Positions 1-41,173 of a DNA stretch of 41,173 bases are shown here, piece by piece; the stretch's first letter is position 1, and every line of letters begins with the position of its first letter. The notes beneath the pieces are model-generated. The model made no database searches. It was given only the letters and a program-made list of their open reading frames with translations, and had not been told where the DNA came from. Made by a program: the position numbers and the translations under genes. The DNA comes from an uncultured Clostridia bacterium (GTDB taxonomy: Bacteria > Bacillota > Clostridia > TANB77 > CAG-508). The stretch spans positions 1 to 41,173 of the forward strand of contig CANQGE010000013.1 in the NCBI GenBank assembly GCA_947601495.1. Reading direction: 5' to 3'.

Positions 1-180
1 ATAAAAAAATATAATTATAAAATTTAAAAATCTGAATTTATAAAAATTTAAAAATTTTGATTTCAAATTTGTTTGTATAATTTTATAAAAAACCGAACAT
101 TTGTTATTTGAGAAATTTTTTATAAGTTTAAGATAAATTTTAAAATTTTTACATTATAATTATATGTTTTTTAAATATGT

Positions 181-209
181 CTATAATCTTATATAGATTA
201 TAGTTTTTT
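181..209 (+). terminator. intrinsic terminator 1
   Basis: A perfect 9-bp stem, CTATAATCT (181-189) with AGATTATAG (195-203), closes a TATAT loop and is followed by six T residues. The stem is AT-rich but complete, and the T-run gives plus-strand polarity. Confidence 0.55.
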
Positions 210-210
210 A

Positions 211-241
211 GCGTCTTAAAATCGTTTTTAAGGCGTTTTTA
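211..241 (+). terminator. intrinsic terminator 2
   Basis: Arms 211-221 and 226-236 can pair over 11 positions with two G-T wobbles around a 4-nt loop, followed by a T-run. It lies directly behind the hairpin at 181-209, making a tandem terminator on the plus strand. Part of its sequence (the AAG-CGTTTTTAT part) resembles the repeat starting at 379. Confidence 0.45.
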
Positions 242-378
242 TATTTTATTAAACAAGTTACATTACTTAAATTATAATTCTAAATATCATTTTATTATGA
301 TGATCTAAAAAATATCATAAAAATACTGGAATTTCAGCAATTTATAAAAACCTCTAAAAATGGCTAAAAAAACGACGC

Positions 379-444
379 ACGAGAATCGATTTTAAGCCGT
401 TTTTATTTTAAAGTAATATAGTTTGTTGTCTAAAAAATAAGGCT
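379..444 (+). repeat. diverged direct repeat, copy A
   Basis: This copy begins with ACGAGAATCGATT and shares interspersed blocks (AAAGTAAT, TGTCTAAAA, ATAAG, GCT) in the same order with copy B at 594-658. In one frame both copies read RESI-x-x-RF-x-x-KV, so they could be decayed pieces of the same coding sequence. The frame in this copy is closed by stops on both sides. Confidence 0.4.
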
Positions 445-474
445 ATATTTAGAAAATAGCGATTTTGGAGGTTT

Positions 475-648
475 TTGATAAAAAATGAAAATAATATAAT
501 AAAAAAATTAAAAAGTGAAAAAATAATACAGAAATATTCATATAAAAATGTGATAAATATAAGAATTGTTGAAATCATTGAAAATAAAGACTTACGAGAA
601 TCGATTATAAAGCGATTTAAAATAAAAGTAATGAAGTTATATGTCTAA
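475..648 (+). other. weak 57-codon reading frame
   Basis: A TTG-initiated frame with GGAGG at 467-471 but only 3 nt of spacing, too short for an ordinary ribosome site. It is rich in Lys, Ile and Asn, as expected of random AT-rich sequence. The only argument for past coding is that its last 20 codons match the frame of copy A of the repeat. I do not recognise it, and treat it as a possible gene remnant at best. Confidence 0.15.
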
Positions 649-658
649 AATAAGAGCT
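594..658 (+). repeat. diverged direct repeat, copy B
   Basis: Second copy of the repeat described at 379-444, starting with the same 13 bases and ending in a matching GCT. The copies have drifted and differ by small insertions and deletions. Confidence 0.4.
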
Positions 659-731
659 TAATAGAGGCTGAAAGCAAGATATAGCAAGAAGTGTAGGTAT
701 TAGAGATATATGTTTGAAGTCCTACTCCTTT

Positions 732-757
732 TTGCACAAAACTTTGATTTTGTGCAA
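732..757 (-). terminator. hairpin downstream of the 482-aa gene
   Basis: TTGCACAAAA and TTTTGTGCAA form a perfect 10-bp stem with a 6-nt loop, 60 nt past the stop of the minus-strand gene at 817. On the minus strand it is followed by A residues, not T, so it is not a classical intrinsic terminator in that direction; it may instead act as a 3'-end stabiliser. Confidence 0.4.
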
Positions 758-816
758 TGTTATATATTTCTTTTTATATTACTTTTTATCTATCTTCTTA
801 TGCTCTCTCCTGTAGC

Positions 817-2265
817 TTAAGACATAAAATAATTATCTATATCATTTATATTTTTTAATATATTTTCTTCACTAATTCCGCTTAATCTAGCTAATTCTAT
901 AGAACCTTTTAAAGCTAATTCATAATCTGGATTAAATGCATTAGTTAATACATTTATAAATTTATTTAATTCGTTTTGTAACATCTCTATTTCATTTTGA
1001 TATTCTTTTTCTAATGTTGATTTCAAATAATCTAATTCTTTTATGTAATTTGAAAGCATTTCATATTCTTTTTTGTTTAAAATAGTTTTAATGTTTTCAA
1101 ATATTAACATTCCAACACTATTTCCTACTATTGTGCCTAATACAGGCATAGGAATTAATACTTGTCCTATAACGGATGAAAGTGTACTAACTGTTACATC
1201 TAAACATAAAACTTCAGAATTGTTCAAAAATTGTTTTTCATCTATTATATTTTTTCTTAATAAATATAATTGCTCTGCAATTCCAAAACTAGATGTACAA
1301 ATAGCATTTGCTAATGCTGCTGGAGTATTTGCAAAATTAGTTAATCCATATACTGTATAACCCCTAACTTCTCCTTTTAATATACCTATTCCTGTTTCTT
1401 TTGCTACAAATTTCCAATCTTCTTCTGTAAATTGAGATAATCTTTTTCCAGTATTTTTTAAATTTAGTATAGAAATGACAAATTCGGTTCCACCTTCTAA
1501 TGTAGCTGACAAGTTCGCAACATTAGATGCTTCTCTAAATGTTGGTTTACTTTCTTCAAAATATTTTTCTCTAATTTTTTTATCTTGAGCCCTAAATTTC
1601 GTTTCTTCTTTTTTTAATGAACTATGTATTTTTTCCTTTTTTACATCTCCATATTCAAAATTTGATGCCATCAAATCTTTTAAACTAATGTCGCCTTTTT
1701 CAAAAACATTGTGAACTCTTCTCCATTCATTAATTGTATTTTCACTTGTAGAAGACAATGTTTTATAAGCTTCTTTTTCTGACAAAGATAATAAATACTT
1801 TATTTTTTCATAATGATCTTTTGGAATCATATATTTTCCACCATTTTTTATATAATCTGGATACATTTTCAAATGTTCAGCTATAGCATTCAAAGAAAAA
1901 TTAGAAATACAGAATTTTTGTTGAATATTCGTTCCGTTCAAAATTAAATCAGTAGCACCATTATCATTTATCCAAATACAATTATTCTTATTTCCTATCA
2001 CCTGTTCTCTTGCATTATTAATTCCACATTCAGCAACTTCTGCAATAAAGCCATGAATTCCTAACTGTCCTCCTCGATTAGTTGATATTATTTCTCTATT
2101 TATAGTACTTGTTGTGTTTTTTAGTGTATTTATTGCATTATTTAAATTATTTTTTTGATTAGAAATATTCTCGACTAATTTTTGAATTCTTAAATCATTT
2201 ATATAATTAATCCACGAACCAACTGCTTGTTCCTGTGTACTACTTATTATACTATTCTTTTTCAT
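817..2265 (-). CDS. uncharacterised protein, soluble N-terminal domain plus C-terminal glycine-rich hydrophobic segment
   Basis: 482 aa. I recognise the pattern as a recurring uncharacterised bacterial family but cannot name a function. The N-terminal half carries what look like conserved blocks: GIHGFIAEVAE (about 70-80), NDNGATDLILNG followed by IQQKF (about 100-118), then GGKYMIPKDHYEKI (about 142-155). The D...(I/Q)Q-K spacing with an upstream acidic block is reminiscent of PD-(D/E)xK nuclease cores, which is only a resemblance. The C-terminal half has a hydrophobic, glycine-rich stretch around SVIGQVLIPMPVLGTIVG, likely membrane-inserting, then a coiled-coil tail. The ATG is preceded by AGGTGATATAAG. 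It lies 10 bp behind the 349-aa gene and is very probably co-transcribed with it. Role unknown; a defence or effector module is one possibility. Confidence 0.8.
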   Translation of the reverse strand: MKKNSIISSTQEQAVGSWINYINDLRIQKLVENISNQKNNLNNAINTLKNTTSTINREIISTNRGGQLGIHGFIAEVAECGINNAREQVIGNKNNCIWINDNGATDLILNGTNIQQKFCISNFSLNAIAEHLKMYPDYIKNGGKYMIPKDHYEKIKYLLSLSEKEAYKTLSSTSENTINEWRRVHNVFEKGDISLKDLMASNFEYGDVKKEKIHSSLKKEETKFRAQDKKIREKYFEESKPTFREASNVANLSATLEGGTEFVISILNLKNTGKRLSQFTEEDWKFVAKETGIGILKGEVRGYTVYGLTNFANTPAALANAICTSSFGIAEQLYLLRKNIIDEKQFLNNSEVLCLDVTVSTLSSVIGQVLIPMPVLGTIVGNSVGMLIFENIKTILNKKEYEMLSNYIKELDYLKSTLEKEYQNEIEMLQNELNKFINVLTNAFNPDYELALKGSIELARLSGISEENILKNINDIDNYFMS

Positions 2266-2275
2266 CTTATATCAC

Positions 2276-3325
2276 CTATTGTATTTCTTCATTTAATAAA
2301 CATGATAATGAATTTGTGTTATTGACAAGAGTTCCCAATTTTATTTTTTCAAAATCCTTTAACTCAATATAATTTGAATTTTTCAAATACATTAGTAATT
2401 CCAATTCTTTTTTCATACTATTATTCATTTTTGTAATCTTATTGTAAGAATTATTAATTTTTTTGTTAATTACTTTTAATTCTTTAATTGCAAAAAATAT
2501 TTTCTTTATTTCGTTTTTTTTGTCTTTTTGAATTTTATTATTCTTACAAATATAATAAATTCCACTTGTTACAGCTGCCACTCCTAAACCTGTCAAAAGT
2601 ATTTTTCCATCAAATTTTGGAATTTCCTCTTCCATATTCTTTAGTCCATTTTTTACTTCTTTTTTATTTATGGCCACACTACTTATTGTTCCTACTGTTG
2701 TTGTTCCTACAGCAATTAAACCTGCTGTTTTTAAATTCTGCTTTTCACTTTCTTTAAATGATAATACATTCTTGAATTTTTTCTTTTCAATTTCTATATT
2801 CAGAAAAGTATTATTAAATTCTTTTGGGTGTGTTGCAATACTATTAATAAGAGATTTTATATCATTGATAATTACTATAGTTTTTTCTCTTTCTTTTATT
2901 AACTTATTACTAAGTATTGTTGTTGAATCATATATTTCAACATATTCTTTTTTAGCAAACTTTAACTTATTATCTAATCCTAATTTTGGATCAATCTTTT
3001 CTTGAAGCTTGAAAAAATACTCATCAGTATATTTTTTATCAATTTCTATTGATATGTTGTTATTTTCACAAAATTTTATGTATTTTAGACAACTTTTTCG
3101 ATTCTTTTCAATTTTTCTTATCAATTCTTCTTTTTTTTGCGAATTAAATTTTAAAAAAAAGTTTAACATTTCTTTTTCTTCAATTTCATTTATCTCTTTT
3201 ATAGCTTTAATAGCTCTATTATAATTATCCTTTTTTTCTTTTAAAAAGACTTCTTCAGGAGTTAGTACTTTTTTTGGCTTTGTTTTTTTAGTTTTAGCTT
3301 TAAAAAATGATGAAAAAAATCTCAT
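2276..3325 (-). CDS. uncharacterised coiled-coil membrane protein
   Basis: 349 aa, function not recognised. A basic, lysine-rich N-terminus and a long helical, probably coiled-coil region (about 15-195) lead to two hydrophobic glycine-containing segments (about 200-220, AGLIAVGTTTVGTISSVAI; and about 242-262, ILLTGLGVAAVTSGIYYI) separated by a charged loop, then a second helical region. This predicts a hairpin-anchored membrane protein with large cytoplasmic coiled coils. The start ATG has GAGG 7 nt upstream. It is the first gene of a tight pair with the 482-aa protein, with a 10-bp gap; the shared hydrophobic character suggests the two products act together at the membrane, which is inference. 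Confidence 0.8.
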   Translation of the reverse strand: MRFFSSFFKAKTKKTKPKKVLTPEEVFLKEKKDNYNRAIKAIKEINEIEEKEMLNFFLKFNSQKKEELIRKIEKNRKSCLKYIKFCENNNISIEIDKKYTDEYFFKLQEKIDPKLGLDNKLKFAKKEYVEIYDSTTILSNKLIKEREKTIVIINDIKSLINSIATHPKEFNNTFLNIEIEKKKFKNVLSFKESEKQNLKTAGLIAVGTTTVGTISSVAINKKEVKNGLKNMEEEIPKFDGKILLTGLGVAAVTSGIYYICKNNKIQKDKKNEIKKIFFAIKELKVINKKINNSYNKITKMNNSMKKELELLMYLKNSNYIELKDFEKIKLGTLVNNTNSLSCLLNEEIQ

Positions 3326-3400
3326 AATATTTCCTCAATTCTACTAGAATAATATTATTATGTACTATAATTATAGCCTTTTTATATTTTTTATATTCCT

Positions 3401-4003
3401 TTATTCCCTATTTTTTAATTCTTTTAATTTATTATATAAAATTTTTACATTTTCCATTTCAAATGTATTTTTACCATAATGTTCTTCTTCTCTTCTTTTA
3501 CAAAATCCTTCAAATTCTGATATAGCAACATCAATATTGCTTGGATTTACTTTGTCTTCATAAACTTTTAAAGCTGTATTTATATAACCACATATGGCAC
3601 ATGCTGTCATTGCTCTAAAATATGAAATTTCATTTAAGGTAGATATTTTATATAATTTCATTGCAAAATTGTCATCTATTTTTTGAGGATTAGTTAAAAT
3701 CATCTTTTCACAAACATAAACATCATTATCACTTACAGTCTTAAAAAACTTGCTATCTGCAGGAATTTTAACTTCGCATAATGTATCTCCTCTAATAAGC
3801 CATCTAAAAACATAATTATAAGTTGATACACAAAATCCTCCCATTTTCATGCTTTCTGTTGCATTTAAATCAATTGCTTTATCTGCAACAACAACTTTAT
3901 CTATGGGAAATCTCTTCCCATCTCTATACTCTTTTGTTGTTTGTATTAGTCTATAATATTTTTTATTTTTATCTGCTTCACATTCAAAAAGTTTTCCTAT
4001 CAA
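3401..4003 (-). CDS. uncharacterised 200-aa protein
   Basis: 200 aa, probably soluble, no signal peptide or membrane segment. It has the look of a small conserved family with the blocks KVVVADKAIDL, GGFCVSTYNYVFRWLIRGD, EVKIPADS and KMILTNPQKI, followed by a helical C-terminal half with several Cys residues (CAICGY). I cannot assign a function. The start used is TTG with AAGGAG about 13 nt upstream, rather long spacing, so the exact start is uncertain. It ends 75 nt before the 349-aa gene on the same strand and could be read into it. Confidence 0.75.
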   Translation of the reverse strand: MIGKLFECEADKNKKYYRLIQTTKEYRDGKRFPIDKVVVADKAIDLNATESMKMGGFCVSTYNYVFRWLIRGDTLCEVKIPADSKFFKTVSDNDVYVCEKMILTNPQKIDDNFAMKLYKISTLNEISYFRAMTACAICGYINTALKVYEDKVNPSNIDVAISEFEGFCKRREEEHYGKNTFEMENVKILYNKLKELKNRE

Positions 4004-4074
4004 TTTATTACTTTAACTCCTTATGTATTTAATAAATTAATTTTTCTTTATATTTATAATATAATTTTATTTAT

Positions 4075-4124
4075 AAAAAAGACATTTCATATACATATCG
4101 TACTTTAAATGTATATGAAATGTC
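4075..4124 (-). terminator. strong intrinsic terminator of the 655-aa gene
   Basis: A perfect 16-bp stem (4081-4096 with 4109-4124) around a 12-nt loop is followed on the minus strand by six T residues (4075-4080). It sits about 40 nt after the stop of the gene at 4164 and separates it from the 200-aa gene downstream. The unusually long perfect stem makes it one of the clearest terminators in the window. Confidence 0.85.
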
Positions 4125-4163
4125 AATATTAATCTAAAAATTATATATTTCCCTATTATTTTA

Positions 4164-6131
4164 TTAAGTTAATGCAAATGGTATTAAAATTGATGAAAGC
4201 GGTGGAAATGCAGCAGCTCCTGCTAAAGCTAATGCTTTTTTAAATGCATAGAATATTCCAATTCCTGCTCCACTTGCTAGTATACCTTTTCCAACATTTT
4301 TAGCTATTTGACCTGCATCAAATCCTGATGCTGATTCTGATACAATTTCTACATTATCCGGTGGCATTAAAGGTTTAGGTTCAGGTATTGAAGTTCCTGT
4401 CTCCATTCCAGCTTTGGCATTAGTAGCATTTTCAGCAATTGCGTTAACTTCTTCCACTGTTGGAATTCCTGCATAACTTGGAGCAGGTGTTGATGCTGGA
4501 GTCACTGCCTGAGCTGGTGCTACTTTTGGTGTTACAGGTGAACTTGCTTGAGCATAACTTGGATCTGGAACTGCAGAAGGTACTTGTTCTTTTGAATTTG
4601 CCCCTGGTGCTGGTACTGGTGGAAAAACAGGAGGTACTTTACTCTTTACACCATTCTTTGCAGTTGCATCATTAGTAACTTTAACTTTAACTCTTTCTGA
4701 TGCAGTTTCTTCTTGTGGTTCTTCTTTAGGAGATTTTGAACCTAAATTTTTTGGTGATAGTATAAATTGCAAATGTAACAATACTTGATATAAAAGCATA
4801 CTTTTTCCAGCAAGTTTAGCAGAGTCAACCAAAGTTTTTCCTAATGATTTAGCAGTATCTTTAATAGACTTTTTATCTACTATGCTTTTTAAGTCTTCCG
4901 TTAAATTCATTTGAGCTTTTTGCTCTTCTAGTGGTAATGTTTTAGTATATTGTTTTAGTTCTGATAAAGTAGAAATTTTCAAAATTTCTTCTGATCTTTC
5001 TGGATGTGCATATAACTCTCTGTTTCTTATAATGTTAAATAATATTTTTTGATTTGTAGAAAATTCTTTTTCTGCATTCTCTTCTGCTCTTTGTTCAACT
5101 TTATGTTTTTCTGAAAAAGCTTTTATTCCTGAAGTTACTAAAGTAGCTATTCCCATTATTCCCATTCCAGCAAATAATCCCTTAGGTTGAGTTCCATTTG
5201 TAACTCTGGAAGTATATTTACTATGTCTTGTTTCTTCTGGTAAAAATATGTTTACTAAATCTACTATTTCTTTATCTAAATTTGATAAAAGCATTCCAAT
5301 TCCAAGTGTTGATACTGTAGATTCAATTCCTTTAACAATTGATTTTAACATTTTCTTTCTTCTATCTTTTGCTAATTCTTTATTTATATCTATTTTTCCA
5401 TTTAATGATGCATTTAATTCATTAATTAGTTTTAACTTATCTTTATTTTTCAATGAATAAATTTCATTCATCATATTTGAATAAGGTATTGTTTCAATTT
5501 TTTTGTTATTTTTTGCAAAAAATTTTTCAATAACCTCAACTTGTTCAGCAAAAAAATGATCTTCTAATACTTTGCCATCTTTATCTCTTGTTTTAGCTAA
5601 TTCATCAATAATTGAATCATATTGTTTTGATTGCTCTTCTCTTTTTTGTTTTGCGTGAGCAATTTTTGATATTAATGTTGTTCCTATTAACGTTGTTGCA
5701 CCAGTTATTGTTCTAAGTGGACAAGGTAAAAACAACATTGCATCAAAAAGCAATCTAGAAATACCTAATGTTGCTATTGCTTTTGTTGCAGGTTTTGCAA
5801 ATCTTTCAGAGAAATTACTTACAATTGTTTTAGCAGTTTGGGGACTGGCAACCTGAATTTCTCTAATAAATTCAGATAATTCTTTTCTTGATTGATTTTC
5901 TTGTTCCTCAATTTTTCTTATAGTATCTTTGTCAGCAGTCGCTTTCAAATTTTTCTTTAATTCTTGATAATCTGATATCTGATTATCAAATTCAATACCA
6001 TTTTCAAGTAAAATTTGTTTCAAAAGATCTACTTCAAGACTTTTTAAATCTTCTCTAACTAGCTCATTTAATTCATTTTGTTTTTCTTTTGATAATTCAT
6101 AAGTAGATGGATTTTGCATAACTGCTTCCAT
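4164..6131 (-). CDS. large membrane-associated protein with Pro/Ala-rich region
   Basis: 655 aa, not recognised. The first 125 residues are charged and helical. A hydrophobic block follows (about 130-160, with LLFDAMLFLPCPLRTITGA), then another helical region, a glycine-rich hydrophobic segment (FAGMGIMGIATLVTSGI, about 320-337), a third near LYQVLLHLQFIL, a low-complexity Pro/Ala/Val/Ser-rich stretch (about 475-575), and a hydrophobic C-terminus rich in Ala, Gly and Leu. This layout suggests several membrane-inserting hairpins joined by coiled-coil and unstructured linkers. The ATG is well placed, with AAGGGGG 8 nt upstream. It is a single-gene unit with its own promoter (6190-6218) and terminator (4075-4124). 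It could be a scaffold or effector; no enzymatic motif is visible. Confidence 0.8.
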   Translation of the reverse strand: MEAVMQNPSTYELSKEKQNELNELVREDLKSLEVDLLKQILLENGIEFDNQISDYQELKKNLKATADKDTIRKIEEQENQSRKELSEFIREIQVASPQTAKTIVSNFSERFAKPATKAIATLGISRLLFDAMLFLPCPLRTITGATTLIGTTLISKIAHAKQKREEQSKQYDSIIDELAKTRDKDGKVLEDHFFAEQVEVIEKFFAKNNKKIETIPYSNMMNEIYSLKNKDKLKLINELNASLNGKIDINKELAKDRRKKMLKSIVKGIESTVSTLGIGMLLSNLDKEIVDLVNIFLPEETRHSKYTSRVTNGTQPKGLFAGMGIMGIATLVTSGIKAFSEKHKVEQRAEENAEKEFSTNQKILFNIIRNRELYAHPERSEEILKISTLSELKQYTKTLPLEEQKAQMNLTEDLKSIVDKKSIKDTAKSLGKTLVDSAKLAGKSMLLYQVLLHLQFILSPKNLGSKSPKEEPQEETASERVKVKVTNDATAKNGVKSKVPPVFPPVPAPGANSKEQVPSAVPDPSYAQASSPVTPKVAPAQAVTPASTPAPSYAGIPTVEEVNAIAENATNAKAGMETGTSIPEPKPLMPPDNVEIVSESASGFDAGQIAKNVGKGILASGAGIGIFYAFKKALALAGAAAFPPLSSILIPFALT

Positions 6132-6189
6132 AATTATTCCCCCTTTCAGATTTTTAATCTTGCAATAAAAATCATCAGGCTACAATATA

Positions 6190-6218
6190 ATTATATCACA
6201 GTTTACATAATACATCAA
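6190..6218 (-). promoter_or_regulatory. sigma-A type promoter of the 655-aa gene
   Basis: On the minus strand TTGATG (6213-6218), 17 bp, then TATAAT (6190-6195) with the extended TGA just before it. The leader to the ATG is about 55 nt. Confidence 0.7.
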
Positions 6219-6279
6219 TATTGCTGATATTAAATTTTCCTATCGCTTTCTCTTTTGTCTTCACTTTTAATATGAGATT

Positions 6280-8019
6280 CTATCCTAAGCTTTCGTAATA
6301 TGAATTATATAGTTTTGAATAATATCCTTTTTTATTCAAAAGTTCTTTATGACTTCCTTCTTCAATTATTTCTCCATTATCTAAAACAATTATCTTATCT
6401 ACATTTACTATTGTAGATAACCTATGAGCAATAAAAATAGCTGTTTTTTCTGCTGAAAGCTTATCAATAGACTTTTGAATCAGCTCTTCCGTATGAGTAT
6501 CAATGTTTGCAGTTGCTTCATCTAATATGAATATATCTGGATTATGAGCAAAAATTCTTGCAAAAGCTAATAATTGTTTTTGACCTGCAGAAAAAGAAGA
6601 GCCTCTTTCTTTTGAAATTGTATTTATTCCTTGTGGAAGAGAATTAACGAATTTACTTGCAGAACTTAGTTTTAATGCATTTTCTATTTCTTTATCTGAA
6701 ATTTTTCTATTTAGTTTTATATTATCTTTTATACTTCTTGCAAAAATAAATGGATCTTGCAAAATTGTTCCAATATGACGTCTTAAATCACGTTTATTTA
6801 TCTCTTTAATATTTACACCATCTAATAGTATTTCTCCCTTTTGAACATCATAAAACCTGTTTACCAAATTTGTTATTGTTGTTTTTCCAGAACCTGTTTT
6901 TCCAACTAAAGCTATAGTTTCTCCAGGATTTATTGTAAAAGAAATGTTTTTAAGTACCCAATTATTTTCATTATATGCAAACCAAACATTCTTAAATTCA
7001 AGTTTTCCTTTAACTTCGTTTAATTCTTTTCCAGAGTCAAAATCTTCTAAATATTGTTTTTCATCTAAAATATCATAAATTTTATTTATAGAAACTATTG
7101 CTTCTTGTACAACTTCTATGTTATCTATAATTCTTGTTATAGGTTCAAATAAAGATTTAATATAACTTACAAAAATATAAATTGAACCTACGGGAATTGT
7201 AATTCCCCAAAAGTGATTAATTGAACTTACAACTATTATTGTTATAGCTAAATTTTCAAATAGTGTCATTAATCCTGGAAATAATCCTTCATAAATAGAA
7301 GATGGTATTCTTACTCTTATAAATTCACTAGTTAATTTTTCACATTCATCTTGTTTTTCTTTTTGGATATTAAAAATTTTTATTAGTTTCGCACCATAAA
7401 TAGATTCTGCTAGAAATGTATTTATATTTGTTCTTACAACCTTTGATGCGTCATATATTTTATTTAATATGTAAGTTAAACCTACAGAAGTTATGATTAC
7501 AAAAGGCAACAATATAAAAGTTAATAAACTCAATTTAAAGCTAAAATATATCATTACTAATATAATTCCAATAATTGATATTATATCTCTAAAAAAAGTA
7601 GTTATAACTTCTTTGAAAAGTGCTGAAATATCTTCAACATCATTTGTAATTCTAACAAAAAGTTTTCCAGCAGGTGTTTTATCATGAAAACTAATATTAG
7701 CATCTTGAGTATATTTATAAATTTTATTTCTTATTGAAAATAAAATTTCCTCTCCCATAACATTTGTTTTCATTCTAGTTATAAAATCTAATATATTGCT
7801 AATTATAACAATAGCAAAATAAATTATTCCAATTGTTGTTATACTTATAAAAGTTTTTTCTACGATGCCTAAACTTAAGAAATCATCTATTAAAACTTTT
7901 ACTAGATATGGCTTTGAAAGCTCTAAAATGTTTATTAATATTGACATTATAGATACAAAAATTATAGTTTTTTTATGTGGTTTTGCAATTTTCTTAAATC
8001 TTTCCCATGTTTTTTTCAT
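6280..8019 (-). CDS. ABC exporter half-transporter, subunit with consensus ATPase residues
   Basis: 579 aa, half of a heterodimeric ABC exporter (type IV fold, TM287/288, LmrCD, BmrCD-like). An N-terminal transmembrane domain with about six helices (15-310) is followed by a nucleotide-binding domain: Walker A GKTGSGKTT, Q-loop ILQDPF, signature FSAGQKQ, Walker B IFILDEATANID with the catalytic Glu, and switch motif AHRLST. The signature departs from LSGGQ, as expected for the subunit whose signature faces the partner's degenerate site. The better start is the ATG at 8019, with GGAG 8 nt upstream; the ATG two codons earlier is only 2 nt from that site. It follows the partner gene after 18 nt. 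Substrate unknown; drugs, lipids or peptides are typical of the family. Confidence 0.92.
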   Translation of the reverse strand: MKKTWERFKKIAKPHKKTIIFVSIMSILINILELSKPYLVKVLIDDFLSLGIVEKTFISITTIGIIYFAIVIISNILDFITRMKTNVMGEEILFSIRNKIYKYTQDANISFHDKTPAGKLFVRITNDVEDISALFKEVITTFFRDIISIIGIILVMIYFSFKLSLLTFILLPFVIITSVGLTYILNKIYDASKVVRTNINTFLAESIYGAKLIKIFNIQKEKQDECEKLTSEFIRVRIPSSIYEGLFPGLMTLFENLAITIIVVSSINHFWGITIPVGSIYIFVSYIKSLFEPITRIIDNIEVVQEAIVSINKIYDILDEKQYLEDFDSGKELNEVKGKLEFKNVWFAYNENNWVLKNISFTINPGETIALVGKTGSGKTTITNLVNRFYDVQKGEILLDGVNIKEINKRDLRRHIGTILQDPFIFARSIKDNIKLNRKISDKEIENALKLSSASKFVNSLPQGINTISKERGSSFSAGQKQLLAFARIFAHNPDIFILDEATANIDTHTEELIQKSIDKLSAEKTAIFIAHRLSTIVNVDKIIVLDNGEIIEEGSHKELLNKKGYYSKLYNSYYESLG

Positions 8020-8037
8020 AGCCATATCTCCTTTCTT

Positions 8038-9780
8038 CTAATTTAATATATTTATTTCTTGCATAGATGCTTGTTCTGTATAAAACTTATTATATAGTCC
8101 TTTATTTTTAAGAAGTGTTTTATGAGTGCCTTCTTCTACTATTTTTCCTTTATCAAAAACAACTATTTTATCTGCATCTTTCACATCAGAAATTCGATTT
8201 GAAATAATAATACAAGTTTTTCCTTTTACTAAATTTTTTATATTAGCTAATAAACTTTTTTCAGTTCTATTATCTAAAGCAGAAAAAGTATCATCAAAAA
8301 TTATTATATTGCTTTTATTTAAAAACGCCCTTGAAATAACAACTCTCTGCTTTTGTCCACCTGAAAGGTCTATTCCCCTCTCTCCTATTATTGTATATAG
8401 CCCATTTTTCATACTTTTAACTTCATCTAAAAATATTGATTTTTCAGTACTTTCAAGTATTTCTGTATCTGTAAAATATTCTTTGAAAAGTGTTATATTT
8501 TCTTTTATTGTTGTTGAAAATAAAAAGTTATCTTGAGTAATATAAGATATATTTTTTCTTAAATTTGATAGTTCAATTTCATTTATATCTTGATTTCCAA
8601 TGAAAATTTTTCCATCTTGAACAGGATATAATCTTAAAAGTAAATTCATTAAAGTTGTTTTTCCGCTTCCGATTGTTCCTATTATTCCAAGAGTTTGTCC
8701 TTCTTTAATTTCAACAGAAATATCATCTAAAACTCTATCTATATTTCCTGGATAATTAAAGCTTAAATTCTTTATTAAAATATCTCCCGATATTTTTTTA
8801 TTGTTTTTAGAAGTATCTATTTCTAAAGTTTCTTCTTCTAATTTAAAAACATTCTCTAATCTATAATAAGATATTTGTGCTCTTTTAAATTTTGAAATAA
8901 TATTTGGAAGAATATATATTGGAGTATAAAATAAATCAATATATCCTATAAATGCAACAAAATCTCCTAATGTTATAGTAGTATTTAAAACTAATTTTGA
9001 ACCATAGATAACAGTAATTCCATAACAAAAACCAAAGCATATATTTATTGATGTTGAAATTAATGTAGAATATAAGTCTACTGAAATGTTACTCTTTTTC
9101 AATATTTTATTTTTCTTCATAAATTTCTTAAGCTGATTTGTTTCTCCAGCATAAGCCTTTGTTGTTCGAATTGCATCTGTACTTTCTTGAACATACTCTG
9201 AAAGATTAGTAAAATACTTTTGAGATTTTTTAAAGCTTTCTTCTACATATTTTTTAAGAATTATAATTATGTATGTAGTAATTATAATTGGACACATTGT
9301 TGCAATTGTTAAAGCGGTATTAATATTTTTCATAGTGTATGTTGCTATTATAAATATGAAAAATATTCTTGTTCCTCCAGATAGTATTTTATACATTAGG
9401 CCCCTTATTTCACCAATATCTTTTACGAAATAAGACATTATTTCACCATTTTTAATGTCTTGAATGCTTGTTAATTTAATTTTTAAAAAGTGTTCAAATA
9501 ATTTATCTTTAAGACCTTTTTCTAAAGTTCTAGTTGTTCGAGCCATAAAATATTTCCAAGTAATTCTTAAAACTAAAGCAATTAAAGCTGTAATTATTAA
9601 TAGAAAAATGTAATTATAAATTATTTCTCTATTTTTATTTACATCATAAAGTAAATCTATAATTTTTCCTAAAATTTTTGAAGGAAAAGTAAGAAAATAC
9701 ATATTTATTGCAATACAAATAATTATTATTGCTATTTGCCAAAATATTTTCTTTAATATTTCAAGCAATATTTTTTTCAT
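8038..9780 (-). CDS. ABC exporter half-transporter, subunit with degenerate ATP site
   Basis: 580 aa, first gene of the exporter pair. A six-helix transmembrane domain (about 10-310) precedes an ATPase domain with Walker A GTIGSGKTT, Q-loop ITQDNF, canonical signature LSGGQKQ, and Walker B IIIFDDTFSALD, where Asp replaces the catalytic Glu. The switch His is also replaced: the sequence reads ISNRIS. The Asp substitution is known from TM287-type subunits; together with the partner's FSAGQ signature it places the non-hydrolysing site on this chain's Walker motifs. AAAAGGAGG lies just ahead of the ATG. A TATAAT at 9824-9829 may serve as promoter, but no good -35 accompanies it and it abuts the rho terminator. 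Confidence 0.92.
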   Translation of the reverse strand: MKKILLEILKKIFWQIAIIIICIAINMYFLTFPSKILGKIIDLLYDVNKNREIIYNYIFLLIITALIALVLRITWKYFMARTTRTLEKGLKDKLFEHFLKIKLTSIQDIKNGEIMSYFVKDIGEIRGLMYKILSGGTRIFFIFIIATYTMKNINTALTIATMCPIIITTYIIIILKKYVEESFKKSQKYFTNLSEYVQESTDAIRTTKAYAGETNQLKKFMKKNKILKKSNISVDLYSTLISTSINICFGFCYGITVIYGSKLVLNTTITLGDFVAFIGYIDLFYTPIYILPNIISKFKRAQISYYRLENVFKLEEETLEIDTSKNNKKISGDILIKNLSFNYPGNIDRVLDDISVEIKEGQTLGIIGTIGSGKTTLMNLLLRLYPVQDGKIFIGNQDINEIELSNLRKNISYITQDNFLFSTTIKENITLFKEYFTDTEILESTEKSIFLDEVKSMKNGLYTIIGERGIDLSGGQKQRVVISRAFLNKSNIIIFDDTFSALDNRTEKSLLANIKNLVKGKTCIIISNRISDVKDADKIVVFDKGKIVEEGTHKTLLKNKGLYNKFYTEQASMQEINILN

Positions 9781-9833
9781 TTTATTTTCCTCCTTTTCCT
9801 TAAATTTTGTATATTTAAAATAAATTATACCTC

Positions 9834-9870
9834 AAAAAGAGCCGAATAATTTACACTCTATTCAGCTCTT
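9834..9870 (-). terminator. intrinsic terminator of rho
   Basis: A 12-bp stem with one wobble (AAGAGCTGAATA with TATTCGGCTCTT on the minus strand) closes a 10-nt loop, followed by TTT and a mixed T/G stretch. It begins a few nt past the rho stop codon. Confidence 0.75.
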
Positions 9871-9875
9871 AAATT

Positions 9876-11192
9876 TTATTTTATAGTTTTAGAAATTATT
9901 TCTATGAATTCTTTATTATCTTTTGTTCTCATCATTTGATTTATTAATCTTTCTGTAAAATCAGCTGTTGTAAGACTTGAATAAGTTTTTCTAACTAAAT
10001 TTATTGTGTCATATTCTTTTTCAGTAAGTAAAAGTTCATCTCTTCTTGTTCCTGATTTATTTACATCAATTGCTGGGAAAACTCTTTTTTCAGAAAGACT
10101 TCTATCAAGAAATACTTCCATATTTCCTGTTCCTTTAAATTCTTCAAAAATAACTTCATCCATTCTGCTTCCGGTTTCAATAAGCGCTGTTCCAAGAACA
10201 GTTAAACTTCCTGCATCTTCTGTGTTTCTTGCTGCACCAAAAAAGCGTTTTGGTTTATGAAGAGCTGCTGGATCAAAACCACCAGATAAAGTTCTTCCTG
10301 ATGAAGGAATAACTAAGTTATATGCTCTTGCTAAACGAGTAATACTATCTAATAATACAACTACATCTTTATTTTGAGTTGTAAGTCTTTTAGCTCTTTC
10401 TATTACCATTTCAGCAACTTTAACATGATGTTCAGGTTGCTCATCAAAAGTAGAATAGATAACGTCACCTTTTATAGAACGTTTCATTTCAGTAACTTCT
10501 TCTGGTCTTTCATCTATTAATAAAACTATTAAATAAACTTCTGGATTGTTTGCTGTAATACTATTTGCAATTTTCTTTAAAATTGTTGTTTTTCCGGCTT
10601 TTGGAGGAGCAACAATCATACCTCTTTGTCCTTTTCCTATTGGTGACATTAAGTCCATTAATCTCATAGTATAGTCATTTGAAGTTGTTTCCAATTTTAA
10701 TTTTTCTACTGGATAAATAGGAATTAAATCATCAAAATTTTTCCTTTTCATTGCTTTTTCAGGATGCTCACCATTAACTTCTCCAACATAAATTAATGCT
10801 GGAAATTTTTCTCCCTCTTTTGGTGTTCTTTTAATTCCTTTTATCATATCACCTGTATCTAATTTAAATCTTCTAATTTGTACTGGTGAAACATAAACAT
10901 CTTTATTTGTTGATAAGTAATTATCTCCTCTTAAAAATCCATATCCATCTGGTAAAAGTTCTAATATTCCTTCAACATATTCGTCATCTTCGCTAGTTAA
11001 TTTATAGTCTATATCACTATTTGTTTCAATATTTTTTGAAGAATTATCTGCATTTGAACTTTCTTTACTTTGATTATAATTTTCTAATATTTTTTCAATA
11101 AGCTCTGACTTTTTTAATTTAGAAATATTAGGAATTCCTTTGTCTTTTGCTAAATTTCTTAAATCAATAAGAGATAAGCTGTCTAGTTCCAT
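9876..11192 (-). CDS. rho: transcription termination factor Rho
   Basis: 438 aa. Rho is the hexameric RNA-dependent ATPase that terminates transcription at unstructured C-rich RNA. The order is an N-terminal SAP-like Rho-N domain (about 1-37, with [14 protein letters not shown]), a short Asn/Ser-rich spacer, the cold-shock-like RNA-binding domain (about 70-145, DGYGFLRG and [12 protein letters not shown]) and the RecA-like motor: Walker A PPKAGKTT, Walker [17 protein letters not shown], and the loops [20 protein letters not shown] and [19 protein letters not shown]. The start is the ATG at 11192 with AAGGGG 8 nt upstream; a TTG six codons earlier would place that site inside the gene. Length and motifs are normal for the family. 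It follows the YabQ-DivIC gene but is separated from it by a terminator. Confidence 0.97.
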
Positions 11193-11244
11193 ATAATTAG
11201 CCCCTTTCAATATATATAATTTTATTTTGGATTTTTGTTTAAAG

Positions 11245-11283
11245 AAAAAAATAAAAGTAATTTAATTTAAAATTAAACTACTT
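11245..11283 (-). terminator. intrinsic terminator after the yabQ-divIC gene
   Basis: Arms 11255-11267 and 11271-11283 pair over 12 of 13 positions with a 3-nt loop; on the minus strand the hairpin is followed by a T-rich tract (11245-11254). Confidence 0.6.
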
Positions 11284-11307
11284 AAAAAATATAATAAAGA
11301 TACAAAA

Positions 11308-11916
11308 TTATTTATTAATATCGATATATACAGTTTCGTTTGGTAAGTACATATCTAATTTTTCTCTAGCTACTTTTTCAATATATTCTTTTGAATTAAC
11401 ATTAGATTGAGTAGCTACAAGCTCTTCTTTTTCATCTTCTAATTCTTGGATTTGACCAGAATAATAAGAGATATCTTGATTATATGAGTTTAATTTTACT
11501 TGTTGATTAATAAAAGTAAATATGAAATATATTATAGCTAAAACAACTATTAAGTTAAGTATTTTATTTATTTTGATAATATTCATCTTAAGTATCTCCA
11601 ATATTTTTTTACAAAATTCTACAATTACATAAAGAATTATAACACATATGTTGCTTATTGTCAAAAAATAAATTATTATTCCTAAAAAAATTCCTAAAAA
11701 AAGATAAAATCTCACTTCCCCACTATTTAATTTGATTATTCCTAATATGATTAAATAGGTTGAAATTATAATAAACAGTAAGTCCTGGATAAAAGTTACT
11801 TTATCTGGTGTTTTAAAACATTTTCTTATTGCTTTAAAAACATCAAAAGTTAAACCTATAATTATTCCTATAATGAAAAAAAATATAAAAATTTGCCCTT
11901 GAGAAAAATTATACAT
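11308..11916 (-). CDS. yabQ: YabQ-DivIC fusion (spore cortex / division septum protein)
   Basis: 202 aa that look like two proteins in one frame. Residues 1-110 match YabQ, a spore cortex membrane protein: several hydrophobic helices with GLTFDVFKAIRK, IQDLLF and GEVRFYLFLGIFLG. Residues 111-202 match DivIC/FtsB: one membrane helix (NLIVVLAIIYFIFTFI), a coiled coil (SGQIQELEDEKEEL) and the closing YIEKVAREKLDMYLPNE. In Bacillota yabP, yabQ and divIC are usually separate consecutive genes. Codon 111 is an ATG (11586) preceded by GGAG 9 nt upstream, so an independent 92-aa DivIC could also be made. The start chosen is the ATG at 11916 with AAAGAAG upstream, in preference to a GTG three codons earlier. 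It lies 19 nt behind yabP. Confidence 0.82.
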   Translation of the reverse strand: MYNFSQGQIFIFFFIIGIIIGLTFDVFKAIRKCFKTPDKVTFIQDLLFIIISTYLIILGIIKLNSGEVRFYLFLGIFLGIIIYFLTISNICVIILYVIVEFCKKILEILKMNIIKINKILNLIVVLAIIYFIFTFINQQVKLNSYNQDISYYSGQIQELEDEKEELVATQSNVNSKEYIEKVAREKLDMYLPNETVYIDINK

Positions 11917-11935
11917 AGTATTCACTTCTTTCTGT

Positions 11936-12229
11936 CTATTTAAAGATTTTACTTAATAAACCCTTACCTCCTTTTTTAGAAGGAACTTCAGAATTAGAAT
12001 AAGCCAAGCTTGAAATTTGACCATCAACAACAAAATCTGAAGTATCGATACTTAATTTGTTTATTTTTAAATTTTCTCCTTTTATAGTAAGTAATCCAAG
12101 CTGAGTTTCTATTATTATAATTTGATCATCAAAACTAAAAACATCAAGCACTCCAGTAACATTCAATTTTTCACGATTTTCAAGCATTATATTTTGAAAA
12201 GCATTATTAGAATTTTTATATTCTTCCAT
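11936..12229 (-). CDS. yabP: sporulation protein YabP
   Basis: 97 aa of the YabP/YqfC family, needed for spore coat or cortex assembly in Bacillus. The family core is visible: LENREKLNVTGVLDVFSF (about 16-33), then IIIETQLGLLTIKGENL and KLSIDTSDFVVDGQISSLAY. The C-terminus (SKKGGKGLLSKIFK) is basic. The ATG has AGAGAGG 8 nt upstream. It is the first gene of a pair with yabQ-divIC, the classical neighbourhood; the S4-domain gene that often precedes yabP is not in this window, where the 136-bp palindromic element and the end of lysC lie instead. Confidence 0.88.
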   Translation of the reverse strand: MEEYKNSNNAFQNIMLENREKLNVTGVLDVFSFDDQIIIIETQLGLLTIKGENLKINKLSIDTSDFVVDGQISSLAYSNSEVPSKKGGKGLLSKIFK

Positions 12230-12350
12230 ATTTATAACCTCTCTTAATTTTCTTTAGAAATGTATATATATTATTTATTCGCTTGAACTGATTTTAGAAC
12301 AATTTCTTTGTATTACGATATTTCAATTTTCTTATAGTACTTTTCTAATA

Positions 12351-12486
12351 TTATTTATATTGATTTTTAATACCTTGTGTGTCGCAATCTTCTTTTTTAT
12401 AAAAGCCAAAAGGAAGATTGCTCCAATCGCCCTCCGCTTACGCTTCGGTTGATCGCTTACGCGGTATTCAAAATCAATATAAATAA
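12351..12486. repeat. 136-bp palindromic element (MITE-like or structured RNA)
   Basis: Arms 12351-12374 and 12463-12486 are 24-nt inverted repeats with a single mismatch. Inside lies a second perfect inverted repeat, GCAATCTTC (12384-12392) and GAAGATTGC (12413-12421), then a G+C-rich part (12422-12464) holding two direct copies of CGCTTACG. Its composition contrasts with the AT-rich flanks. It sits between the lysC terminator and yabP, with no coding frame. Terminal inverted repeats without a gene suggest a miniature transposable or REP-like element; a folded RNA is the alternative. I see no target-site duplication. Confidence 0.65.
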
Positions 12487-12513
12487 ATATTATAATTAGA
12501 AACGAATTAATAA

Positions 12514-12549
12514 ATAAAAAAAGAGTTTAATCATATAAATTAAACTCTT
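12514..12549 (-). terminator. intrinsic terminator of aspartokinase
   Basis: AAGAGTTTAA and TTAAACTCTT form a perfect 10-bp stem (12540-12549 with 12521-12530) around a 9-nt loop; on the minus strand it runs into a T-rich tract. It lies about 20 nt after the lysC stop. Confidence 0.85.
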
Positions 12550-12570
12550 CTAAAACAAATTTTATATAAC

Positions 12571-13779
12571 TTATTTTCCAAAAAACTTTTCATGAATTGC
12601 TCTCATAGCTAAATCAGCATCTTTTGAATTTACTAAAACAGAAATTTTAATTTCTGAAGTTGTTATCATATGCATATTTATATTTTTTTCATATAATGCC
12701 TCAAACATATTTGCTGCTACTCCTGGCTTATTAGCAATTCCAACACCAATTATTGAAACCTTTGCTAAGTTTTCACTATGCAATATTTCTTGGATTCCAA
12801 GTTCATTTTTATTTTCTTCTAGAACTTGCAAAGTTTTCTGCAAATCATTCATCTTTACTGTAAAAGCTATGTCTTTAGTAATATGTTCGCCAAAAGATTG
12901 AGAAATTATATCTATATTTATGAAATTTTTAGCTAGAATTTTAAATAATTCATAAGTTTTACCAATTTTATTTTCTAGTCCAACTATTGTTATTCTTGAA
13001 ATATAATTATCTTTTGTTACTCCATTTATTACTAAATCTTCTACATTTTTGTTATTTAAAACTGTTCCTATGCTGTCTTTTTCAAATGTTGATTTTACAT
13101 AAATTGGAACATTATATTTTTTTCCTATCTCTACACATCTATTATGAAGAACTTTAGCTCCCATACTAGACATTTCTAACATTTCATCATAAGAAATTGA
13201 TTGTAATTTTTTAACTGTTGAAACAATTCTTGGATCTGATGTATATACACCATCAACATCTGTATAAATATCACATCTTTCGGCTTTTAAACTTGCTGCT
13301 AATGCAACAGCTGTTGTATCTGAGCCTCCTCTACCAAAAGTTGTTATATTTCCATTTTCATCTATACCTTGGAAACCTGCAACTATGACAATATTTCCAG
13401 CATCAAGATATTCTTCAATTGTTTCATTATTAATATATCTAATTCTACTATTTGAAAATTCACTGTTTGTTATAATTGGAATCTGCCATCCAGTTAAAGA
13501 AACAGCATTATAATTCTTTTTTTGTAAAAGCATTGCTAATTTTGCAATTGTAATTTGTTCTCCTGTTGAAACTAAAACATCATGTTCACGTTTGTTTGGA
13601 TTGTCTGTAATTTCAGCTTCTTCTAAAATAAGTCTATCTGTAGTTTTTCCTTGTGCTGAAACTACTACAACTAGTTTATTTCCTCTATTTACCTCTCTAA
13701 TAATATGTTCTGCAACCATCTCTAATTTTTTTAAATTAGCTACAGAAGTTCCACCAAATTTTTGTACAATAATTCCCAT
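12571..13779 (-). CDS. lysC: aspartate kinase
   Basis: 402 aa. Aspartokinase phosphorylates L-aspartate with ATP, the first step toward lysine/diaminopimelate, threonine and methionine. The kinase domain (about 1-240) shows VQKFGGTSVAN near the start, VVSAQGKTTD, STGEQ, FGRGGSDTTAVALAASL and the substrate/nucleotide segment TDVDGVYTSDPR. Two ACT domains follow (about 260-400, with SIIGVGIANKPGVAANMFEAL), the usual sites of feedback control. The start is the ATG at 13779, with GAGGT 8 nt upstream; a TTG seven codons earlier would put this site inside the gene. Length is normal for a monofunctional enzyme. It has its own promoter candidate (within 13808-13898) and terminator. Which end product inhibits it cannot be read from the sequence. 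Confidence 0.95.
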   Translation of the reverse strand: MGIIVQKFGGTSVANLKKLEMVAEHIIREVNRGNKLVVVVSAQGKTTDRLILEEAEITDNPNKREHDVLVSTGEQITIAKLAMLLQKKNYNAVSLTGWQIPIITNSEFSNSRIRYINNETIEEYLDAGNIVIVAGFQGIDENGNITTFGRGGSDTTAVALAASLKAERCDIYTDVDGVYTSDPRIVSTVKKLQSISYDEMLEMSSMGAKVLHNRCVEIGKKYNVPIYVKSTFEKDSIGTVLNNKNVEDLVINGVTKDNYISRITIVGLENKIGKTYELFKILAKNFINIDIISQSFGEHITKDIAFTVKMNDLQKTLQVLEENKNELGIQEILHSENLAKVSIIGVGIANKPGVAANMFEALYEKNINMHMITTSEIKISVLVNSKDADLAMRAIHEKFFGK

Positions 13780-13807
13780 TTTTTGTACCTCATTTTGCAA
13801 ATGAATA

Positions 13808-13898
13808 ATAGTAAATTTTAAATTTAAAAATTACTATGTAAATTTAATAGCCATTTACTATATTATATTTTTTATAAAAAAATTAGTGAATGGCTATT
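13808..13898 (-). promoter_or_regulatory. palindromic promoter region of aspartokinase
   Basis: A 15-bp inverted repeat with one wobble (13846-13860 and 13884-13898) encloses TATAAT (13862-13867, minus strand); the matching -35, TTCACT (13885-13890), lies 17 bp away and within the repeat arm itself. A second hairpin (ATAGTAA at 13808-13814 with TTACTAT at 13831-13837) falls in the presumed leader just before the ribosome site. The large palindrome also follows the 44-aa gene, but has no T-run, so an operator or mixed terminator/promoter role is possible. I see no T-box or lysine-riboswitch features. Confidence 0.45.
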
Positions 13899-13946
13899 AC
13901 TAATATATTATGAAAATTTAAGTGATATTTATGTATTTTAAGTAAA

Positions 13947-14081
13947 TTATTTTTTTGCAAATTTTCCGCAATCACAATCATCATCGTATCTTTTGTATCT
14001 TCCTGTTTTGTCGCAATCAGCTTTTGTAGTTTTGTAATTTCCTTTCCAATAATAACAATATTGACATTCTGCAGAAGCCAT
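13947..14081 (-). CDS. 44-aa cysteine-rich small protein
   Basis: A small gene of 44 codons. The ATG is preceded by GGAGGTGAAGTG, an excellent ribosome site, and the frame ends cleanly at TAA. The product starts MASAECQYCYYWKG and carries five Cys in all: CxxC near the N-terminus, C23, and CDC near the C-terminus, with many Lys and Asp. This pattern suggests binding of a metal or iron-sulphur centre, or disulphides; function unknown. It follows the PHP phosphatase gene after 19 nt, so it is likely the last gene of that operon. Confidence 0.7.
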   Translation of the reverse strand: MASAECQYCYYWKGNYKTTKADCDKTGRYKRYDDDCDCGKFAKK

Positions 14082-14100
14082 ATCACTTCACCTCCTAAAA

Positions 14101-14808
14101 TTAATTTATATCTTCATTATTAAGTACTTTATTTGCATTATTTGTTGTTAAATCTTCTAATTCTTCATTAGATATAATTTTTGAAATTTTTTCTATTGCT
14201 AATGGAACTTTTGGATATATTGAATTTGCTCTATGTACATCTGTTCCTAAAAAACTTACTAAGTGATTTTTAAGCATTTTCTTAACAGTAAGTTTTGCAC
14301 TCAATCCATAAACACCTAATATACTAGCATAATTTGATTGAAATAGCACTCCCATTTCTTGCAGTTCATATAAGAATTTAAAGTCTTTTTGAACAACTGA
14401 ATATCTTTCTGGATGTGCTAGTATCAATCTATAATTTTCTTCTTTTAACTTATTTAAAACAGTTTTAAGATTAATAAACTGATGTCTAAGTGGTAATTCG
14501 AATAATATATAATTTGTTTTATTTATTGTTGAAGCTTTATATTCATGAAGAAGTTCTAAAATATTAAAAGTTAAGAAAATTTCGCTTCCTAAAAATATTT
14601 GAGGTAAATTTTCTTCTTCGTTTAATTCATCTATTACACCATTTCTTTTATATTCTGGAACTTCAAAACAATCTTGAGCATAATGAGATGTTGAAATAAT
14701 TTTGTCGAATCCAGCATTTTTTGCCTCTTTTAATAATTGGATTGTTTCTTCATATGACTTAGAACCATCATCTACATTTGGTAATATGTGTGAGTGAAAA
14801 TCTATCAT
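14101..14808 (-). CDS. PHP-family protein-tyrosine phosphatase (CpsB/YwqE/CapC type)
   Basis: 235 aa. CpsB-type enzymes are metal-dependent phosphatases of the PHP fold that remove phosphate from the tyrosine cluster of the partner BY-kinase and so tune capsule or exopolysaccharide output. Metal ligands are in place: DFHSHILPNVDDGS (3-16), ISTSHY (about 39-44), ILAHPERY (about 132-139) and FLGTDVHR (about 190-197). Length matches the family (about 240-260 aa). It lies 20 nt behind the kinase gene, with AAGGAATGAAG ahead of its ATG, and completes the modulator-kinase-phosphatase set. Confidence 0.92.
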   Translation of the reverse strand: MIDFHSHILPNVDDGSKSYEETIQLLKEAKNAGFDKIISTSHYAQDCFEVPEYKRNGVIDELNEEENLPQIFLGSEIFLTFNILELLHEYKASTINKTNYILFELPLRHQFINLKTVLNKLKEENYRLILAHPERYSVVQKDFKFLYELQEMGVLFQSNYASILGVYGLSAKLTVKKMLKNHLVSFLGTDVHRANSIYPKVPLAIEKISKIISNEELEDLTTNNANKVLNNEDIN

Positions 14809-14828
14809 TTTACTTCATTCCTTTACTA

Positions 14829-15557
14829 CTACTTTCTTTGTTTTGGCTTGAAATTTGTTAATTTTTCTCCATAGTAATAAGAATTTGTATATGTTTTAGA
14901 TTGCATTTGTACTTTATTTAATACAACTCCTGCAACCTTACCACCAACGTTTTCAATAGAAATTTTTGCTTTATTCAATTCTTCCATTTTTGTATAGTTT
15001 TGTGCTGCAACAATAATTGAAAAATCTACAAGTCTTGCTAAAATAAGTGCATCTGTAACTACTAGGCATGGTGGAACATCAAAAATAATAATATCGAAAA
15101 TTTCACTTAATGTATCTATAATTTTTTTCATTTTATTTGATACTAAAAGTTCTGATGGGTTTGGTGGAACACTTCCAGCTGTAATTAAGTAAAGATTTTT
15201 AATTTCTGTTTCTTGTATATAATTTTTTATATCATCTTTTTTATCTTTAAATATTTGGTCAACTACTCCAGATAAATAGTTTGAAATTCCTGGTCTTGGG
15301 CGTAGATTAAATATAGCATATTGACGTCCTTTTCTCATATCTGCATCTATAATTAAAACTTTTTTATCTATTTGAGCAAATGCTGCTGCTAAATTTGCTG
15401 TAACATAACTTTTTCCTTCTCCAGGAACTGTACTAGTTACTATCATAACCTTTTTTTCTGAGTCTGCATTCATAAATTGAATATTTGTTCTTAAATTTCT
15501 AAACATTTCTGCCTCAGGAGATTTAGGGTTTTCTTGTACTACAACTTCTTTTTTCAT
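14829..15557 (-). CDS. bacterial tyrosine kinase (BY-kinase, CpsD/CapB/EpsB type)
   Basis: 242 aa, cytoplasmic. BY-kinases use P-loop motifs: Walker A VPGEGKSYVTANLA (about 44-57), Walker A' VLIIDADMRKGR (about 68-79), Walker B IIIFDVPP (about 157-164). The C-terminus holds the tyrosine cluster, YTNSYYYGEKL (about 223-233), the usual autophosphorylation site. As in other Gram-positive systems the membrane activator is a separate protein, encoded just upstream. Its ATG overlaps the stop of that gene by one base (TAATG), so the two are translationally coupled, and GGAGG lies in the end of the upstream gene. It probably governs polymerisation or export of a surface polysaccharide, though no such genes are in the window. 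Confidence 0.93.
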   Translation of the reverse strand: MKKEVVVQENPKSPEAEMFRNLRTNIQFMNADSEKKVMIVTSTVPGEGKSYVTANLAAAFAQIDKKVLIIDADMRKGRQYAIFNLRPRPGISNYLSGVVDQIFKDKKDDIKNYIQETEIKNLYLITAGSVPPNPSELLVSNKMKKIIDTLSEIFDIIIFDVPPCLVVTDALILARLVDFSIIVAAQNYTKMEELNKAKISIENVGGKVAGVVLNKVQMQSKTYTNSYYYGEKLTNFKPKQRK

Positions 15558-16357
15558 TACATTTTTCCTCCGTTTCTATAAGTAGTTTTATAACTATTTT
15601 TGCTTTCCGTAGGGCCATAAGATGATGAACTAGAAGAAGACTTAGACTTTGTCTTTTTCTTAACACTATCATCTGTGTAAACAATAGAAGTTAGTACAGG
15701 AACCTTTAATATTCTCTCTATATCGGTATCTGATTTAACTGTTGTATCTAATGTATTTATTAATAAAATGTATGCAGAAACTATAACAAGTCCAATACAT
15801 GCTGCTATAAATATATTTTTAATTAAATGAATATTTACTGGTATATTATCTACTTCAGCAGTATCTAATACATAGATGTTATTTACTTTAAAAATTTCTT
15901 CTGTTTTTTGTACAAAAACTGCTGCTACTTCATTAGCAATTGTACATGCAAGTTCTGGTTCCGTATTTGTAACAGTAATTTCTATAACTTCAGTTTCTGG
16001 TAATGAGCTAACAGATAAACCTGCTAGAAACTGATCAACAGACATATTTAAATTTAAGTTTTGAATTACTTGATTTGCTACTAATTTACTTGTAACTACT
16101 TCTGTATAGTTATGTACAATATTTGAGTTTAAATTAATATCAGTTGCAGTAATAGAAGCCGTCATATCTTCATCCACATCTTGATTTTGTTCCCTAACTT
16201 GTACTAATATTAATTTTGTTGATGATTGATATTCTGGAACTATAAAATTTATAGTATATATAGCACCTAAAATTCCTGCTATAATTAGAACTGAAATAAT
16301 TAAAAATTTTTTTCTCATGAAGATTGCAATTAATTCTTTTAAATCTATCTCTTCCAT
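15557..16357 (-). CDS. Wzz-type chain-length modulator / BY-kinase activator (CpsC/CapA type)
   Basis: 266 aa membrane protein. Two membrane helices (about 18-40 and 180-202) flank an extracytoplasmic domain, the Wzz/CpsC topology. The cytoplasmic C-terminal tail is Lys- then Ser-rich (seven consecutive Ser) and ends with several Tyr residues. In this family that tail binds and activates the BY-kinase. The start is the ATG at 16357, with GGAGG 6 nt upstream; an earlier in-frame ATG 10 codons upstream has no such site. It is the first gene of the four-gene unit modulator-kinase-phosphatase-Cys-rich protein and has a clear promoter at 16403-16431. Confidence 0.9.
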   Translation of the reverse strand: MEEIDLKELIAIFMRKKFLIISVLIIAGILGAIYTINFIVPEYQSSTKLILVQVREQNQDVDEDMTASITATDINLNSNIVHNYTEVVTSKLVANQVIQNLNLNMSVDQFLAGLSVSSLPETEVIEITVTNTEPELACTIANEVAAVFVQKTEEIFKVNNIYVLDTAEVDNIPVNIHLIKNIFIAACIGLVIVSAYILLINTLDTTVKSDTDIERILKVPVLTSIVYTDDSVKKKTKSKSSSSSSSYGPTESKNSYKTTYRNGGKM

Positions 16358-16402
16358 GTTTTTCCTCCGTATATTTTTGATAAACAATATATGCTGTGTA
16401 TA

Positions 16403-16431
16403 ATTATATTATAAAAAAATTTTTTTGGCAA
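16403..16431 (-). promoter_or_regulatory. promoter of the BY-kinase operon
   Basis: TTGCCA (16426-16431), 17 bp consisting only of A and T, then TATAAT (16403-16408) on the minus strand. The homopolymeric A/T spacer implies bent DNA. It gives a leader of about 40 nt to the ATG at 16357. Confidence 0.75.
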
Positions 16432-16533
16432 TATAAAAATCCTTTAAAATTATTTATTTTTTCATAATGTTAATCTTGTTATTATAGTGCTATTTTCAAG
16501 TCTAATTAAAAAGTGCTTAGCAACTTTTAAAAA

Positions 16534-17640
16534 TTAGTCTTTTATTATCATTTTTAAATATTCTTTCATAAAGTTATTTAAATCACCATTCATAACTGCT
16601 TCAACATTTCCGACTTCATAATTAGTTCTATGATCTTTAACCAATGTATATGGACAAAAAACATAAGATCTTATTTGACTTCCCCATGCAATGTCTTTTT
16701 GAATTCCTTTTAACTCTGAAATTGTTTCTTTGTTTTCTTTTTCTTTTAAATCAATTAATTTGGATTTTAACATTCTCATTGCTGTTTCTTTATTCATAGT
16801 TTGAGAACGCTCAGACTGACAAGAAACAACTATATTTGTTGGAATATGAGTAATTCTTACTGCAGAATCTGTTTTGTTTATATGTTGTCCACCAGCACCA
16901 GATGACCTATATGTATCTATTCTTAAATCATCTGGATTAATATCAACTTCTATATCGTCAGATATTTCTGGTAAAACTTCTACTGAAGCAAATGATGTAT
17001 GCCTTCTTCCCCCACTATCAAATGGAGAAATTCTAACAAGTCTATGAACTCCCATTTCCCCTTTTAAAAATCCATAAGCATTTTCGCCAGAAATTAAAAA
17101 TGTAACACTTTTAATTCCAGCTTCATCACCTTCTAAATAATCTAATTCTTTTACACTAAATCCATTTGAAAAAGCCCACTTTGTGTACATTCTATAAAGC
17201 ATTTCTACCCAGTCCTGGCTTTCTGTTCCACCAGCTCCTGGATGCATTGTGATAATGGCATTATTATTATCATACTTTCCTGAAAATAATGTTTGAATTT
17301 CTAAATTACTTATACTTTTTTGTATCTCATTAGAATTATGTAATAGCTCTTTTAAAAGTTCTGCATCATGTTCTTCTTCTAACAAATCATTCATTTCCAT
17401 TAAATTATCTAACTCTGAACTTATTTGCTGAAAAGAATTAATCTTCTTTTGTAATGTTTTAATTCTAGCAAATATTTCATTTGATTTTTGACTATTATCC
17501 CAAAATCCTTCTTCTAATGATTCTTTTTCTAACTTTTTTAATTCAAGCATTAAAGATTCGATTTTCATCGAATCTTTAATTTGAATTAATTTAGCTTTTT
17601 GCTCTTCTAATAATCTTTTATTTTCTTCTAACTCTAACAC
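16534..17640 (-). CDS. prfB: peptide chain release factor 2
   Basis: 368 aa. RF2 reads UGA and UAA stop codons and triggers peptide release in the ribosome. Seen: the N-terminal helical domain, the codon-recognition SPF tripeptide in RISPFDSGGRRH, the catalytic GGQ in SSGAGGQHINKTDS and the normal C-terminal domain. The gene is one uninterrupted frame, so the programmed +1 frameshift with its in-frame UGA, present in most bacterial prfB genes, is absent. I prefer the GTG at 17640, which has AAAGG about 10 nt upstream and fits the usual N-terminus; the ATG at 17658 has no ribosome site. The gene follows the giant protein's stop directly, so it may be co-transcribed with it. A perfect hairpin lies at codons 21-31 (17549-17580). 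Confidence 0.95.
   Translation of the reverse strand: MLELEENKRLLEEQKAKLIQIKDSMKIESLMLELKKLEKESLEEGFWDNSQKSNEIFARIKTLQKKINSFQQISSELDNLMEMNDLLEEEHDAELLKELLHNSNEIQKSISNLEIQTLFSGKYDNNNAIITMHPGAGGTESQDWVEMLYRMYTKWAFSNGFSVKELDYLEGDEAGIKSVTFLISGENAYGFLKGEMGVHRLVRISPFDSGGRRHTSFASVEVLPEISDDIEVDINPDDLRIDTYRSSGAGGQHINKTDSAVRITHIPTNIVVSCQSERSQTMNKETAMRMLKSKLIDLKEKENKETISELKGIQKDIAWGSQIRSYVFCPYTLVKDHRTNYEVGNVEAVMNGDLNNFMKEYLKMIIKD
17549..17580 (-). other. perfect 14-bp hairpin with GAAA loop inside prfB
   Basis: Arms 17549-17562 and 17567-17580 are exact reverse complements. On the coding strand the loop is GAAA, a stable GNRA tetraloop. It spans codons 21-31 when counted from the GTG start. From memory of the Bacillus protein, the loop falls where other prfB genes carry their frameshift site. 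Confidence 0.75.
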
Positions 17641-17660
17641 AAAATTAATACCTTTCATAT

Positions 17661-20600
17661 TTATTTGGTTTTATTTTGAACTGTTACATTTTGATTTTCT
17701 ACTGTGTTTGTATTTATATTCTTTTTCGTAGATATTGTATTTGTAGTATTTGTTGTATTGGTAAAGTCATTTTCTTCTACAATGTTTTGGGTATTAGAAT
17801 TCTCATCTACTATATTATAACTGCTATTATCGGTGTTTTCTTCTGTCTTATTCGCAATAGTGTTTTCTACTGTATTTGTTATATTTAAATTATCTAATTG
17901 AATTTCAGTAATATTTAATAGGTTATCTTCTAATTCTAATGAAATACTTTTAGCATTAGGATTTTTATCAAATGGATTAATTGTGAAATCTTCTGTTTCT
18001 TTTTGTATTTGTCTAAAGTATTGTTTTTTAACAGCTGTGCTGTTTGAAAGATTTCTATTTCCAGATTGAGCGTCTTTTATTAATGCTTCAAGATATTTTT
18101 CGTAAATTTCTTTTGCATTTATATAAGTTCCTTGCTCTTCATAGTGTTTTCCTAATTCTTTATATCTATTTAATTTATATTCTCTAAATGTAATCTTATC
18201 ATCATTCATTATATAACGTAATGCAGTTAAATCTGTTGTATTTCCGCCTTTACCATTTTTAATACCAACATATTTTTGACTATAGTAAGCACAAAGTCCA
18301 TCATAATATCCACGTTCTCCAGCCATTTGCCATGCCAAGTACTTAAAGTTTGCTCCATCTGGACGGTCATTATCTGCATGTGGTTGATACCAGTGAATGT
18401 TGAAAATTGAATCTGTGTCTGCTCCTGGTGAACGTTGTTCATATTCTTTAACACCTGGTCTTAACATTATACGATTATCCCAAAGTGCTTCCATAGATTT
18501 TAAGTTCATTCCTTGAACTCTATCTGTTGTAAGTGGTGTGTATGCAACTACATCATCACCTTCGTCTTGATGAGCTTCATCAACTTGTGGATAAGATACT
18601 TGTACTGCAAGTTTTGCCTGATCTTCTGGAGATAGTGTAAAGAATGCTTTTGCTTCTATCCAGTCTAAGAAGTCATTTGTATTAAAGTAATTTTTATAGA
18701 ATACTGATAATTTCTTATCATTTTCAACTGTTGCACGATAGAAGTTTTGAGTTGAATTTTCTTTCATAAGGTCATCATCAAATATGTTTGGACTTACCCA
18801 ACCATCTCTATAATATTGTTGTAAGAATCCTGCAGCATAATCTTCTGCTCCACCTCTACGTCCATAACCATTTAAGAAAATTTTACTATCTTGATTATGA
18901 AGAGTTTCGTGTGTTCCAACTCTAAAGTTATCTAGCATTTTTATAACAACCCAGAATACTTCATTTCCGTTTGCATAAGCACCACCTGAAGTACCTGCCC
19001 ATCTATTTATAGCTTCAATGAAATATTTGTGATATGGTTCTTGTGTTGTTAATGGATTATTATATACAGTTGCATTTCCTTGGCCTGTATAAGTTGTTCT
19101 CATATCATAGTTTACATCACAATATTTATTTAAAGTGTCTTTGCCCCAATATGTGTATCCAAATTCATAAAATGCTTTAACTTCTTTTAACCAAACATTT
19201 ACTTTCTTTTCGAATGCTGCAATTTGATCTGGGTTGCTAGGATCTGTCATATAAACACGTAAAGATCCAAAGTATGCTTGTGTTGGTGAAGCAATTGCAT
19301 AAGTACTATTTTCTGGAACTGTACATAGTGGTAAGAAGTCATTTTGTACTTTACCATCTTTCTTTAGATGATCCCATAATGTGTAATCAACGCCTTCTTT
19401 ATCAATGCTTACTGTATAATATCTTCCACCTTTCCAATGTTCCTTAAACCAAGTATTTCCATCTGTATAATGTGTTAATGTTTGTACATAGTAATCTAGG
19501 AATAAGCCTAAGTTAGTTAATTTAGTATATTTTGCAAGACCATTGTTATAGAATCCTGCTGTTCCATTTGTTGCGGAATTTGTTCCAGTAATAAGTTCAT
19601 TTGTGATATTTGCCATAGTCATTCTATTATCAAACATTTCATTTGCATGGAACATTATTGAGTCTGCAACATTTATTCCGTCCATATCTAAATTATACCA
19701 ATATGTGAAATAATTATATGCAAATAACAAGTTCTTTAATTTTCCAGTTCTTACTAAATCTTGTTTAATTAAGTTATCTAAAACTTCACTTTCAAAACTC
19801 ATGCTGTAATCCATATTAACTAAAGTATTTATAATAAAGTCTTTAATATGGTTTTTAGTATAGTTTTCAAAATGTTCTTTATATAATCTACTATCTTCTC
19901 TTGAAACAATTGGCTCTAAATCGTTATCATATGTGTAAGAAGAAGCCTCAGTAACAAGATAATTTATAATGTCTAAGTTAGGATTTATAATATACTTATT
20001 GTAGTTATATCCAACATTTAAATCACTTATCATATATGATGCTACATTTCCATAGTAATCATCAAAATCTATATGATATTTCTTTGAAGTTTTATCTGTA
20101 AATACAATTCTTATTTCATTTAAGCTATTATAATTTTCTGTTGTAAGAGAAGAAATCATCTTTCCTGATTTATCGTAAGGAATAACATATTTAACTATTT
20201 TTGTGCTTAATTCATTATCAGCAGGAATTTTGTTTCCATCTCTTATTATTTCTTTTGCATCATAGAATGGCATTATTTTGTACATATTGTGATATACAAT
20301 TTCTTTATTTGAATCATAGTCTGGTAATTTATGTACTCTGTTATAATCTGGAATATATACTTCTGTGTTTTCTGGTTGTTCACCATCATCACTAAATGAA
20401 GCTGATACAGATTTAAGTACTGGTAAATTATTAATTGATGTATTACCATCTATTACCCAAGCTTGATCACTAAAATCTAATTTTTTAAAGAAACTGCTAT
20501 CTATGTCTTTTGCATCTACTTCTTTTACAGCATTTGATAATGTATTTTTTAAACAGTTTGTTTCTTTTAATTGATAATTATCTTTTGAACCTTCTGCAAG

Positions 20601-23600
20601 AGTTGCTGTATTTTTATTTTCATTGTAAATAGTATATATTTTACTATTTGTATTCATTAAACTTAAATTATTTTTTAATGTTGCTGTACCTCTTGCTAAA
20701 ATACCACCATTTCCAATATATTCATTTCCAAAATATGGACTTACTTTTAAATTAACAATATTGTTTATTATATTAGAATTTCCACTTGCTTGTGCAACAA
20801 ATCCTGAGTTAACTTGCCATCCTGATGGCATTGTTCCTGCAATGTAACAATTTTGAATTGTTGAATCTTTTAAACTAACTACTGCACCAGCATTATTTTG
20901 ATTGCTATACATTACACTAAAGTTAAGGTTTACAACATTACATTTATCTATTACAGAACCATTTGTTATTTCATAAGCTATACCTGCATTATTGTTTCCG
21001 CCACGAATTGTTACAAGGTCAATATTAAGATTAGATAAATTACTATGATTTGCATTTAAAACAACTGTTGCTTGACTTCCTTGATTAATAAAATCAGTTC
21101 CCCTAAATACAATATTTTCTATTGTTGCATCTTTTAATAAACTAAAGAATGGTTTATGAAGATTGCTTATTGTATGTCCATGTCCATTTAAAGTACCTTT
21201 AAATTCAAAATCAATAATTGCTTTTGAATTTGTATTTACGGCATATTCATCTAAGTCATAATCTTTATCTAAATCAAATGTTCCTGTAGGATTTAATCTC
21301 ATTTTGTCTACTAAAGATTGGAAAGATCCATCATATTGATATCCAGAAGAACTGCCTTCTAGAATATCTAATGTAACTTCTAGTGGTTTTAATTCTTCTT
21401 TTCCTGTAAATACCATTGCATCCGTGTATGCTAAAACTAATCTTAACTTTCCATTTTCCACATTATAATCTGTAATATTGCTATAGAATGGAGCAATGTT
21501 TCTCATAGAAACTTTAACTAAGCAGTTTTCTAATACTTGAAGATTATTTTCTGTTAGGCTATTAACTTTTTCTGCCCTACCATCATCTCCAAATTTATAA
21601 AGTGCAATATCTACTATATCTTTCATTTCAATATATCTAGTGTTTATGCTAATTATTTGATAGTAGATGTTCATATTTGTGTAATGGTTTGGATTATTTG
21701 TTTTATCTAAATCTCTATCATAATCTGAATAAATAGTAGCAAAATATTTTTCTGCACTTGTTTTTTCAAAAGTAACTCTATTTGTTCCTACATTTAAGTC
21801 TGATGTAGATAAGTTTACTGGTTGGTTATATTCATCTTTTATTTCTAAACGTAGCTTATTATTTGATTTATCATTATCTTCAATATTAATATCTACATTA
21901 ACAATATCTCCATTATCAGAAACTGCAGATTTAAGCTCTTTAACTTTTACTACATCTTTTAATATTTCATAATTTATATTTGCATTTTTTATCTCAATTT
22001 CATTACCACTATTTAGTGTTACAGAAGAAATTGGTAAATTAACTTTTCCAGCTTTATCTGAACCTTTAATTGTTAAAGTATAAATATTGTTTTCATCTTT
22101 TTCTGGTTCATAAACAGTATCGTTTATTTTAACTGTTTCAACACATAATTCTGGAACTTTTGTTGTGCTTTCAAATTTTACTAAAATATCTTCATTCTTT
22201 TCAAAATATTCTGTTTTCTCGCCTTTTGAATTATAAGTTTCAATATTTTTAATATCTACACTATAATCTCCTGTTAGCATAAATGGTTTTTCAAAAATTG
22301 ATTTATCAATATATGAATTATCATCACTAGATGTTTCATTTTTTAGAATATCTGTATCTAAGTCGAAAGAAGCAAATACTTCAAATTTTGAAAGTTCATC
22401 TTGTTTTGCATTAAACTCTAATTCATTATGTGTTACAGTTTTACTGTGCTCAACATTTACATTTTGATCGTTATCATTTACTCTTGCATAAATGTTATTT
22501 GAAGTTAATATATGGTCATTATCTACAAGGTCAAAACTAAATTTAACTTTATTTTTATCTAATTGATTTTCTACTTTGTAATTTCTAATTTCTGGCATAT
22601 CTTTTAGAACATCAATTTGATCTTTTCTAATAAATTCTTCTGTTGTTCCATTAGTGAATTTAATTGCTGAAACATCAACATCTTGAACGCCAGTTTTATT
22701 ATCTGCTGTATAGTAAACCCTATATTGTTCATTATCTAATGTTTGAACATCATAATCTTTTCCATTTATTACTAAATAAGAAATACCTACTGCCTTATCT
22801 TGATTTGTATGATCTTCTGGGTCTATCTTAATAACTGTTGTACTACTAATTGTATAATCAATTGTAATTGTTTCTCCTTTTGAAGGATATACAGTTGAGA
22901 ATTTACTTCCTAAAATTGAACTATTAACACTTGATTTGAAATCTCCATCAAACGCTGGCCAATCAATGTAAAATCCATCATATCCAGGAACTTCATAAAG
23001 TTTAGCTCTAACTTGTAATTTGTAAACAGCAGTTGGTGGATTTGGAATATCAAATTCAACAGTTGTATCTGTTCTTTTTACTTCTTTTTCCGCAATAAGT
23101 CCATTTTGAGAATCCATTAATTTAAATGTAAATTCAGAAGCCATTTTTTCATCTTCATCTACTAATTTAAATCTAAACCTTACTTTTTTCTCTTTAACAT
23201 CTTCAGAATACTCAAGAATGTTAAACGTTGGCGTTTCTTGAACTACACGTACAGGTATTCTGCTAACACCATCTTTTTCTGGTATATCTAAAGATACACC
23301 ATTTTCCAATATTACTTTTTGATAAGTAATCCAATTTAAATTAATATTTTCTGCTCTAATTAGGACTCTATAGTTACCTTCTTTTGTTCCAGGTTCTACA
23401 TTATATTCTTTATCATTAATTATTACTTTCACTACTTTATAAGGCGTACCAGTTGTACAGTCGAATATTACGGCACTGTCATCATCATCTTTTTTTCTTG
23501 TTAAGAAATAGTATCCAACGCCATCTTTAAAATCAAGTTTATATGTTAGTTTACTCGTTAATAAGAATGTTTCATCATATATTTTTTCTGTTCCTGTTGT

Positions 23601-26600
23601 TGTAAATTCTTCAGATTCATCATTTTCTTCACCAGAAATAGCGTTTGTGATGAAGTTTGCTATTCTTCTAAATATACTTACTTTTTCTGTTGGCTTTAAG
23701 TCATAACTAACATCAACTGTTATATTGTAATTATGGTTAACATCAGTCATACCAAGTTCTTTTAATTTATATTCATAATCTTTTCCGCCTTTGGTTAAAT
23801 CTTTTTCAGCAACCACTTTTCCATTATTTGTCATATCCTTTACAATCATTTTTGGATGTGGTTTTGCCAAAGATTCGTCTAAGTCATTTATTTTGAATGT
23901 TGCCTTGCTTCCATCTTCTGCAATCATAAAGTGTGTTAATGTTGGCTTATCTTTTAATACTTGTATATTACATGGCTCTACACCTTCTGCATAGCTTATA
24001 TGGTCTGTATCTATTAGACTATTTCCAATTTGAACTTTTGTTACTCTTTGTTCAAAAATTCCAGTTTTCTTTGGTGAAATTAAAGTTACGGTATAAGTAT
24101 CATTTACAATTTCACCTTTTTCATTTTTAACTTTCACTGCATCGAATGCATCTTCACCAATATAAATTTTTCTTACTTCTTGGTCAACATTTGTATTTAA
24201 TTTAACTGTTATTGTAACTTCTTCTTCTTTATTTGAATATTCTTTATCAATTGTTTGTTCTACAACAGTAGCTCTTGATTCAGAAATCATGCTCTTTGTA
24301 AATAAAGCTGTTTCTTCAAATGTTTCACCATCGCCAATATCATGATTTGCTCTTAATTCAATATGATATTCATTTAATTTTAATAATGGCATTTCAAGAG
24401 TATTTACATCAGTTGTGCTAAATTCAGAAATATCTTCAGATGTAGCTATGATTGAACCAGCACTATTTTTCATGTATGCTTTTAAAGACTTAACAGTTGA
24501 GTCCTCATCAACTAATTTATATTTAATTATAGCTAAATTGTCTTTTGTATTTTCGTTAATATCAGTTACTTCAATTGCAGTTGGAAGAACTTTTTCATGA
24601 ACATATCTTAAATTTCTGTTAATTTCAAAAGTTTTTGTTCCTATTCCTACACTCTGTAATCTAAGTATGTTAACGCCTTTTTCTCCAGGGTCTAAATCCA
24701 ATTTATAAATATTATCATTTCCTTTAGTAACTGGATATTTTATATCATTTATTGTTATGCTATCTACGTCTTTATAAGATAAAACGCCATTTTCAAAAGA
24801 AATATGAACTTTTGAGTTTGTTGGTACTCTCTCTGATATAGAAAGATTTTTCATTCTAAAGTCAACATTATTTTTATCTGTAATTTCTAATTGTTCTTCT
24901 TTAACTATTTCATTTTGAACATCTTGCCTATCTTCTCTTAAGCTAAAGTTATTTTCAAGAATAATCTTATATTGTTTTCCTGTTTCTAGATTTTCAAAAG
25001 TATGAGTATTTGCTCCCACTGTAATTGTTTCTGATTTTACTTCTGCATCGCTTTGAACATCTATTAATTTAAGCTTGCTTTCTAATAATGCATTATCTGT
25101 ATCTGTTATATTAAATTTAACTATTATACTATTTTCATGGTTTGTAGAAGTATAGTCTGTCATTGTAGGTTTATCTTTTAATACTTCAAATTTTGCAGTT
25201 AAATCTTTTCCTTCAAACTCAGTTTCAACTTTACTACTATTTAGTTTTACAGAATCGATTGTTAATTCTTGTAATCCTGAAACTGTATTAGTAACAATAT
25301 CTACATAATATTGATGCTCACTACTTCCATCTTGAACTTTTTTAACTTGATATTCTGTGCCTTCAAATTTCTCATCTTTTAAGTCATTTACCACAACAGT
25401 TTCTGGTTCATAAGATGTTGAATTACTTGAATTGAATCTTAATTGTATTTGTTCTCCTTTAGTAAAATAACTAGAAGGCTCATTTGACTCTGTTTTGTAG
25501 GTTGCTAAATTAGAAACTGTTAGTTTATAGTCAGATACTAAAGTAAAGTTTTTATTCATTGTAATTTTATTTGTATTATGATCTTCTTCTGTTCCTGCTG
25601 TTAATTCATCATTATCTAAGTCATAATCAACTTCAACATTTAATGTATGTTCTTCATCTGGTTCAACTGTGACATTAAATGGATTAGAACCTGAATGAAG
25701 TGATATTTCTTGAGCATGAATACTTGCTTTTCCACCAGTTACTGCATTATCTTGGTCTGTTATTGTTATTATGAATGATACAATATTTTGATTTAAATGG
25801 TCTGTTGATGTTATATTAACTGTTGGAACAGCTTTTAAAACTTCAACTTTTTCTTGATGTGCCTGACTTAATGTTACGGTTTGACCATTTGCAAAATAGA
25901 TTTTATTAATATTAATATTTTCTGTTGTTGCATAATCTGCTACTTTAAATATCATTTTGTAATCATTTGGTGTTCCAACAGCTTGCAAATCATATTCTGA
26001 ATTATCATTTACAACTACTTTTGTTGGAGCGGAATTTACATTTGATAAAATTTTATAAGAAATTTCTACTGTTTCACCTTTGTTTGGATATCTATTTGAT
26101 ACACTATTTGTAGTAATAGCTGCTGTTGGCACAATTTCAACTTCGTTTTCACTTTCTAATAGTTTTTCTCTAGAATGTGAAAGTCCATCTACTAAATTGA
26201 AATCTCCTAAAATTTCTACTTTATATTTTTTTGCTTCTGAAACATTAAAGTTAACTTCTCTAATATCTTTTTCTACAGTTTTATCTTCAATAGTATTTCC
26301 TTGTTCATCTTTTAAAACTATATATAATTTTGATAAAGTTTTATCATCATCTTTCACATCATAAGTTACTTTAATTCTTGTATTTTGAACATTTTCAAGT
26401 TTAATATTATTTGCTATAGGTGGTGTTTTAAATATTACAGTTTTAACATCATCTGTAACTTCTAGTTTTTTATTATTTGTTAAACTTACGCTATCTATTT
26501 TAATTTCTGTTCTCTTTCCTAGTTGTTCATTAGAAATCATATAGTCAAAAGTATAAGTATCTGTAGTATTTTCTACTTTTTTAGCAAGATATGAATTTTC

Positions 26601-29600
26601 TCCTACTGTAATATTTGCTAAATCATATATTGATTTATTCGTAGATTTAAATTGTAATGTAACTCTGTTATCTGTTCTATCTACATTTAGTACAACAAGG
26701 TCTGATACTTTAAGTTCATATTCTTTAACAAAATATAATTCTTGTATTCCAAAAGATTCTTCTGCTTGATTTTCATTATTATTAATGTCAAAGTCTAAGT
26801 CATAAGTTATTTTTAGCTCTATACTATATTTTTTGTATTCTGCTACATCTAAGTTGTAGTTATAATTATCTTTTGTAAGTGGAACTTCAGTTTGCTCACC
26901 TGTTTCTGTATCTGTAATTAAAATTCTGCCACTTACAAATGACATATCATCATCAGTTATTTTAAAACTTAAAATAGGTTTTATATTATCTAAATTTAAT
27001 CTTAATTCTGAAACAGAAAGTTTATCTTTTAATATAAATATTGTTACAGATGGGTTATTTTTAATTTCTAATTCTTCGTCGGCACAAACAACTTTTGTTA
27101 CTTTAAATTCTTTATTTCCAACTTCTTGAGGCATTACTATTTCTGCTTTATATGCTCCTGTTTCATCTTTATGTAGGTTAGTTGCTAAAATACCATTTAT
27201 TTCTACACTTTGAATATCTTTAGAAGTATTAGATTTTACAGTAAATGTTATTTCTGCTGTTTTTCCTTTTTGTGCATATTTTTCTGCAGAAACACTAGTA
27301 ATTTCTAAGTTAACTCCTACTTTTACTTCTTTTTCATCAGAAATAGCTTCTTGAAGATGAGATTTTGCGTCATTAATTTCGTAATCTGCCAAAATTTGTA
27401 TGAAATAAGTTCCTTCAGCATAAATTTCATTTGAGGTAAATTTAATCTCATTAGGGTCTGTAATTTCAACCTTATTAATAATTTCATTATTTAATTTTAA
27501 AACAGCATATTTTTTTGATAATGTGTTATCTTTATCTGTAAAATCAATATTTTTAGCAGTTATAACTGTTTTTTCACTATTTACAGATAGTTCTCCTATT
27601 GTTGCTGTTGGTTTATCTTTAAAAACAACGATTGGGTTTAAGTTTTGGAATAAATCGCTATTTGTATTTTTATTAAATACCTTTAAATTGTTTAAAATTA
27701 ATTCTTCTAAAGTTATTTCTGTTCTTGTATTATTTGCTTTTTCTAATGGAATTTCTATTGTATAGGTATTATCATCTTTAACAGTTTTATATTCATGTTT
27801 AACTCCATTAAATCCAATTAATACCTTTTCAATATAATTTTGAGAAGAATTTTCACTTGAGAATTTTAGTATTACTTTTCCAGATTCTGAATCCAAGCTA
27901 AATTTAACATCTTTAAGAGTTAAATTATAATTTGATTGGATATTAAAATCATGGCTTACAAAAGTTTTTGTATTCTCATTTTTTTCGTTATTATTATCAT
28001 TATCTAAGTCATAAGTAATTTCTAAAGAAATATTATAATTTTTAAATTCTTCTATATTTTCTAATTCGTATGTTTGTATTATATTTCCACTTGCATGTTT
28101 AATAATTGGCATTTTTTGTATGTCATTTGTTTCTAAATCTTTAATAATTATATTTCCACTAACGAATGTAGATTCTAAATCTGTTAGTGAAAAACGAACT
28201 TTTGGTTTTCCACCTTGTGAAACTTCTGAATCATCTATACTTAAATTTTCAATACTTAATTCAGATTTTAATATTTCTGTTTGTAAATTACATGTGCTTT
28301 GAATTTCTTGTTCACCATAATAAATTCTTGTTGCTTTAACATCAAATATTCCGTTTTCTGGTCTTTGAGTTGGTGCTTTAAATGTTACTTTATATGTTTC
28401 ATCATTTACTTTTTCTGTTGGAAGTTTAACATTATTTACTAAAATATGTGTTACTTCTTTATTTGTGTTATCTGATATTACATATGTTACTTCTACATTC
28501 TCTCCTTTTTTAACAAATGTTGGAATATTAGATTTTTCTTGAACGAAGCTTGCTATTATTGGGCTATCTATTTTTTCTTCATACTCTTCTGTTATTTTTT
28601 CTTCGCCATTTCCAATGTTGTAAGTAACTTCTATTTCTACTTTGTATGAACCAGATTCAGTAATATCTGTATTTCCAGAATAAATATTTGAATCTTGATT
28701 TTTCTGTAATTCTACTGTTTTTACAACATTATTGTTCTCATCCTTTACTAAAGCTTTTACAGAAATTATACTATTTTCTTCATCAACAGTATTTACTTCA
28801 AAGTTTACTTTTCCCTCTAATATTTTTGTAGAAACGCTTTCTATAGAAGGTTTTTCTTTTATGTATGAATATTCTAATGTTTGATTAACAGATGCTTCAT
28901 AACCATTTTCTAATCTAACAGTTTGAAGTGTTATTTGATTTTTATAATTTGTTTCTTTTGGTAATTCTACTTTGTAAACATTATTTTCTTTTTGAACTGC
29001 ATACTCTTTATCATTAACAACTATTACTTTTACATCATAATAAGATTCTTTTGCATTTTCAAAAGAAAGAATTAATTTTTCATTTTTTGAAACTTTAGAT
29101 GTTAAATTTAAGTTCTTAGCTTCAAATCCATATTCTCTAATAAATTTTAAATCTCCATTTTTATTTTCAAAAATATCGTCTATGAAGTCTGCTTTTGTAG
29201 TAAAGTCTTCAGCAATGCTTTCATCTAAAGCATTATGATCTAAGTCATATTCAACATCAAAATCATAATGATATGTTTTTCCATCGCTTAAATTTACTGC
29301 AAATTTATTTTCTCCTATCTTTATATCATTAAATTTTGATTCAAATACAACATTTCCTTCTTCATCTTTTATTATGAATTTAGCAGTTTTACAAGCTTTA
29401 TCTGGGTCATTTAAAGTAAAACTTATTTCTGGAACTTCTTTCTTATCATCTATTTTAAAATTCTCAACTGTTGGTTTATCTTTTAAAATATCTATAAGAA
29501 TTGTATATCTAGCTCTAACTGTTATGTTATTAGCAAGCTTAACATCAGTAATATTTAACTTTTGTACTCCAGCTTTATTAAAAGCATCTAAAGTTACTTG

Positions 29601-31178
29601 GTAATGATTTGACTCACTGCTTCTAGAAACTTTTTGTACTTCATAAAATTTCTCGTTAATTCTTAAAGATTTAACTTCTGAATATGGTTTTACATCAATA
29701 TATAAATCTAAAATTACTTTTTCGCCTTTTTTAGGTGTAAAAGTATTTACTCTTGATTCTGTAACATTAGAAGAATATGTATCTTCTATTGAAGGTCCTT
29801 CTGGATTTTGAGGGTTACTTGGGTTATTAGGATTGTTAGGATTATCAGGTTTTGTAGGTGTATCTGGTGTGCTAGGATTATCTGGGGTTGTTGGTACATC
29901 TGGCTCAGTTGGATTACTTGGTTCAGTTGATGTTCCTGGATTGCTTGGATTATCTGGATTAGTTGGTATATTTGGGTTACTTGGGGTGCCTGGATTAGTA
30001 GTGGTACCTGGATTTACTGGCGTAACAGTAGTACCTGGTACATTTGGAGTACTAGGGTTACTTTGTCCTGTGCTTCCTCCACTGCTACTTGAACCATTAT
30101 TATTTACGCTACTGCCTGAATTATTATTTGAGTTGTTGTTTGAGCTACCGCTTGAATTATTGCTAGAACCATTTGAATTATTTACTGTTGAACTTGATGT
30201 TGCAATAGATAAGTTGTTATTTTTGTTTGTTGTATTATTTTTTGAAGTGTTTATATTTACATCATAGTTTTTATTTTCCGCATCTCTAACAGTATCAGCC
30301 ACATCACTTCCATCAACTTTTCCATCATTATTTATATCTAAATTTTTTAGTAGTTCTTCTGATGGCTTTCTAATTTCTAAAATATATTCCATTAATTCTA
30401 CAGTATCTTTTTCATCTACAACACCATCTTGATTAATATCTGTTTTTTGTTTTTTATTTGCTCCTTTAAAAGCACTAACAATTAATATTATTGTTAAAAT
30501 TATTCCTATTATTAAACTTAATATTTTTCCTCTTTTATTTATTCTACTAAAAGCAAATATTCCTATTAAAATAGCAATTATTAATATAATTGAGAAAACG
30601 CAAATTAAAGATACCCATGGAAAAGTTTTTTCTGTTTCCAATGAAATATCTTCATCATCTATTTCTATATCTTTTTCATCTATAGCTGGCAAACTTTCTC
30701 CTTCTTCAAGACCATCTTTAATTATGGTAACATTTGCCTTTGCTCCATTTAAAATTACATGATCTGTTGAATTGGAAACTGAAGCATTATTTAAGCTTAT
30801 AGTTGTTTCTCCAGCTTTAGCATTATCTTTTACTTTAAATTTTATTTTTAAAACTTTATTTGAGCTTTCGTCTCCAGTTTTATTAGTTATTGCAAATTTA
30901 TTATTTATTTTATTATAAGTAATTTCAGACCAATTTTCTTGCTCTTCAAAATCGTCTTTTTCAATTACTTCAAAAATTTCTTCATCATAAGTTAATTTTG
31001 CAGTATAAACGTATATAGGGGTTCTATCAGTATTAAAATTAACAGAAACTGTAAGTTCATCACCTGGGTTTAATTCTGTTTTGCTAATTTCTAACTGCAT
31101 TTCATCATTTGCATACACATTCACTAAAGGAATAATTATTAAAAGTATAGTTACTAAAATTAGTGTAATTTTTTTCAT
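17661..31178 (-). CDS. giant secreted cohesin/dockerin protein with C-terminal M26-like zinc metallopeptidase
   Basis: 4505 aa. Order: signal peptide (1-23); cohesin-like domain (about 25-152); two membrane helices (about 187-210, 219-236); dockerin-like calcium repeats DINQDGVVDEKD and DINNDGKVDGSD (247-300); a Ser/Asn then Pro-rich linker (about 310-470); 13 tandem units of about 200 aa, each with a (V/I)LKDKPT-like junction (about 470-3100); a segment with GTLNGHGHTISNL (about 3320-3550) like the M26 N-terminal region; and a peptidase domain with H4090-E-T-L-H4094 and E4112 in GYGRRGGAEDYAAG, the layout of IgA1-protease/ZmpB/ZmpC enzymes. The tail is Asn/Thr-rich. Streptococcal relatives carry an LPXTG signal followed by helices near the N-terminus; here the helices are present but no LPXTG is seen. 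The likely role is cleavage of a host or microbial surface protein; the target is unknown. The ATG has GGAAAGGG 7 nt upstream. Confidence 0.9.
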   Translation of the reverse strand: MKKITLILVTILLIIIPLVNVYANDEMQLEISKTELNPGDELTVSVNFNTDRTPIYVYTAKLTYDEEIFEVIEKDDFEEQENWSEITYNKINNKFAITNKTGDESSNKVLKIKFKVKDNAKAGETTISLNNASVSNSTDHVILNGAKANVTIIKDGLEEGESLPAIDEKDIEIDDEDISLETEKTFPWVSLICVFSIILIIAILIGIFAFSRINKRGKILSLIIGIILTIILIVSAFKGANKKQKTDINQDGVVDEKDTVELMEYILEIRKPSEELLKNLDINNDGKVDGSDVADTVRDAENKNYDVNINTSKNNTTNKNNNLSIATSSSTVNNSNGSSNNSSGSSNNNSNNNSGSSVNNNGSSSSGGSTGQSNPSTPNVPGTTVTPVNPGTTTNPGTPSNPNIPTNPDNPSNPGTSTEPSNPTEPDVPTTPDNPSTPDTPTKPDNPNNPNNPSNPQNPEGPSIEDTYSSNVTESRVNTFTPKKGEKVILDLYIDVKPYSEVKSLRINEKFYEVQKVSRSSESNHYQVTLDAFNKAGVQKLNITDVKLANNITVRARYTILIDILKDKPTVENFKIDDKKEVPEISFTLNDPDKACKTAKFIIKDEEGNVVFESKFNDIKIGENKFAVNLSDGKTYHYDFDVEYDLDHNALDESIAEDFTTKADFIDDIFENKNGDLKFIREYGFEAKNLNLTSKVSKNEKLILSFENAKESYYDVKVIVVNDKEYAVQKENNVYKVELPKETNYKNQITLQTVRLENGYEASVNQTLEYSYIKEKPSIESVSTKILEGKVNFEVNTVDEENSIISVKALVKDENNNVVKTVELQKNQDSNIYSGNTDITESGSYKVEIEVTYNIGNGEEKITEEYEEKIDSPIIASFVQEKSNIPTFVKKGENVEVTYVISDNTNKEVTHILVNNVKLPTEKVNDETYKVTFKAPTQRPENGIFDVKATRIYYGEQEIQSTCNLQTEILKSELSIENLSIDDSEVSQGGKPKVRFSLTDLESTFVSGNIIIKDLETNDIQKMPIIKHASGNIIQTYELENIEEFKNYNISLEITYDLDNDNNNEKNENTKTFVSHDFNIQSNYNLTLKDVKFSLDSESGKVILKFSSENSSQNYIEKVLIGFNGVKHEYKTVKDDNTYTIEIPLEKANNTRTEITLEELILNNLKVFNKNTNSDLFQNLNPIVVFKDKPTATIGELSVNSEKTVITAKNIDFTDKDNTLSKKYAVLKLNNEIINKVEITDPNEIKFTSNEIYAEGTYFIQILADYEINDAKSHLQEAISDEKEVKVGVNLEITSVSAEKYAQKGKTAEITFTVKSNTSKDIQSVEINGILATNLHKDETGAYKAEIVMPQEVGNKEFKVTKVVCADEELEIKNNPSVTIFILKDKLSVSELRLNLDNIKPILSFKITDDDMSFVSGRILITDTETGEQTEVPLTKDNYNYNLDVAEYKKYSIELKITYDLDFDINNNENQAEESFGIQELYFVKEYELKVSDLVVLNVDRTDNRVTLQFKSTNKSIYDLANITVGENSYLAKKVENTTDTYTFDYMISNEQLGKRTEIKIDSVSLTNNKKLEVTDDVKTVIFKTPPIANNIKLENVQNTRIKVTYDVKDDDKTLSKLYIVLKDEQGNTIEDKTVEKDIREVNFNVSEAKKYKVEILGDFNLVDGLSHSREKLLESENEVEIVPTAAITTNSVSNRYPNKGETVEISYKILSNVNSAPTKVVVNDNSEYDLQAVGTPNDYKMIFKVADYATTENININKIYFANGQTVTLSQAHQEKVEVLKAVPTVNITSTDHLNQNIVSFIITITDQDNAVTGGKASIHAQEISLHSGSNPFNVTVEPDEEHTLNVEVDYDLDNDELTAGTEEDHNTNKITMNKNFTLVSDYKLTVSNLATYKTESNEPSSYFTKGEQIQLRFNSSNSTSYEPETVVVNDLKDEKFEGTEYQVKKVQDGSSEHQYYVDIVTNTVSGLQELTIDSVKLNSSKVETEFEGKDLTAKFEVLKDKPTMTDYTSTNHENSIIVKFNITDTDNALLESKLKLIDVQSDAEVKSETITVGANTHTFENLETGKQYKIILENNFSLREDRQDVQNEIVKEEQLEITDKNNVDFRMKNLSISERVPTNSKVHISFENGVLSYKDVDSITINDIKYPVTKGNDNIYKLDLDPGEKGVNILRLQSVGIGTKTFEINRNLRYVHEKVLPTAIEVTDINENTKDNLAIIKYKLVDEDSTVKSLKAYMKNSAGSIIATSEDISEFSTTDVNTLEMPLLKLNEYHIELRANHDIGDGETFEETALFTKSMISESRATVVEQTIDKEYSNKEEEVTITVKLNTNVDQEVRKIYIGEDAFDAVKVKNEKGEIVNDTYTVTLISPKKTGIFEQRVTKVQIGNSLIDTDHISYAEGVEPCNIQVLKDKPTLTHFMIAEDGSKATFKINDLDESLAKPHPKMIVKDMTNNGKVVAEKDLTKGGKDYEYKLKELGMTDVNHNYNITVDVSYDLKPTEKVSIFRRIANFITNAISGEENDESEEFTTTGTEKIYDETFLLTSKLTYKLDFKDGVGYYFLTRKKDDDDSAVIFDCTTGTPYKVVKVIINDKEYNVEPGTKEGNYRVLIRAENINLNWITYQKVILENGVSLDIPEKDGVSRIPVRVVQETPTFNILEYSEDVKEKKVRFRFKLVDEDEKMASEFTFKLMDSQNGLIAEKEVKRTDTTVEFDIPNPPTAVYKLQVRAKLYEVPGYDGFYIDWPAFDGDFKSSVNSSILGSKFSTVYPSKGETITIDYTISSTTVIKIDPEDHTNQDKAVGISYLVINGKDYDVQTLDNEQYRVYYTADNKTGVQDVDVSAIKFTNGTTEEFIRKDQIDVLKDMPEIRNYKVENQLDKNKVKFSFDLVDNDHILTSNNIYARVNDNDQNVNVEHSKTVTHNELEFNAKQDELSKFEVFASFDLDTDILKNETSSDDNSYIDKSIFEKPFMLTGDYSVDIKNIETYNSKGEKTEYFEKNEDILVKFESTTKVPELCVETVKINDTVYEPEKDENNIYTLTIKGSDKAGKVNLPISSVTLNSGNEIEIKNANINYEILKDVVKVKELKSAVSDNGDIVNVDINIEDNDKSNNKLRLEIKDEYNQPVNLSTSDLNVGTNRVTFEKTSAEKYFATIYSDYDRDLDKTNNPNHYTNMNIYYQIISINTRYIEMKDIVDIALYKFGDDGRAEKVNSLTENNLQVLENCLVKVSMRNIAPFYSNITDYNVENGKLRLVLAYTDAMVFTGKEELKPLEVTLDILEGSSSGYQYDGSFQSLVDKMRLNPTGTFDLDKDYDLDEYAVNTNSKAIIDFEFKGTLNGHGHTISNLHKPFFSLLKDATIENIVFRGTDFINQGSQATVVLNANHSNLSNLNIDLVTIRGGNNNAGIAYEITNGSVIDKCNVVNLNFSVMYSNQNNAGAVVSLKDSTIQNCYIAGTMPSGWQVNSGFVAQASGNSNIINNIVNLKVSPYFGNEYIGNGGILARGTATLKNNLSLMNTNSKIYTIYNENKNTATLAEGSKDNYQLKETNCLKNTLSNAVKEVDAKDIDSSFFKKLDFSDQAWVIDGNTSINNLPVLKSVSASFSDDGEQPENTEVYIPDYNRVHKLPDYDSNKEIVYHNMYKIMPFYDAKEIIRDGNKIPADNELSTKIVKYVIPYDKSGKMISSLTTENYNSLNEIRIVFTDKTSKKYHIDFDDYYGNVASYMISDLNVGYNYNKYIINPNLDIINYLVTEASSYTYDNDLEPIVSREDSRLYKEHFENYTKNHIKDFIINTLVNMDYSMSFESEVLDNLIKQDLVRTGKLKNLLFAYNYFTYWYNLDMDGINVADSIMFHANEMFDNRMTMANITNELITGTNSATNGTAGFYNNGLAKYTKLTNLGLFLDYYVQTLTHYTDGNTWFKEHWKGGRYYTVSIDKEGVDYTLWDHLKKDGKVQNDFLPLCTVPENSTYAIASPTQAYFGSLRVYMTDPSNPDQIAAFEKKVNVWLKEVKAFYEFGYTYWGKDTLNKYCDVNYDMRTTYTGQGNATVYNNPLTTQEPYHKYFIEAINRWAGTSGGAYANGNEVFWVVIKMLDNFRVGTHETLHNQDSKIFLNGYGRRGGAEDYAAGFLQQYYRDGWVSPNIFDDDLMKENSTQNFYRATVENDKKLSVFYKNYFNTNDFLDWIEAKAFFTLSPEDQAKLAVQVSYPQVDEAHQDEGDDVVAYTPLTTDRVQGMNLKSMEALWDNRIMLRPGVKEYEQRSPGADTDSIFNIHWYQPHADNDRPDGANFKYLAWQMAGERGYYDGLCAYYSQKYVGIKNGKGGNTTDLTALRYIMNDDKITFREYKLNRYKELGKHYEEQGTYINAKEIYEKYLEALIKDAQSGNRNLSNSTAVKKQYFRQIQKETEDFTINPFDKNPNAKSISLELEDNLLNITEIQLDNLNITNTVENTIANKTEENTDNSSYNIVDENSNTQNIVEENDFTNTTNTTNTISTKKNINTNTVENQNVTVQNKTK

Positions 31179-31226
31179 TTTTGTACCCTTTCCTTTTTTT
31201 ATTTTATTTGTGACATATCTTTAAAT

Positions 31227-31255
31227 ATTTTACCATAAATTAGGAAAATAAGCAA
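31227..31255 (-). promoter_or_regulatory. promoter of the giant protease gene
   Basis: TTGCTT (31250-31255), 17 bp, then TAAAAT (31227-31232) with an extended TGG before it, on the minus strand. It lies directly behind a terminator hairpin. Confidence 0.6.
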
Positions 31256-31256
31256 T

Positions 31257-31279
31257 AAAAAAATGCTTTATTAAAAGCA
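31257..31279 (-). terminator. second terminator behind the zinc-peptidase cassette
   Basis: TGCTTT (31264-31269) and AAAGCA (31274-31279) form a 6-bp stem; on the minus strand a run of seven T follows. Together with the hairpin at 31292-31319 it insulates the giant gene from its upstream neighbour. Confidence 0.6.
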
Positions 31280-31291
31280 CTTTTTAGCAAT

Positions 31292-31319
31292 AAAAAAGAG
31301 CACTATCGTGCCCTTTTTT
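31292..31319 (-). terminator. cassette 1 terminator
   Basis: On the minus strand AAAAAA-GGGCAC-GATA-GTGCTC-TTTTTT: a 6-bp stem with one G-U pair, flanked by A and T runs, beginning a few bases after the peptidase stop codon. GGGCAC echoes the GGGGCACC stems that close the cassettes at 35.6 and 36.2 kb. Confidence 0.8.
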
Positions 31320-31323
31320 GAGG

Positions 31324-32286
31324 TCATTGGAAAACGATTTCGTACCCTTCGTCTGTTTCGATTATCGTCATGTTTTCGACATCTTCGACGAAGTAGTTTT
31401 GCCGTATTATTCCAATTTGCTCGTCGGTCGGTGTGAAGGTTCTACAGTAGGCACTCAGGATATCCTGAGAAATAATGGCCAGGTAGTAACCAGTATCGTC
31501 AAACGATTTTCCCAAATTTCCAACCAGGTCAGAAAAAACCTCTCCAATGTTGTCTACTTGGTAGAAGACCTGCGGAACATCTTTCAGCCTTTCGGAGATG
31601 TGTTCTGATATATCGAAATTGGGATCCTCTATATATCCAGAGACGATTTCCATCTCGTTTACGGCGCACAGCTGGTTTGCTACCATCCGATAGTATTCAT
31701 ACGCCTCGGTTGGAAAGTAGGTTATGCTAGCAAATGCCGCAAATTTGCTAGCTAAGATGTCTGCCATTCCTTCGTCAATTGCAGAATCAACCACGCTTGT
31801 GACGCCAAGATAATGCATTACCTCATGCACATACGTTGACGTGAGGAATATGGAATAGTTTGCGTTTTCGAATAGTATCACATTCAAACCTATTCCTTTT
31901 GATCCTCTTGGTGTGTATCCTGCAGTGAATTCTTCCTCCATCGGTGCAACGAAGTAATTTACTTCCATATTTTGAAGTTTTTCGCTCACATCGATGTTGT
32001 AGACTTCTTCGAAGAATTGGCCTATCCTTTCGTTCAGTGAAGTGAATTTTTCCACATCGTCTTTTCCTGGATTGTACTCTATTTCGTATGTTTCCAGATT
32101 TTCCTGCTGATGATATATCTCGATATCGCAAAAGATGTGGACCTCATTTTCCCGGAGCCAATACTGATTTTCTGTGGCTTCTTTATTAACTGATGTTGAA
32201 GTTGCTGTGAAGATGCCAACTCCAAAAAAAGCCACTAATAAAAATACGACAACAATTATAATAACAATGTCTTTCGTTCTTCCCAC
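31324..32286 (-). CDS. membrane-anchored gluzincin-like zinc metallopeptidase, foreign composition
   Basis: 320 aa from the GTG at 32286, which has GGGAGAG upstream; an ATG 17 codons earlier has no ribosome site. A single N-terminal membrane helix (about 5-24) without charged cytoplasmic domain puts the rest outside the cell. The active-site motif is H154-E-V-M-H158, with E172 in DEGMAD as probable third zinc ligand, the HExxH-(13)-E layout of gluzincins. I cannot assign a peptidase family. Codons are far richer in G and C than in the flanking genes (many TTC, AAC, GAC, ATC). The gene is a self-contained unit with promoter and 5' hairpin (32385-32440) and terminator (31292-31319). Substrate unknown; in this position it might process surface proteins, but that is speculation. 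Confidence 0.82.
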   Translation of the reverse strand: MGRTKDIVIIIVVVFLLVAFFGVGIFTATSTSVNKEATENQYWLRENEVHIFCDIEIYHQQENLETYEIEYNPGKDDVEKFTSLNERIGQFFEEVYNIDVSEKLQNMEVNYFVAPMEEEFTAGYTPRGSKGIGLNVILFENANYSIFLTSTYVHEVMHYLGVTSVVDSAIDEGMADILASKFAAFASITYFPTEAYEYYRMVANQLCAVNEMEIVSGYIEDPNFDISEHISERLKDVPQVFYQVDNIGEVFSDLVGNLGKSFDDTGYYLAIISQDILSAYCRTFTPTDEQIGIIRQNYFVEDVENMTIIETDEGYEIVFQ

Positions 32287-32384
32287 AACACTCTCTCCCT
32301 TCGTGGGTGTAGGTCCTAAGTTGCCAAAAGCCAGCATATATAATAATATATATCGTTACGGCATTAAAGCCGGGGAGCAAATTA

Positions 32385-32440
32385 AAGATGTAGTTTCCTA
32401 CATCTTCTTTTATTATATAATATTTTTTTAATTATGTAAA
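32385..32440 (-). promoter_or_regulatory. cassette 1 promoter with hairpin at the transcript 5' end
   Basis: TTTACA (32435-32440), 17 bp, TATAAT (32412-32417) on the minus strand. About seven nt further on, where transcription should begin, stands a 9-bp hairpin, AAGATGTAG-GAAA-CTACATCTT (32385-32406), with a GNRA loop. A leader of about 120 nt then runs to the GTG start. A hairpin at the extreme 5' end would be expected to shield the message from decay. Confidence 0.75.
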
Positions 32441-34591
32441 GTATTTATAAATTTTATTTAGAAGGCTCCACCGCCTCCGCCACTTCCGGCCTCCACCAGA
32501 GTATCCTCCGCCTCCAGAGAATCCTCCGCCTCCTCCAGAAAAATCTCCGCCTCCACTATTTCCAAATGACTCTAGCATTGACATACTCACATCTGTATAA
32601 CTTTTAAGAAAAACTGCATCAAGACCACCATATCTATAAAAATAATAGTAATCAGATATAATAAATTTTTCCATTTCATAAGCCATATTTAATAAATCAT
32701 CATCTAAATTTAATCCTTTAATTCTGCTTAATAGTTTATCGGCAATTCCAAAACTTACAGCATAAGCTAAATATTTTCCCCACAACACCACTTGTTCTAT
32801 ATCTCTATCTTCCATTATAGAATAGTTTTTTATCTTATCTTTTAAGAAATTTAGTCTATTATAATCCTCCAGCATACTTGGATTATTTTTTAGCATTAAA
32901 TTATCTGTCAATAAAATAATTGTTGATATACAAATTAAAATTTCATCTGCTACAATATATTTAGCAGAAATAAAGAAATATGTTAATGCAATTATAATTC
33001 CGAAAAATACAAGTAAGCTTATTGTTGTTGTTACTACTTTTTGACCTGTTACCTTTTGCACACTCTTATTTATAGCCCTTCTTATAATTATTATTAGATT
33101 TAAAGGAATAATCATAAGTCCCATAATTATTGGGAAAAACATAATAATAGCCATTAATATTGCAGTAATGAATCCTATTTGTGATGATGGATTATATACA
33201 TTAAATCCATTGTATAAAATATGTTTACCTGTTAAAAATAAGCAAATAATAAACAAAATAGTATTAAAAACACGTATAATTGTTGGAACTTTTGTTTCAT
33301 TTGCTTTTAAGCTTGACAGATTTTTTTCAGCTAACTTATTTAACTCTTGGAATTTGTCATTAGCATCTTTTTCTTTTGGCATTTCCTTTAATCTTTCTTC
33401 CAAATAAGCACCAGGTTTTCCATTAAATATCCATTCATATATAAATGCTTCAATTTCGTCCATCTGATCTTCAAGTTCAAAATTTTTGCTAATTAAATAA
33501 GTATAATTTTCTTTTGCTGAAACAATTCTAGGTTTTATTTCTATTTTAATTATACCTTTATCAATTAAATTTAAAGCAACAGCGATAATATCTCTTGCTA
33601 AAACATTTCTACTTCCTTGAATACACCCTGCAATCATTGGATTGTATTTTTTAAATAATTCATCTTCCTCAATTATCATCGGTATATATTTTTTATCTTT
33701 TTCAAAAATTAATAGTAAAACAATCCAATAAATTAATAAGATTAGCGCAAATAGAAGAATATATTCTGTAAATTTATCTTTTCCTTCTTTGTTATCCAAA
33801 ATTGCTTTTTCATCAGCTAGCACAATTCCTATTGCATCTATTTTAGATTCTTTTGTTGAATTAATGATATTTTGATTATCAAATAATATACGGGCTGCCA
33901 CATATTGACCTGGTTTTACATTTTTAACGTTAAAATTAGCATGTCTATTATTTATTATTTTTGATTCTCCATTATATGGACCATGTCCCCAAATTTTGAT
34001 ATCTGAATTATTATTAGGTAAATATATATCTATATTTAATTTTTTTATAGTTTCATCCCATGCTCCACCTATAAAATTATAATATAGCTCTCCTATATCA
34101 TTATGCTTTACACATAAATTATTAATTGTATAATATATTTTAAAAGTTTTTTCCTCATCTGTAGAAGGTGAATATATTTTTATTTTTTTAATACCATCTG
34201 TATTCGTTTCGGTATAAACTCCATTGTCACCATTTTGAGTTGAATATTCAGCTCCAAGAGAAAATGACGTTTCGCTATTTTCTAAAACAACTTTTTCAAC
34301 AAGAACACTTTCTCCATTATATATGTCATCATCAATTCTATCATTTTTGATAATTTCTTCATTCTCAATATCTGTAAAATTGTAAGGAACTGTAATATAA
34401 ATTCCATTATAATGTCCGTTAAATTTATATGTTAATTCTTGCTCAATTTTAACAGAACCATCACTTTGAATAGTTGCTTGAATGTCCATATTGTCAATAG
34501 AATAGCTATTAGCTTCTGCTTTATTTTGAAAAGCTAAAATTATTAATATAACTACTACAAAAAAAGTAAATACATTTATCTTTCTTTTCAT
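32432..34591 (-). CDS. DUF2207 membrane protein, 3' end frameshifted
   Basis: 719 aa as written. DUF2207 proteins are membrane proteins of unknown function with an N-terminal signal/anchor, an extracytoplasmic beta domain (here about 28-250), a membrane helix (about 275-292), a cytoplasmic part, further helices (about 445-465, 475-500, 520-560) and a glycine-rich C-terminus. The tail here reads SGGGGGFSGGGGYSGGG and then switches to RKWRRRW. Removing one base in the GGCCGG at 32486-32491 restores GGSGGGGGAF and a stop at 32458-32460, the ending typical of the family. The extended frame also runs through the promoter of the next gene, so the extra base looks like an error or a recent lesion. 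AGGAGATGTGAA precedes the ATG. It follows DUF1653 by 18 nt, probably in one operon. Confidence 0.88.
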   Translation of the reverse strand: MKRKINVFTFFVVVILIILAFQNKAEANSYSIDNMDIQATIQSDGSVKIEQELTYKFNGHYNGIYITVPYNFTDIENEEIIKNDRIDDDIYNGESVLVEKVVLENSETSFSLGAEYSTQNGDNGVYTETNTDGIKKIKIYSPSTDEEKTFKIYYTINNLCVKHNDIGELYYNFIGGAWDETIKKLNIDIYLPNNNSDIKIWGHGPYNGESKIINNRHANFNVKNVKPGQYVAARILFDNQNIINSTKESKIDAIGIVLADEKAILDNKEGKDKFTEYILLFALILLIYWIVLLLIFEKDKKYIPMIIEEDELFKKYNPMIAGCIQGSRNVLARDIIAVALNLIDKGIIKIEIKPRIVSAKENYTYLISKNFELEDQMDEIEAFIYEWIFNGKPGAYLEERLKEMPKEKDANDKFQELNKLAEKNLSSLKANETKVPTIIRVFNTILFIICLFLTGKHILYNGFNVYNPSSQIGFITAILMAIIMFFPIIMGLMIIPLNLIIIIRRAINKSVQKVTGQKVVTTTISLLVFFGIIIALTYFFISAKYIVADEILICISTIILLTDNLMLKNNPSMLEDYNRLNFLKDKIKNYSIMEDRDIEQVVLWGKYLAYAVSFGIADKLLSRIKGLNLDDDLLNMAYEMEKFIISDYYYFYRYGGLDAVFLKSYTDVSMSMLESFGNSGGGDFSGGGGGFSGGGGYSGGGRKWRRRWSLLNKIYKYFT

Positions 34592-34609
34592 TTCACATCT
34601 CCTAAAAAT

Positions 34610-34867
34610 CTATTTATTAAAGTTTTTGGCAACACTTTCTATATTTTGCAATTCAAATCTATATTTTTGTGTAACACCAGGATATTTTTCATGGTCAACT
34701 TCACTTAAAAACATTTCTAATGGTCTTACCCATAATCCCCCATCTTCATATAATTTTCGGTAAACTACAACTTTTTCTTGTGTTTCTGATTCTTGTGCAA
34801 CATCCACAACAAGATAATAGTCTCCTTTAAAATGTTTATAAATACCATTAATTTTAATTTCTCTCAT
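34610..34867 (-). CDS. DUF1653 protein
   Basis: 85 aa, soluble. The DUF1653 pattern is plain: KINGIYKHFKGDYYLVVDVA at the start, a central VVYRKLYEDGGLWVRPLEMF, then RFELQ near the end. Function is unknown; these small beta-rich proteins are widespread. Length is normal. AGAAAGGAAA lies 6-10 nt before the ATG. It is the first gene of a unit with the DUF2207 protein and has its own promoter (34911-34939). Confidence 0.9.
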   Translation of the reverse strand: MREIKINGIYKHFKGDYYLVVDVAQESETQEKVVVYRKLYEDGGLWVRPLEMFLSEVDHEKYPGVTQKYRFELQNIESVAKNFNK

Positions 34868-34910
34868 TTTATATTTCCTTTCTGTTTTTGCTTTAAATTA
34901 ATTTAAAATA

Positions 34911-34939
34911 ATTTTATGTTATATTAAATGTAAAGTCAA
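34911..34939 (-). promoter_or_regulatory. promoter of the DUF1653-DUF2207 unit
   Basis: TTGACT (34934-34939), 17 bp, TAAAAT (34911-34916) on the minus strand, about 45 nt ahead of the DUF1653 ATG. Confidence 0.6.
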
Positions 34940-35014
34940 TTTATATTTTATTAAAAAATATTTTATATAATTAAAACATTCAAATTTTAATATACTTTTT
35001 AACAAGTATCTAAT

Positions 35015-35065
35015 TTTACTTTTATGTTGACCTATTGTATAATATATTCATAAGGCAATAGCCTT
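35015..35065 (+). promoter_or_regulatory. cassette 2 promoter with 5'-end hairpin
   Basis: TTTACT (35015-35020), 17 bp, TATAAT (35038-35043). The hairpin AAGGC-AATA-GCCTT (35052-35065) begins about where transcription should start and is followed by TTGTAT, as in cassette 3. The leader from there to the ATG (35066-35242) is long, about 180 nt, pyrimidine-rich and poor in G, hence largely unstructured; I see no convincing ORF in it apart from a 19-codon frame without a good ribosome site. Confidence 0.75.
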
Positions 35066-35242
35066 TGTATTACCTCTTTTTTCCCATCAGCATTGCTGAA
35101 AACGACCAAGAAGGATGGTGATAATTTCTAAATTTAGCAAACCATTAACTTACTCTACTTACTTACCCTGCTAACTTTCTCGACTCAGTCACTACTACCA
35201 GCACATATTATCTAGACATTCGTGACTAAGGAGGAATTCTGA

Positions 35243-35599
35243 ATGAGTCTTCAACTTACTGAAATGGAAGCTATGCAACTATGCAACCTGATCTACGATG
35301 ATATCGTGAACGCTCTCAGAAAGCTATACAACTTTCAGGACAACGACGACCCGAAGGCAACCTACTGGGGGCACAAGGAACATGCGGTTGGCAATGGTGT
35401 TTACATCTTCCGCAACGGCTATGTCGTAAAGCTTTTCTTTCAGCCGATGTGCCATGGGACCTTCAAGATTTGGCTTGGAAAGTGGAACGACACATCCAAC
35501 CTTCTCTTCACCAATCGCGAAAAAAGCACTACCATTGACGATGTCAAGTCCATTCTCGACAAAGTCGAAAAAGGAGACATCTCTTTCTGGGAGAACTGA
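35243..35599 (+). CDS. GD(I/V)SFW family protein, copy 1, foreign composition
   Basis: 118 aa, probably cytoplasmic: no signal peptide or membrane helix. I do not recognise the family. It is clearly homologous to the 111-aa product of the next cassette: both have G(V/I)(Y/F)(I/L)F-x-N-x-Y-x-V in the middle, a WLG-x-W motif, and end in V-x-x-GD(I/V)SFW. The N-terminal 40 residues are helical and diverged. Codon use is C/G-ending (AAC, GAC, TTC, ATC, CTC), in contrast to the AT-rich genes on either side. AAGGAGG lies 8 nt before the ATG. It forms a single-gene unit with a strong promoter, a long leader and a terminator at 35640-35680. Confidence 0.78.
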   Translation: MSLQLTEMEAMQLCNLIYDDIVNALRKLYNFQDNDDPKATYWGHKEHAVGNGVYIFRNGYVVKLFFQPMCHGTFKIWLGKWNDTSNLLFTNREKSTTIDDVKSILDKVEKGDISFWEN

Positions 35600-35639
35600 A
35601 ACGCGAACAATCTCTTGGAATAGGAATATGAAAGGAGGA

Positions 35640-35680
35640 AAGGTGTCCCGTGACTCGGGGCACCTTATTTCTTTTGTTTT
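35640..35680 (+). terminator. cassette 2 terminator
   Basis: A 10-bp G+C-rich stem (35640-35649 with 35657-35666, one G-T pair) closes the 7-nt loop GTGACTC and is followed by a T-rich tract. The arm GGGGCACCTTA and the loop end GACTC recur exactly in the hairpin after the second copy. Confidence 0.9.
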
Positions 35681-35694
35681 TATTATTCAATATT

Positions 35695-35746
35695 TTTACA
35701 ATTATGTAAATTTGTGGTATAATATTCGTGTAAGACCTTGTGTCTT
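35695..35746 (+). promoter_or_regulatory. cassette 3 promoter with 5'-end hairpin
   Basis: TTTACA (35695-35700), 17 bp, TATAAT (35718-35723) with extended TGG. A hairpin AAGAC-CTTGT-GTCTT (35732-35746) begins at the expected start of transcription and is followed by TTGTAT as in cassette 2. The 110-nt leader holds CTCGACT three times (one CTCGACT also occurs in the cassette 2 leader) and is G-poor. Confidence 0.8.
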
Positions 35747-35857
35747 TGTATCTACTCTCTTTACTCGACTTACACTGCTCAACGAACTTCAACTCGACTG
35801 CTAACTCTATATGCAAAACTCGACTTTACAATCTACGACCAAGGAAGGAGTTTTCAG

Positions 35858-36193
35858 ATGGAAAACTATTTCGTTAAGCGGATGGAACTGAGGCCTACCA
35901 ACCTGAACTACGATGAAGTCAGAGCTCTTTGGCGTAAGGTGAACAGAGGTAAACATTACGGCCGTGACTATGGCTTCCCTTCGGCGTACGTTTACGGTGG
36001 CATTTTCTTGTTCACCAACAAATATGCCGTCTTGTGCGGTAGCGCGTGCAACGTTCCGACGATGTGGCTGGGTCATTGGGAATCTGACGGTACCATCATC
36101 TTTGGTGACTTCGGGACCGGCAGGTGTCCTGGCGATATGGAATCCCACATCCTCAAGCAAGTCTCTATCGGAGACGTCAGCTTCTGGAAGTAA
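35858..36193 (+). CDS. GD(I/V)SFW family protein, copy 2, foreign composition
   Basis: 111 aa, no signal peptide or membrane helix; family not recognised. It is a diverged paralogue of the 118-aa protein at 35243: shared GGIFLFTNKYAV, WLGHW and the terminal GDVSFW. The N-terminal 40 residues do not align well between the copies, while the C-terminal 70 do, so the latter is presumably the conserved domain. Two Cys in the central part are not shared. Composition is near half G+C, foreign to the region. The start is the ATG at 35858, directly behind AAGGAAGGAG; earlier in-frame ATGs lie in the untranslated leader. Possible roles include a small immunity, antitoxin or adaptor protein, but nothing in the sequence decides this. 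Confidence 0.76.
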   Translation: MENYFVKRMELRPTNLNYDEVRALWRKVNRGKHYGRDYGFPSAYVYGGIFLFTNKYAVLCGSACNVPTMWLGHWESDGTIIFGDFGTGRCPGDMESHILKQVSIGDVSFWK

Positions 36194-36237
36194 TCCAAGT
36201 AGCCAGAAATTTCTCAAGTTCTCAGTTCAAGAGAGGA

Positions 36238-36265
36238 AAGGTGCCCCCGCGACTCGGGGCACCTT
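36238..36265 (+). terminator. cassette 3 hairpin, terminator without T-run
   Basis: AAGGTGCCCC and GGGGCACCTT pair perfectly (10 bp) around an 8-nt loop ending GACTC. Unlike its sister at 35640 it is not followed by T residues but by AACAAATT and the ribosome site of the next gene, so read-through into the dockerin protein is plausible. The shared sequence stops right after CACCTTA, which may mark the cassette boundary. Confidence 0.7.
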
Positions 36266-36290
36266 AACAAATTATAAAGGTGGTAAAAAA

Positions 36291-38273
36291 ATGAAAAAAT
36301 TGTTTAAATTTATGCTTATAGTATTTTTACTTATTTCAATATTAATTCCTTTTACATTATTTAAAGGAAATACCTCGAAATTAGTAAAATCTATTAATGT
36401 GCAAAGTATGAATAATTCAGAAACTTTAAATACTCAAATCGACTATTCTGAAACTTTAGATACTTTCGATAATCCAGAAAGAGGATTCTATACTTATCTT
36501 TATCATAATTTTAAAGTTTCTAATAATGAAGAACCAAAAGCATATCTATTAGAAGGAAACTTAATTCATTTAAGACTAGGAATTGGAGCTTTTTCAGGTA
36601 AAGTAAATAAAGACAAAGATTTAGAATTATCTGAAGATATGTTAAATATGTTCGATAACATTTTAAAGAAAATAAAAGCAAATGGAGCTACAGCAATTGT
36701 TAGATTTGCATATGATAATTTTGAAGGTGATGAAAATCTTGAACCTTCTCTTGATATGATACTAAAACATATTGAGCAAATATGCCCTATACTTACTGAA
36801 AATAAAGATGCAATTTCTTATATAGAACTTGGATTCTTTGGACCTTGGGGTGAAATGCATACAAGTGATATTTCTACTCCAGCTAATGTAACTAAAGCAT
36901 TAAATGTAATGCTTGAAAATACTCCAGAAGAATTAAAAATTGGTGTTAGACAACCTAAATACTATGTTGATTTTGCTGGAGTTGATAGAGAAAAATTAAA
37001 TGAAAATATTACTGTTAAAGGAACTAAAGAATATAGAGTTGGACTTTTCAATGATGGATATCTTGGTTCACACAGTGATCTTGGAACTTTTGAAAATAGA
37101 GAAACAGAAATTTCTTGGCTTGAAAATCAAGCACTTCATACTTTATATGGTGGAGAAGTTGTAGGCACTCGTGGTAGTCAAGAAAATGATAAAATAAATA
37201 CGGCAGAATATATGTCTAAAGAAGCATTTAGAACACATACTACCTATCTTAATTATGATTATGATAAAAGTGTAATAAATTCTTGGAAAGATGAAATATA
37301 TAATGGTGATGATGAACTTTATAAAGAAAAAAGTGGATATTTATATATTGCAAATCATATGGGATATAGATTTGTTTTAAGAAATTCAAATATTACTGTA
37401 GAAAATAATAAAATAAACTTTTCTTTTAGCATTGAAAACGTTGGTTTTGCAAATTTAGTAAATAGCAAAGTAGTTTCACTTGTATTAGAAAATGATTCAA
37501 GCAAATTTGAATTTGCAACTGACCTAGATGCAACAATTTGGAATAGTAAAAGCACATCTAATATTAATGTAACACTTACTGTTCCAGATAATTTTGAAGA
37601 AGCAAAATATAATGTTTACTTAAGAATTTCAAAATATGGAGATTATTTAAATGACAATAATTATCAATGTATTCGTTTAGCAAATAACAATATTTGGGAT
37701 GAAACTTTAGGCGCAAATTATATTGGTGAATTTATATTTGAAAAAGAAAATATTCCAGAACCAGATAATCCAAACATACCTGATACTCCGGATGTGCCTG
37801 AAATTCCTAAAATCAATACTGAAGATTTAGGTTATAAAATAGCAGAACAATACATACAAGAAGTAAAACCTAAGACTCCGGTTCAAGATTTTAAAGAAAT
37901 TTTGTTAAATAATTTAGAATATTCATTAGAAATAACTGATGAAAAAAATGAAACAAAAATAACAAATGGATATGTAAAAACAGGAATGTATGCAAAAATT
38001 GTAGATGAAAACGGAAACATATTAAAAAATCAAGATAATAATCCTTTAGAATTTCAAATAGTTGTTACTGGTGATATTACTGGCGATGGAATTGCAGATG
38101 CATTAGACTTTATATCTATAAAATTACACAGAGCTGAGGTAGCAGTCCTTCAAGGAATAAACTTTCAAGCAGGAGATTTAAATTTTGATGGATATGTTGA
38201 TGCAATAGATTCAAAACTACTTCTATTGCATAGAGCTGAAGTTCAAGGATATGATTTAAACTATACAAAATAA
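36291..38273 (+). CDS. secreted DUF4874/DUF4832 protein with C-terminal dockerin
   Basis: 660 aa. An N-terminal signal/anchor (KLFKFMLIVFLLISILIPFTLF) directs export. Residues about 45-330 match DUF4874, starting with the typical FDNPERGFYTY and continuing with LIHLRLGIGAF and YIELGFFGPWGEMHT, a TIM-barrel-like, glycosidase-like region; DUF4832, a beta domain, follows to about 490. A short Pro-rich linker, a beta segment, and a type I dockerin with two calcium loops (GDITGDGIADALDF and GDLNFDGYVDAIDS, about 593-650) close the protein. The activity of the family is unproven; carbohydrate binding or hydrolysis is the usual guess. The ATG has AAAGGTGG upstream. It has no evident promoter of its own: the GC-rich hairpin of cassette 3 lies only 25 nt before it. 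Confidence 0.88.
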   Translation: MKKLFKFMLIVFLLISILIPFTLFKGNTSKLVKSINVQSMNNSETLNTQIDYSETLDTFDNPERGFYTYLYHNFKVSNNEEPKAYLLEGNLIHLRLGIGAFSGKVNKDKDLELSEDMLNMFDNILKKIKANGATAIVRFAYDNFEGDENLEPSLDMILKHIEQICPILTENKDAISYIELGFFGPWGEMHTSDISTPANVTKALNVMLENTPEELKIGVRQPKYYVDFAGVDREKLNENITVKGTKEYRVGLFNDGYLGSHSDLGTFENRETEISWLENQALHTLYGGEVVGTRGSQENDKINTAEYMSKEAFRTHTTYLNYDYDKSVINSWKDEIYNGDDELYKEKSGYLYIANHMGYRFVLRNSNITVENNKINFSFSIENVGFANLVNSKVVSLVLENDSSKFEFATDLDATIWNSKSTSNINVTLTVPDNFEEAKYNVYLRISKYGDYLNDNNYQCIRLANNNIWDETLGANYIGEFIFEKENIPEPDNPNIPDTPDVPEIPKINTEDLGYKIAEQYIQEVKPKTPVQDFKEILLNNLEYSLEITDEKNETKITNGYVKTGMYAKIVDENGNILKNQDNNPLEFQIVVTGDITGDGIADALDFISIKLHRAEVAVLQGINFQAGDLNFDGYVDAIDSKLLLLHRAEVQGYDLNYTK

Positions 38274-38289
38274 TGTTCTTATAAAAATT

Positions 38290-38324
38290 AAAACAGTGTA
38301 TATCTATAAATACACTGTTTTTTA
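38290..38324 (+). terminator. intrinsic terminator of the dockerin protein
   Basis: AAACAGTGTAT (38291-38301) and ATACACTGTTT (38310-38320) form a perfect 11-bp stem with an 8-nt loop, followed by T residues that merge into the TTTTTA tandem repeat. Confidence 0.88.
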
Positions 38325-38360
38325 TTTTTATTTTTATTTTTATTTTTATTTTTATTTTTA
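38319..38360 (+). repeat. hexanucleotide tandem repeat (TTTTTA)7
   Basis: Seven perfect consecutive copies of TTTTTA, with partial copies at both ends, starting inside the T-run of the terminator. It lies between convergent genes and encodes nothing. Confidence 0.95.
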
Positions 38361-38382
38361 TTTTAAATTTTAAAATAATAAA

Positions 38383-38803
38383 TTATAATTTATCATATTC
38401 TTCATCAGTAACAGGTTCAAGCCATTCATTTGATGCATTTTCTCCAGGTACCTCTACTGCTATATGACTAAACCATGAATCTTTTTTTGCTCCATGCCAA
38501 TGCTTTACATTTGCAGGAATTACAACAATGTCTCCTTCTTTTAGACTTTGAGCTGGCTTTCCTTCTTCTTGATACCAACCTTCTCCGTTCTACACAAATT
38601 AAAACTTGACCTCCACCATTACTTGCATGATGAACATGCCAATTGTTTCTGCATCTTGGTTCAAAAGTTACATTTGCAAATCCTATTCCGCTTTCAGTTT
38701 TAGCAAGCGACTTTAAATATGAATTTCCTATAAAAAATTTTGCAAAATTTACATTTGGCTCTCCCATTCCAAAAGCTCCACCATGAATTTTTTGTTTTTC
38801 CAT
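38383..38803 (-). pseudogene. cupin-domain protein, single-base frameshift
   Basis: The intact product would be 139 aa, a small cupin of the kind often annotated alongside carboxymuconolactone decarboxylases. The first part reads NNWHVHHASNGGGQVLICVE with the metal-binding His pair, then the frame fails. Dropping the G at 38587 (plus-strand numbering) restores GEGWYQEEGKPAQSLKEGD, then PANVKHWHGAKKDSWFSHIA with the second metal motif, and a stop at 38383-38385. As written, translation ends at 38468 after 111 residues with a nonsense basic tail. Because the remainder is perfectly preserved, the change is either recent or a sequence error. The ATG is preceded by AAGGGAAG. Likely role if intact: a metal-dependent small-molecule enzyme or sensor. 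Confidence 0.85.
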
Positions 38804-38978
38804 AATAACATCTTCCCTTCTTTTATTTATATTCTACAATTTCTAATAAGTCTTTTCTACTATTGTGCATAGGAGATTTAGCAATTTGTCAGTATTATAA
38901 TATACTAATTCTGACATAATATCAATATTTTTTGTTTTTCATAAAAAATAGATTGTGCTTTTGCATAGTTACTTTTCT

Positions 38979-40160
38979 TTAAAAACTTATTATTTTATTG
39001 TAAGTATCTATTGCATAATTATCTGTCATTCCAGATATATAATATATAATTGCTTGGTAAAAATCTTGCTCCTTTTCTATATTGAAAATTACTTTATTTT
39101 CACAATCGCTATATCTATCATGATTCCAATATAATTTTAACCACTTTTCAAAATCTTTTATAATTTCTGGATATAACTTTTTAATATGTTCTTTATTCTT
39201 ATAATATTTTTTAAGTGTGTTATATATAGTTTTTAATATAATTTCAAAATATTCTGTAGAAGGCTGTAATCTTTCATCTTTATAAATATATTTATAATTG
39301 AAATCTTTCAAATTTTTAATAAATTCAAAAGATTTATTAGAAAATTTGAAACCAACATTTTCATTACTATTTTCACATAAATCATAAACTAAGTTATTAA
39401 TTATAATAGTATTGTTTATAGCATCATTTTCGCTTAGATTCATTATATCTCTTAGTTCTTTTAAATGTTTATCTAGAATTCCTATTGTAATAGCATCTTG
39501 TATATCTCTTCCTAAATATGCTATTTTATCTGCAATTTTTACTGTGCATCCTTCCCAAGTATATGGATTAAATTGATTTGGAAAATTATAATCATATAAA
39601 TCAATATATTCTTCTCTTGGTTTCAAACTGTTTTCGTCAATTTCGCCACAATGTGAAATAATACCATCTTTTACAGCATATGTAAGATTAAGATTTTGCA
39701 AATGTTGTTTATCATCTTCTAATAAAATAATTTTATCTACCATTTCTAATCCATTTTTTTCATGCCAAAAAGTTTTTCCTATATCTTCTCTTGATATTTC
39801 TGATAGTATTTTCTCTCCTTGATGTCCAAAAGGACTATGTCCTATATCATGACTCATAGCAATTGCTTTTGTTAGCTTTGCATTTAATCCTAAATATTCT
39901 GCTATTGTATTGCTAATTGATTCAACCAAAATAATATGTTCCATTCTAGTGCAAATATGGTCATTTGATGGAGAAAAGAACACCTGTGTTTTATGTTTCA
40001 TTCTTCTAAAAGCTAAACTATGTATTATTCTTGTATAATCTCTTTCAAATTCAGAACGAATATCGTTTCCTCTTGAATAAAGCTCATTTTCACGTTTAAT
40101 CATATTATTCCATTTTGAATTTTTTTCTGTTGCAGATTGATTTATTAAACTATTTTTCAT
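38979..40160 (-). CDS. dgt: dGTPase-family HD-domain dNTP triphosphohydrolase
   Basis: 393 aa. Enzymes of this family cut dNTPs to the nucleoside and tripolyphosphate and so control nucleotide pools; some restrict phage growth. The signature is complete: FERDYTRIIHSLAFRRMKHK near the start (about 38-57), the HD metal site with RMEH (about 72-75) and SHDIGHSPFGHQGE (about 103-116), and the late metal ligand Asp in KIADKIAYLGRDIQDA (about 208-223). The C-terminal 150 residues are a helical extension rich in Lys and Tyr. Length agrees with the family's shorter members. The ATG has AAAGGATT upstream. It follows the Bro-N gene and the overlapping 45-codon ORF on the same strand. Confidence 0.92.
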   Translation of the reverse strand: MKNSLINQSATEKNSKWNNMIKRENELYSRGNDIRSEFERDYTRIIHSLAFRRMKHKTQVFFSPSNDHICTRMEHIILVESISNTIAEYLGLNAKLTKAIAMSHDIGHSPFGHQGEKILSEISREDIGKTFWHEKNGLEMVDKIILLEDDKQHLQNLNLTYAVKDGIISHCGEIDENSLKPREEYIDLYDYNFPNQFNPYTWEGCTVKIADKIAYLGRDIQDAITIGILDKHLKELRDIMNLSENDAINNTIIINNLVYDLCENSNENVGFKFSNKSFEFIKNLKDFNYKYIYKDERLQPSTEYFEIILKTIYNTLKKYYKNKEHIKKLYPEIIKDFEKWLKLYWNHDRYSDCENKVIFNIEKEQDFYQAIIYYISGMTDNYAIDTYNKIISF

Positions 40161-40178
40161 ATTCTTTAATCCTTTTCT

Positions 40179-40316
40179 TTAATTTAATGATATAGCATTA
40201 ATCTTTTTTTCTATTCCTTCATTTTCTCTTTCTAAATCCAATTTTTTACTTATTATCTTTAATTGTTGATACTTACAAACAGCTAAATTAGCAATTTTTA
40301 TCACTGTATTTTTCAT
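40179..40316 (-). CDS. possible 45-aa protein overlapping the Bro-N gene
   Basis: A 45-codon frame beginning with an ATG 29 nt inside the end of the Bro-N gene and ending 18 nt before the dgt ATG. The product is helical and Lys/Glu/Ile-rich (KKLDLERENEGIEKKI). There is no strong ribosome site, so translation would depend on coupling to the upstream gene. It fills the gap between two genes exactly, which favours it, but composition alone could produce such a frame in AT-rich DNA. Function unknown. Confidence 0.35.
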   Translation of the reverse strand: MKNTVIKIANLAVCKYQQLKIISKKLDLERENEGIEKKINAISLN

Positions 40317-41166
40317 TTTTTTCTTCTAAAACTTTTTGATCTATATATGTATAGTTTAATGAATTCTTTTTACTAATTATTGTTTTTCCCAATTTTTTCT
40401 CTAAATCATCTCGTGCTGTTTTTGCTACTTCTCCTCCGGCTTTTGCAACTTTCTTATTTGCTTTTAGTCCAAGTGGTCTATGTTCTTTAGCTAATTCTTT
40501 AGTAGCTATTTCTCCCAAATCAGTTAATGCTACCTCGATATCAGACATATTATCTCTTAAAGATTCTTTTCTTATTCCTTTATAATTTTTGTATTCTGAT
40601 GCTTTCATACCTGACCAAGCTTTATATATTTCATTTGTTAATACTGCAAATTCATAGTTATCTTTAATTCCATTTTCTTTCCATACATCAGTTAATTTAT
40701 TTCTATCCAATATTCCTTTTAGTCTTGCTTCAATCCATTTATCAGAATAACCTCGAATTCTATAATAATCAATCGATCTTTTTATTGCAATTTCTGGATC
40801 AAATACTTCATCAATTCTTTCTTTTCCCATTTGAGCCAGCCACATTTTAAATGGTTCTGCTTTACTACTTGGTATTGATTCAATAAGACGCAATATTCCT
40901 TGTGTATCTAAAACATCTGCATTTCTCATTTTTCCGTCTTTTGATCTGAACTTGAAAGTGTCACAATTTGTGACGGTTTCATTTCCTTCTTTAATCATTC
41001 TATATTTTAAAGTTCTCCAATAATGTGATGGATCAGGACTATCAGTTAATGCTTTTACTACATCTGTAATATTAAAATAATATTCTTCTTTATCTGCATT
41101 CCAAATACTTCGTATTTCATATCCTTCAAAAAGATTTGATATAATTTTTAATTTGTTATTTTCCAT
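40288..41166 (-). CDS. Bro-N domain protein (phage-antirepressor-like)
   Basis: 292 aa. The N-terminal Bro-N domain (about 10-125) has its usual blocks: IRSIWNADKEEYYFNITDVV, then HYWRTLKYRM, the ADVLDTQGILRLIESI segment and AEPFKMWLAQMG. This DNA-binding domain occurs in phage antirepressors and in stand-alone bacterial proteins. The C-terminal part (YYRIRGYSDKWIEARLKGI, TDVWKENGI and later DLGEIATKELAKEHRPLGLKAN in separate blocks) resembles DinD-like chromosomal proteins. It starts at 41166, seven bases from the window edge, so promoter and ribosome site are out of view. A damage-response or phage-related regulator is likely; no other phage gene is nearby. Confidence 0.85.
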   Translation of the reverse strand: MENNKLKIISNLFEGYEIRSIWNADKEEYYFNITDVVKALTDSPDPSHYWRTLKYRMIKEGNETVTNCDTFKFRSKDGKMRNADVLDTQGILRLIESIPSSKAEPFKMWLAQMGKERIDEVFDPEIAIKRSIDYYRIRGYSDKWIEARLKGILDRNKLTDVWKENGIKDNYEFAVLTNEIYKAWSGMKASEYKNYKGIRKESLRDNMSDIEVALTDLGEIATKELAKEHRPLGLKANKKVAKAGGEVAKTARDDLEKKLGKTIISKKNSLNYTYIDQKVLEEKNEKYSDKNC

Positions 41167-41173
41167 TAAATAT

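Follow-up and report, generated by a model that had tools for sequence, protein, structure and literature searches.

The window, that is, the whole stretch of 41,173 nucleotides analysed here, is contig C13 of a 1.67-Mb genome bin (G000; 72.7% complete, 32 contigs) and has a G+C of 27.0%. It contains three GC-rich single-gene units, a metalloprotease gene (MetProt) on the minus strand and two orphan genes (casB and casC) on the plus strand, and most of their neighbours have the look of chromosomal genes (prfB and dgt were named by eye). An earlier note on this DNA had claimed that three genes stand out in G+C and codon usage, and the values computed per gene bear this out: MetProt, casB, and casC (GC 0.41, 0.46, and 0.51; GC3 0.44, 0.61, and 0.64) are clear outliers, all above the 95th percentile of a tight background (GC 0.279 ± 0.050; GC3 median 0.126, 95th percentile 0.21) taken from 341 kb of the own genome with 273 non-overlapping ORFs of at least 60 aa. 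The note's figure of near one half G+C holds for casB and casC, but the protease is only modestly GC-rich. High expression fails to explain the GC of the units, because EF-Tu (named by eye), which is presumably highly expressed, has a GC of 0.35 and a GC3 of only 0.15.

The promoter of the MetProt unit (32412..32440, minus strand; TTTACA-17-TATAAT) agrees with the consensus at 11 of 12 bases and is nearly unchanged in the sister genome G016. The hairpin AAGATGTAG-GAAA-CTACATCTT at the predicted RNA start (32385..32406, minus) is conserved there as well. The leader of 119 nt carries a Shine-Dalgarno (SD) sequence at 32293-32302 and is followed by an ORF of 320 aa (31324..32286, minus; probable GTG start at 32286) and by a 3′ hairpin (31292..31319, minus; -14.4 kcal/mol, z -6.5) whose second arm ends in the T-run of a terminator. 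The protein has an N-terminal membrane segment (by eye) followed by HExxH...E, and the motif residues H154, E155, H158, and E172, the last being the downstream Glu(-Gly), are invariant in five of five relatives. Gluzincin, the clan name for HExxH...E metallopeptidases of this kind, describes zinc enzymes that have the HExxH with downstream Glu-Gly in common with MetProt; unlike the known families, MetProt, compared here by sequence motif, has no Pfam or NCBIfam match, no Pfam family reaching the cut-off, and a PDB profile search gave no relevant match. MetProt is probably a membrane-anchored extracytoplasmic zinc protease of gluzincin type, with protease activity predicted from the motif. Three of its relatives in other genera (G225 and G188 are among the carriers) are lipoprotein-like by eye, and a cassette of G051 is a possible remote relative (hhalign probability 77%).

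The casB unit begins with the promoter TTTACT-17-TATAAT (35015..35043, plus; 10 of 12 consensus bases) and the 5′ hairpin AAGGC-AATA-GCCTT (35052..35065, plus), which differs from that of casC by one compensatory pair; a leader of 193 nt with an SD at 35228-35234, an ORF of 118 aa (35243..35599, plus), and a terminator hairpin (35640..35666, plus; z -5.9) follow. The casC unit has the promoter TTTACA-17(TG)-TATAAT (35695..35723, plus; 11 of 12, conserved in G016), the 5′ hairpin AAGAC-CTTGT-GTCTT (35732..35746, plus), a leader of 128 nt with an SD at 35841-35850, an ORF of 111 aa (35858..36193, plus), and a 3′ hairpin (36238..36265, plus; z -4.6) with hardly any T-run (TTAAC). Both genes encode small proteins and are orphans, matching no protein family significantly. 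They are paralogues (27% identity, E 3e-10), and the promoter, ORF start, and terminator of casB recur at casC with a spacing of 598-680 nt, so the two do not count as independent designs. By eye, the casC 3′ hairpin has a different stem in G016, with paired changes. The 3′ hairpins of casB and casC (35635-35667 and 36233-36266) are more alike mutually than that of casC is to its G016 orthologue; with ORFs just 27% identical, gene conversion is possible. A palindrome, TTTACA-ATTA-TGTAAA (35695-35710), overlaps the casC -35 box and is perhaps an operator; a palindrome like it, with 6 nt at its centre, is found upstream of an unrelated gene in another genome, G017, at the site of the C1 unit described below.

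These units belong to a wider class. Ten GC-rich single-gene units were counted in 601 kb (36%) of the own genome, namely the window and the first 160-200 kb of contigs C1-C3. Besides MetProt, casB, and casC, they are the C1 unit (C1:16806-17597; GC3 0.82, the highest of the class), a PurA-like gene (C2:151863-153236, or L195:11863-13236), a small membrane protein (C3 12568; C3-12k), a GNAT (C3 63089), a 60-aa membrane protein (C3 81101), another membrane protein (C3 about 83000-83401; C3-83k), and an HNH endonuclease (C3 158396). The automatic list was revised manually: two units masked by longer ORFs that overlap them (casC and the 83-kb unit) were added, and entries that were short or antisense were left out. 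Since ten were counted in 36% of the genome, the whole genome perhaps holds two to three tens. For three units inside 4.7 kb, random placement of ten units in 601 kb gives P of about 0.02, a figure that carries ascertainment bias as the window was picked for its three units. Like units with other ORFs are found in the congeners G009 and G051 and in G242 of another genus. Their density is uneven, with none in 100 kb of G018 and only short, left-out ORFs in 100 kb of contig C1 of G016. Multi-gene or uncertain cases were excluded from the count and from the hairpin test, namely a cluster of three ORFs and a 315-aa ORF in G003, a pair with a neighbour in G023, and a 68-aa ORF in G008. The G003 run (G003:C14:53692-56675), three GC-rich ORFs in a row unlike the single-gene units, is perhaps a mobile element.

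A start hairpin is what sets this class apart from native genes, with half of its members conforming to a strict rule (at least 5 exact pairs, a loop of 3-8, and a start 2-12 nt past the -10 box). Of 20 cassettes, 10 have such a hairpin, compared with 8 of 58 native promoters (p=0.0019), the 20 units being not fully independent because four MetProt and four casB/C relatives are among them. For this set the sister orthologues were left out, two more units were added, and all leaders were taken. A first version, which included four sister orthologues and dropped 4 of 23 cassettes for short leaders, gave 12/19 against 8/58 (p=7e-5; shuffles expect 1.5), a difference in folding energy between cassettes and native promoters with p=7e-8, and a weaker result for stems of at least 6 (5/19 against 4/58, p=0.04). 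The rule was fixed after the first examples had been seen, and the two versions used slightly different promoter thresholds. Among the three units, only the MetProt 5′ hairpin is clear against its own shuffles (-10.7 kcal/mol, z -5.3). The corresponding values are -5.6 kcal/mol and z -1.65 for casB and -2.7 kcal/mol and z -0.65 for casC; as these single sequences do not stand out clearly from their shuffles, their support comes from the class-wide test and from stem conservation. The casC stem recurs unchanged in G016, and of the two relatives in G242 one has it too. Four of the five family members retain the casB/C stem, with one paired change; since 135 of 500 shuffles do as well, this is weak evidence by itself. 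The fifth member (G242, contig C4), outside the stem alignment, forms another and shorter stem. The two matches found in Rfam are both below threshold.

The positions that the earlier note had given for promoter, leader, ribosome site, and 3′ hairpin are confirmed for all three units. Its start hairpin is present in each and in excess across the class, though MetProt alone clearly beats its own shuffles. Its hairpin terminators are strong 3′ hairpins throughout, but that of casC is almost without a T-run, and a terminator scan of the window listed the casB hairpin and neither of the other two. Its single shared design survives in so far as the parts and their order recur; two of the units are paralogous, and the layout is the usual one of a monocistronic gene. 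Promoter-like sites in the window number 33 against 25.3 expected by shuffling, and besides those of MetProt and casC two others match at 11 of 12 bases, one being TTGACA-18-AATAAT.

G016 is a separate metagenome-assembled genome (CANQYM010000004.1, uncultured Clostridia bacterium Lapin-015__bin83) and is syntenic with the window, with MetProt and casC in place and in order and casB missing. The two agree at 94.6% over 19 kb, protease included, and at 90.7% onward to 34950, left of casB. The casB stretch (34951-35693) has no match in G016, casC matches at 74%, and the dgt side at 96.8%. Within the protease unit, the leader is 98% identical over 100 nt and the coding sequence 60-90% per 100 nt. 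These data bear on whether the units could be the product of a chimeric assembly or of bin contamination. The bin is incomplete and divided into many contigs, and casB is seen in this assembly alone; MetProt and casC, however, recur in a separate assembly with their order kept and with closely matching surroundings, which makes an artefact very improbable. The note's argument against a chimeric join therefore stands for two of the units. MetProt and casC already occupied this site before G000 and G016 diverged, and their inheritance has been vertical from then on. The empty sites that the note would have sought in relatives are found for casB in G016, but both other units are present there.

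Other sites of the class vary likewise. The C1 unit is absent from G016, where flanks of 96% identity are separated by 4 nt between the aligned parts, and its site holds an unrelated gene in G017. At the C3-12k site, G017 has no unit (about 69 nt) and G016 has a relative with 32% identity. G017 also lacks the C3-83k unit, of which G016 retains a remnant (G016:C2, L130:2974-3108), with the terminator and part of the ORF kept and the promoter side lost. The GNAT unit and the 60-aa unit are present in G016. The region varies beyond the GC-rich units, as a DUF4874/DUF4832 gene with a dockerin domain (window 36277-38341) has native composition and is missing here in G016. Another dockerin domain lies near the N-terminus of a single 4505-aa ORF (window 17661-31178, minus). 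No mechanism of movement is apparent, since the window ORF list, read by eye, has no transposase ORF at the three units and clear terminal repeats are lacking; this counts against the reading favoured below. Terminal inverted repeats at MetProt (21 nt, 76%) and at C1 are at chance level (227 of 300 controls), and a 16-nt direct repeat near the C1 ends does not fit the G016 junction. The ends of the casB stretch that G016 lacks carry a 14-nt AT-rich pair, 86% complementary (34954-34967 and 35684-35697); its 12 of 14 matches are a borderline figure, which 19 of 300 control pairs, likewise AT-rich, also attain.

The third-position differences between the sister genomes in the cassettes are nearly all of one kind. 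In five orthologous cassette pairs, the third positions at identical residues show 133 differences between G/C and A/T (S/W), 3 S/S, and 10 W/W. Among the S/W differences, which were counted with no outgroup polarisation, 90 have A/T in G016 and 43 have it in G000. The cassettes have kept 0.82 (G000) and 0.69 (G016) of their S sites against 0.71 and 0.72 in four native genes, a match good to about a factor of two, because the native figures include gains and so overstate native loss. The implied ancestral GC3 of the five pairs is 0.61-0.86; for casC alone, GC3 is close in the two genomes, 0.64 here and 0.70, slightly higher, in the sister. The dS of the cassette pairs is 0.40-1.89 (MetProt 0.87, casC 0.97) against 0.08-0.46 in four native genes. 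Replacement of alleles from a donor pool was rejected as the cause, given S/W changes with almost no S/S and a native-like decay of G/C; the high dS needs no swapping of alleles. The C3-12k pair (32% amino acid identity, dS 1.89) is a possible exception. Very high dS between orthologues can hence arise from composition decay alone. As the units are losing G/C in place, they were probably recent residents when G000 and G016 split. For casB and C1, either later gain or loss in G016 would account for the difference, and a late gain of C1 fits its GC3, the highest of the class.

The distribution of the units is patchy. casC was found in one of 52 congeners, and the casB/C profile in three of the 385 genomes searched within the order, one of which belongs to another genus and has two copies. 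MetProt was found in one of 35 congeners, with strong matches in four of the 385 genomes of the order and three further ones that are weak and partial. Its relatives in other genera are 26-33% identical and have a GC3 of 0.32-0.38 with neighbours mostly at 0.12-0.24, and the fact that such distant relatives are still GC-enriched argues for several separate recent entries, which implies a source pool outside the sampled genomes.

The PurA-like unit adds an odd case. It lies between serS and engB. Across 175 other genomes sampled in the class, a single match attains an E of 1e-100 or better (54% identity, in G097 of another genus of the same family); it is at the serS-engB site too and its codons are AT-rich. 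In congeners, serS is visible at eight loci, of which three also show engB (G032, G036, and G044), about 25 nt away and with no gene between. Random insertion would hardly be expected to put a GC-rich PurA unit where another genus has a purA of ordinary composition, and this coincidence hints at reuse of a site or at a donor with shared gene order. It would also suit native genes that became GC-rich through a local force, such as GC-biased conversion or transcript selection, and evolved fast in place, as would the orthologous positions of five units in G016 and the GC of the transcribed units, which in 19 of 20 (MetProt excepted) is higher in the leader than over the 100 nt that precede the -10 box, a contrast that suits acquisition as well. 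Against native origin stand the sister changes, which, though unpolarised, fit loss of G/C in two lineages, the low GC3 of EF-Tu, the lack of casC in 51 of 52 and of MetProt in 34 of 35 congeners searched, and the three of three congener loci that have serS and engB adjacent with no purA. We regard it as improbable.

The source was searched for at several levels. Profile searches for MetProt and casB/C in 391 genomes of the class gave no convincing match: one profile had 28 weak matches besides the own genome, all of them within positions 1-127 of the profile, a part that does not include the catalytic motif, and the other had one weak partial match besides the own genome. A protein search of phages (50,697 records) and plasmids found no donor for the three units, and for the PurA and HNH units every phage match was distant (40.7% and 47.7% identity at best). 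Viral contigs scanned by peptide patterns yielded no donor, and by terminator pattern no match; scanned genome contigs yielded no donor and one match, the record that is G016. Such absence is not proof, because these scans either depend on close similarity or cover a mere sample of the class. The single donor pool of the earlier note is left without a donor in any of these collections, and its horizontal acquisition is upheld by the patchy presence, the clean empty C1 site in the sister, and the one-way composition decay; its interpretation as a whole is supported in part, two of the three units having been vertical since the G016 split.

Morons and ORFans of foreign composition are single accessory genes with their own promoter and terminator. 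The units resemble them in being monocistronic, atypical in composition, mostly without family match, and strain-variable, and an own promoter and terminator are found in all three (the casC T-run being weak). The units could accordingly be morons carried by phages, or what is left of phages or plasmids that had integrated, and the HNH endonuclease, GNAT, PurA-like, and small membrane proteins of the class match PHROGs families, as does an adjoining DUF1653 gene (3.2e-18). Morons, however, lie in phage genomes, and the three units are scattered between mostly chromosomal-looking genes and frequently have a hairpin at the RNA start. The window ORFs, judged by eye and by profiles, include no phage structural genes and no prophage around the three units. 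casB and casC have no PHROGs match, MetProt has weak ones only (best 0.0022, N-terminal), and the phage records and viral-contig scans gave none. This origin is unlikely; phage may be the source pool, but the present context of the units is not phage.

We therefore favour, as probable, that these are horizontally acquired, self-contained single-gene transcription units from an unsampled GC-richer pool that are decaying in place. Their composition, anatomy, hairpin excess, patchiness, empty sites, and decay pattern are observed; the nature of the pool and the route of entry we infer. The units would have entered an AT-rich lineage of gut Clostridia and come to lie in gaps between native genes. 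Transcription from a sigma-A-type promoter would give an RNA often beginning with a hairpin, which may mask the RNA end from pyrophosphohydrolase and RNase J and so probably stabilises the mRNA; the SD would direct translation of one ORF, and the 3′ hairpin would end or protect the RNA. A bolder proposal is a minimal mobile unit that consists of one orphan gene and its signals (promoter, 5′ cap hairpin, leader, and terminator). With no integrase of its own, it would spread from a GC-rich, unsampled reservoir among the genera of the family and would repeatedly enter certain favoured intergenic sites. Such re-entry is suggested by the purA and C1 sites, which are occupied, empty, or differently filled in relatives; as a whole the proposal is doubtful. 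That the genera of the family exchange genes follows from a BRO-N domain gene (window 40288-41166, minus; the G016 match ends at 40288), which is 93.8% identical in nucleotides to a copy in another genus (L142:8521-9359), beside a casB/C relative, when prfB of that genus is just 73% identical in protein. From this identity the BRO-N gene appears to be a recent transfer between genera.

Integron gene cassettes are promoterless single ORFs in an array. The present units are single-gene by analogy, but they have their own predicted promoters, form no array, and are dispersed except for casB-casC. Stabilising 5′ hairpins are known from the aprE leader and from E. coli papA (titles in the reference list of PMC3997798). 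Shared with these are a stem-loop at or near the extreme 5′ end and an SD; here the stem-loop, just a few nt from the predicted RNA start, is commoner in cassettes than in native genes and is a recurrent part of unrelated acquired genes, with an effect predicted from sequence. The portions of the literature covered, PMC2718499 and PMC3997798 included, report no such class in these bacteria, which is not a claim that none exists. The layout is ordinary; the number, orphan content, and frequent 5′ hairpins are unusual.

In the sister species, foreign genes can be followed through natural stages from arrival and residence to decay, by which acquisition and amelioration become datable. Judging by this class, a stabilising 5′ hairpin may be common among genes that become established, and the donor it indicates would be an unsampled neighbour of these bacteria in the gut.
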